Shown here in pieces: positions 1 through 45,444 of a stretch of DNA of 45,444 bases. The first letter of the stretch is position 1, and every line of letters starts with the position of its first letter. Below the pieces are notes generated by a model that worked only from the letters and a program-made list of their open reading frames with translations, was not told the origin of the DNA and ran no database searches. The stretch comes from an uncultured Flavobacteriaceae bacterium (GTDB lineage: Bacteria > Bacteroidota > Bacteroidia > Flavobacteriales > Flavobacteriaceae), in NCBI GenBank assembly GCA_938010765.1, contig CALLVX010000007.1:1-45444 (forward strand). The letters run 5' to 3'. The translations under genes were made by a program, and so were the position numbers.

Positions 1-1
1 T

Positions 2-235
2 AAGCGCAAGCCGGTTAAAATTTTATCGTACTTTATTTTTACCCTGGCACTTACCGTTCTTTTCTATGCAGGAATGAATATGGGTTTGGAGTTCATATCT
101 ACCAATACAGGGATCATTCTTTCAAATTTATTTATTATCGGCTACCAGTCGGTCAACTTTCATCATTACATCGTTGATAGTGTAATTTGGAAGGCCAGGA
201 ATAAGAAAAATCAGAAAGCGATGAAGATTGGGTAA
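2..235 (+). CDS. C-terminal fragment of a polytopic membrane protein (partial, left edge)
   Basis: An open frame enters from the left edge and ends at TAA 233-235, leaving 77 residues. It shows one long hydrophobic segment (about residues 7-26), a second at about residues 39-50, and then a basic tail (KARNKKNQK). Between the second segment and the tail is a histidine pair followed by an Asp and a Trp (FHHYIVDSVIWK). That HHY-x2-D-x2-IW pattern is seen at the end of various bacterial multi-span membrane proteins, but I cannot assign a family from this fragment. The two hydrophobic segments and positive tail support an integral membrane protein with a cytoplasmic C-terminus. It is separated from the polyketide locus by a BLUF gene and about 1 kb of non-coding DNA, so it is probably unrelated to it. 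Confidence 0.6.
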   Translation, partial: KRKPVKILSYFIFTLALTVLFYAGMNMGLEFISTNTGIILSNLFIIGYQSVNFHHYIVDSVIWKARNKKNQKAMKIG

Positions 236-556
236 TTACAACACGACATATTGAACCAATAGTTGGCTACGTTCTTTGAGTACCCCAAAGTCAATTCTTT
301 TTTTCTTTCTGAAGAATTGAATAGGGTGTATTGCTGGTTACTGAAAACCTGATGTCAACGCAAATAGGGAAGTGGCTTTTTTGGGAATTTTTATCATGTG
401 CTTTTCTTTTATTTTCTCCTTTTCTTTAGCGCCAGTTTCAAAGCGATATTACGGTTACTTTAGCGATTTGTATTCAAATTCATTAGTATTTATTAGAATA
501 TTAGCTTCTTAAGGTAATCGGTTTATTTAGTATATTAGTAGATAAACAAAAGCCAT
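236..556. other. intergenic region, no gene seen
   Basis: These 321 bases between the membrane-protein stop and the BLUF start show no convincing reading frame or RNA gene. The last 150 bases are very AT-rich and probably hold the BLUF promoter, but I found no clean match to the Bacteroidota -7/-33 consensus. Confidence 0.4.
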
Positions 557-1000
557 ATGTTCTGCATTATCTATAGATCGACTGCAAATCATACTATTGG
601 GCAGTCAGAAATTGGAGCTTTATTGGAACAGGCAAAAGCGTACAACCGCGCGAACGACATCACCGGTTGTTTGTTATATTATAAGCATGAATTTGTTCAG
701 TACCTAGAAGGGGATGAATTGTTGGTTACACAGCTATTTGAAAAAATCAAAAAAGATTGGAGGCATGCTAAAATCGAATTACTTTCTATTGGACATACCT
801 ATTCCAGGGAATTCGAAAATTGGAGCATGGCCTACGAGAGTTTTATCGGCCCCAACCAGCGTTTGGAATACCTTAAATTGTTGGTAAGTTCTTACTTTGA
901 GGATAAGGGTTTATATGAATATCTAAATCCTAAGTCAAAGAAGTTTTGGGTGGTCGTTAAGACCTTGTTGGCTACGCAGGCAGTGGAAAAATTCAAATAG
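557..1000 (+). CDS. BLUF-domain blue-light sensor protein
   Basis: This is a short BLUF protein of 147 residues; such proteins bind FAD non-covalently and sense blue light through a hydrogen-bond switch. The key residues fall at family spacing: Tyr6, Asn30 and Gln48 (in FVQYLEG) contact the flavin, and Trp89/Met91 (NWSMAY) form the switch strand. The spacings Tyr to Asn 24, Asn to Gln 18 and Tyr to Trp 83 equal those of the short cyanobacterial BLUF protein PixD (Y8, N32, Q50, W91). All residues needed for photochemistry are therefore present. The 50 residues after the core look like the usual C-terminal helices; no output domain is fused, so it must signal by protein contact. It starts at ATG 557. 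It is the last gene before the long leader of the polyketide locus, but nothing visible ties it to that locus. Confidence 0.9.
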   Translation: MFCIIYRSTANHTIGQSEIGALLEQAKAYNRANDITGCLLYYKHEFVQYLEGDELLVTQLFEKIKKDWRHAKIELLSIGHTYSREFENWSMAYESFIGPNQRLEYLKLLVSSYFEDKGLYEYLNPKSKKFWVVVKTLLATQAVEKFK

Positions 1001-1285
1001 GCAATTTCTTAGAAGAGGGCAATAGGTTGCTTTTTTGGATTAGGTGTCTCGGCGAGTGACTGCCCCGTATGTGAAAAAAGGAATAGAACAACAAGTATTC
1101 TTTTTACGCTATGCATTCAACGAATTCAAACTTAATTTTTGGGAAAGCGATCGTTAAGACTCCATTCGATAGTTCACCAAAATTTAATCTTTCCACTCTT
1201 TTGACATACTTTTATGATTTGTGGAACTAGTTAACAGGTAAAAATCAAAAAAAATTAGTGGTTCGGTATTTTCAAGACAGGCAAT

Positions 1286-1315
1286 GGTGCTCGCACCAAC
1301 TCCGATAGCTATCGG
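1286..1315. repeat. small hairpin plus 14-bp perfect palindrome
   Basis: Positions 1286-1297 form GGTGC-TC-GCACC. Four bases later, 1302-1315 is the perfect palindrome CCGATAGCTATCGG. There is no T run after either, so a terminator is unlikely. The palindrome could be an operator or a dispersed short genomic repeat; the window alone cannot tell. Confidence 0.6.
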
Positions 1316-1426
1316 GACCCTGATTAGCAGTCGGTTTCTCCGGTAGATCATATTTTTATTTTTTAACGCTATTTAGTCGCTCCTTGGGAATTGACGAATA
1401 TCGGTGGTGGTCTGAGTTTCAATGTC

Positions 1427-1457
1427 CTTTCAATTCGTTATAACAAAGAATTGAAAG
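1427..1457. repeat. 10-bp perfect inverted repeat with 11-base loop
   Basis: The left arm CTTTCAATTC (1427-1436) and right arm GAATTGAAAG (1448-1457) are exact reverse complements around an 11-base spacer. It is not followed by a T tract. It could be a regulator-binding site or an RNA hairpin in the upstream leader. Confidence 0.6.
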
Positions 1458-1838
1458 TTCTCCCAAATTATTGGCCGTATGTAATTTGTTCCTAGAAATG
1501 TTTAGTTCCAATCTTTGCTATTGTTATTTGAATTAGTTCGGCTCTTTCAATAGAATCTAATCCAATAGCGACAATATTGAATTGCGACTGATTTTATCGA
1601 TATGCAAATCAGCTATAATTCCCTTTAGGTTCCCCATTATTATTTCAAAAATTTCTTCTTCTGTTTTCACTCTTAGAAAGTAGTTATTTATTTTATTATA
1701 CCTAATAATTTTAGCAGTATAAATTGTGAAATCAACAATTTTTTTTATATTAATTTATGTAATCATTAATTCTAAAAAGAATAAAAAATTTCTTACTTTA
1801 AATGTGGATTTTATTCAAGGTGATATCCTTTTTTTTTT

Positions 1839-1846
1839 TACATTTG
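1839..1846 (+). promoter_or_regulatory. possible Bacteroidota promoter -7 box
   Basis: TACATTTG matches the Bacteroidota sigma-A -7 consensus TAnnTTTG exactly and directly follows a T tract. No clear -33 TTTG lies 19-21 bases upstream, so support is only partial. Starting here would give the antiterminator mRNA a leader of roughly 200 nucleotides. Confidence 0.3.
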
Positions 1847-2060
1847 ACACAATATAGTTCGTAACCCGTATCCGTTTTTTATAACCGGACGAAAATTAAT
1901 CGGGAGCTATCATAAAATTATACATTCCTCCTATAGGTTAATAGCGATACTGCTAATTGACCAAGCGTAGCTATTCAAGCCACATCCCCCTTTATTTTGT
2001 TTTAAGCTAAGGTTCATCTAGAATAGGTACGAACGCGTGCCCAAAAACTTCAAAATTATT

Positions 2061-2621
2061 ATGTTTATTACTCAAAAACAACGTTTCCAAAAAGAATCAA
2101 AACCTTTAAACAAATGCAACTGGTATGTCCTATACACGGCGCCAAGAGCAGAACAAGTAGCAGTAAAAGAGTTGCAGTATTATGGATACGACGCTTTTCT
2201 ACCCATGGTTAAAACCTTGCGAGTATGGAAAAACCGTCAAAGAAAAATGGTGAACAATGTACTTTTTCCCAGTTATGTTTTTGTGCGTACCGAAGAAAAA
2301 TATTTGGCCGAAATATGCCGGATAAATAAAATTGTATCCTTTGTGCAATGTGGCGGAACAGCGAGTAAAGTAGATGTGAAAAGTATAGAGGGTATTAAGA
2401 AGATGTTAGGCTCGAATGGTGAAATATCAGTGGCCCAAGATTTTAAGGAAGGAGAGCTGATTCGTGTAATCCAAGGGCCACTTATGGGATATGAAGGTAT
2501 TTTGGTGCAACAAAAGTCAAAAACGAAATTTGGGATTCATCTTAAGGAAATCAACCATACTATATTAATAGAAATACGGGCCGATATGATTGAAAAAGTA
2601 CATGACAGACAGCTGGGCTAG
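2061..2621 (+). CDS. UpxY/NusG-like specialised transcription antiterminator
   Basis: This is a NusG/RfaH paralogue of the type that heads long Bacteroidota surface-polysaccharide and secondary-metabolite operons (UpxY family), keeping RNA polymerase processive over very long transcripts. The N-terminal NGN domain is clear: NWYVLYTAPRAEQVA, then a hydrophobic core ending at FPSYVFVR. The C-terminal KOW-like part follows from about residue 125 (IRVIQGPLMGYEGIL). I place the start at ATG 2061 (186 residues); an in-frame GTG at 2037 would add eight residues. It is the first gene of the locus, 149 bases before PKS A. Genes of over 10 and 17 kb downstream are the sort of targets that need such a factor. 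The target sequence in the nascent RNA or non-template DNA is not identifiable here. Confidence 0.9.
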   Translation: MFITQKQRFQKESKPLNKCNWYVLYTAPRAEQVAVKELQYYGYDAFLPMVKTLRVWKNRQRKMVNNVLFPSYVFVRTEEKYLAEICRINKIVSFVQCGGTASKVDVKSIEGIKKMLGSNGEISVAQDFKEGELIRVIQGPLMGYEGILVQQKSKTKFGIHLKEINHTILIEIRADMIEKVHDRQLG

Positions 2622-2770
2622 TACCAATACCCCTAACAATAAGTTTCTTATCATTTTTAAGATTCAGCGGGTCGGCCTTCAAGCCTACTTCTTTAGGGGA
2701 TCTTGGCTTACATTCGGCATGTACGGGCAAAAATGCGTATCAACATTCGTTATAACTAGATTATTTTCAA

Positions 2771-5572
2771 ATGGATCAGATAGAAAAATTAATAGAATCC
2801 ACTAAATTGTATTTAAGTTCCCTAATCTCTGAAGTTTCGGAATTGAACATTACCGATACGGATTTATCAACTCCTTTTCAAGAATTAGGAATCGATTCGT
2901 TTAGTGTATTGCAAGTCATAAAAAAATTGGAAGATGATTTTGGAACATTGCCAAAGACCCTGCTGTTTGAAAATTTTAACATAAACGATCTTAGTACTTA
3001 CTTTGTAAACAAACACGAAGAAGTAATCAGTGCTAAGTTTTCAAACCTACAACATTTTGTTGCCGCTCCAATACCATTTAAAGATCAGTTGGGTGATACT
3101 CTTGAAGTAAAACGAGAAAAGCTAAAAAATACTACCAAAGAACAGAAAGGGGAAATCGAGGCTAAAAGACCTGTTAAAAGGTCAATGAGGACACCAATAA
3201 TAGTTTTAGAAATAGAAGCCGTAGTACATCCGGAATTAAAGGATTGGTATGCTACCATGTTTACCAAATATAAGAATGAGGGGTCTGCCTCAAGGGGTAC
3301 AAGAAATATTGCACCCTACTTGTTTATTGGTAGTGAAAAGAAGGGGTATCTTAATTATAACAAGAACAACAACATCATATTGGTCTATGCATATACGGGG
3401 CCAAGGGACTATTTTACGGTAATTGCCCAAGAAATTGCTCAATACTGTATCGATAATGGTTTGGAAATTACCATACTCTCCGATTATGCCATTGAATCTG
3501 TTGGTGCCGATTCGTATTATTCTACTCCCTTTGGAATAATTTCAAGAATTGATAATCTAAAGGATTTTACGCTTCAAGGCAAGGCAATGCGCCGTTTGAG
3601 ATATCAAGTTTCAAAGTTCGAGAAATCAGGTAATTGCAAGACCGTTGAATACATTAATGGGACAAACAAAGAAACTGATAAAACTATTACGATATTAATT
3701 GACGAGTGGTGCGCTCCTAGGACCATGGTCAATCCACTCATTCATTTGGTGCGAGAAGAAATAAAGGTCGGTAAATTGAGTGCCGAGCATCGCCTTTTCC
3801 TAACCTATTTAGACAATGTATTACAAAACGCGATTCTGATCTCATCGTTGTCTTCGGAAATGAACGGATACCTGATGGATTTGGAATTTTACCCCAAAGA
3901 TATGCCGTTGGGGGGATTGGAATATGGTATCATTAAAATTATTGAAACACTGGCCGCTGAAGGGTGCGATATGCTTAGTTTAGGGGGTACCTATGGCTGT
4001 AAATTAGAGGAATCGAACAATGCCGATCCCGACATGGATAAGACATTGGAGTTTTTGCGAGAGAAGAAACTATTCAATGATGAAGGTAATTTGCAGTTTA
4101 AAAATAAGTTTCGCCCTGAACACCAAACTATTTTTATTTGTAGACCAAAATCTATCGGTAATGCTGACAATGTAACCGATGTGATCATGATGATTGCAGA
4201 TCCTTCCAAAACCAATGTCACGGAAGAAAATACATACACAAAACTATCGCTTGAAATCAAAGTAGAAGAAAAAAACACTGCGGTACCTGTTAAAATTGAC
4301 GTTCGGTCGGAAATTGGAGGTGAAAAGAACAATTTGACCAATGCGGATGAAGGAGTCATGATCGAAGGGGAACAACGATCCCTTTTATTGGCCAACTTCA
4401 ATTTCAATCCGCTTACCATTCCAGATAGCGAGCTAGCTTATAATCTAAAAACCGACTCTTGGGCACAGCTTGATTCGCCAGCAATAGATAAGCAATTGAA
4501 TTTCTTACATTCACAACTTTATCAACCCGTACATATTGAAGAAAGTTTACAAAAGCTATTTCCATTCTTACATCTTGCCTTTACTTCCTCTGGCCGTAAT
4601 GCAGAAAAAGCATTTTTTAAATCATGGACAAAAAAAGGAAAAGTAATTCAAAACTTACTTTTTCCCACCGCAATTTTTAGTCAAATTGAAAACGGCTTTT
4701 TGCCATTGGAATTGCCCCATGACACAGTGTTTGATTTGAAATCGGAAGAGATATTCAAAGGAAATTTAAAGTGGGACACATTTGAAGAACAACTTATAAA
4801 AGAGGCAAATTCAATTTCGTTGGTGGCAATAGAATTGTCTGACAATGCAGCAGGAGGTGCCCCTGTATCTTTGGGCCATTTAAAGAAGGTTAAAAAATTG
4901 CTTATCAAGTATTCCGTTCCATTGGTCATAGATGGTACCAGAGTACTTGAAAATGCCAAATTCATCATTGAACATGAAAAAGGATACGAAAGGAAAAGTC
5001 TATGGAAGGTTGCCAAGGAAATATTCTCGGTTGCAGACGCCGTATGGGTAAGTTTGGCCAAGGATTTTTGTGTGAACAAAGGCGGAATAGTCGCCACAAA
5101 TAACGAAGCACTTTTTAAGAAACTTCAAGAAGTCGTTCAAGATGAAGGTATTGGTCTTGATATCATTGATAAAAAACTCATTGCGCATTCGTTTGCCCAT
5201 CAAAACATCATTGAAAATCTGATTGTAGAAAGAATAAAAAATGTGCGGTCGATTAATGAGAAGTTGGCCAAGCATGGAATCCCAATTGTAAAACTAGCAG
5301 GGTCGCATTGCATCTTAATCGATGTAAAACAGCTTTCTCAATTTACACCATTCGAAAACCCCGTGGCTTCTTTCCTTGCCTGGATGTTTTTGAATACCGG
5401 AATACTGGGAGGCGCCCATAGCGCAGGGATGCAGAAAAACACGCACATAAATAATTTGGTGCGTTTATCAATCCCGATAGGATTGGAAAGAAATAAGGTA
5501 AATGAAATAAGTACCAAATTAATCGATTTGTTCGATAAGATGGAGAATATTCCTGAATTGGTCATCGCTGGG
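2771..5572 (+). other. ACP - DUF2156-like - beta-eliminating lyase block of PKS A (SH-type sulfur-insertion candidate)
   Basis: Residues 1-87 are an ACP with GIDSFS (Ser43). Residues 139-462 resemble the GNAT-fold DUF2156/LPG-synthase C-terminal family, with MRRLRYQVSKFEKSG at 273-287 and LGGTYG at 404-409. Residues 537-935 resemble tryptophanase/tyrosine phenol-lyase: SGRNAE (Gly608-Arg609) at the PLP phosphate site, IDGTRVLENA with Asp721 and Arg724, catalytic Lys764 in SLAKD, and Arg898 in LVRLSIP for the substrate carboxylate. The GDEAYAGS segment with the catalytic Tyr of tryptophanase and TPL is not recognisable. In leinamycin synthase LnmJ a DUF-SH pair uses a PLP lyase domain to cut a C-S bond of a cysteine adduct and leave sulfur on the polyketide; this block is the best match I know. 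The chemistry here is inferred. Confidence 0.75.
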
Positions 5573-8500
5573 AACACTTCAGAAACATCTTTAATGCCAG
5601 TTGCCAAGTTTAAATTAAAGGGTTACCATAATGTTGCAACTAATTTAATTCCAATACCGACTGGAAGTTCTGTTGCCCAAGAGCCAATGCATTCTGCTGA
5701 AAATAAGGACTACCTTACCGTCCCTGAGGTGGAAAAAGAGTCCAGTACGATTGGCAATGCTTCGGACACTAACAAAGAAGCATCCAAAGATATTGCAATC
5801 GTCGGGATGTCGGGGAGGTATCCGAAAGCGAAAAACTTGGATGAACTTTGGAACAATCTTTTGGAAGGTAAAGACTGTATCGAAACAATTCCTGAGGAGC
5901 GTTTGCAACAACGAAGCGCCAATCAGTTCTCAAAAAAATATCGCGGGGGTTTTCTGACGGACGTGGACAAGTTCGACTCCATGTTCTTTAACATTCCACC
6001 CGCTGTTGCCGAAATGTTTGATCCCCAAGAAAGACTGTTACTCGAAACGGCATGGGAATCGATAGAAGATGCCGGATATTACCCAGAAATCTTGACTCCC
6101 GATGGAGCTCCAAAAAACATCGGGGTTTTTGTAGGAGCGGTCTGGACCATGTACCAGATGATCGGGGCTGAAGAAAAGATGATTGGCCATGATACGAACC
6201 CAAATTCATTTCTGTGGAGTGTCGCCAATAGAATTTCATATTCCCTTAACCTATCGGGTCCCAGCCTCTCTGTAGATACAGCTTGTTCTTCGAGTATGAC
6301 TGCTTTGTACTTAGCTTGTGAGGCTATCTACAACGGGGAATGTTCAGGCGCTATTGTAGGGGGGGTCAATTTGGACTTACACCAAAGTAAATTTGACATT
6401 AACTCTTTTGGAGGAGCCTTATCACCAGATGGAGTCTGTCGTTCTTTTGGAAAAGGAGCAAATGGTTACGTAGCAGGAGAAGGGGTAGGGACTATTTTTA
6501 TAAAATCACTAGAACAGGCAGAAAAAGATGGCGACCATATCTATGGGGTCATTAAAAGTGTGTCGGTGAATCACGGAGGCCGAACAAGTGGTTATATGGT
6601 GCCAGACCCAAAGGCGCAAGCCAATTTGGTGCAGTCTGCATTGAAAAAAGCAGGTATCGATGCAAGAAGTTTGGGATATATAGAGGCGCACGGAACAGGT
6701 ACAGAACTGGGAGATCCTATTGAAATTGCCGGATTAACGACCGCTTTTGAGAAATATGCTGTTAAGAAACAAAGCTGTGCAATAGGCTCTGTAAAAACAA
6801 ATATTGGGCATTTGGAGGCGGCCGCAGCAGTAGTAGGTATTCAGAAGGTACTGCTACAAATGAAACATAAAACACTGGTGCCCTCCTTGCATTCTTCGGA
6901 ATTAAATGAGTTTATAGATTTTGAAAATTCTCCTTTTTATGTAGAGCAAAAGGTGGAAGGTTGGAAACCCAAAACGGTGGACGGCGTACAGTTTCCGCTT
7001 CGCGCAGGAATCAGTTCTTTTGGTGCCGGGGGAGCAAACGCCCATGTAATCATTGAATCGTACGAGCGGAAAACGAAGGAGCATCCCAAAGAAGGCCAGC
7101 CCAATTACCAGATATTTCCATTGTCCGCGGTAAAAGAGCACATCCTTCACGAATCTGCCATACGATTGCGTTCTTTTGTAGAAAAGGATATATCATTGGA
7201 TGTATCAAAACAGCTGAGCATAGATGATATTGGTCATACCCTTAGGATAGGGCGAAAATCGTTTGAACATAGGTTGGTAATACTTGCGGCTACCAAACAA
7301 GAGCTAGTAACGAAACTTTCCCTGTTTATTGAAGGAAAAAAGGATAATGGAATTCTAAAGGGAGCCGTTCAGAATGCAGGAAGTTTTACCCGACTATTAA
7401 ATAGCAGTGAAAGGAAGGCGTTTATTAAACTAGTATCCGAAAGTGGAGATCTTCAAAAACTCGGTCAGTTATGGATCGAAGGTATTACAAATGATTGGCA
7501 GGGTCTAAGTTCCTCAGTAAGGAATAAGCGGGTTCCCTTGCCCACCTACCCCTTTGCAGATAAGCGCCATTGGGTGGAACGAAAAGAAAATGTAGTAGGT
7601 GCTTCTTCAATTCAGTATCCATTGCTAGATACCAACGAGTCGACTTTTGAGCGTCAAATTTTCAAAAAAACGTTTCGCGATAACGAGTTCTTTATCTATG
7701 ATCATCTAGTGTCTGATATTCCTACCTTGCCCGGTGTGGCCTACCTTGATTTTGCTAGAAAAGCAGGTGAATTGGCGGCAGGCAGAAAGGTGAAATCTAT
7801 CAAGAACATTATATGGTTAAATCCGATATCGGTGGTTGATTCCGTGCCAGTCGATATTTGGATCGAGTTGATCCCTCAGGGAGAACAAGTAAAGTTCGAA
7901 GTTTACGGTAAAAATGGGGATGGGGTCAAGCAACTTCATTCCCAAGGTAGACTCGCATATTTCTCAGAAGAATCCCAACAATTTGAACCCGAATATATCG
8001 ATGTTAAGAGTATTCAAGAACGTTGTGTAAAAGTTTTAGATGGTAAAGATGCCTATCCTTTGTTCAAAACCTTGGGCTTAGGGTTGGGCCCAAGTTTTCA
8101 AGTGCTTCAAGAAGTATATAAAAATGAGGATGAAATGTTGGGGATTATGAAAATTCCGGATGTTTGTCTAAATGATTTTGAAGATTTCTTGCTGCACCCT
8201 TCAATTGTTGATGGGGCAGGGCAAACCGCCATGGCGGCCCACTTGTCCGATAGCGAAAAATCTGGAGAAATGTTCGTTCCATACTCATTTGGTGAAGTAG
8301 AAATACATAACCCCTTAACACCGACTTGCTACAGCTACATTCAAAAAGCAAACGAGCCCAACTCAAAGCTGTCCAAGGCAAACTTGATTATTCTAGACGA
8401 AACCGGAAAGGTGCTGGTGAAAATAAATGAATCCGTTGGGATACCGCTTACAGATATCCACGAGAAGTCTGATGAAGACACAATGAGGGCACTTCAAACC

Positions 8501-11500
8501 TCGGAAAAAGAGGAAGATGAGTTTTCTAAATTATATTACACACATGTATGGGAACCTTCGTCTATACTGATAAAAGAAAGCAGCGAAGCCAGTGTAGAAC
8601 ATATTTTAATTTTCGATACGGATGAAGCCTTCTACAATTCTTACAAGGAAAGACCAGAGACGAAAGGCAACAAAGTTGTATTGGTGCAACCGGGTCAAAG
8701 CTATGAAGAAAGCTCAAAACGGAATACTTATAAGGTACAACCCACTAGTATTAATGACCTAGTCAGACTTTTGGAATCTTTAGAAAAGAAGGAAATCAGG
8801 TTTAGTAAAATCTGCTATGCTTGGTCCAAGACACCGTTTCAACATGAAGTAACCTTTTTAAAAGAATCACTTGAAAAAGGAGTTTATTCATTTTTGTGCT
8901 TATGCCAATCATTGATCGGTAGTAAGGCAGACCATATGTTTCAATTAGTATATCTATACTATGGTTCAGAAGATGATTATCAGCCTCATAATGAAGCAGT
9001 AAGCGGTTTTGCAAAAAGTTTGCATTTAGAAAACTCCGATGTTATTTGTAAAACTGTTGAAATTCAGAGTAAGAAGATAGCGATCGCAAATGTTGTAAAT
9101 GTAGTTGATTTTGAATTCCGAAAAGAAACCAACGACGAGTTAGCTGTTCGTTATACCGCAGATGAACGATTCGTACGAAAACTGAAAAACATACATCCCT
9201 GGGCCAATGAAAAATTGTCGATATCGTCCCAGTTTGCACTTAAAGAAAGAGGAGTGTACTTAATTACCGGAGGTACCGGAGGATTGGGATTCATCTTTGC
9301 TGAATTTTTGGCAAAACAGTGCAAGGCAAAACTGATTCTTACGGGCCGGTCCGAGCTCTCCGAAGGGAAATTGGCCAAGATTAAAGAAATTGAGGCGTTG
9401 GGCTCAGAGGTTTTTTATGAACCTACCGATGTCTCCAATCCCGAGGAGATTTACAATTTACTAGCCAAAAGCAAGGCTAAATTTGGTGCTATCAACGGAC
9501 TTGTTCATGCTGCCGGTGTATTGCGAGATTCTAATATTAGGAACAAGACCATAGCCGAGATGCGTGCAGTTTTTGCGCCAAAGGTTTTCGGAACATTTTA
9601 TCTCGACGAAGCAACTAAAAATGAAAACCTTGATTTTTTCGTGACCTTTTCTTCAATGGCCGCGGTGGGAGGAAACATGGGGCAAAGTGATTATTCGTAT
9701 GCAAACCACTTTATGGACACGTTCGCAAGGAGGCGTGCAAATCTTCAAAAAACCGGAGGAAGATCAGGGAAATCTTTAAGCCTGAATTGGTCAATCTGGG
9801 CCGATGGCGGAATGAAGCTCGATGCCCAAATGGAGCTGTTTTTCAAAAATAAGTTGGGAATACGACCACTTAGTCTTGATACGGGAATTGGAGCGTTCTG
9901 CAATGGATTGCTCTCAGACGAAACCCAAATAGTAGTGGCGGAAGGGATGCAGGAAAGAATGGAAATTGCATGGGGTATTAGAAAGGAAGAGGTGGCTTCA
10001 GAAGTCGAAGAACCAAAAACGTTGGCGCCCATATCACCTTTGCCAACTGCAGATGCCAATGACGAAGCTATCGCAGCGGTGCAACAAGGGCTGATCCAGA
10101 TTGCGATGGATTTTTTAAAATTGGAAGAAGACGATGTATCCATAGATAAAATATTGCTTGATATCGGTTTCGATTCTATCGGCTTGGCGTCGTATGCAAA
10201 TGCCCTCAATGACAAATACCGTCTAGAAACTATTACGCCGGTATTATTTTTTGAGTATCCATCTATACGAGAAATTGCCAAATATCTTACAGCTGAACAT
10301 CATGCTGAGGTGATGGAAGCACATAGTATGTCTTCTGCTGCTGGCAGGGATTCCGAACAAATGACAAAACCAAAGACGCAAGTGGTAGTTAAAGAGGAAG
10401 TTGCTTCAGGGTTTTCAGGAATAAACAAGGGGTGGAATGCCAAGGCTTTTGACCAAAAAGAAATGGGTATTTCTTCAAAATCGGGTATTTCTGCCGACTC
10501 ACGTTTTGTAGATTGTCCGATTGCCATCGTAGGCGTTGGAGGTGTTATGCCCAAATCGCGCAATATGGAGGAATATTGGGAAAATTTGAAGAATGGAGAA
10601 AATATGATTTCCGTAATTCCAAGAGACAGATGGATATGGGAAGATTTTGATGGAGATCCAATAACCGAAAAAAATAAGACGAACTCCAAATACGGAGGCT
10701 TTATTGAAGATGCGGATAAGTTTGACCCACTATTTTTTGGTATTTCCCCACGAGAGGCAGAAATGATGGACCCGCAACAACGCGTATTTCTTGAAACCGT
10801 ATGGAGTACTATCGAAGATTCTGGGTATAAAGTTTCAGATCTTTCGGGGACAAAGACAGGACTTTTTGTGGGAGTAGCGGTTCATGACTATAGTGATTTG
10901 ATGAATACTCTAAACATTGAGTTGGATGGCTATACCGCTTCTGGTAATTCTCACTGCATGTTGGCCAACCGTATTTCGTTTTTATTAAACCTGCGTGGGC
11001 CAAGTGCGCCCATTGATACGGCCTGTTCAAGTTCTTTGATCGCAATTCACCGTGCCATAGAATCTATTCACACCGGAAGTAGTGATATGGCCATCGTAGG
11101 AGGGGTACAATTAATGATGACCCCTGCGGCCCATATTTCGTTTGGCATGGCGGGAATGTTGAGTAGCGATGGCAAATGCAAGACGTTTGATAAAGATGCC
11201 AACGGCTATGTTAGAGGTGAAGGTTCGGGTGCGGTTTTTCTAAAACCTTTGGCAAAAGCGGAAGCGGATAATGATCAAATATATGCTGTGATAAAGTCTA
11301 CGGCCGAAAATCATGGAGGCAGGGCTACGATGTTAACGGCGCCCAATCCGCATGCGCAATCCGAATTGTTGGTGGAAGCTTATGAAAAAGCACAGATTGA
11401 CCCCACCACGGTCGGGTACGTGGAATGTCACGGTACAGGAACCAGTTTGGGAGACCCAATAGAAATAAGGGCTTTGATCAAATCTTTCAAGGAGCTATAT

Positions 11501-13327
11501 CAAAAATTCGATCAACCTGCGCCAAAAACACCCCATATAGGTTTAAGTTCAGTAAAAACCAACATTGGTCACCTGGAAACGGCCGCGGGGATTTCTAGCT
11601 TTTTGAAAGTGGTGCTTGCCATAAAACATAAACAAATACCCGCCTCACTTCATTTTGAGAACTTAAACCCACATATTGATCTGTCCGGGAGCCCTTTCCA
11701 TATTATTGATAAAACAACGGCTTGGAGGGCGATTAAAGGAAAAGACGGAAAAGAAGTTCCACTAAGGGCAGGTGTTAGCTCCTTTGGTTTTGGCGGAGCC
11801 AACGCACATGTGGTACTAGAAGAGTATAGAGCACCGCTTAAACAAACCTCCGTCGCATTCGAAGGGCCTTATTCATTTGTTCTTTCGGCAAAAAATAAAG
11901 AAAGACTTCCCGTATATGCACAATCTATTTTAAACCATATTGAGAAAAAGGAGGTGGAATTGTTTAGTTTGATCTATACCTTACAGGTAGGAAGGGATGC
12001 AATGGCCGAAAGACTTGCATTTACCGTGAACTCGCTCTCCGAATTAAAACAAAAACTAAAGGATTATTGTACCGGGAGCGCCTCGAACGAATCTGTATTT
12101 GTAGGCAAGGTAAGTCGTAAGTTAGACGACGCTTTGAAGGCAATTTCAATTGATGATTTGATTGCGAACCATCAGTTTTCGGAAATTCTTAAGGTTTGGG
12201 TACAAGGGGTAGATGTAGACTGGAACCGATTTTATGGAGAAGTCAAACCTAAAAGAATAAACATACCGACCTATCCCTTTTCGAAGGAACGTTATTGGTT
12301 TGAATTTGATTCCAATAATGCAAGAGTGAAAGAACAGGCCGTCCTTCATCCTCTTTTACATAAGAACACCTCGGTACTGACACAACAAAGTTATAGCTCC
12401 TCGTTCAGTGAAAATGACTTCTTTCTCATTGACTATCAAAAAGCGAAGGAAAAGACCCTGTCTGTCGGGGGCTATCTAGAAATGGCATATGAAGCGGTAC
12501 TGCATGCCACTTCTACCGGTTCCAAATTTGTTCCCATGGAATTTTCCAATGTTCAATGGAGTACCCCATTTTCACTTTCAGACAGTAAGACGATATCTAT
12601 AGCACTGTTCGAAGAAGATGGCGATAGAGTGGCCTTTAAAGGGTTTGGTATACAAGACGATGGAGAGCAAATCCATTATGAGGGAACGGTGAAACTTATG
12701 ACCATCGGTAAACCGCAAAAAATAAGTCTAGAATTACTTAATAAACAGATGAACTTTGGAGAGATACCTCAAAATGGAACATTTGGTTCTTTCGAGCAAA
12801 TGGCATCGAGAAATTCCACCAAGCCGGAAGTTACCTCCTTTGCTATGGGACACAATCAAACGCTAACGCATGTAGTACTGACCGGCAATTTGGAAAATGA
12901 CGCCACCACCTTTGTTTTGAACCCGACGATTGTTGAATGTTGCCTCGCAACGGCGGGTCTATTGATAGATACTGACAAATACAGTGATCATCCTCCATTC
13001 CCGACCAAGCTTGAACAATTAAAAGTGGTATCGCCATGTGTAGCGGAAATGTTTGTTTGGACCCGTCATTCAAGGGGTAAAGAAGTGAGTGATCATAAGG
13101 CGGTATTGGATGTGGATATTTTTGATAAACAAGGAAATATCTGTGTTTCTTTAAAATCCTTGACATTTATTAATGATAGTTCCGATCTGAATGCTCCTAT
13201 GGAATCTGGCGACTTATCCGGTTATTTGGCGTCTGTATACGATTTGTTGCCTAACGGAGGGGCTGAAAATTTGCTGGAAAATATCGACAATGAGTTTGAA
13301 AAATTGTTGGATGGTGATTTTAGTTGA
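2771..13327 (+). CDS. trans-AT type I PKS 'PKS A': ACP - DUF2156-like - PLP lyase (SH-like) - KS-DH-KR-ACP - KS-DH0
   Basis: A 3518-residue cytoplasmic megasynthase starting at ATG 2771. Domains in order: ACP (1-87; phosphopantetheine Ser43); DUF2156-like domain (139-462); tryptophanase-type PLP domain (about 537-935; Lys764); KS1 (about 1005-1425; Cys1172, His1307, His1347); DH (about 1617-1895; His1645, Asp1814); KR (about 2160-2350; Tyr2308); ACP (2430-2505; Ser2469); KS2 (about 2580-3000; Cys2752, His2887, His2934); degenerate DH (about 3190-3470); and a 25-residue acidic C-terminal tail that may be a docking element. There is no AT, so malonyl loading must be in trans. The KR carries the second Asp of the B-type motif (AGVLRD). 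Starting with a bare ACP and ending with KS-DH0 means both ends are halves of split modules. The downstream partner is probably PKS C, whose first domain is an ACP. The lyase pair is the unusual part. Confidence 0.95.
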   Translation: MDQIEKLIESTKLYLSSLISEVSELNITDTDLSTPFQELGIDSFSVLQVIKKLEDDFGTLPKTLLFENFNINDLSTYFVNKHEEVISAKFSNLQHFVAAPIPFKDQLGDTLEVKREKLKNTTKEQKGEIEAKRPVKRSMRTPIIVLEIEAVVHPELKDWYATMFTKYKNEGSASRGTRNIAPYLFIGSEKKGYLNYNKNNNIILVYAYTGPRDYFTVIAQEIAQYCIDNGLEITILSDYAIESVGADSYYSTPFGIISRIDNLKDFTLQGKAMRRLRYQVSKFEKSGNCKTVEYINGTNKETDKTITILIDEWCAPRTMVNPLIHLVREEIKVGKLSAEHRLFLTYLDNVLQNAILISSLSSEMNGYLMDLEFYPKDMPLGGLEYGIIKIIETLAAEGCDMLSLGGTYGCKLEESNNADPDMDKTLEFLREKKLFNDEGNLQFKNKFRPEHQTIFICRPKSIGNADNVTDVIMMIADPSKTNVTEENTYTKLSLEIKVEEKNTAVPVKIDVRSEIGGEKNNLTNADEGVMIEGEQRSLLLANFNFNPLTIPDSELAYNLKTDSWAQLDSPAIDKQLNFLHSQLYQPVHIEESLQKLFPFLHLAFTSSGRNAEKAFFKSWTKKGKVIQNLLFPTAIFSQIENGFLPLELPHDTVFDLKSEEIFKGNLKWDTFEEQLIKEANSISLVAIELSDNAAGGAPVSLGHLKKVKKLLIKYSVPLVIDGTRVLENAKFIIEHEKGYERKSLWKVAKEIFSVADAVWVSLAKDFCVNKGGIVATNNEALFKKLQEVVQDEGIGLDIIDKKLIAHSFAHQNIIENLIVERIKNVRSINEKLAKHGIPIVKLAGSHCILIDVKQLSQFTPFENPVASFLAWMFLNTGILGGAHSAGMQKNTHINNLVRLSIPIGLERNKVNEISTKLIDLFDKMENIPELVIAGNTSETSLMPVAKFKLKGYHNVATNLIPIPTGSSVAQEPMHSAENKDYLTVPEVEKESSTIGNASDTNKEASKDIAIVGMSGRYPKAKNLDELWNNLLEGKDCIETIPEERLQQRSANQFSKKYRGGFLTDVDKFDSMFFNIPPAVAEMFDPQERLLLETAWESIEDAGYYPEILTPDGAPKNIGVFVGAVWTMYQMIGAEEKMIGHDTNPNSFLWSVANRISYSLNLSGPSLSVDTACSSSMTALYLACEAIYNGECSGAIVGGVNLDLHQSKFDINSFGGALSPDGVCRSFGKGANGYVAGEGVGTIFIKSLEQAEKDGDHIYGVIKSVSVNHGGRTSGYMVPDPKAQANLVQSALKKAGIDARSLGYIEAHGTGTELGDPIEIAGLTTAFEKYAVKKQSCAIGSVKTNIGHLEAAAAVVGIQKVLLQMKHKTLVPSLHSSELNEFIDFENSPFYVEQKVEGWKPKTVDGVQFPLRAGISSFGAGGANAHVIIESYERKTKEHPKEGQPNYQIFPLSAVKEHILHESAIRLRSFVEKDISLDVSKQLSIDDIGHTLRIGRKSFEHRLVILAATKQELVTKLSLFIEGKKDNGILKGAVQNAGSFTRLLNSSERKAFIKLVSESGDLQKLGQLWIEGITNDWQGLSSSVRNKRVPLPTYPFADKRHWVERKENVVGASSIQYPLLDTNESTFERQIFKKTFRDNEFFIYDHLVSDIPTLPGVAYLDFARKAGELAAGRKVKSIKNIIWLNPISVVDSVPVDIWIELIPQGEQVKFEVYGKNGDGVKQLHSQGRLAYFSEESQQFEPEYIDVKSIQERCVKVLDGKDAYPLFKTLGLGLGPSFQVLQEVYKNEDEMLGIMKIPDVCLNDFEDFLLHPSIVDGAGQTAMAAHLSDSEKSGEMFVPYSFGEVEIHNPLTPTCYSYIQKANEPNSKLSKANLIILDETGKVLVKINESVGIPLTDIHEKSDEDTMRALQTSEKEEDEFSKLYYTHVWEPSSILIKESSEASVEHILIFDTDEAFYNSYKERPETKGNKVVLVQPGQSYEESSKRNTYKVQPTSINDLVRLLESLEKKEIRFSKICYAWSKTPFQHEVTFLKESLEKGVYSFLCLCQSLIGSKADHMFQLVYLYYGSEDDYQPHNEAVSGFAKSLHLENSDVICKTVEIQSKKIAIANVVNVVDFEFRKETNDELAVRYTADERFVRKLKNIHPWANEKLSISSQFALKERGVYLITGGTGGLGFIFAEFLAKQCKAKLILTGRSELSEGKLAKIKEIEALGSEVFYEPTDVSNPEEIYNLLAKSKAKFGAINGLVHAAGVLRDSNIRNKTIAEMRAVFAPKVFGTFYLDEATKNENLDFFVTFSSMAAVGGNMGQSDYSYANHFMDTFARRRANLQKTGGRSGKSLSLNWSIWADGGMKLDAQMELFFKNKLGIRPLSLDTGIGAFCNGLLSDETQIVVAEGMQERMEIAWGIRKEEVASEVEEPKTLAPISPLPTADANDEAIAAVQQGLIQIAMDFLKLEEDDVSIDKILLDIGFDSIGLASYANALNDKYRLETITPVLFFEYPSIREIAKYLTAEHHAEVMEAHSMSSAAGRDSEQMTKPKTQVVVKEEVASGFSGINKGWNAKAFDQKEMGISSKSGISADSRFVDCPIAIVGVGGVMPKSRNMEEYWENLKNGENMISVIPRDRWIWEDFDGDPITEKNKTNSKYGGFIEDADKFDPLFFGISPREAEMMDPQQRVFLETVWSTIEDSGYKVSDLSGTKTGLFVGVAVHDYSDLMNTLNIELDGYTASGNSHCMLANRISFLLNLRGPSAPIDTACSSSLIAIHRAIESIHTGSSDMAIVGGVQLMMTPAAHISFGMAGMLSSDGKCKTFDKDANGYVRGEGSGAVFLKPLAKAEADNDQIYAVIKSTAENHGGRATMLTAPNPHAQSELLVEAYEKAQIDPTTVGYVECHGTGTSLGDPIEIRALIKSFKELYQKFDQPAPKTPHIGLSSVKTNIGHLETAAGISSFLKVVLAIKHKQIPASLHFENLNPHIDLSGSPFHIIDKTTAWRAIKGKDGKEVPLRAGVSSFGFGGANAHVVLEEYRAPLKQTSVAFEGPYSFVLSAKNKERLPVYAQSILNHIEKKEVELFSLIYTLQVGRDAMAERLAFTVNSLSELKQKLKDYCTGSASNESVFVGKVSRKLDDALKAISIDDLIANHQFSEILKVWVQGVDVDWNRFYGEVKPKRINIPTYPFSKERYWFEFDSNNARVKEQAVLHPLLHKNTSVLTQQSYSSSFSENDFFLIDYQKAKEKTLSVGGYLEMAYEAVLHATSTGSKFVPMEFSNVQWSTPFSLSDSKTISIALFEEDGDRVAFKGFGIQDDGEQIHYEGTVKLMTIGKPQKISLELLNKQMNFGEIPQNGTFGSFEQMASRNSTKPEVTSFAMGHNQTLTHVVLTGNLENDATTFVLNPTIVECCLATAGLLIDTDKYSDHPPFPTKLEQLKVVSPCVAEMFVWTRHSRGKEVSDHKAVLDVDIFDKQGNICVSLKSLTFINDSSDLNAPMESGDLSGYLASVYDLLPNGGAENLLENIDNEFEKLLDGDFS
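5780..10300 (+). other. PKS A extension module KS1-DH-KR-ACP
   Basis: KS1 has an intact Cys-His-His triad. The DH keeps His1645 and Asp1814, but the HxxxGxxxxP motif reads HLVSDIPTLP, with Asp in place of Gly. The KR has GGTGGLG and a Tyr/Lys pair. The predicted product is an alpha,beta-unsaturated thioester, or a beta-hydroxy thioester if the DH variant is slow. Confidence 0.8.
10511..13324 (+). other. PKS A terminal half-module KS2-DH0
   Basis: KS2 is complete. The following DH fold has lost its catalytic residues: Tyr3222 stands where the His should be (LIDYQKAKEKT), the Pro-Gly turn is absent, and the HPxxxD motif reads NPTIVE. No KR or ACP follows. The half-module therefore should extend the chain and leave a beta-ketone, using an ACP on another protein. 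Confidence 0.75.
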
Positions 13328-13536
13328 TCAAAATGATTGGCCAATTCATGGTTCAATCCAATCTATTTTTGAATTAGTACCTAACAAATGGTTATCTCAC
13401 TTTTTCCCAATTTTTGATCTTGGATAGTTCACCACTTATGTCACATAAAAATAGGTTTTATAAAAGTAGGGGCATCAATGGTGATTTTAGCCCAAAGCTC
13501 ACACCACTTTCATAGATAATTTTAGATACAATTTTA

Positions 13537-14952
13537 ATGCTTACACTGCGCACACTTGTTCTATTTTTCTTATTACTATTTTGTTCGTCGATCCACGGCC
13601 AAACAACAGATGAAACTAAAAAAACGGGCGATTCGATCAAAGGCATTGAATTGGGTATGTTAGATGGATTAATGGATCAAAAAGACCCTTTCCCAGGATT
13701 TGTAGATGAAGAAATCGGAAATGACACCACAAGTACGAATGGGTCTTTTTGGGATGAATATATATTCGACCCTGCGGCGTTGGGTGTCAGTTATGAATTG
13801 ACTTATAAATTTACCAAACCAGATGAGACCATAAAAAACAGAATGGCTTTTCGTTTGGAATATTCCAAATTTCTGTTTAATAGTTTTTATCTGCATCTAG
13901 ATGCAAAGTCTTTCACTTTCCTTAAAAACGATAGTAGAAGTAGACCAATAACCTATTATTCCAATGATGAGCCCAAAGAAAAGGGGTTTGCCTTTGGTTC
14001 TATTACACGAAACGCGTTCCTACAATATAGTTTTGGGAAGGCCAGCGTTAAAATGGGCATTCAGACATTGGCTTGGGGAGAGTCTGACTTTGCTGCCGTT
14101 ACCGATGAGATAAATCCATTCGATTTTCGAGATCCATTAAACTTGAATATTGATGAACTGCGCTTAGGGCAGTTGATGGTTGCGTTAAGCCTGTATACAT
14201 CCTTTGGTGACTGGAATGTTTTTTTTGTGCCCGATCCGAGATTTAATGAATTACCCAAAGAAGGTACAAGGTTCTATGTAGATCCTTTTGAGGGAAGAGA
14301 TGTTACATTTCAAGATGATGATAACGGAAACCTTTTCGAATATGGGGTACGATGGCAAAAGACATTCGGAAAAAGCGATGTAAGTTTAATAGCAACAAGC
14401 TTGATCGACAATACGATACAACAACAGCAAGTTAGTGAAACTTTGATTTTAGAGCGTAAAAAAAGATTTTCTACCCTAGGAACTACCTTTAATTATGCCA
14501 TAGGGAACCTGCTTGTGCGAGGAGAAGCCGCCATAAAGTTTTCCAAGATGTACAACAATTCGGCTTTACAGCTTATCGAGCGAAATGGGATCGATGCGAC
14601 AGTGGGTTTTGAATATGCTCCCAATAGCGATACAACTGTTGGATTAGAGTTGGTAAATAACCATATTATCGATTGGGACGAAGCTATTTTAGGAGTCCCT
14701 AGAAATAACTACACCGTCTTTTTTTTGGCAACAAAACAGCTTCTGAAAAACAACTTGTCTTTAAGCTATATATCTATGTTTAATGGGCCTTACACCACTT
14801 TTTTCAACCTGCTTTCCGGTTCATATAAACTAAATGATAACATTACTTTGTCACTAGATACGATTATTCCTACGACGGAAAACGAGCGCAGTTCCTTTTA
14901 TCAATTTAGGGAACAACAACATCTCGCTTTTAAGGTGCAATATTTATTTTGA
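13537..14952 (+). CDS. outer-membrane beta-barrel protein (putative export partner)
   Basis: 471 residues with a clear N-terminal signal peptide (hydrophobic LVLFFLLLFCSS, cleavage likely near residue 22 just before QTTD). The rest is dominated by alternating hydrophobic/polar strands with many aromatics, and the chain ends in Phe (FKVQYLF), the usual C-terminal signal for BAM-dependent insertion. It resembles DUF1302-type barrels, which are often encoded beside an MMPL/RND permease and a LolA-like protein in other phyla; I cannot confirm the family without a search. Both such partners are in this locus (22152-25632). A role in moving the polyketide or a lipid-like intermediate across the outer membrane is inferred. 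The 209-base gap before it holds no gene or clear terminator. Confidence 0.7.
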   Translation: MLTLRTLVLFFLLLFCSSIHGQTTDETKKTGDSIKGIELGMLDGLMDQKDPFPGFVDEEIGNDTTSTNGSFWDEYIFDPAALGVSYELTYKFTKPDETIKNRMAFRLEYSKFLFNSFYLHLDAKSFTFLKNDSRSRPITYYSNDEPKEKGFAFGSITRNAFLQYSFGKASVKMGIQTLAWGESDFAAVTDEINPFDFRDPLNLNIDELRLGQLMVALSLYTSFGDWNVFFVPDPRFNELPKEGTRFYVDPFEGRDVTFQDDDNGNLFEYGVRWQKTFGKSDVSLIATSLIDNTIQQQQVSETLILERKKRFSTLGTTFNYAIGNLLVRGEAAIKFSKMYNNSALQLIERNGIDATVGFEYAPNSDTTVGLELVNNHIIDWDEAILGVPRNNYTVFFLATKQLLKNNLSLSYISMFNGPYTTFFNLLSGSYKLNDNITLSLDTIIPTTENERSSFYQFREQQHLAFKVQYLF

Positions 14953-15045
14953 CAACCGCATTCGACACATCGTCTAACAAGACATATCAAGACCAAATCC
15001 ACCCCCAGGCAGCAGTCTATTCCAACTCATTTTAAAACACGATAT

Positions 15046-16803
15046 ATGCAAACACTGGAGAATGAAATAGCAGAGAAGATCTTATCGAAAAAAATCGAAA
15101 AAAAGGAGGCGATCAAACTTTTTGATGGTTTGTCGGAGACCGATAAGTTACAATTGATCACAAAGATCAAGTCCAAGTTATTGGATGCTACGTCCCTTAC
15201 TAAAAGCAGTCGTATTTCGGCCTCTAGGCTAAAGCCAATAGACCAAAGAGATCTAGAGGACCGTCATAGGGCATATATCAAAGAGCTCGCCAAGGAGTAT
15301 CAGAAGTTCGTACCCAAATCAAGAGAGAACATTCCCAAGAATCACTTCCATTTTGTGGATCAAAGAAGAAATTTTCATTTGATCAAGGAAATAAAGAAAA
15401 TGCACTTTCAGATCACTTATGAGAAGGCCGAAGGAGCCTATGTCCATGATATTGATGGTAATAAATACATTGATATTTCCGGAGACATGGGAGTCAATAT
15501 TTTTGGACACAAACCTCCTTTTCTCGTAAAGGCGTTGAAGGAAGCGATCGACCGGGGCATCCCATTAGCGGGGTATTCCGAAACCATCAACGAAACATCT
15601 AAAATCATCAGTGAGTTAACCGGCCATGATCGGGTCTTGTTTACACAGTCGGGAACCGAGGCGGTGGTCGTTGCTACTAGAATTGCACGAGCCGCAACGA
15701 ACAAGAAAAAAATCGTCTTGTTCGATGGGGCGTACCATGGGCTGTCGGACAATGTCATGGCCATGAGGGATATGCAGGGAAATAGTCTTGCCGCTGGTCC
15801 CGGAATGCTGCAGGAATTCGCCGATCAAATCATTGTTTTGAAGTATGGGGATAAAGAATCGCTCGATTTTGTTGAAAACCATTCGGACGAAATCGCCGGT
15901 GTTTTGGTAGAACCCGTGCAATCAAGGCATATTTATAATAAGCCCATTGAATTCTTGAAAGAATTGAGAAACATCACGATAGAGCACAATGTTCCTTTGA
16001 TTTTCGATGAGATGATCACTGGTTTTCGGGTAGGCCCTCAAGGAGCACAAGGTGTTTTTGGAGTCTTACCGGACATGGTCACCTATGGGAAAATTCCGGG
16101 TGGCGGTCTACCTACGGGCGTAGTCGTTGGTTCTTCGGAATACATGGATTTAATAGATGGTGGTACTTGGGAATTTGATGATGATTCCATGCCCAAATCC
16201 AAAAGAGTGGGGATGGGCGGAACGCATTCGCAAAACCCCTTAAAAGTTGCCGCGGCATATGCAACCATGAACGAGATAAAGAAAAGAACTGCCAACTGCC
16301 AAAGTTGTAGTGTTTTCTCGAATCAATGTGAAGGCCTTTATTGCAAGCTTAACAACCGTACTACCAGAATGGTCGAGGAACTGAATTCTTACTTTTTAGA
16401 GAACAACCTTCCGATAACCATAGATCATTTTGGTTCCCTGTTCCGTTTTAGGTATATCGATAGTTATTGGGGAATAACCGAAGCGCTCATGTTCATCCTA
16501 TTACGAATGCACGGTATTGAGACAAATATTCAAGGAAACTGCTTTTTGACAACGGCACATACCGATACCGATATAAAAAAGGTGATTGCTGCGGTCAAAA
16601 AGAGTTTGAAAATACTCATTAAAGAAGGATTCTTCTATGAAGTGAAAATTGAAGAAATAGCGTCGGTAACAGATAAGCCTGGAGATGCGAAACCCATCGC
16701 TACCGGAACAACGGCGAGTAAGCATGTAACAAATATTGATAACTCTCAAATTCAGAAACTGAAAGAGCATCTGATAAGTGATTTAAAAAGATTTGATCAA
16801 TAA
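15046..16803 (+). CDS. PKS-associated class III (GSAM-like) aminotransferase
   Basis: 585 residues. This is a fold-type I PLP aminotransferase of the glutamate-1-semialdehyde aminomutase-like group used as AMT domains in PKS/NRPS systems. Visible marks: IDGNKYIDIS, the GHKPPF turn, TQSGTEAVVVATR, FDGAYHG, Asp321 in FDEMITGFR, and Lys349 in TYGKIPGGGLP as the PLP Schiff-base lysine. Residues 70-140 match the conserved segment found just ahead of PKS AMT domains (HRAYIKELAKEY ... EKAEGAYVHD). It is free-standing rather than fused. It ends 17 bases before PKS C, whose first ACP is predicted to carry a beta-keto chain, so reductive amination of that ketone is the likely task. Four cysteines at 418, 421, 428 and 433 (CX2CX6CX4C) form an unusual insert. 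The last 60 residues are a poorly conserved extension. Confidence 0.88.
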   Translation: MQTLENEIAEKILSKKIEKKEAIKLFDGLSETDKLQLITKIKSKLLDATSLTKSSRISASRLKPIDQRDLEDRHRAYIKELAKEYQKFVPKSRENIPKNHFHFVDQRRNFHLIKEIKKMHFQITYEKAEGAYVHDIDGNKYIDISGDMGVNIFGHKPPFLVKALKEAIDRGIPLAGYSETINETSKIISELTGHDRVLFTQSGTEAVVVATRIARAATNKKKIVLFDGAYHGLSDNVMAMRDMQGNSLAAGPGMLQEFADQIIVLKYGDKESLDFVENHSDEIAGVLVEPVQSRHIYNKPIEFLKELRNITIEHNVPLIFDEMITGFRVGPQGAQGVFGVLPDMVTYGKIPGGGLPTGVVVGSSEYMDLIDGGTWEFDDDSMPKSKRVGMGGTHSQNPLKVAAAYATMNEIKKRTANCQSCSVFSNQCEGLYCKLNNRTTRMVEELNSYFLENNLPITIDHFGSLFRFRYIDSYWGITEALMFILLRMHGIETNIQGNCFLTTAHTDTDIKKVIAAVKKSLKILIKEGFFYEVKIEEIASVTDKPGDAKPIATGTTASKHVTNIDNSQIQKLKEHLISDLKRFDQ

Positions 16804-16820
16804 CTTAATAACTATAGAAC

Positions 16821-19800
16821 GTGGCAGAATCAAATATACTTGTACAGGTAAAAAATATAGTTTCCAAAACACTGAAAATTTCTTTGGAAAAATTAGATGT
16901 TGATGCCGATTTCGACAATTTTGGTGTAGACTCTATCATAGCCATGGAATTGATGTCGAATCTTTCAAAGGAAATGGATATCTCCATTACCCCGGCACAG
17001 TTTACCGAGGTGAATTCGATTAAGGAATTGGCAGACTCAATCGAAAAATTGAAAGAGACCGAAAACAAAGATGAGATTAAGGTATCATCTATCCAAACAA
17101 GTCAAAAGCAAAAAACAGTCAAGAAAACCCTCGACATCCCGGTCCAGAGCTCCTCAAGGCAACGCCCAGGAACAAGGCCTTCTAGAAATAGTACCAGAAT
17201 CGGCATACAAGAGCCATATAAAAAGGTATTGGATAAAGTACATCAAGAATTTTCCATTGATTTGCGGTATAGAAAATTTCTGTCTATCGAGGAAATCGCA
17301 GATACCTTGGTTACGGGCCATCTTAATGAATTGCTGTCGTATTACAAGATACTTGAAGAAACCATTGATGTGCACAAATTCAATCAAAACGATACGCGGT
17401 CGGCACTCGGTGCGGATGAGATTTCCGAAACCCATTTGACCGACATAGCTATTGTGGGTATGAGTTGTAATTTTCCAGATGCTCCGGATCCAGATAGTTA
17501 TTGGAATAATTTAATAGCGAAAAAAAACAGTATTCGAGAAATACCTGAATCACGATGGAATTGGAAAAATTATTATTCCAAGGATACGGTTGATGGTAAA
17601 ACGAATTCGAAATGGGCCGCTTTAATTGAAGACCATGACCGTTTCGATGCAAAGTTTTTCCAGATTGACGGCGAAGAAGCGGTTTTGATGGATCCTCAAG
17701 AACGCTTACTGCTGCAGGAGGTGTATAAATCATTTCAAGATGGAGGCATCAATCCGGCAGAATTAAAAGGAAGTAATACCGGTGTATTTGTTAGTTATGA
17801 ATATTCGGAATACGAACATTATTTAAGAAACAACATTGACCAACTTGAACTAAGCAAAAACAAACCATTTTTCTCTTCGTCTAGCCCAACGTACTATTTG
17901 GCGAACCGACTTTCTTTTTTGTATGATTTTAACGGCCCCAGCGAATCCTTTAATGTTAATTGTGCAGGTTCGGCAGTGGCGATCAACAGGGCCTATCATT
18001 CATTGTTAAATGAGGAAAACGATATGGCCGTGGTCGGTGGTGTTTCGTTGAACCTATTTGCAGAAGACTATATTGCACTTTCTAAATACGGCATGTTATC
18101 ACCCGATGGTACTTGCGCCGTATTTGATGACAAGGCGAATGGGTTTACTCGGGGAGAAGGCGTGGCCTCTGTAGTTCTGAAAAGATTGGCAGATGCTGAA
18201 AAAGACAATAATAAGATCTATGGTGTAATTAAAAGCAGCAATCAAAATAATAGGGGTAAGGCGAGATTCATGCAAGAAATAGATACAGAATCAATTACTG
18301 ATGTAATTAGTCATTGTTACGAAAAAGCAGCTATTGAGCCGGCAAAAATAAACTATATAGAGGTAGATGGGTATGCCACCAAATGGGGTGACTCATTTGA
18401 GTATGAAGGAGTTAAAAAAGTGTTTGGCGAGGTAGGCGCCAAAGAAAAAAGCTGTGCGCTGGGCAGTTTAAAGGGTAATATAGGAAACCTAGAATCGGTA
18501 AATGGATTGGCCAGTCTTATAAAAATGGCACTTTCCATGCATCACAAGAAGTTTCCGGCTACCATCTCAAAAAAGGAAACGAATACCTTCATAGATATTG
18601 AAAACCCCTCTCACCCTCTTTATCTGGCAGAGTCTGTGATTCCTTTTGATACTATTCGTCAGGATAAAAACCATTTGATCAGAGCAGGAATCAATGCTTT
18701 CGCCGATACCGGGGTAAATGTTCATATTCTATTAGAAGAATACGGCGAGAAAAAAAATAGCAAAACAGCCGAAATACCATCAGAACCGCAATTGTTCTTG
18801 TTGTCGGCAAAGGATACGAATAGACTGATGGAGAGTGTTCAGGACCATATCGATTACCTCTCCAATTCCGACGATACCTCCTTTACCAATATAGTCTACA
18901 CCTCTCAGTTGGGGCGCGAAGCTATGGAAGAACGATTAGCGATTATTACTTCTTCGGGACAAGATTTGGTGAGAAAATTAAGCATAGTAAAGAACAATCT
19001 GGATCAGAAAAGAAAGGGATTGGAAAAAGAAGGAATATTTATTGGATCGGTAACCGAAGCAAGTGAAAATCCACTGAACGGAATTTTCACTGATGATATG
19101 GCCCAAATGTTGGTGGCTCAAACAAAACAACAGAATCGTTGGCAGAAGTTGGCCAAATTATGGATAATCGGTTTTGATATTCCTTGGCGGTTGGTTTGGG
19201 AAAATATGCCTGTACGCCCGGTCTCTTTGCCACTCTATCCGTTCTATAAGGATAGATATTGGGCAGAAATAGTGGGTGACGGTAAACCTTCTTTAAATTT
19301 GAACGGTAAGGAACCAAAAGCAACAAAAGTATCCACGGTTTCAAAAAAGGCGACCACCATGGAAGCGCAATGGTTTTTTTACCGGTCCGAAGACAAATCA
19401 TATGATGAAAGTTCTTTAAGTTCAATAGAAAAGATCGAGTTGTTCTTACAGCAGCAAATAGCACTTCTACGAAAAAAATCGATTCATGAAATTGACCCAA
19501 AAAAGAGTTTTTTAGACATAGGTTTAAATTCCATTGATATCGGAACTTTTGTTTCCAATACGATGAACCTTCTCAATATAACCTTATCTCCCGCAATCCT
19601 GTTTAATAATGCGGATATCGAGAGCCTTGCGAGATATTTAAAAGAGACCTATCCAAAAAAATTGGCTAGTCTATCGGTAACTAACGACAAGAAAAAAGCA
19701 GCGAACGAAAAAAGTAGAGCGGGCTCACGATCTTCTATCATTGAAACAGAAGACTTGTCGAGTACGGATAACGTGCTTGTACCGTTGCAAACAAAAGGAA

Positions 19801-20606
19801 AAAAGAGACCTATTTTTGCAGTATCCCAAGGAGGAAATGGAACCACGCTCTCCTTTCAAAATTTGGTACAGGCATTGGGTGGCAATCAGCCGTTCTATGG
19901 GCTTGAATTTGTTATTTCTGCCTATGCTATTGATCAAGACATTACGATTGAAAAGATTGCCAAAACGAATGTGGAGGCAATACGGAAGGTTCAGAAGAAA
20001 GGCCCGTACCTTTTGGTAGCGTATTCAAATGGGGGAATGATAGCGTTTGAAATGGCAAAAATTTTGATGGCTCAAGGTGAAAGAATCGAATCTTTATATT
20101 TTCTAGATTGCTTTTCGCCCCTGCAACCGACAATTGATATGGCCGATGAAATGGTGGGTGCATTCAACGCGAAATTCATAAACACAACCTCTAAAGGACC
20201 TACGGTGGATTTAACTGAATTTAAGAATATACCTGAAAAGAATCGACTTGCTTATTTATACAAGGCAATTACTAAGAATGGATTCACAATTCCAAGGAAA
20301 CAATTCGAAACTACCTACAAAGTACTTATTGCAATGGAACGAGCATGTAGAGCCTATAAGCCTTCTAGGCTTGCAGGTAAATTAAATGTCCAATTATTTC
20401 GGGCCACTAAGAACTATTTGGAAGGATATGAAAAGCTTACAGCCGATTATGGCTGGAACAAACTATTGTCCAATAAATTGAAAATTACACCAGTAGAGGC
20501 AGACCATTTTTCGATTACCGATAAGGAATCGAGTGGGGTAATTGCCAAGAAGATAACCATGCCTATAAAGAAGAAGCCTATAAAAAAAGTAAAAATGGCC
20601 CCATAA
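16821..20606 (+). CDS. terminal trans-AT PKS 'PKS C': ACP - KS0 - ACP - TE
   Basis: 1261 residues from a GTG start at 16821; no in-frame ATG precedes the ACP. ACP1 covers 1-82 (GVDSII, Ser38). A basic linker and a short helical, ACP-like stretch without the Ser lie at about 125-205. KS is at about 210-640, with Cys381 in an altered NCAGS setting. Both catalytic histidines are replaced: HGTGT reads DGYAT (Asp516) and GHLE reads GNLE (Asn556), so it should not condense (KS0). ACP2 lies at about 865-935 (GLNSID, Ser904). A thioesterase fills about 985-1245 with Ser1069 (AYSNGG), Asp1096 and His1229 (ADHFSI). There is no AT. Its first ACP probably completes the KS2-DH0 half-module of PKS A; the KS0 then passes the chain to ACP2 for TE release as acid, lactone or lactam. 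Confidence 0.93.
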   Translation: MAESNILVQVKNIVSKTLKISLEKLDVDADFDNFGVDSIIAMELMSNLSKEMDISITPAQFTEVNSIKELADSIEKLKETENKDEIKVSSIQTSQKQKTVKKTLDIPVQSSSRQRPGTRPSRNSTRIGIQEPYKKVLDKVHQEFSIDLRYRKFLSIEEIADTLVTGHLNELLSYYKILEETIDVHKFNQNDTRSALGADEISETHLTDIAIVGMSCNFPDAPDPDSYWNNLIAKKNSIREIPESRWNWKNYYSKDTVDGKTNSKWAALIEDHDRFDAKFFQIDGEEAVLMDPQERLLLQEVYKSFQDGGINPAELKGSNTGVFVSYEYSEYEHYLRNNIDQLELSKNKPFFSSSSPTYYLANRLSFLYDFNGPSESFNVNCAGSAVAINRAYHSLLNEENDMAVVGGVSLNLFAEDYIALSKYGMLSPDGTCAVFDDKANGFTRGEGVASVVLKRLADAEKDNNKIYGVIKSSNQNNRGKARFMQEIDTESITDVISHCYEKAAIEPAKINYIEVDGYATKWGDSFEYEGVKKVFGEVGAKEKSCALGSLKGNIGNLESVNGLASLIKMALSMHHKKFPATISKKETNTFIDIENPSHPLYLAESVIPFDTIRQDKNHLIRAGINAFADTGVNVHILLEEYGEKKNSKTAEIPSEPQLFLLSAKDTNRLMESVQDHIDYLSNSDDTSFTNIVYTSQLGREAMEERLAIITSSGQDLVRKLSIVKNNLDQKRKGLEKEGIFIGSVTEASENPLNGIFTDDMAQMLVAQTKQQNRWQKLAKLWIIGFDIPWRLVWENMPVRPVSLPLYPFYKDRYWAEIVGDGKPSLNLNGKEPKATKVSTVSKKATTMEAQWFFYRSEDKSYDESSLSSIEKIELFLQQQIALLRKKSIHEIDPKKSFLDIGLNSIDIGTFVSNTMNLLNITLSPAILFNNADIESLARYLKETYPKKLASLSVTNDKKKAANEKSRAGSRSSIIETEDLSSTDNVLVPLQTKGKKRPIFAVSQGGNGTTLSFQNLVQALGGNQPFYGLEFVISAYAIDQDITIEKIAKTNVEAIRKVQKKGPYLLVAYSNGGMIAFEMAKILMAQGERIESLYFLDCFSPLQPTIDMADEMVGAFNAKFINTTSKGPTVDLTEFKNIPEKNRLAYLYKAITKNGFTIPRKQFETTYKVLIAMERACRAYKPSRLAGKLNVQLFRATKNYLEGYEKLTADYGWNKLLSNKLKITPVEADHFSITDKESSGVIAKKITMPIKKKPIKKVKMAP

Positions 20607-20757
20607 GTGAGAAGTAGTATACGACTCGGAGGTTAAACTTTTTTAAATTCCAATATAAAAATGTTCTTTTTCATCGAATTTTCATAATTTTCTTACTTGG
20701 TAGCGATTAAACTTGGTAAGAAAAAATAGAAAAAAAAGTAAGGTTAAAAGAGTTAAA

Positions 20758-21720
20758 ATGACGAGAGTAGAAAATGGAAGTATGAAAGCAATCGTATGTG
20801 CAAAATATGGACCGCCCGAAGTATTGGAAATGAGAGAGGTAGAAAAGCCAACGCCAAAAGATACGGAGGTGTTGATAAAAGTATATTCGACCACTACACA
20901 TTTTGGTGATACACGGATACGAAGAGCCATTCCACTTTTGGTTGTGAGGTTGTTGTTTGGTCTATTCAAGCCCAAAAAAAACCTTGTGCTCGGTATAGAG
21001 TTGTCGGGAGTTGTAGAGGCAATTGGAAAAGATGTAAAATCGTTTAAACCCGGAGATCGTGTATTTGGCTTAACAGGCTTTGGATTGGGCGGGTATGCAG
21101 AATATTGTTGCTTGCCCGAAAAAGTAAAGGATGGAACTCAGGAAAGAAAAGGAATCGTAATAAAAATTCCAGATAGCTTATCTATTTCAGATGCGGCGGC
21201 TATACCCTCCGGCTCCCTGACGGCTTTAAAAAACCTGCAAAAGGCAAAAATAAGCGAGCATAAAAAAATACTGATAAATGGAGCCTCGGGAAGTCTTGGA
21301 ACTTATGCCGTGCAATTGGCAAAGTTCTACGGTGCGGAAGTAACGGCTGTTTGTAGTGCAAAAAATTTTAAATTGGTAAAGTCTTTAGGAGCCGATAAGG
21401 TAATCGATTATACCAAAGAAGACTTTACGAAAAAAACGGATACATACGATATAGTGTATGATGCAGTAATGAAAACAGGACGTAGAAAATCCAAAAAAGT
21501 ATTAAATAAAAACGGAATTTATTTAAACAATTATTGGCTTTCAAGTATTAAGGAAGCAGATTTTATTTTTATCAAAAAGTTAATCGAAGAAAACCATATA
21601 TTTCCGATAATTGATAAAACCTACCCACTTAGTGAAGCCGTAGAAGCACATAGATATGTTGATACGGAGCGCAAAAGAGGAAATGTCTTATTAAAAGTAA
21701 CCGATGAATACCCGGTTTAA
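20758..21720 (+). CDS. NAD(P)H-dependent MDR-family reductase (quinone-oxidoreductase-like)
   Basis: 320 residues of the zinc-free medium-chain dehydrogenase/reductase superfamily. N-terminal GroES-like part: KPTPKDTEVLIKV, then GIELSGVVEAIGK and FKPGDRVFGLTG. Rossmann part: INGASGSLGTYAVQLAK, the NADP-binding glycine motif, then GADKVIDY. The family reduces activated double bonds or quinones. I start at ATG 20758; ATG 20782 (MKAIVCAKYGPPEVL) is equally typical of the family, and an upstream TTG at 20713 adds only a lysine-rich leader. It lies about 150 bases after PKS C. A trans-acting enoyl reduction or tailoring reduction is possible, but dedicated trans-ERs of trans-AT systems are normally flavoproteins of a different family, so its substrate is unknown. 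Confidence 0.85.
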   Translation: MTRVENGSMKAIVCAKYGPPEVLEMREVEKPTPKDTEVLIKVYSTTTHFGDTRIRRAIPLLVVRLLFGLFKPKKNLVLGIELSGVVEAIGKDVKSFKPGDRVFGLTGFGLGGYAEYCCLPEKVKDGTQERKGIVIKIPDSLSISDAAAIPSGSLTALKNLQKAKISEHKKILINGASGSLGTYAVQLAKFYGAEVTAVCSAKNFKLVKSLGADKVIDYTKEDFTKKTDTYDIVYDAVMKTGRRKSKKVLNKNGIYLNNYWLSSIKEADFIFIKKLIEENHIFPIIDKTYPLSEAVEAHRYVDTERKRGNVLLKVTDEYPV

Positions 21721-22151
21721 CTCTACCATGTCACATTACTAATTTGTCAAGATGATTCAAGAAATTGAGTTTTGGCTTTATGTTTGGTACCAACCCCACT
21801 TGCCTTACACATAAATTTTTGGGCTTTTTGCCCTTCTGATCATGGGTAAGGGCTATCGTTTTTTTGAGCGCATAGCCATGTAATGGATTGATAAAAGGAC
21901 AAAATTTGGATGTAAATGTAACCCAAAATTTTTGCTGTTAGATAAAAGAAAAACGAAAGATGAGTCCTTTAAAAATGGTCATAGCAACCATTATATTCTT
22001 CAAAATAAAACTCGCTTGGAGTAGTAGCGAATTATAGGCGACGTTTTAGAGCTATACGGTTATTAGGCACTCTTGAACCAATCTGAAGTACAATAGAAAA
22101 ATGGAATTATAAAAATGAACTAACAATTATTAAGACACTAAAACTGATTTT
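21721..22151. other. 431-bp intergenic region
   Basis: No gene is visible. A hairpin with a T run lies at 21830-21865 (listed separately). The rest is AT-rich and probably contains the promoter of the exporter genes, without a clear consensus match. Confidence 0.4.
21830..21865 (+). terminator. putative intrinsic terminator after the MDR gene
   Basis: GCCCTT (21830-21835) pairs with AAGGGC (21848-21853) around a 12-base loop, followed five bases later by seven T (21859-21865). The stem is short, so termination may be partial. Confidence 0.45.
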
Positions 22152-24740
22152 ATGAAAAACATACTCAACCCCGTTTCTCGCTACATAAGTAGTGTTCCGG
22201 ACAAAGTACTAAAGCGAAAGTATCTTTACTTAACTCTATTTATAGCAGCCACCGTTTTCCTTGCAGCTAATCTAAGCAACTTAAAAATGGATATGACCAT
22301 TGAGGGGTGGATTCAAGATGATGATCCTACTAAAATCGCGTTTAATGAGTATCATACCCAATTCGGAAGTGAAGATGGCGTATATATCATTTATAAACCG
22401 AAGGACGGGGATGTATTTTCTGAAAGGTCCTTAAGTATAATTAAGAGCATTCAGAACGACTTTCTCAATTACAGGGAAAATTTAAAAGAGGGAGAAACGT
22501 CTGCATTAGATCATATTGTAAAAGTAAATACCTTAGTCAATGCTCGGGTGCTGACTGCTGAAGATGACTTCTTGTACGCAAGGCCATTAGTAGGGAATAA
22601 CATACCCGCAAACCAGGAAGAACGGGAACGTCTTCGGGAAATAGCCAAATCTGAAAAACAGTTTCCGTTACAGTATTTCTCCAAAGACATGAAGTTTGGA
22701 GGGATTCATATTGAAACCGATTTTGGTGCCGTTCCTATTGACGAAGATGGGAAGGTCTTAGATGATGGGATAGAAATAGGCGATTTGGTGTTTGAAGATC
22801 TTGAGCTCGAAAAAGAGGGGTCCACGAAAATGCCCGTTCGTTTTAAACCGACAGATCAGGTAGATTATATAAAACTGAACACTGCTTTAAGGGAAATTCT
22901 TGACAAGCCCGAATATGCCGAGCATATGGAGTTTTATCCTGTTGGGAATACCCCAGCGGCAGAATACGACTTGTTGATGGTGGAAGAAATGGGTAATTTA
23001 TACATGGCGGCTCTGTTGATCATGGTTGTGCTACTGTGGTATTTCTTCCGCAGATTTTCGGCGGTGACATGGTCTTTGGTAATCGTTATTTTAAGTACGG
23101 TATGGACGTTAGGAATCTCTGCGTTACTTGGACTTACCATTACGGGCTTTCTGATACTTACTATCTTACTTATCTTAACTGTAGGTATTGCCGATTCGGT
23201 ACATATAATGTCCGGGTATTCTTTTTTACGTACAAAGAAGGAAGGCCATAGGTCGTCCATGCGATCCATTTATAGAAGTACGGGTACAGCTTTACTTTTA
23301 ACGGCCTCTACCAATATGGTGGGTATAATAGCCCTAAATTCTACCCCTGTAGTTCCAATTCAGACATTTGCAATCATGTCGGCAATGGGAATTTTTCTCG
23401 CCTTCTTTTTTACAATTTACCTGCTCCCAATATTAATGGATATATGGAAACCATGGAGGAGCTCCGAGAGACCAAAGGCTAAATTTTTTCAAAAATTTGG
23501 AAATATATTTCCAAATTTTGCTAGAATAATGCAAAAAATACTAGAAAAAACCGTGCCTTTTGTCGAAAAACGACCTATTGCGATTCTGGGTGTGTTTATG
23601 GCCGTTATTTTAATATGTGTAATCGGTTCTTTTCAAGTAAAGGTAAATTCCAATATGCTTGATCAATATCCCGATGATTCTCCATTTAGACAGAACGTTG
23701 AAATAGCCGATGAAAATATGATGGGTGCCTATAGCATGGTCGCATTCTTGGATTTGGGGAAAGCAAATGCGTTTAAGGACCCAGCGGTATTGCAATCAAT
23801 GGATAAATTACAGCGTCAATTTGAAAAAAAATACAGCAAATACGTGGTAATGACTTCTTCGATTGCAGATGTTGCAAAAGATGCCTATAAAAAGTTAAAT
23901 GAAGGAAAGCAAGAAAACTATGCGATTCCCGATGATGCCAATGTGCTTTCGCAAACGCTCTTTATGTTTAACAATGCGAACCCAGAAGACAGGAAAAGGC
24001 TGGTAGACGATAATTATCAAAAAGCTAATATTAAAATAGCACTCCATAATTACGGTTCTTACGAGTACAGCAAAGTATTTGAGAATATGCAAAAAGATAT
24101 TTCAGCAATGACCAATTCGCTCAAAAAAGATTATGGCAAAGCCACTGTTTCAATTACGGGTATTTTTGCATTGGCGATGCAAACGGCCGATTATCTAACC
24201 AAGAATGAGGCCAAAAGTTTTGGGGTCGCTCTTATTGCAATCTGTATTATACTCCTATTGGTCTTTGGTTCCTTTAAAGTAGGGGCGGCAGCAATGTTTC
24301 CTAATCTTCTTCCGGCGATTATGACCTTTGGATTATTGGGTTGGTTGAACATGCCCCTTGATTTTTATACAATGATGCTTGCGCCAATAATAATCGGAAT
24401 ATCCGTTGATGATACCGTAACATTTATCACGCAGTATCGTCATGAAGTTATAAAGGACGGGAATATTAAAAGAGCATTAAAAGACACTATGAAAGAAGCC
24501 GGGCAAGCTTTGTTGTTTACCTCATTGATTCTTGGTCTTGGTTTCGGGATTATGTCATTGGCAGATGCGGCAGGGACATCAAACATGGGTAAGTTTGGAT
24601 TTTTAGCCATCATGGTCGGTTTACTTTGTGATTTGTTCTTTTTACCCGCGCTTATCTTAGTGTTTAAATTATCGTTTGGAGCAAAACAAGAAGAAAAAAG
24701 TCATATTAAATTAAAAGAAGAAGTTCATGAAGTCGTTTAG
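22152..24740 (+). CDS. RND-superfamily (MMPL/patched-like) exporter
   Basis: 862 residues with the duplicated RND plan: one transmembrane helix (about 24-43), a large periplasmic loop, five helices (about 277-430), a helix at about 475-497, a second loop, and five helices (about 690-850). Acidic residues sit in the fourth helix of each half (Asp348 in GIADSVHI; Asp753-Asp754 in GISVDDTVTF), as expected for proton-driven RND permeases. The size and the sterol-sensing-like first bundle place it in the MMPL/hopanoid-transporter-like branch that handles lipids and hydrophobic metabolites, not the AcrB drug pumps. Its 3' end overlaps the LolA-like gene by 14 bases, so they are co-translated. Export of the polyketide from the inner membrane is the likely role. 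Confidence 0.9.
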   Translation: MKNILNPVSRYISSVPDKVLKRKYLYLTLFIAATVFLAANLSNLKMDMTIEGWIQDDDPTKIAFNEYHTQFGSEDGVYIIYKPKDGDVFSERSLSIIKSIQNDFLNYRENLKEGETSALDHIVKVNTLVNARVLTAEDDFLYARPLVGNNIPANQEERERLREIAKSEKQFPLQYFSKDMKFGGIHIETDFGAVPIDEDGKVLDDGIEIGDLVFEDLELEKEGSTKMPVRFKPTDQVDYIKLNTALREILDKPEYAEHMEFYPVGNTPAAEYDLLMVEEMGNLYMAALLIMVVLLWYFFRRFSAVTWSLVIVILSTVWTLGISALLGLTITGFLILTILLILTVGIADSVHIMSGYSFLRTKKEGHRSSMRSIYRSTGTALLLTASTNMVGIIALNSTPVVPIQTFAIMSAMGIFLAFFFTIYLLPILMDIWKPWRSSERPKAKFFQKFGNIFPNFARIMQKILEKTVPFVEKRPIAILGVFMAVILICVIGSFQVKVNSNMLDQYPDDSPFRQNVEIADENMMGAYSMVAFLDLGKANAFKDPAVLQSMDKLQRQFEKKYSKYVVMTSSIADVAKDAYKKLNEGKQENYAIPDDANVLSQTLFMFNNANPEDRKRLVDDNYQKANIKIALHNYGSYEYSKVFENMQKDISAMTNSLKKDYGKATVSITGIFALAMQTADYLTKNEAKSFGVALIAICIILLLVFGSFKVGAAAMFPNLLPAIMTFGLLGWLNMPLDFYTMMLAPIIIGISVDDTVTFITQYRHEVIKDGNIKRALKDTMKEAGQALLFTSLILGLGFGIMSLADAAGTSNMGKFGFLAIMVGLLCDLFFLPALILVFKLSFGAKQEEKSHIKLKEEVHEVV

Positions 24741-25632
24741 CAAACCCTTATTATTGGTATTGGCAATCTATTGCATAAGCATGAATACAGTAGAATTACA
24801 TGCTCAAAATGCAAAAGAGATTATTATAAAGATGGATAGTGTTGAGAATTTCACGTATGATTCGTCGGTCAGGAAAATTAAATTTACGTCTTGCAGGTAT
24901 AGCTTGTCAGGTGGGAGATTAAAATGTAAAAATAGTCCGAGAATCACTGTTGTAGAAAATGTTCATAAAGACTATATAGTCGCACCTAAAAAGAAGGATG
25001 TTAATTCATTGGATATCGTTGTTTCACCAATTGCCGAAAAAGGCACTAATATGCTGGTATGGAAAGAAGCGGATCAAGAAGATAACGATTTTTGGTTGTA
25101 TTTGCCTGCACTCGGCAAGGTAAAGCGTATTGCATCGAGCAACGATGGTGCAGAAACCGGGAGTGTATTTGGAACCGAGTTTTCCATAGAAGATGTATCG
25201 CAAAGAAAAATTAAGGATTATACCTATAAAATCATTGGTGAAGGTATTTTTAATAAAAGACCGGTATGGAAAATAGCCGCTATTCCAACCGCGGCACGAG
25301 CTAAAAAAACGTTTTATAGCAAGGTGATAACCTGGGTGGATAAAGAGCGGTTGGTTAAAATGAAAGACGAGCTCTTTAATCGCAAGGGAGACCTCTTCAA
25401 ACAATTGATAACTAAAAAAGTAGACTATATAGATGGTGTGTGGATTGTTACCGAGTCGTCTATGATCAATCTTAACTCACGACGAATTACAAATTACGAT
25501 GTACTATCAATTGGATTTAACATGGAAATAGATGATTCATTTTTCACACAAAGATCCATGACAGACTTTGCTTACAAAGAAAAGAAAATGAAGGAATACC
25601 GAACCCATCTGAAAGTGGTGAAATCGAATTAA
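24727..25632 (+). CDS. LolA-like outer-membrane lipoprotein-sorting family periplasmic protein
   Basis: 301 residues. A signal peptide (LLLVLAIYCIS, cleavage probably after HAQ at about 27) precedes a beta-rich domain of the type annotated 'outer membrane lipoprotein-sorting protein' beside MMPL/RND permeases. Recognisable segments are FWLYLPALGKVKRI, the EDVSQRKIKDYTYK region, and KVITWVDKERL. The half-barrel fold of this group carries hydrophobic ligands. The signal peptide has no lipobox cysteine, so it is soluble rather than a lipoprotein. The start codon lies inside the exporter gene (14-base overlap), implying a shared job. Together with the barrel at 13537-14952 it would complete an envelope-spanning path. 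Confidence 0.82.
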   Translation: MKSFSKPLLLVLAIYCISMNTVELHAQNAKEIIIKMDSVENFTYDSSVRKIKFTSCRYSLSGGRLKCKNSPRITVVENVHKDYIVAPKKKDVNSLDIVVSPIAEKGTNMLVWKEADQEDNDFWLYLPALGKVKRIASSNDGAETGSVFGTEFSIEDVSQRKIKDYTYKIIGEGIFNKRPVWKIAAIPTAARAKKTFYSKVITWVDKERLVKMKDELFNRKGDLFKQLITKKVDYIDGVWIVTESSMINLNSRRITNYDVLSIGFNMEIDDSFFTQRSMTDFAYKEKKMKEYRTHLKVVKSN

Positions 25633-25975
25633 TACCACTTCTCCACTTCCATATCAAATGCTATATTCTCAGTATTGATTTTCAATCCGTTTTAAGATTT
25701 TAGACATAAGACATTGGTTTGTTTATATCTAAAGTCTTGTTTCTTGGTAGATTACTGCGCCTCTGTTCTTACACGTGCTCCCCATGCCATTTTACCGTTA
25801 ACAGCGAATGCAACGTAAAATGGTGTAAAAAAGAACTCCCCCCTATTAAGGTTTAAAGAACATTTTTACCAAGGTTACCCTACAGATGAAGAGGGTAAGA
25901 GCCTCTTGTGTTCTTTGTATTCCACTCTTAGACCTTAGAAACGCAACATAACAATACGTAATTATTTAAATTATT
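25633..25975. other. 343-bp intergenic region with hairpins
   Basis: No gene is seen. It contains the inverted repeat at 25787-25823 (listed separately) and a smaller perfect 6-bp stem (AAGAGG 25889-25894 with CCTCTT 25902-25907). The GMC oxidoreductase promoter is probably here. Confidence 0.4.
25787..25823. repeat. 12/13-bp inverted repeat with one bulge
   Basis: CCATTTTACCGTT (25787-25799) pairs with AACGTAAAATGG (25812-25823), leaving one C bulged and a 12-base loop. No T run follows on the + strand, so it is more like an operator or RNA structure than a terminator. Confidence 0.55.
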
Positions 25976-27253
25976 ATGACTCGATCAAACACACAAAATC
26001 AGTATGATGTTATTATAGTCGGTTCCGGGACCTGTGGTGCAACCATAGCTCGGGAATTATGCAGGCAAAATAGAAGAGTGTTGCTTCTTGAACGGGGAGA
26101 GACCACCCCTTTAAAAGAGACTTTGTCCGGAAGTATGTCTATTATGGATGAAGTTTCGGTAGGAGGCAAGTTAAAGGACCTACGCGCAATAACCACCGGG
26201 GGGTCGAGTGCTTTGTATTTTGGCGTGGCTGCGCTTCCGCCTTTTGATACATTTTCATCCCTAGGTATTGACCTTGCCAACGATTACCAAGAAATACAAA
26301 AAGAGCTGCCTCTTACCTATTTGCCGGATGAGACCTATGGCCCTCAAGCGCTTAAATTAAGAGATAGTGCCAATGAATTAGGGTATTCTTGGGAGAAACA
26401 GTTAATGTTAGTGGATTCTTCAAAATGCCAATCAGGCTATTCCTATGAATCAAAGTGGAAGGCAAAAAGTTATGTAGAAGATGCTATTAACGATGGCGCC
26501 ACCTTGGTCAATAAAGCAGAAGTCACAAAAATATTGTTTGATAAGAATAAGGCCATTGGGGTAGAGTATAAACTCAAAGAGGGTAGATTCAAATGTACCG
26601 TGACCAAAGTGTACGGAGAAAAAATAGTGCTCGCCGCCGGAGTGCATGCCTCCCCTATGATTTTAAAAGATAGTGGTGTAAAAAACGTTGCAAATCATGG
26701 GTTCTATATTGACCCCAATCGTGCTTATTTCGGCTTAGTACCTGGTCTTAATAGCAAAGATAATTTTGTTGGAACCATGCAAACTCATTTAGAAGAAGAT
26801 ATTGTATTGGGAGACGCAAATGTTCAAAAGATTTTCTATAGATTTCTTATGATTTCAATGTTTAAACTCCGGCACTTTTTTTCGTTCTCCAATAATATCG
26901 GTATTGGGGTTAAGGTCCAGGAACCTATGGGAGGAAAACTTTTGGAAAATGGTCAATATCACAAAGTATTGGGAGAAGAAGTATATAGAAAGTTTGACAA
27001 AGCAGAGAAAGCAGCAACGGAAATATTAAAAAATGCAGGAGCCAAACATATTTTTAAAACTCCATTGAGTGCAACAAGTGTTGGCGGAGTGCTAAGAATA
27101 AACGAACATGTAGATACAAATCTACAAACGGATTTCGAAAATCTATATGTCTGTGATAGTTCAATACTACCCGATACCTTTAGAAACCCACCAACACTTA
27201 CATTAGTTTGCCTGGCAAAGTATTTAGCGCGACACCTGATTACCTTGAATTAA
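25976..27253 (+). CDS. GMC-family FAD oxidoreductase
   Basis: 425 residues. The N-terminus has the FAD-binding dinucleotide fold (VIIVGSGTCGATIAREL, then VLLLERG). A second flavin segment is at about residues 59-85 (DLRAITTGGSSALYFG), and the family C-terminal block is near 396-425 (NLYVCDSSILPDTF, then NPPTLTLV). GMC enzymes oxidise alcohols or, less often, perform desaturation or halohydrin chemistry with FAD. The protein is shorter than typical 500-600-residue members, and the usual HxxGT segment reads SVGGVLRI, so the catalytic base may differ. It sits alone between a hairpin-rich gap and a strong terminator. Post-PKS oxidation of a hydroxyl is a reasonable guess; the substrate is unknown. 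Confidence 0.85.
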   Translation: MTRSNTQNQYDVIIVGSGTCGATIARELCRQNRRVLLLERGETTPLKETLSGSMSIMDEVSVGGKLKDLRAITTGGSSALYFGVAALPPFDTFSSLGIDLANDYQEIQKELPLTYLPDETYGPQALKLRDSANELGYSWEKQLMLVDSSKCQSGYSYESKWKAKSYVEDAINDGATLVNKAEVTKILFDKNKAIGVEYKLKEGRFKCTVTKVYGEKIVLAAGVHASPMILKDSGVKNVANHGFYIDPNRAYFGLVPGLNSKDNFVGTMQTHLEEDIVLGDANVQKIFYRFLMISMFKLRHFFSFSNNIGIGVKVQEPMGGKLLENGQYHKVLGEEVYRKFDKAEKAATEILKNAGAKHIFKTPLSATSVGGVLRINEHVDTNLQTDFENLYVCDSSILPDTFRNPPTLTLVCLAKYLARHLITLN

Positions 27254-27288
27254 ACAAAATCTCGAACATTGTTTCGCGCCTTTAAACA

Positions 27289-27312
27289 CCACGGGCGATT
27301 CCCGTGGGTTTT
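27289..27312 (+). terminator. strong intrinsic terminator after GMC oxidoreductase
   Basis: CCACGGG (27289-27295), loop CGATT, CCCGTGG (27301-27307), then GTTTT. The GC-rich perfect 7-bp stem is flanked by an A-rich left side and a T-rich right side. It lies 36 bases after the GMC stop and separates the upstream genes from the START-protein/PKS D unit. Confidence 0.75.
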
Positions 27313-27451
27313 GATGAATACATGTAACATCCATCTTGTTATTTGAGTGGTTTGAATCGGCTACCCAAGGGTTGCCATAAACTACTGTACCCAGGGAACC
27401 CAAAAAAAATGTAGAAATCTATAATTTAAATTAACTAAAAAATGTAATGTA

Positions 27452-28225
27452 ATGCAAAACGAAAACGAAATAAAAAAGCCTAAAAAAGCAAAGAAATTTT
27501 TTAAGAAACTGCTAAAAGTAATGCTCCTATTAATTGCCGTGCTTTTTCTTTACAACTGGTATTGGATAAATTCAGGTTCAAGTGAATGGGAACTAGAGAT
27601 TGATGAGGAAGACATACAAATATATTCTTTAAAGGTTCCAGGAGATAATATCGTAAAATATAGAGGTGTAATGAAAGGGAATTATACTTTAGGTCAGCTC
27701 GCCGCACCTCATTTATTGGATCATAACCTTACCACTTGTAAAGAATGGTTCCCGAATTGTACGGGTTGCGAAATTGTAAAGCCTTTTGATACGATACGAC
27801 AGTACGACATATCCTTATGGACACTGGACTTTCCTTTTCCGTTCTTGGACCGGGAACTGCTTATAAATACCTCTGTTTCTCAAGACGAGAATAAGGTGGT
27901 TACAATAGATGTAGCGGCAGTTCCAAATACTACCAACCACAATGAAGGCAAAGTACGGTTAGAGAGAATGCACAATGTTTGGAAGTTTACTCCTTTGGAA
28001 AATGGCATGATAGAGTGCATGCAAACGCAAGATGTCTCCTTGGGAGGTCTTTTTCCCGCAATTCTGTTGAATATGCAAGGAAAGGAGGCAAACTTCAAAT
28101 TCATGAGAGAGGAATTGCCCATGTTTTTGGAAAAGGATAAATATAGGTATGCAAAATTTCCCTTTATCGAGGAACCAAAATCCGAATTAACGATCAATCA
28201 GAGCGTAGCTAACCCTATCAAGTAA
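27452..28225 (+). CDS. membrane-anchored START-domain lipid-binding-like protein
   Basis: 257 residues. A lysine-rich start (KKPKKAKKFFKKLLK) is followed by one transmembrane helix (VMLLLIAVLFLYNWYW, about 30-45), then a START/SRPBCC domain to about residue 235. START-like segments are EWELEIDEEDIQIYSL, the VKYRGVMKGNYT strand, the LLDHN ... CKEWFPNC helix region and the FPFPFLDREL turn. START domains hold a hydrophobic ligand such as a sterol or lipid in a deep cavity; some homologues act as cyclases. The basic N-terminus suggests the domain faces the periplasm. It ends 11 bases before the start of PKS D, so the two are co-transcribed. A role in binding, shielding or handing over the polyketide is inferred from this position. 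Confidence 0.72.
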   Translation: MQNENEIKKPKKAKKFFKKLLKVMLLLIAVLFLYNWYWINSGSSEWELEIDEEDIQIYSLKVPGDNIVKYRGVMKGNYTLGQLAAPHLLDHNLTTCKEWFPNCTGCEIVKPFDTIRQYDISLWTLDFPFPFLDRELLINTSVSQDENKVVTIDVAAVPNTTNHNEGKVRLERMHNVWKFTPLENGMIECMQTQDVSLGGLFPAILLNMQGKEANFKFMREELPMFLEKDKYRYAKFPFIEEPKSELTINQSVANPIK

Positions 28226-28236
28226 TAATCCAAACC

Positions 28237-29910
28237 ATGACTAGCGATATATACTTAAAAGATTTGCAGCAAGCAATTATTGCCCTATTTAACCAACCTA
28301 TAGAGCAGCAACCCGCGGCTATAATTAATATAGGTTGTGGAGAAGGTGATTTACTTCTTGAGATATATCAAACTGTTTATAGTAGTACTCTTAGAGGTGA
28401 GCATCTTAGCGATTATCCCTTGTATATCATTGGGGTAGACGGTTCACGGCAAAAATTGGATAAGACCCTAATAAACTCCCGCTTAGAAGGCTTGCCTGTA
28501 AGTACATTTCTAGATGATAGCGCCCTCTCAGGACAGATAGATAATTGGTTGGAAAGGAATGGTCTTTCAAAAGACAAGCGAGCAGTATACATCCATTCTT
28601 ATTTCGATAAAAACTTAAAATTGGATGAAAAGATTACAGTTGGTAAAGCCCTGTATATCATTGCCGAAGATCAGTCTGGTCATTTTTATGATGAAAAGGG
28701 TAAAAAGCTCGATACGGTACAGGTTTATGCTGCTTGGCAGCGGTATCTCCAAGGGTATGCCGAACAAATAAAGGACGATCACCTGATCTTTTTATGGAAT
28801 CATGGGATAGAACCCAAAAGCTCCCGGACGACAAAGGTAAAAACAAGAAAATCGAAAAATAAGAACAAGTCCTTGGCAAATAGTTATTTGATCAGTCCGG
28901 AAGTTTTCATTACGTTGAGTGCCAGTGTCGGGTTGTTTCATAAGTATCCCTCGAAAATCGATTCGAATGGGAGATCCAATATTGCAATAGGGTTTCATCA
29001 CTTAGAAAAGCGTTCTTATGAAATTCGTCATGCATCCATTCAGGATTTGGATACTCTTTTTGAACTGGAGGAACTTTGTTGGTCAGAACCAATACGATCA
29101 TCCAAGGATGCAATTCGCAGCCGAATTGAAACCTTTCCCCAAGGACAATTTGTATTGGAAAAGAAGGGCAAGGTTTTAGGTGTTATCTACAGTCAGCGAA
29201 TTTCGGATAAGGCCAAGATAAACCGTTGTAATATGGATAATGTACATGAATTGCACAACGGTTCAGGTTCCATTATGCAGTTATTGGCAGTTAATTTACA
29301 TCCCGATGTACAGTTTTTTAATTACGGAGATCAGTTATTGGAATTTATGTTACAACGATGTACTCTTATTCAAGGTATTTCGGAAATTGTGGCGGTTTCC
29401 ATATGCAAGAATTTTGATAATACGAGCGACCTGTCTTTCGAAGAGTACATTTGCCTAGAAGGGGAGAAGCAAGATGCTATTTTAGCCTTTCATAAAAGTC
29501 ATGGTGCCACCATCGAAAAAGCATTGCCAAACTACAGGCCGCGCGATTTAAAAAATAACGGTTTTGGGGTTTTGGTCGAATACAAAGACCTTAAGAACAG
29601 ACTACGTACGAATAGGGAAAGTAACGATATAAGCGGTAAACTTCCAACATACAAAACCAATTTTCAGTTCAACAAAAAAACAGTAAGGGCGTTTTTAGCC
29701 GAGGCGGTCGCCAATCTTATCAATTGCAGTCCAGACTCGGTAGATGTAAATCGCCCTGTAATGGAAATGGGCCTGAATTCGGTTGATTTACAGGTTCTTC
29801 AAAGGCGGCTTGAAAAGCAATTTCGGCTTAATTTGCCATCCGGGTTTTTCTTTGAATACAACAACCTGGCAAAGGTAATAACGCAGCTAATCGCAGTGTT
29901 GAAACAAAAG
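28237..29910 (+). other. PKS D loading module MT-GNAT-ACP
   Basis: Residues 28-40 contain INIGCGEGDLL, the SAM motif I. The GNAT part starts YEIRHASIQDLDTL and ends FHKSHGA (His419, His422) and NYRPRDLKNNGFGVLVEY, the family block of CurA/pederin-type GNAT starters; CurA uses a His at this HGA site. The loading ACP has GLNSVDL (Ser515). An MT-GNAT-ACP order is known from SxtA (saxitoxin), where malonyl-ACP is methylated and decarboxylated to propionyl-ACP. An acetyl or propionyl starter is therefore expected. Confidence 0.75.
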
Positions 29911-32900
29911 TCTACCGTTGCTATTGAGAAAGAGGGTAACCAATCGCGGGCAACAGCTACTGCTGAAAATAACACTGCTAATGCACCAATTGCGGTAATC
30001 GGTATTTCTTGTAAACTTCCTGGCGGTATAGAATCGTTTTCTGATCTATGGAGGGTGCTGAAGGAGGAAAAAAATAGTATTGATTCATTTCCCGAAGAAA
30101 GAGGGGCGTGGCCAAAGGGAACGGAGTTTCCGGGGATAGATCGCGGTGGGTTTATGACCAACGCGGAAACCTTTGACGCTTCGTTTTTTAGAATAGCCCC
30201 CAAAGAAGCGGAAATAACCGATCCTCAACAGCGTATACTATTGCAGCTCGCTTGGTTATGTATGGAGGATGCAGGTATGGTGCCCGAAGAACTTGCAGGG
30301 TCTGGTACGGGGGTTTTTATAGGTGCTAGCAATCCAGATTACAGCCGCAAGATTCAGGATGCAAAAATGAAGATAGAAGCGCATCATGCCATAGGCAGTT
30401 CTTTGGCTGTTTTAGCAAATAGACTTTCTTATTTCTTTGACTTCTCGGGACCTAGCCTTCTGTTGGATACCGCCTGTTCTTCTTCCTTAGTGGCAGTTCA
30501 TACGGCGATGCAATCGTTGCGCTCCGGTGAGTGCCCCCTAGCTATGGTGGGCGGTGTAAACCTAATCTGCCATCCAGACCTTTCCGTTGCCTATCATAGG
30601 GCCGGAATGTTATCGGAAGATGGCCAATGTAAAGTATTCGACAGCCAAGCAAATGGATATGTGCGTTCCGAAGGAGCGGTGGTGCTAATGCTAAAACCTT
30701 TACAGAATGCTCTTGAAGATGGAAATCAAATCCATGCCGTACTAAAAGGAAGCGGCATGAATCACGGAGGACTTGCAGCCGGGTTAACGGTTCCCAACCC
30801 CCAAAAACAGAGCGAATTGCTATCGGCGGCTTGGAAAAATGCCGGTATTTTGATGTCCGATATAAGTTATATTGAAGCCCATGGTACAGGTACCTCTCTG
30901 GGTGACCCAATTGAAATTCAGGGTATAAAAAATGCATTCTCAAAGGATGAATCGTCTAGTGGTGCTCATAAATGCGCAATAGGGTCATTAAAAAGTAATA
31001 TAGGGCATTTAGAATCTGCTGCGGGAATCGCAGGCCTTTTGAAAGTAATTCTTTCAATGAAGCATAAGACCTTGCCAGCCAGTATAAACTTTTCCGAACT
31101 CAATCCCAGAATAAGTTTAGAAGGTTCCCCACTATACATACAGGATAAGCTTGCCGTTTGGGAAGGAAAATCTCCACGTATCGCAGGTGTAAGTAGTTTT
31201 GGATCCGGAGGTACCAATGCGCATGTGGTCGTTCAGGAACATAGGGTCGCAACGGCACCCAAAATTCGCGAGGAGGCCTATTTATTTGTGTTATCTGCAC
31301 AAAATTATGAACGCCTTCGAGAATATGCAGATAAAATAGCAAATTGGTTAGGAAACAACCAGTTAGAAGCAGATTTTAAAGATGCTATGTATAGTTGGCA
31401 GGCCGGCAGGACCGCAATGAGCCATCGATTAGCATTGAAAGTTACGGGTCAAGACGATTTACGAACCAAATTGGCGCAGTGGATGTCCGGAGAATCCTAC
31501 CAGTACATTTGGGAGGGTTCGATAAAAAAGGCCAATGCATTTGACCAAACGGAAAATGAAGAGAGTGGCACCGACCTAAATATTGAGCAGGCTTTTATGG
31601 AAAAAGATCTGTTAAAACTGGGCCGGTTATGGGCTTCTGGTATTCCCGTTAACTGGAGTGTTCTATACAATAAACGTTATCCAAATGCTTCAGGGCCTCG
31701 TTACATTAGTCTTCCGACATATCCCTTTGCAAAAGAAAAATACTGGGTGGACCCTGCGAAAAAGGATCGTTATAATCCGACAAGCATTGAACCGGTAGTA
31801 AATGATACTACCGTAGTACTGGCAGTGCCTAATTGGCACCTCAAAAAAAGGGAAGTTAGTTCCACTAATGAAACCGGTAATTACGCCCATAAACATGTTT
31901 TTCTATGTAATATATTAGGGAAAAGTGTAGGCAAGCTAAGCGGTTTGCTACCCAATACGGTCTGTACGGTTATTAGCTCGCAAGAAAAAGGTATTTCTGG
32001 TCAATATATTGAAATTGCAATTGCCTGTTTCGAAAAAATCCAAAGAATAGTTGCGGAAAGGACGCGTGGAAAAACGCTTATTCAAATTGTAGCACCAGCT
32101 GTTCAAGAGCATTCCTTTTTTGCAGGGTTGTCGGGTTTACTAAAAACCGCTCAAATAGAATACCCTTCTCTCAATGGGCAAATTGTCATAACGAATAAAA
32201 AAGTCACAGCTAATCGTTTGGCAAAACAACTGCTCGAAAACCAGTCTCGATCGCCTGAACTAGTAATAAAATATATAGGGAATAAAATATATAGGGTTCG
32301 TTGGGATACCATTCAGGCAGCTGCTGATATGGAAACATCCAGTTTTAAAAATGGAGGTGTGTACCTTCTAACAGGAGGATTGGGAGGACTGGGAATTCTT
32401 TTTGTTAAAGAAATTGTTAAGCACACTGTCAATAGTCAAATTATTTTGACCGGTAGATCAAAACTCTCTACTCGAAAGCAAGAAATATTAAATGAATTAG
32501 TCAAAGAACATAAGGGCATAACTTATAAGCAGGTAGATGTTTGTAAGTATAATCAGGTAGAGAGGCTTATAAGTGACATCATTAAAAAACATCAAAAACT
32601 AAATGGGATCATTCATTGTGCAGGAGTGATTCAAGATAGTTTTATAATGAAAAAGTCTTCCGAAGGGTTTCAAAATGTTTTAAGACCTAAGCTATTAGGC
32701 ACTACAAATCTCGATGAGGCAAGTAAGGGTATTCAGCTCGATTTCTTTGTTTTATTTTCCTCGATTTTCAGTGTTCTCGGTAATATAGGGCAAGCAGATT
32801 ATGCATCGGCCAACGGATTTATGGATCAATTTTCTGCATTTCGTAATAAGATGGTGTCTCAAAACAAGAGAACAGGTAAAACCCTTTCTATTAATTGGCC

Positions 32901-35900
32901 ATTTTGGCAAGAGGGCGGTATGGAGATTGATCAAACGAATCAAAATAGTATCCAGACAATGACAGGTATGGTTCCCATGCATACCAAAACGGGAATAAAA
33001 GCCTTTCATCTGGGGTTAGCAGTAAAACATTCCCAAATGTTGGTAATGGAGGGTATCTCCAGTAAATTGAACAGCACTATCAATGGTTTAAAACCTACAA
33101 TCCTAGATGAGAACATTATCGAACGGAATTATGAGGACGATTATCAGTTGATTTTTGACACGACATCACAAAAGATAAAGCAAATATTTAGCGAAGTTTT
33201 GGGGCTGTCCTCCGAGAAAGTAGATGAGCATGAGTCTTTTTCCTCCTATGGTATAGATTCGATTTTTATCAATCAGCTGAATCAGAAGCTTACAGATTTA
33301 TTTGGTCCTATTTCAAAAACACTTTTCTTTCAATATCAGACCCTTAATGACTTGACTAGGTATCTTGTTGAAGAGTTTTCGAGTACCTGTAACGCTTGGG
33401 CCTTCTCTATAAAACAACCACGGGCTCTAATAGAAGTGCAAAATATCAAAACTAGCTCACATTACTCCTTAGATTCTGAAGAACCTTATAATTATCTTGT
33501 AGAAGAAAAAGAACCCATCGCCATTATTGGTGTCAGCGGTATCTATCCAAATGCCAAGAACATAGATGAATTTTGGGAGAACCTTAAAAAGGGGAAAGAT
33601 TGTATCGGTGAAATACCTCCCGACCGATGGAGCTTGGACGGTTTTTATGAGCCCGATATACAAAAAGCAATTGCAACAGGTAAAAGTTATTCGAAATGGG
33701 GCGGGTTTATCGATGAGTTCGCCCAGTTCGATCCGCAGTTTTTCGGAATTTCCCCAAGGGAAGCATTGAACATAGACCCTCAGGAAAGACTGTTCTTGCA
33801 AGAAGCCTGGCGTGCCCTAGAATCATCGGGTTATACCAAAAGCGATTTGAAACAAAAATACCGGCAGAAAGTTGGGGTATTTGTAGGAGTGACCAAAAAT
33901 GGCTTTGAGCTAAAGGCACCGTACTATGCTACCGAAAATCAGAAATTTCAACCACGATCTTCTTTTAGTTCAATAGCCAATCGACTGTCTTTCGTACTCG
34001 ACATTAAAGGACCGAGTATGCCTGTCGATACGATGTGTTCATCATCATTGACCGCTATTCATGAAGCTTGCGAACATATTTATAGAAATGAATGCGCAAT
34101 AGCATTTGCCGGAGGGGTCAATTTATATTCACATCCCGCTACCTATAGTTATTTATCCTCACAACGTATGCTGTCCGCAGACGGGAAATGCAAGAGTTTT
34201 GGCCTTGGGGGCAACGGTTTTGTGCCAGGAGAAGGAGTGGGCGTCGTTTTGCTAAAACCCTTGTCCGCCGCCATAAAAGATAAAGACAATATTCAAGGAG
34301 TTATACTGGCAACACATGTAAACCATGGCGGTAAAACGAATGGGTATACGGTTCCAAGTCCGGTATCGCAATCAGAACTAGTGCAAGAGGCAATTAAAAA
34401 AGCGGGAATCGATGCGCGTGATATCAGCTACATAGAAGCCCATGGAACGGGAACCGAGTTAGGCGACCCTATTGAAATTGAAGGCCTTAAAAAGGCTTTT
34501 GACCGCTATTCCAAGGAAAAAAACTATTGCAGTATAGGATCTGTAAAATCAAATATCGGGCATTTGGAGGCAGCAGCTGGTATTTCCGGTTTGACCAAAG
34601 TATTGTTGCAAATGAAGCACCGTAAAATTGTACCGACCCTTCATGTAAAAGAACGTAATCCCAACATTGATATCGATAACACCGCCTTCCAATTGAACCA
34701 TGAGTTAAAGGATTGGGACCAACCGGTAATCGATAGGCAAACGAAACCTAGAATTGCTGGGATCTCTTCATTTGGGGCAGGTGGTGCCAATGCGCATATT
34801 ATTCTGCAGGAATACCCGCACCAAAGTGAAGCACGGCAAGCCAACACCTTGCTTTCCGAAATGTCCTTAGAAGTTATAGTGCCGCTTTCGGCCAAAACCG
34901 AAGTACAATTAAAACAAAAAGCCGATGGACTATTGCAATTTTTAAGAAAGGCCCGAACGGAAAATCATTTGAACGGTACCGGACCATTTGATTTTAATTC
35001 GCTTGTATACACCCTTCAAATAGGAAGGACCCCCATGGATGAACGCATCGGTTTCATCGTTGGCTCATTGGAACAACTGATCGAAAAACTTTCGGCATAC
35101 GTTAATAATGTAAAGGAAATCGAAGGGTTTTTCAATGGCAATAAAAACCATCCCGACCAGACGTTCGCGCTGTTCAGAAAAGAAAAGGAATTTCAAAACA
35201 CCATCGATAAATGGATTTCGAACAAAAAACTGACAAGTTTACTTACGGTATGGGTCAATGGCCTGGACTTAAACTGGAAGAGTTTCTATCAAGATAACGA
35301 TAGCCTACAACGTATGGATCTCCCCACCTATCCCTTTGCCAAGGACGAATATTGGGTCGATACCACCGCGAACGAAAAAGGGATAGTGCCATTGGCACCA
35401 ATTATCGAGAACATCCATTTATTACTGCATCGCAATACGTCGAGCATTTTCCAACAAAGTTACAGTGCGAACTTTGTTGGCGATGAGTTTTTCTTTAGAA
35501 ACGCCAAAGTTTACTCCGATGCGCGGGCAAGTAAAAAGATGCTATCGGAGTTTGCCTGTCTTGAAATGGCGAGATCGGCTGCTATTCATGCGACCGTAGG
35601 CCTAGAAAATCCAGGCCAAATTACATTGTACAATGTGCTGTGGTCCGATCCTTTTGTTGTAACGAACAATAAATTAATTTCAATTGCACTTAGACCCACT
35701 AGCAGAGAAACAACGGCTGTTTCACTAGGGTATGAAATTTTTAGTAAAACGGCAGAAAAGGAAGTGGTTCATTGCTCGGGAGAAGCTGTTTTTGGCAATT
35801 CAAACAAAACATGCAAGATCAATATTGAACAATTAATTGCTGAAATGGAAAGGGATAACAACATTGGCATCTCTCCTTCCTTAAAAGCGATTTATAGGGC

Positions 35901-38900
35901 AGAAAAAGAGGCTTTAGGGGTAATGGAATTAAGCGATGAACTTCTTGTTTCTCAGAAACAATATCTATTCCATTCAGATTTGATGGAGGGTATTTTGGAA
36001 ATACTGCCAGTACTCTTGCCAGATACCTCAACCGCTTTCGGCTTCTTCTTTTTGGGTTCAGAGTTGATCAGTATGCCGGCGCCTTTGCAAAAAGAAACGT
36101 ATGTACGAATCCGCAATTCGGAAGCAACTCCCTTTCAAAACAATATTCTAAGCACCGACATTGATTTCTATGACAAAAATGGAAATCTGTGTCTGCAATT
36201 AAAAGGATGTAAAATAGGCCTTCGCCATCTTGAAACCGAAACGGAAAATGAGAGCGGGCAAACGGCAAAACTCTTCCTTACCCCGACTTGGCAGTTAAAT
36301 CCAGTAGCATTCCAAGCCAATACGTCGACCAAGGGTACTCAAAAGTATTATGCGCACCATTATGCAGTGCTATTGGATGTTGGGCAATTCAACAAAGAGA
36401 AAATCGAGCAAGCCCTTCCTTTTGCCCAATGCATTTTCATTCCTCTTGACAAGGGAAGCATACATCAAAAATACGAGCAGGGTGCTTTAGAATGTTTTAG
36501 GATTTTAAAACAAATTCAGACCGGCGGATCTTCGGGTAAGTGTTTCGTGCAAATTGTAGTGCCACACAGCAGGGAGCAATCGCTTTTTATGGGAATATCA
36601 GGTTTGCTGCGGACAGCTTCGCGCGAAAACGGTGCCATAGTAGGACAAATGATGCTATCCGATGCGAATAGCTCGGAAAGTACCCTGACCACACAAATAC
36701 GCGAAAACAGCATCCTTCACCATGATCGCATGGTAAAATATGAAAATCAAAAAAGGCATTCATTCCACTGGGAGGAAAAGGAGTTGGTATCGAGCCCTGC
36801 GCAAATTCCTTTCAAGGATTATGGTGTATACGTTATTACAGGGGGGCTAGGCGGCTTAGGGAAACTGTTTTGTAAAGAAATTTTAAATCAGGTTAGCAAC
36901 GCAACCGTCATACTAACAGGGCGCTCAAAACTCACTGATAGTAAAAAAGCGATTCTATCGGGACTTTCGAAAAATAGGAACAGGATACGATATAGCCAAT
37001 TAGATGTTGCTTCAGAGAACGAGGTGCGGCGTTTTATAGATACCATATTGTTAGAATACAATGAACTCAATGGCATATTGCATTGCGCCGGAATGATCTC
37101 GGATAATTTTATTTCGGAAAAATCGGAAGAAGAATTCACAAAAGTATTGGTTCCAAAGGTTGCTGGTACGGTAAATCTTGATTTAGCTACCAAGGATATC
37201 GACCTTGACTTCTTAGTGTTGTTTTCCTCCATTGCCTCGGTGATAGGTTCCGTCGCCCAATCGGATTATGCCACTGCCAACGGTTTTATGGATCAGTTCG
37301 CAAATTACAGAAATACGATGGTGGTCTCTGGCAAAAGAACCGGTATTACACGTTCGATTAATTGGCCCTTTTGGAAAGAGGGCGGAATGCGCATAGATGC
37401 GATGACCGAAGCAATGGTAAAGCAGACCTTGGGAACGCACCCTATGGAAACCAATACGGGCATACAGGCATTCTATCGCAGTTTTGAGGTTGATGGGGGT
37501 CAAAGTATGATCATGGAAGGGGATCTTAAAACCATGAAAGCGCAGCTCCAGGACCTCGATTCAAACCCTCTTCATGACCCTAAAGAACCGGTCGGTATTG
37601 CAGTGAATGTTGCATTTTCCCAAGAGTATTTGCAACAACAGGTTCGGGGTATGCTCTCCGAGGTGCTCAATATGAAACCATCGGATATTTCCTTAAGGCA
37701 AACATTTGTCGATATAGGTTTAAACTCGATTCTAGGGGTAGAATTGGCAGTGGCCATCAACAAGAGGTTTGGAACCGATATTTCCAATGTCATCGTATAC
37801 GATTGTCCCAATATAGAAGAACTAGCGGAACATCTTGGGAGCAAACTTAAACGACAGCCTACGGTTTCAGATTCCATATACAAAGAACCGACGGGGATGT
37901 CAACACCTTTGGGTATAGATACCTTGCAGATAACCGATAAGTTTTCATTCCCTGAACTTTCCAGAAAGTTCGCTACAGCCCAAACAACTCGGTTTAATGT
38001 ACGTGATACACAAAATACCGAACATACGAACCGGTCGCAAAACAATTCAGGTGATAAAATCGCGATTATCGGTATGTCGGGGAAATACCCCAAAGCAACT
38101 AATTTGGAGGCGTACTGGGAAAACTTGCAGAATGGTGTTAATTCAATCGTAGAGATACCCAATTCTCGATGGGATATGGACGCCTATTACGATGCCGATC
38201 CCGAAAAAGAAGGAAAAATATACTGTAAATGGATGGGAATGCTCGATAATATCGATTGTTTCGACCCCTTATTTTTCAAAATTTCGCCACAGGAAGCCAC
38301 CTTTATGGATCCTGAACACCGTTTGTTCCTAGAGGAAAGTTACAAGGCATTTGAAGATGCAGGCTACGCGGGCAGCGCTCTGAAAGATACGAAATGCGGC
38401 GTTTATCTAGGCTTGGAAAAGAGCGAATATTCCTGGAATTTGGCGCAAAACAAGCTGCTTTCGCCCACCGTCACAAGTAATAACTCGGCCATTGCCGCGG
38501 CGAGGATAGCTTATTTCTTGAATTTAAAAGGACCTGCGATTACGATTGATACGGCTTGCTCTTCTTCATTGGTGGCGATGCACCTTGCGTGTCAGGCCTT
38601 ACTGAATGGAGAAATTGAAATGGCATTGACAGGAGGTGTTCGTTTGTGGTTGAGTCCCGAAAGCTATCAAGGGATGTGTCAGGCACGCATGCTTTCCCCC
38701 GATGGGCAATGCAAAACCTTTGACGACTCGGCCAATGGTTTTGTGCCAGGTGAGGGGGTCGGAACACTTGTATTGAAACGTTTAAAGGACGCCGAGGCCG
38801 ATAATGATAATATTGTAGGCGTTATTGTAGGTTCGGGTATTAACCAAGATGGCAAAACCAATGGGATTACCGCCCCGAGTGTTAAGAGTCAAATAGCATT

Positions 38901-41900
38901 GGAAAAAGAGGTTTATTCCAAACACAATATCGACCCTGCCACAATTAGTTATGTCGAAGCACACGGTACCGGAACCAAGTTGGGCGACCCCATAGAATTA
39001 GAAGCCCTTTCAACAGTGTTTAGGGACCGTACCGATAAAAACAATTACTGCGCATTGGGCTCCGTAAAAACCAATATTGGTCATACTACCGCAGCAGCAG
39101 GTATTGCCGGGGTACAAAAGGTATTATTATCACTCAAAAATAAAACACTACCGCCAAGCCTTAATGTACTAAATGAAAACGCGCATTTTGACTTCAAAAA
39201 CTCTCCATTTTATATCAATAAGGAAAAACGAAATTGGGAGGTTGAACCGAATACGTTACGTCGGGCCAGTGTCAGTTCATTTGGTTTTAGTGGTACTAAT
39301 TCACATATGGTTATTGAAGAATATCAACCAACCCGAGAGGTACTGAAAACAACTAGTGAACAGAATAGTCAAGTGATAATTCCATTATCGGCAAGAACCG
39401 ACGCACAGTTGCGTGAAAAGGCCGATGAACTCTTGAATTTTGTAATGAGGCTCAATAAAGGACAACGGGTAGATGCGGGGACCGACTCCTCATTTAATTT
39501 GGTCGATATGGCCTTTACCTTACAAACAGGAAGGGATGCCATGCCGGAACGCATCGGGTTCGTTGTGGATTCTATTCAACAATTGGGGGAACAGCTACAA
39601 AGTTTTGTGAAAAAGGATAAAACCGACGACAACGCTTGTAGAGGAAGTGTACATGATTCGAATGATACCCTGTCCCTTTTTAGTACGGATACCGATCTAA
39701 AGGAAGCCATGAATAATTGGATCGCAAACGGGAAGCTCGCAAAGCTCTTAAAATTATGGGTCAACGGTCTAGAGCTCGATTGGCAAAGATTCTACAAGGA
39801 TAAACAGCCAAAGCGCATGAGCCTTCCGACCTATCCTTTTGCCAAGGAAAAATATTGGATATCGGGTACAGGTTCCGGGGCGGAGCATAAAAATAACTTG
39901 GGTCTATTCGTTGATAAAAAAGCTATTCACCCGCTTGTCCATCGCAATACCTCCGACCTTGAAAAACAACGCTTCACCTCGGTTTTCAATGGAGAGGAAT
40001 TTTTCTTGAAAGAACATCGGGTACAGGGTAGGTCGGTATTACCGGGCGTTGCCTATTTAGAGATGGTCAGAGCAGCGGTCGAAGAATCCCTACCAACGAA
40101 ATCCGATGCCTTATTTCTTGAATTGAAGACTGTCTTTTGGGTACGGCCATTTGTGGTAGAGAAGGCCTCCGAAATTGAAATCACCTTGGTTCCGGAAGCA
40201 AATGGGACGACGATCAACTTTGAAATCTGCACTAAAAAGGACGGGGCAGAAGAATTGAATTGTCAGGGAGAAGTACTTTATGGGCCAATCGAAGTATCCC
40301 ATATGATAGATGTTGCCAGCCTCCGGGAAGCGATGCCAAGAAGAATCGATACAACTGATCTTTATAACTTCTTTGCGAGTACCGGTGTAGAATATGGGCC
40401 AATGTTCAAAGGGGTCATGTCTTGCAATGTTAGTGCAACTTCCTTGCTTGCCGAACTGTCGTTGTCCAATGTCGGGAACGAGCAAAATGAGTTTGTGCTT
40501 CATCCAGGTATGTTGGATAGTGCCCTTCAAAGTTGTGTGGGTCTCCTTGTTGATTTGGAGCGACCCACAAAGAAAGCCTTGTTACCATATTCGGTCGCTG
40601 CTGTCCGAGTATTTTCAGAGACTACAAAAGATATGATTGCTTATGTACGTTACTCGTCAAATTCAAGAGCTGAAAATATGATTAAAGAGCTAGACATCAC
40701 ATTATACGATAAAGATGGGAATGTTTGTGTAGAGATAAATGGCTATACTGCAAGGTTCTTGGACCCTTCTCCGCTAACAAACAAAGAAACTGTTTCGCGA
40801 ACAACAAAACAGGCTGAAGTTAAAAACGGCTTACACTATTTGGTCCCCACTTGGAATCTAGTACCCTTTGGCCCAAATGAAAAACAAATAATACCAATTT
40901 CTACAAAGATTCTTTTGGTAGGTTCCAAAGAAGCCAAATTAGGGTGGTTACAGAAGACCTATCCGAACGCTGATTTCTTGGAAATAATCCCAGGATCGAA
41001 TATTGAATTGATACGTTCAAAACTAACGGGAGTTTCATTTGATCAATTGGTATGGATCGCTCCAGATTTCGAAGAGACATCGGTATCAAATGATGCCGAT
41101 CTACAGGCCATTGAAAAACAAGAAGAAGGTGTACTTATGGTATATCGTTTAGTAAAGGCATTCTTGCAATTGGGGTATGACGATAGGGATTTAAAATGGA
41201 CGGTAATCACCAATAATACCCAGAAAGTGAATCAACACCATCGTACCCGGTTTACCCATGCCGGAGTCTTTGGGTTCATAGGTTCACTGGCCAAGGAGTA
41301 TCCGCATTGGAAAATACGATTGTTGGATGTGGAATCATTTGAGGGCTTAACTTCGAAAGAATGCCTCTCGTTGCCATGGAGTCAGGAGGGAAACGGACTC
41401 GCCAATCGCCGTAAGGAATGGTTCCGTCAAGAATTTTCTCGGTTTTCGACCATTGATAATAGTAAAACCCTATACAAGGAACGAGGTATGTATGTTGTTG
41501 TCGGAGGTGCCGGCGGGCTTGGTGAGATCTGGACTCGGTATATGATCGAAAAATACCACGCCCGGATAATTTGGATCGGCAGAAAGGAAAAAAATGCCGC
41601 GATTACCGCAAAGATCGACGCATTGGGTAAATTGGGAAATAGCCCACTTTATATCACTGCCGATGCAACGGACAAATTTCAACTGGAACGGGCAAAGCAG
41701 CAAATCCTTGATAAATTCCCCACTATAAACGGAATCGTACATTCTGCCATCGTATTGCAGGATCAGAGTATTAGGGCAATGGAGGAAACAAGGTTCAAGG
41801 CGAGCCTGGCAGCCAAGGTGGATATCAGTGTTCATATTGATAGCGTTTTTGGCGATACAGATTTGGATTTTGTGTTGTTTTTCTCCTCCCTCACCTCTTT

Positions 41901-44900
41901 CTCAAAAGCGCCTGGGCAATCGAACTACGCCGCGGGCTGTACCTTTAAAGATAGTTTTGCCCATTATCTGCAACAGACCAGAACCTATGCGGTAAAAACG
42001 ATGAATTGGGGCTATTGGGGAAATGTAGGTATTGTCACCGATCAATTCTACAAAGACCGGATGCAACAAAGTGGAATTGGATCGATCGAAGCTAAAGAAG
42101 GTATGGAAGCCTTGGAACTATTGGTAGGTTCCGAATTGAACCAAATAGCACTTCATAAAACCATAGACCTCAAAGGAATAAAAAATGCGAAGCTTGCCGT
42201 TGTAGACCATTTGAGTTATTACCATACCGAAAATGTCTTTGATGTTGATGCAGTACAAAAAGAGTTGACCACCAATGATACTATTGAGCAACTTCAGCAG
42301 CTTGAAAATGTGCAGATACCAAAAGAGTTGGAGCACTTGGCCACTGAGATTTTAGTGTCTAGTTTGGTCTCTTTGGGTCTTTATGAAAAAGAGGCATTTC
42401 AAATCAAGGACCTTGGATTGAGCAAGCCTCCAGCGACATTCTATGAAAAATGGCTCGCGGCCACTACTTCCTACTTAAAAGAACAACACTGGCTGAGTGA
42501 CGACCTGCTCCTTGGGAAAAAGGTGCAGGAGCTAAGCGGACTTTGGCGAAAATGGGATTCGGAAAAGAAAAAGTGGAGTGCAAATATAAATTGGAAGGCG
42601 CAGTTAGATTTACTTGAGGCTTGCCTCAAAGGAATACCCCGGATACTGAAGGGAGCAGAATTATCTACCGATATTATTTTCCCGAACTCTTCTTTGCACT
42701 TGGTCGAAGGCGTATACAAAGGAAACTTCTTGGTAGATTATTTCAACGATGTCTTGGGAAGTACCTTAAGAGCATGCTTACGACAATTGGTTAAAGCAGC
42801 CCCCGGCAAAGAAATCCGCATTCTCGAAATCGGGGCGGGAACAGGAGGTACAACCGTCAAAGTATTGCCCATATTGAAAGAGTTCGATACAGCAGTGGTC
42901 GAATATTGTTATACGGATTTGTCCAAGGCATTTTTATTACATGCCGAAGAACACTACCAACCCCAGTATCCGAAATTAACGACCGCCATTTTCGATGTCT
43001 CCAAACCGCTATCCCTTCAATCGGTCAAAATGGACCATTTCGATATTGTAATAGCGACCAATGTGTTGCATGCTACCCCGAATATTCGACAGACGCTGCG
43101 CAATGCCAAGGCAGTGTTGAAAAATCAAGGAGTGGTATTGTTGAACGAAATGAGCACGTGGACGCTGTTCACTCATTTGACTTTCGGTTTGTTAGAAGGT
43201 TGGTGGCTGTATACCGATGAACAATTAAGACTTCCGGGAAGTCCGGGACTTACCCCTGAAAAATGGGAACAGGCCCTATCCGAAGAAGGTTTTGAACCGG
43301 TCTTGTTTCCGGTAGGCAAAGCTCATAAATACGGACAACAGATTATTGCCGCAGTAAGTGATGGTAGGGTTTTACAAAGAATTCCTCAGGAAAAGATGGT
43401 CGAGCACCAAAAGGCGATAGCACGGCCAGCGGTCAAGAAAATGGTGCCGGCCACTACCAATTCCGAGGGGGACTTAAGGGAACGAAGCATCGCCCTTTTC
43501 CAAAGTTTAGTGGCGAAGACATTAAAAATGGATCCAAGGCAGATCTGGGCTGATCAATCCCTGGAAGACTATGGATTGGATTCCATCATGGTGGTACAAC
43601 TTACCAATCAGTTCCGTAAAGTATTTCCCGACATCACCAGCACCCTGTTTTTTGAAGAACGAACGATCAACGGGTTGGTCCAATATTTCCTTGAAAACAA
43701 AAGGGATGCCTTACTAATGATAGATTCGGATGCACAAACCACGGGTTCCGTTCCCGAAAATGAAGTGTCGTATCCGATTTTTACCAAGACTTCAAGGAGA
43801 TCGTTTGAGGTGCGACAAAGAACGGGCAAGCCTTCTATTAAGATGTTTTCAAAAGAAAATACCGTGCGCTCCCATTTCGATGTGGCCATCATCGGCCTAA
43901 GTGGCCGGTATCCGAAGTCGGACAATATCGATGCTTTTTGGAACAATTTGATGAAAGGGGAAAATTGCATCACCGAAATTCCCAAAGAACGTTGGGATTG
44001 GAAAAAGCACTATGATTCGGAAAAAGGAAAATCGGGAAAGATATATACCAAATGGGGTGGATTTATAAACGATATCGACAAATTCGATCCGCTGTTTTTC
44101 AGAATTTCCCCTAAGGAAGCCAAAAAGATCGATCCTCAGGAAAGGTTGTTTTTAGAAACCTGTTACCATGCCATCGAAGACGCGGGCTATACTCCGGAAA
44201 ATTTAGGGGATTGCGATAAGATCGGGGTGTTTGCCGGTATTATGAACGCAAGATATACAACACAGCCTTTGCATTATTCGGTCGCCAACAGGGTTTCCTA
44301 CACCTTCGATTTCCAAGGGCCCTCCATGGCCGTGGATACGGCATGTTCCTCTTCTCTTACCGCGATTCATCTGGCCTTGGAAAGTCTCTATAGCGGCGCC
44401 AGTGAATGCGCCATCGCAGGCGGGGTCAATGTGATCATCGATGCGCAACATTATATGGAACTTACGGCCATGACCATGTTATCATCCGGCAAGCAATGCA
44501 AAGCATTTGGAGATAGCGCTGACGGATTTGTGGACTCTGAAGGAGTTGGAGCTGTTGTTTTAAAACCGTTGCACCAAGCCGAACAAGACGGAGACCATAT
44601 CTACGGTGTTATTAAAGGCAGTGCCGTGAATGCTGGCGGCAAAACGAACGGATATACCGTTCCGAACCCCAAAGCACAATCAAATGTAATCACGAAGGCA
44701 CTGAAAAATGCCGGACTGGACAAAACACGCATAAGTTATATCGAAGCACACGGAACAGGTACTGCCTTGGGTGATCCGATTGAAATCTCTGCACTTTCAC
44801 GGGCTTTCAAACCAGAAAACAACGACAAGAGCTATTGTGCCATCGGGTCGGTCAAATCAAATATAGGACACTGTGAGTCGGCATCGGGCGTTGCAGGATT

Positions 44901-45444
44901 GACCAAGGTCCTGTTGCAATTAAAGCACAAAAAACTCGTGCCTTCTATCAATGCAGAGGTATTGAATCCGGAAATCGATTTTGAGAAAACCCCGTTCAAG
45001 TTGCAAAAAGCAACGGCTAATTGGAAAAAACCGATACGGAAAACTGACGGTATAGACGAAGATATTCCACGTATCGCCGGGATTTCTTCCTTTGGTGCCG
45101 GGGGCGCGAATGCCCATGTGATCGTGGCCGAATATGAGCAGGTCTCTGTTGTTGCCGATTCCTATGCTGGTGAGGTCGCAATCGTACTTTCCGCAAGGAC
45201 TGCGGAACAGTTAAAGGAAAAAGCACTAGATGTGGTGAAGTTCCTGAGGAAACAGGATCAGGAAGGCCACGTTGTGGATCTGAACGCGATGGCGTACACC
45301 CTGCAAGTCGGCCGAGAGGCGATGGAGTTCCGATGGGGCCTATCGGTAGGTTCGGTTTCCGAACTTCAAGATACATTAGGCTCCTTTTCGGGTAACGGCC
45401 GGCCGATGGAAAAAGGATATCAGGGCAAGGTGAAAGACCACAAA
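28237..45444 (+). CDS. giant trans-AT type I PKS 'PKS D' (partial, open at right edge): MT-GNAT-ACP loader and at least four KS modules
   Basis: One uninterrupted frame from ATG 28237 through the last base of the window: 5736 codons with no stop, C-terminus missing. Domains by residue: SAM-methyltransferase-like (1-235); GNAT (261-450); ACP (Ser515); KS1 (about 584-1000; Cys747/His882/His924); KR (about 1375-1560); ACP (Ser1675); KS2 (Cys1934/His2069/His2109); DH0 (2389-2665); KR (2864-3055); ACP (Ser3164); KS3 (Cys3441/His3576/His3616); DH (His3927/Asp4094); KR; C-methyltransferase (glycine loop about 4864-4872); ACP (Ser5116); KS4 (Cys5370/His5505/His5545). There is no AT domain in any module, and KS-to-next-domain linkers end in the PTYPFAKxxYW element typical of trans-AT KSs. 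The GNAT loader marks it as the first synthase of the pathway although it is the last gene here. Confidence 0.95.
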   Translation, partial: MTSDIYLKDLQQAIIALFNQPIEQQPAAIINIGCGEGDLLLEIYQTVYSSTLRGEHLSDYPLYIIGVDGSRQKLDKTLINSRLEGLPVSTFLDDSALSGQIDNWLERNGLSKDKRAVYIHSYFDKNLKLDEKITVGKALYIIAEDQSGHFYDEKGKKLDTVQVYAAWQRYLQGYAEQIKDDHLIFLWNHGIEPKSSRTTKVKTRKSKNKNKSLANSYLISPEVFITLSASVGLFHKYPSKIDSNGRSNIAIGFHHLEKRSYEIRHASIQDLDTLFELEELCWSEPIRSSKDAIRSRIETFPQGQFVLEKKGKVLGVIYSQRISDKAKINRCNMDNVHELHNGSGSIMQLLAVNLHPDVQFFNYGDQLLEFMLQRCTLIQGISEIVAVSICKNFDNTSDLSFEEYICLEGEKQDAILAFHKSHGATIEKALPNYRPRDLKNNGFGVLVEYKDLKNRLRTNRESNDISGKLPTYKTNFQFNKKTVRAFLAEAVANLINCSPDSVDVNRPVMEMGLNSVDLQVLQRRLEKQFRLNLPSGFFFEYNNLAKVITQLIAVLKQKSTVAIEKEGNQSRATATAENNTANAPIAVIGISCKLPGGIESFSDLWRVLKEEKNSIDSFPEERGAWPKGTEFPGIDRGGFMTNAETFDASFFRIAPKEAEITDPQQRILLQLAWLCMEDAGMVPEELAGSGTGVFIGASNPDYSRKIQDAKMKIEAHHAIGSSLAVLANRLSYFFDFSGPSLLLDTACSSSLVAVHTAMQSLRSGECPLAMVGGVNLICHPDLSVAYHRAGMLSEDGQCKVFDSQANGYVRSEGAVVLMLKPLQNALEDGNQIHAVLKGSGMNHGGLAAGLTVPNPQKQSELLSAAWKNAGILMSDISYIEAHGTGTSLGDPIEIQGIKNAFSKDESSSGAHKCAIGSLKSNIGHLESAAGIAGLLKVILSMKHKTLPASINFSELNPRISLEGSPLYIQDKLAVWEGKSPRIAGVSSFGSGGTNAHVVVQEHRVATAPKIREEAYLFVLSAQNYERLREYADKIANWLGNNQLEADFKDAMYSWQAGRTAMSHRLALKVTGQDDLRTKLAQWMSGESYQYIWEGSIKKANAFDQTENEESGTDLNIEQAFMEKDLLKLGRLWASGIPVNWSVLYNKRYPNASGPRYISLPTYPFAKEKYWVDPAKKDRYNPTSIEPVVNDTTVVLAVPNWHLKKREVSSTNETGNYAHKHVFLCNILGKSVGKLSGLLPNTVCTVISSQEKGISGQYIEIAIACFEKIQRIVAERTRGKTLIQIVAPAVQEHSFFAGLSGLLKTAQIEYPSLNGQIVITNKKVTANRLAKQLLENQSRSPELVIKYIGNKIYRVRWDTIQAAADMETSSFKNGGVYLLTGGLGGLGILFVKEIVKHTVNSQIILTGRSKLSTRKQEILNELVKEHKGITYKQVDVCKYNQVERLISDIIKKHQKLNGIIHCAGVIQDSFIMKKSSEGFQNVLRPKLLGTTNLDEASKGIQLDFFVLFSSIFSVLGNIGQADYASANGFMDQFSAFRNKMVSQNKRTGKTLSINWPFWQEGGMEIDQTNQNSIQTMTGMVPMHTKTGIKAFHLGLAVKHSQMLVMEGISSKLNSTINGLKPTILDENIIERNYEDDYQLIFDTTSQKIKQIFSEVLGLSSEKVDEHESFSSYGIDSIFINQLNQKLTDLFGPISKTLFFQYQTLNDLTRYLVEEFSSTCNAWAFSIKQPRALIEVQNIKTSSHYSLDSEEPYNYLVEEKEPIAIIGVSGIYPNAKNIDEFWENLKKGKDCIGEIPPDRWSLDGFYEPDIQKAIATGKSYSKWGGFIDEFAQFDPQFFGISPREALNIDPQERLFLQEAWRALESSGYTKSDLKQKYRQKVGVFVGVTKNGFELKAPYYATENQKFQPRSSFSSIANRLSFVLDIKGPSMPVDTMCSSSLTAIHEACEHIYRNECAIAFAGGVNLYSHPATYSYLSSQRMLSADGKCKSFGLGGNGFVPGEGVGVVLLKPLSAAIKDKDNIQGVILATHVNHGGKTNGYTVPSPVSQSELVQEAIKKAGIDARDISYIEAHGTGTELGDPIEIEGLKKAFDRYSKEKNYCSIGSVKSNIGHLEAAAGISGLTKVLLQMKHRKIVPTLHVKERNPNIDIDNTAFQLNHELKDWDQPVIDRQTKPRIAGISSFGAGGANAHIILQEYPHQSEARQANTLLSEMSLEVIVPLSAKTEVQLKQKADGLLQFLRKARTENHLNGTGPFDFNSLVYTLQIGRTPMDERIGFIVGSLEQLIEKLSAYVNNVKEIEGFFNGNKNHPDQTFALFRKEKEFQNTIDKWISNKKLTSLLTVWVNGLDLNWKSFYQDNDSLQRMDLPTYPFAKDEYWVDTTANEKGIVPLAPIIENIHLLLHRNTSSIFQQSYSANFVGDEFFFRNAKVYSDARASKKMLSEFACLEMARSAAIHATVGLENPGQITLYNVLWSDPFVVTNNKLISIALRPTSRETTAVSLGYEIFSKTAEKEVVHCSGEAVFGNSNKTCKINIEQLIAEMERDNNIGISPSLKAIYRAEKEALGVMELSDELLVSQKQYLFHSDLMEGILEILPVLLPDTSTAFGFFFLGSELISMPAPLQKETYVRIRNSEATPFQNNILSTDIDFYDKNGNLCLQLKGCKIGLRHLETETENESGQTAKLFLTPTWQLNPVAFQANTSTKGTQKYYAHHYAVLLDVGQFNKEKIEQALPFAQCIFIPLDKGSIHQKYEQGALECFRILKQIQTGGSSGKCFVQIVVPHSREQSLFMGISGLLRTASRENGAIVGQMMLSDANSSESTLTTQIRENSILHHDRMVKYENQKRHSFHWEEKELVSSPAQIPFKDYGVYVITGGLGGLGKLFCKEILNQVSNATVILTGRSKLTDSKKAILSGLSKNRNRIRYSQLDVASENEVRRFIDTILLEYNELNGILHCAGMISDNFISEKSEEEFTKVLVPKVAGTVNLDLATKDIDLDFLVLFSSIASVIGSVAQSDYATANGFMDQFANYRNTMVVSGKRTGITRSINWPFWKEGGMRIDAMTEAMVKQTLGTHPMETNTGIQAFYRSFEVDGGQSMIMEGDLKTMKAQLQDLDSNPLHDPKEPVGIAVNVAFSQEYLQQQVRGMLSEVLNMKPSDISLRQTFVDIGLNSILGVELAVAINKRFGTDISNVIVYDCPNIEELAEHLGSKLKRQPTVSDSIYKEPTGMSTPLGIDTLQITDKFSFPELSRKFATAQTTRFNVRDTQNTEHTNRSQNNSGDKIAIIGMSGKYPKATNLEAYWENLQNGVNSIVEIPNSRWDMDAYYDADPEKEGKIYCKWMGMLDNIDCFDPLFFKISPQEATFMDPEHRLFLEESYKAFEDAGYAGSALKDTKCGVYLGLEKSEYSWNLAQNKLLSPTVTSNNSAIAAARIAYFLNLKGPAITIDTACSSSLVAMHLACQALLNGEIEMALTGGVRLWLSPESYQGMCQARMLSPDGQCKTFDDSANGFVPGEGVGTLVLKRLKDAEADNDNIVGVIVGSGINQDGKTNGITAPSVKSQIALEKEVYSKHNIDPATISYVEAHGTGTKLGDPIELEALSTVFRDRTDKNNYCALGSVKTNIGHTTAAAGIAGVQKVLLSLKNKTLPPSLNVLNENAHFDFKNSPFYINKEKRNWEVEPNTLRRASVSSFGFSGTNSHMVIEEYQPTREVLKTTSEQNSQVIIPLSARTDAQLREKADELLNFVMRLNKGQRVDAGTDSSFNLVDMAFTLQTGRDAMPERIGFVVDSIQQLGEQLQSFVKKDKTDDNACRGSVHDSNDTLSLFSTDTDLKEAMNNWIANGKLAKLLKLWVNGLELDWQRFYKDKQPKRMSLPTYPFAKEKYWISGTGSGAEHKNNLGLFVDKKAIHPLVHRNTSDLEKQRFTSVFNGEEFFLKEHRVQGRSVLPGVAYLEMVRAAVEESLPTKSDALFLELKTVFWVRPFVVEKASEIEITLVPEANGTTINFEICTKKDGAEELNCQGEVLYGPIEVSHMIDVASLREAMPRRIDTTDLYNFFASTGVEYGPMFKGVMSCNVSATSLLAELSLSNVGNEQNEFVLHPGMLDSALQSCVGLLVDLERPTKKALLPYSVAAVRVFSETTKDMIAYVRYSSNSRAENMIKELDITLYDKDGNVCVEINGYTARFLDPSPLTNKETVSRTTKQAEVKNGLHYLVPTWNLVPFGPNEKQIIPISTKILLVGSKEAKLGWLQKTYPNADFLEIIPGSNIELIRSKLTGVSFDQLVWIAPDFEETSVSNDADLQAIEKQEEGVLMVYRLVKAFLQLGYDDRDLKWTVITNNTQKVNQHHRTRFTHAGVFGFIGSLAKEYPHWKIRLLDVESFEGLTSKECLSLPWSQEGNGLANRRKEWFRQEFSRFSTIDNSKTLYKERGMYVVVGGAGGLGEIWTRYMIEKYHARIIWIGRKEKNAAITAKIDALGKLGNSPLYITADATDKFQLERAKQQILDKFPTINGIVHSAIVLQDQSIRAMEETRFKASLAAKVDISVHIDSVFGDTDLDFVLFFSSLTSFSKAPGQSNYAAGCTFKDSFAHYLQQTRTYAVKTMNWGYWGNVGIVTDQFYKDRMQQSGIGSIEAKEGMEALELLVGSELNQIALHKTIDLKGIKNAKLAVVDHLSYYHTENVFDVDAVQKELTTNDTIEQLQQLENVQIPKELEHLATEILVSSLVSLGLYEKEAFQIKDLGLSKPPATFYEKWLAATTSYLKEQHWLSDDLLLGKKVQELSGLWRKWDSEKKKWSANINWKAQLDLLEACLKGIPRILKGAELSTDIIFPNSSLHLVEGVYKGNFLVDYFNDVLGSTLRACLRQLVKAAPGKEIRILEIGAGTGGTTVKVLPILKEFDTAVVEYCYTDLSKAFLLHAEEHYQPQYPKLTTAIFDVSKPLSLQSVKMDHFDIVIATNVLHATPNIRQTLRNAKAVLKNQGVVLLNEMSTWTLFTHLTFGLLEGWWLYTDEQLRLPGSPGLTPEKWEQALSEEGFEPVLFPVGKAHKYGQQIIAAVSDGRVLQRIPQEKMVEHQKAIARPAVKKMVPATTNSEGDLRERSIALFQSLVAKTLKMDPRQIWADQSLEDYGLDSIMVVQLTNQFRKVFPDITSTLFFEERTINGLVQYFLENKRDALLMIDSDAQTTGSVPENEVSYPIFTKTSRRSFEVRQRTGKPSIKMFSKENTVRSHFDVAIIGLSGRYPKSDNIDAFWNNLMKGENCITEIPKERWDWKKHYDSEKGKSGKIYTKWGGFINDIDKFDPLFFRISPKEAKKIDPQERLFLETCYHAIEDAGYTPENLGDCDKIGVFAGIMNARYTTQPLHYSVANRVSYTFDFQGPSMAVDTACSSSLTAIHLALESLYSGASECAIAGGVNVIIDAQHYMELTAMTMLSSGKQCKAFGDSADGFVDSEGVGAVVLKPLHQAEQDGDHIYGVIKGSAVNAGGKTNGYTVPNPKAQSNVITKALKNAGLDKTRISYIEAHGTGTALGDPIEISALSRAFKPENNDKSYCAIGSVKSNIGHCESASGVAGLTKVLLQLKHKKLVPSINAEVLNPEIDFEKTPFKLQKATANWKKPIRKTDGIDEDIPRIAGISSFGAGGANAHVIVAEYEQVSVVADSYAGEVAIVLSARTAEQLKEKALDVVKFLRKQDQEGHVVDLNAMAYTLQVGREAMEFRWGLSVGSVSELQDTLGSFSGNGRPMEKGYQGKVKDHK
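29986..33390 (+). other. PKS D module 1: KS-KR-ACP
   Basis: An intact KS is followed directly by a KR with its structural subdomain (GGLGGLG; GVIQD, with the B-type second Asp; ADYASANGF) and an ACP (GIDSIF). No DH fold lies between KS and KR. Predicted outcome: a beta-hydroxyl, probably of D configuration. Confidence 0.75.
32265..32296 (+). repeat. perfect 16-bp tandem repeat inside PKS D
   Basis: AATAAAATATATAGGG occurs twice back to back (32265-32280 and 32281-32296). The unit is not a multiple of three, yet the frame is intact across both copies (KYIGNKIYRVRW) and matches the normal strand just before a KR. Confidence 0.8.
33511..37850 (+). other. PKS D module 2: KS-DH0-KR-ACP
   Basis: KS2 is intact, with Met before the active Cys (DTMCSSS). 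The DH fold is inactive: the His position is Ala2423 (FFFRNAKVYSD), and the second motif reads HSDLMEG, without the Asp. The KR is complete (GGLGGLG; GMISD; SDYATANGF). Predicted outcome: a retained beta-hydroxyl. Confidence 0.75.
38056..43720 (+). other. PKS D module 3: KS-DH-KR-cMT-ACP
   Basis: The DH has a full EHRVQGRSVLPG motif (His3927) and LHPGMLDSALQ (Asp4094). The KR has GGAGGLG and SNYAAG. The C-methyltransferase carries ILEIGAGTGG and the late block TFGLLEGWW typical of trans-AT PKS cMTs. Predicted outcome: an alpha-methyl alpha,beta-olefin. Confidence 0.8.
43876..45444 (+). other. PKS D module 4: KS and truncated linker
   Basis: KS4 is complete, with its Cys-His-His triad. The window ends in the linker about 100 residues after the KS, before any reductive domain can be read. 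Confidence 0.8.

Follow-up and report, generated by a model that had tools for sequence, protein, structure and literature searches.

The first three domains of a polyketide synthase (PKS A) from an uncultured Flavobacteriaceae bacterium probably form a sulfur-insertion unit. The window analysed here, 45,444 nucleotides, is an entire contig (C7; CALLVX010000007.1 of assembly GCA_938010765.1), and PKS A occupies a single open frame in it (2771-13327, + strand, 3518 aa). Pfam gives the domain order ACP-DUF-SH-KS-DH-KR-ACP-KS-DH, with PP-binding at residues 15-77 (E 5.6e-10), LPG_synthase_C (formerly DUF2156; PF09924) at 262-457 (E 3.7e-14) and Beta_elim_lyase at 588-856 (E 4.8e-28), all above the Pfam gathering scores. 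An earlier note on this DNA had read positions 2771-5572 as an ACP, a DUF2156-like domain and a PLP lyase, and the block was recovered in that order and at that position. The DUF and SH domains are homologous to those of leinamycin-type synthases, and the ACP is probably a counterpart of the second ACP found there. It is likely that thiocysteine or cysteine would be added to the chain on this unit, that SH would leave -SSH or -SH and that the following ketosynthase, KS1, would extend the product. The group most likely installed mid-chain is -SSH (or -SH). Leinamycin is an antitumour compound into which sulfur is put by a three-part cassette of the ACP-DUF-SH type. The features of PKS A are as follows.

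2771..13327, + strand: PKS A, ACP-DUF-SH-KS-DH-KR-ACP-KS-DH, 3518 aa (Pfam; architecture common to 15 fetched loci)
2795..3022, + strand: ACP1, putative carrier of the sulfur-insertion unit; phosphopantetheine Ser43 at codon 2897-2899; like the second leinamycin-type ACP
3185..4210, + strand: DUF (DUF2156/LPG_synthase_C), double GNAT, MprF/Fem fold (Pfam, alignment, AlphaFold2 model, Foldseek/VIA, profile)
4373..5575, + strand: SH domain, homologue of PLP-dependent C-S lyases; PLP Lys764 at codon 5060-5062
5801..7120, + strand: KS1, immediately following SH; clusters with the seven further post-SH KS tested, apart from other KS
7631..8470, + strand: DH1 (Pfam)
8576..9850, + strand: KR, structural and catalytic halves (Pfam)
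10061..10315, + strand: ACP2 (Pfam)
10487..11830, + strand: KS2
12161..12970, + strand: DH2, probably degenerate, the HxxxG motif not being seen

The SH and DUF domains

The best sequence match of the SH domain in the PDB was 9cen (207 bits), an entry titled as the thiocysteine lyase (SH) domain of guangnanmycin A biosynthesis, while the best tyrosine phenol-lyase (TPL) scored 152 bits. When an AlphaFold2 model of the domain (pLDDT 92.9, pTM 0.91) was searched with Foldseek, 9cen took ranks 1 and 2 (E 5e-38) and the first TPL followed at E 1.2e-32. The TM-scores were nearly equal (0.88 to 9cen, 0.84-0.88 to TPL), so the fold alone would not decide between SH and TPL. Sequence identity was 33% to 9cen and 30-34% to the leinamycin-type SH domains. 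The closest NCBIfam models for the PLP part were tryptophanase and TPL, all below their curated cut-offs (TPL 158.8 bits against 720.7; tryptophanase 170.4 against 285, 154.6 against 750 and 98.6 against 825.8). In an unrooted tree, in which long branches were flagged, the 24 SH rows (the window, 14 non-leinamycin, 8 leinamycin-type and 9cen; L031, with a stop inside SH, was left out) split from nine tryptophanase/TPL rows with support of 100/100. The non-leinamycin SH domains did not form one group in this tree, and the leinamycin-type domains were placed next to those of Gammaproteobacteria, weakly supported at 83/73.

Active-site residues were compared across 24 SH domains, namely those of the window, 15 non-leinamycin loci and 8 leinamycin-type loci. 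Positions follow TPL numbering, and the residues are named by their roles in TPL (PLP, carboxylate or phenol side). Lys257, Phe123, Asn185, Asp214, Arg217 and Ser254 are conserved in all 24. The carboxylate-binding Arg404 is present in 23, the exception being L031, which is cut by the stop, and the window has both Lys257 and Arg404. Arg100 is found in 21 and is replaced by Gln in the three acidobacterial rows. The phenol-side residues Arg381 and Lys256 are missing from every one of the 24. The roles of these residues are stated in part in PMC3870968. SH thus shares its fold and its PLP-binding and carboxylate-binding residues with TPL and tryptophanase, but TPL is a free enzyme with Arg381 and Lys256, whereas SH lacks both and is part of a synthase. 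The sub-cut-off scores, the absent phenol-side residues and the split in the tree led us to reject a plain tryptophanase or TPL. A transaminase or threonine aldolase identity was likewise rejected, as an L-allo-threonine aldolase matched only at E about 0.09. The PDB sequence match, the Foldseek ranking and the tree place the PLP domain with SH and support its assignment as a homologue of the thiocysteine lyase domain, in line with the SH-type C-S lyase suggested in the earlier note.

Whether the LnmJ-type DUF belongs to the same family as the one here had been left in doubt by the earlier note. The DUF of PKS A is 31-42% identical to the eight leinamycin-type DUFs and falls with them in one alignment of 24 rows with 51 invariant columns, and on this sequence comparison it is of the same family. 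An AlphaFold2 model (pLDDT 85.7) has a double-GNAT fold of the MprF/Fem aminoacyl-tRNA-transferase type (Foldseek/VIA), and a profile comparison finds sequence kinship as well. Fem proteins and the C-terminal domain of MprF, the aminoacyl-phosphatidylglycerol synthase, move amino acids from tRNA to peptide or lipid, whereas the partners of the DUF here are an ACP and a C-S lyase. It is conceivable, though decidedly unlikely, that the DUF is truly aminoacyl-tRNA-dependent and would draw cysteine or its persulfide from Cys-tRNA(Cys), passing the sulfur to the ACP-bound chain. To our knowledge, no aminoacyl-tRNA-dependent acyl transferase of this fold adds a thiol to an alkene, and this counts against the reading of the block as a sulfur-insertion unit. 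Conjugate addition of thiocysteine by the DUF has been proposed in the leinamycin-family literature, in the parts available to us without a mechanism.

The carrier protein and the assembly line

Leinamycin-type modules contain two ACPs (PMC7618002). In weishanmycin, the first alone is used by the KS, HMGS and ECH1 and the second alone by the TE; which of the two takes the sulfur is left open in the relevant part of that paper. The single ACP of the non-leinamycin modules was compared with these in a set of 90 ACPs, of which 24 are DUF-adjacent (16 non-leinamycin and 8 leinamycin-type). All 24 have Phe at Ser+1, directly after the carrier serine, and none of the 66 others does. Tyr at Ser+24 occurs in 8/8 first leinamycin-type ACPs, in 10/10 Trp-flagged ACPs and in 2/48 ordinary ones, and in none of the 24 DUF-adjacent ACPs.

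In trees of all rows the DUF-adjacent ACPs clustered together, with support of 96/85 in a tree of 88 rows and of 97/85 in one of 90 full-length rows. In the 88-row tree the eight first leinamycin-type ACPs fell with 12 ACPs of the window, contig C85 of the same genome and Kordia, among them the Trp-flagged ones (97/83). The program flagged the union of the new ACPs and the second leinamycin-type ACPs as long branches meeting. When L033, L038 and four other long rows were removed, five mid-line leinamycin-type ACPs entered the group and the 22 rows were together in 10% of bootstrap trees. Holding the 22 rows together was not rejected by the AU test (p-AU 0.614), while a constraint placing the new ACPs with the first ACPs of leinamycin-type modules was weakly rejected (p-AU 0.041). 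The residue at Ser+1 is a firmer sign than the tree. On these sequence features the lone ACP of the 16 modules probably falls outside the beta-branching kind; it resembles the second ACP of leinamycin-type modules, a likeness that favours sulfur insertion on the second ACP (pathway b of PMC7618002).

The remainder of the window carries two further synthases and six other genes.

13537..14952, + strand: DUF1302 protein, present in the five clusters read through
15046..16803, + strand: class III aminotransferase, in several clusters of the family
16821..20606, + strand: PKS B, ACP-KS0-ACP-TE, chain release; its KS has the Cys but lacks both His
20713..21720, + strand: zinc-type alcohol dehydrogenase-like protein
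22152..24740, + strand: MMPL/RND transporter
24727..25632, + strand: LolA-like/DUF1329 outer-membrane lipoprotein-sorting protein
25976..27253, + strand: FAD/GMC-type oxidoreductase
28237..45444, + strand: PKS C, probable start of the line, an AprA MT2-like domain followed by ACP/KS modules; truncated at the contig end

The AprA MT2-like domain that opens PKS C is probably a loading region. The end of the window and the start of C85 have exactly 139 bp in common. Kordia has one extra module copy at this junction, so an assembly collapse and a shorter line are both possible. C85 encodes four PKS frames, an HMGS, two enoyl-CoA-hydratase-type proteins, an AT, a metallo-beta-lactamase-fold protein, a free KS-like protein and a second AT. 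The HMGS is 91% identical to that of Kordia algicida and, when a separate HMGS for the sulfur module was looked for, it was the sole match found in this genome, which is about 87% complete. HMGS, ECH1 and ECH2 are encoded in 5/5 of the clusters read through, and the Trp-flagged ACPs elsewhere in the line would be the obvious clients of the HMGS found.

The last protein on the upstream side (C85:20322-24383) reads DH-KR-ACP-KS, and its terminal KS has an intact Cys-His-His. By colinearity this KS would pair with ACP1, which suggests a split module, with the KS on one protein and ACP-DUF-SH on the next and with neither KR nor DH; the protein order is taken from the architecture. In four genomes (the window's own and those of Kordia algicida, Lysobacteraceae bacterium 2PB and Pseudomarimonas) the block is preceded by a KS-DH-DH-KR-ACP module; Fulvivirga imtechensis differs in having KR-ACP-KS-DH ahead of ACP-DUF-SH. 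The eight post-SH KS tested (of 16) formed one group (SH-aLRT 100), which fits an unusual substrate, although inheritance of the whole cassette would give the same grouping.

Compared with module 8 of LnmJ, GnmT and WsmR, the DUF and SH are homologous, stand in the same order and follow an ACP of the second kind, and in both cases the module belongs to a trans-AT line and appears to lack KR and DH. The leinamycin-family module is KS-ACP-ACP-DUF-SH-TE and ends the line (PMC7618002). This terminal arrangement is absent here: the KS is on a separate protein, there is one ACP and no TE, and SH is followed by KS-DH-KR-ACP-KS-DH, so that the chain would go on to KS1. An HMGS gene lies directly after the DUF-SH module in all eight leinamycin-type loci fetched.

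Distribution and earlier records

Named genomes were scanned by means of an SH alignment of two rows, and at least 23 loci emerged, a lower bound because the scan used two peptide patterns. Fifteen are non-leinamycin loci that share ACP-DUF-SH-KS-DH-KR-ACP-KS, with L031 interrupted in places, including the SH frame. They come from three Kordia, three Fulvivirga, an Aquimarina, a Bacteroidales MAG, three Acidobacteriota, Lysobacter sp. ISL-50, Pseudomarimonas, Steroidobacter and Lysobacteraceae bacterium 2PB. The other eight, seven from Streptomyces/Kitasatospora and one from Pseudoduganella, are labelled leinamycin-type on account of two ACPs before DUF-SH (8/8) and an HMGS after it (8/8); a TE after SH was looked at in three of them. 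As the loci were found by SH, the search did not predetermine the DUF or the ACP. The order ACP-DUF-SH in 15/15 fetched non-leinamycin loci, and DUF-SH after two ACPs in 8/8 leinamycin-type loci, led us to reject a chance pairing; with the window included, the DUF adjoins SH in 16/16 non-leinamycin cases.

The block is rare. A DUF profile matched 1/396 other genomes sampled from the window's family, and the match in that genome (G770) lies at the coordinates of the Kordia algicida locus, Kordia being listed as Flavobacteriaceae, which supports the family assignment of the window; the profile matched none of 296 other genomes in the phylum of L022. A search for the block (E up to 1e-20) gave no match in nine genomes of the window's genus, and of 59 relatives besides the window's own genome six matched, each time in the lyase part only and in frames of 459-529 aa. 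In a phylum sample (E up to 1e-45, at most two candidates scored per genome) 2/394 other genomes matched, mainly in the lyase part; the frames were of 464 and 466 aa, the latter with stops within the aligned stretch.

The layout is already on record. Kordia algicida A9ECY5 and Lysobacter F8TUA6 were tabulated in 2013 as CP-DUF2156-PLP3-KS-KR-CP-KS(-KR) (PMC3870968 Table 2), the same layout as that of PKS A; the part of that paper available to us gives a product or an assay for neither. From species and layout we infer that A9ECY5 is the protein of L017, whose SH is 59% identical to that of the window; the Kordia algicida cluster is also collinear with the window and C85. Three non-leinamycin DUF-SH families followed in 2021 (PMC8479088 section 9), with DUF-SH in varied modular contexts, termed highly homologous and with taxa not named in that section, and the single ACP and missing TE of such modules have been noted (PMC7618002). 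The earlier note had compared the DUF-SH pairing with that of the actinobacterial leinamycin family; the homology holds, but confinement to that family does not, given the records from Kordia algicida and Lysobacter (PMC3870968, PMC8479088). PKS A is another member of a known group. In the passages of open literature consulted we saw no ACP comparison, DUF fold or split-module map of this sort, and no product assigned to a Bacteroidota or Lysobacter DUF-SH cluster; supplements and subscription papers were outside the scope of this survey.

Proposed reaction and alternatives

The terminal KS of the last synthase upstream would deliver the growing chain to ACP1. The DUF may hold the acyl-ACP together with the amino acid, thiocysteine (or cysteine), and attach the sulfur of the latter at an electrophilic chain carbon. 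SH would then capture the adduct through its free amino acid end as a PLP aldimine and eliminate at C-beta, releasing pyruvate and ammonia and leaving -SSH (or -SH) on the chain. The sulfur-bearing chain would be extended by KS1 and released by PKS B, which we infer to end the line.

The earlier note had proposed Michael addition to an unsaturated thioester followed by beta-elimination. This stands as one option but not as the sole route, since the module as mapped lacks KR and DH and the ACP is of the type outside beta-branching in weishanmycin. Three electrophiles are candidates: a branch made through HMGS, as happens in leinamycin, an enoyl group passed on and a gamma,delta-enone. With the leinamycin-style acceptor, HMGS and ECH1 would turn the chain on ACP1 into a beta-branched alpha,beta-unsaturated thioester, and sulfur would go to C-3 to give a quaternary centre. 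The lack of KR and DH in the module as mapped, like the published module 8 layout, argues for this, as do the HMGS, ECH1 and ECH2 genes of every cluster read through, and module 8 ACPs of the leinamycin type are also without the Trp flag (PMC7618002). We nonetheless regard it as doubtful, as ACP1 is like the second ACP, which in weishanmycin is not competent for KS, HMGS or ECH1 (PMC7618002), the Tyr at Ser+24 is missing from all 16 non-leinamycin DUF-adjacent ACPs, and the AU test weakly rejects a grouping of ACP1 with the first ACPs. A point against the sulfur-insertion reading as a whole is that leinamycin module 8 makes its acceptor by means missing from this module, which has one ACP, unlike the beta-branching kind, and a genome with one HMGS found, for which other ACPs are the obvious clients. 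The enone, which we hold tentatively as a real possibility, fits an ACP of this kind. The upstream KR and DH would make an alkene, the terminal KS would add a ketide, and thiocysteine would attack C-5 of a beta-keto-gamma,delta-unsaturated thioester; alternatively, the enoyl chain would be passed unextended and sulfur would go to C-3. The KS-DH-DH-KR-ACP module that precedes the block in four genomes is consistent with this, and KR-ACP-KS-DH of Fulvivirga imtechensis could yield the same enone, but the scheme is drawn purely from domain order and would depend on the actual state of the DH domains. Because the catalytic residues of the terminal KS are intact, the variant without extension is not indicated.

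The PLP domain might instead cleave plain cysteine adducts and leave a thiol rather than a hydropersulfide. We know of no residues that read the second sulfur, and the modest identity to leinamycin-type SH also leaves room for this, as does the first assay of LnmJ-SH, which was as a cysteine lyase (PMC8479088). It is nevertheless rather unlikely, as the closest characterised relatives (GnmT-, LnmJ- and WsmR-SH) prefer the thiocysteine adduct 50- to 106-fold in vitro on mimics (PMC8479088 section 8). It is very improbable that the block has decayed, or is kept as a structural remnant, and has no lyase activity: the apparently degenerate DH2 at the end of PKS A indicates that decayed domains do occur in this protein, but the PLP and carboxylate contacts of SH are retained across rows from Bacteroidota, Acidobacteriota and Pseudomonadota, and the DUF is always beside it. 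The slimmest chance is given to a tryptophanase or TPL fused to the synthase by accident and acting on free amino acids. The fold and profile class are indeed TnaA/TPL, but the scores and missing phenol-side residues described above speak against it, as do an SH domain as first match and the constant partnership with the DUF.

For the preferred reading as a sulfur-insertion unit, the single-ACP module offers a simpler system for testing the site of sulfur insertion, and the MprF/Fem fold gives a concrete starting point for the DUF mechanism. If the DUF were truly aminoacyl-tRNA-dependent, a modular polyketide synthase would contain a tRNA-dependent step, sulfur insertion, both here and in the leinamycin family. 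Relatives occur in cultured Kordia and Lysobacteraceae strains and would represent a mid-line, single-ACP version of a reaction known in detail only from Streptomyces. If the unit works as proposed, the products would be unexplored polyketides with a reactive persulfide or thiol mid-chain.

Region upstream of PKS A

Two genes were noted ahead of the operon:

2037–2621, NusG-like gene, directly 5′ of the operon
557–1000, gene for a BLUF blue-light sensor, 5′ of the cluster

A NusG-like gene also precedes PKS A in all eight of the Bacteroidota loci fetched (L017–L021, L023, L024 and L030). This recurrence, together with the position before the operon, suggests that the gene at 2037–2621 is likely a cluster-specific antiterminator.

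Contig junction and probable start and release of the assembly line

The regions considered here were as follows:

28237–29900, PKS C N-terminal region: an AprA MT2-like methyltransferase domain and a stretch with no Pfam match, ahead of the first ACP
C85 (L061) 2–6676, module combining an in-line ECH domain with Trp-flagged ACPs in tandem
16821–20606, gene for PKS B, with the KS at residues 209–600 of the protein

The stretch with no Pfam match may be GNAT-like, as in AprA, and the start of PKS C is predicted to be an unusual loading region. At the other end, following a KS, window positions 45306–45444 are identical to bases 1–139 of C85, an exact 139 bp overlap of the two contigs; Kordia algicida has an extra repeated module at the matching site. 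The C85 module, with its Trp-flagged tandem ACPs, is the likely client of the single HMGS.

In the KS of PKS B a Cys is retained and both catalytic His positions are occupied by Asp and Asn, and the K. algicida counterpart has the same residues. The loss of both His in the two proteins indicates that this is probably a non-extending KS ahead of release.

Among the related loci, a leinamycin-type end module (ACP-ACP-DUF-SH-TE, followed by HMGS) was found on a small contig of the betaproteobacterium Pseudoduganella buxea (L033, about 8300–15140). In an acidobacterial MAG (L031, 10001–11141) a stop interrupts the SH frame, which may reflect assembly error or decay.

Accessory genes

13537–14952, DUF1302 protein
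22152–25632, MMPL transporter and LolA-like protein

All three are common to the clusters of K. algicida, Fulvivirga imtechensis and Pseudomarimonas; the Lysobacteraceae 2PB cluster includes DUF1302, and the stretch read there stops shortly beyond it. Together, these proteins may mediate export to the outer membrane.
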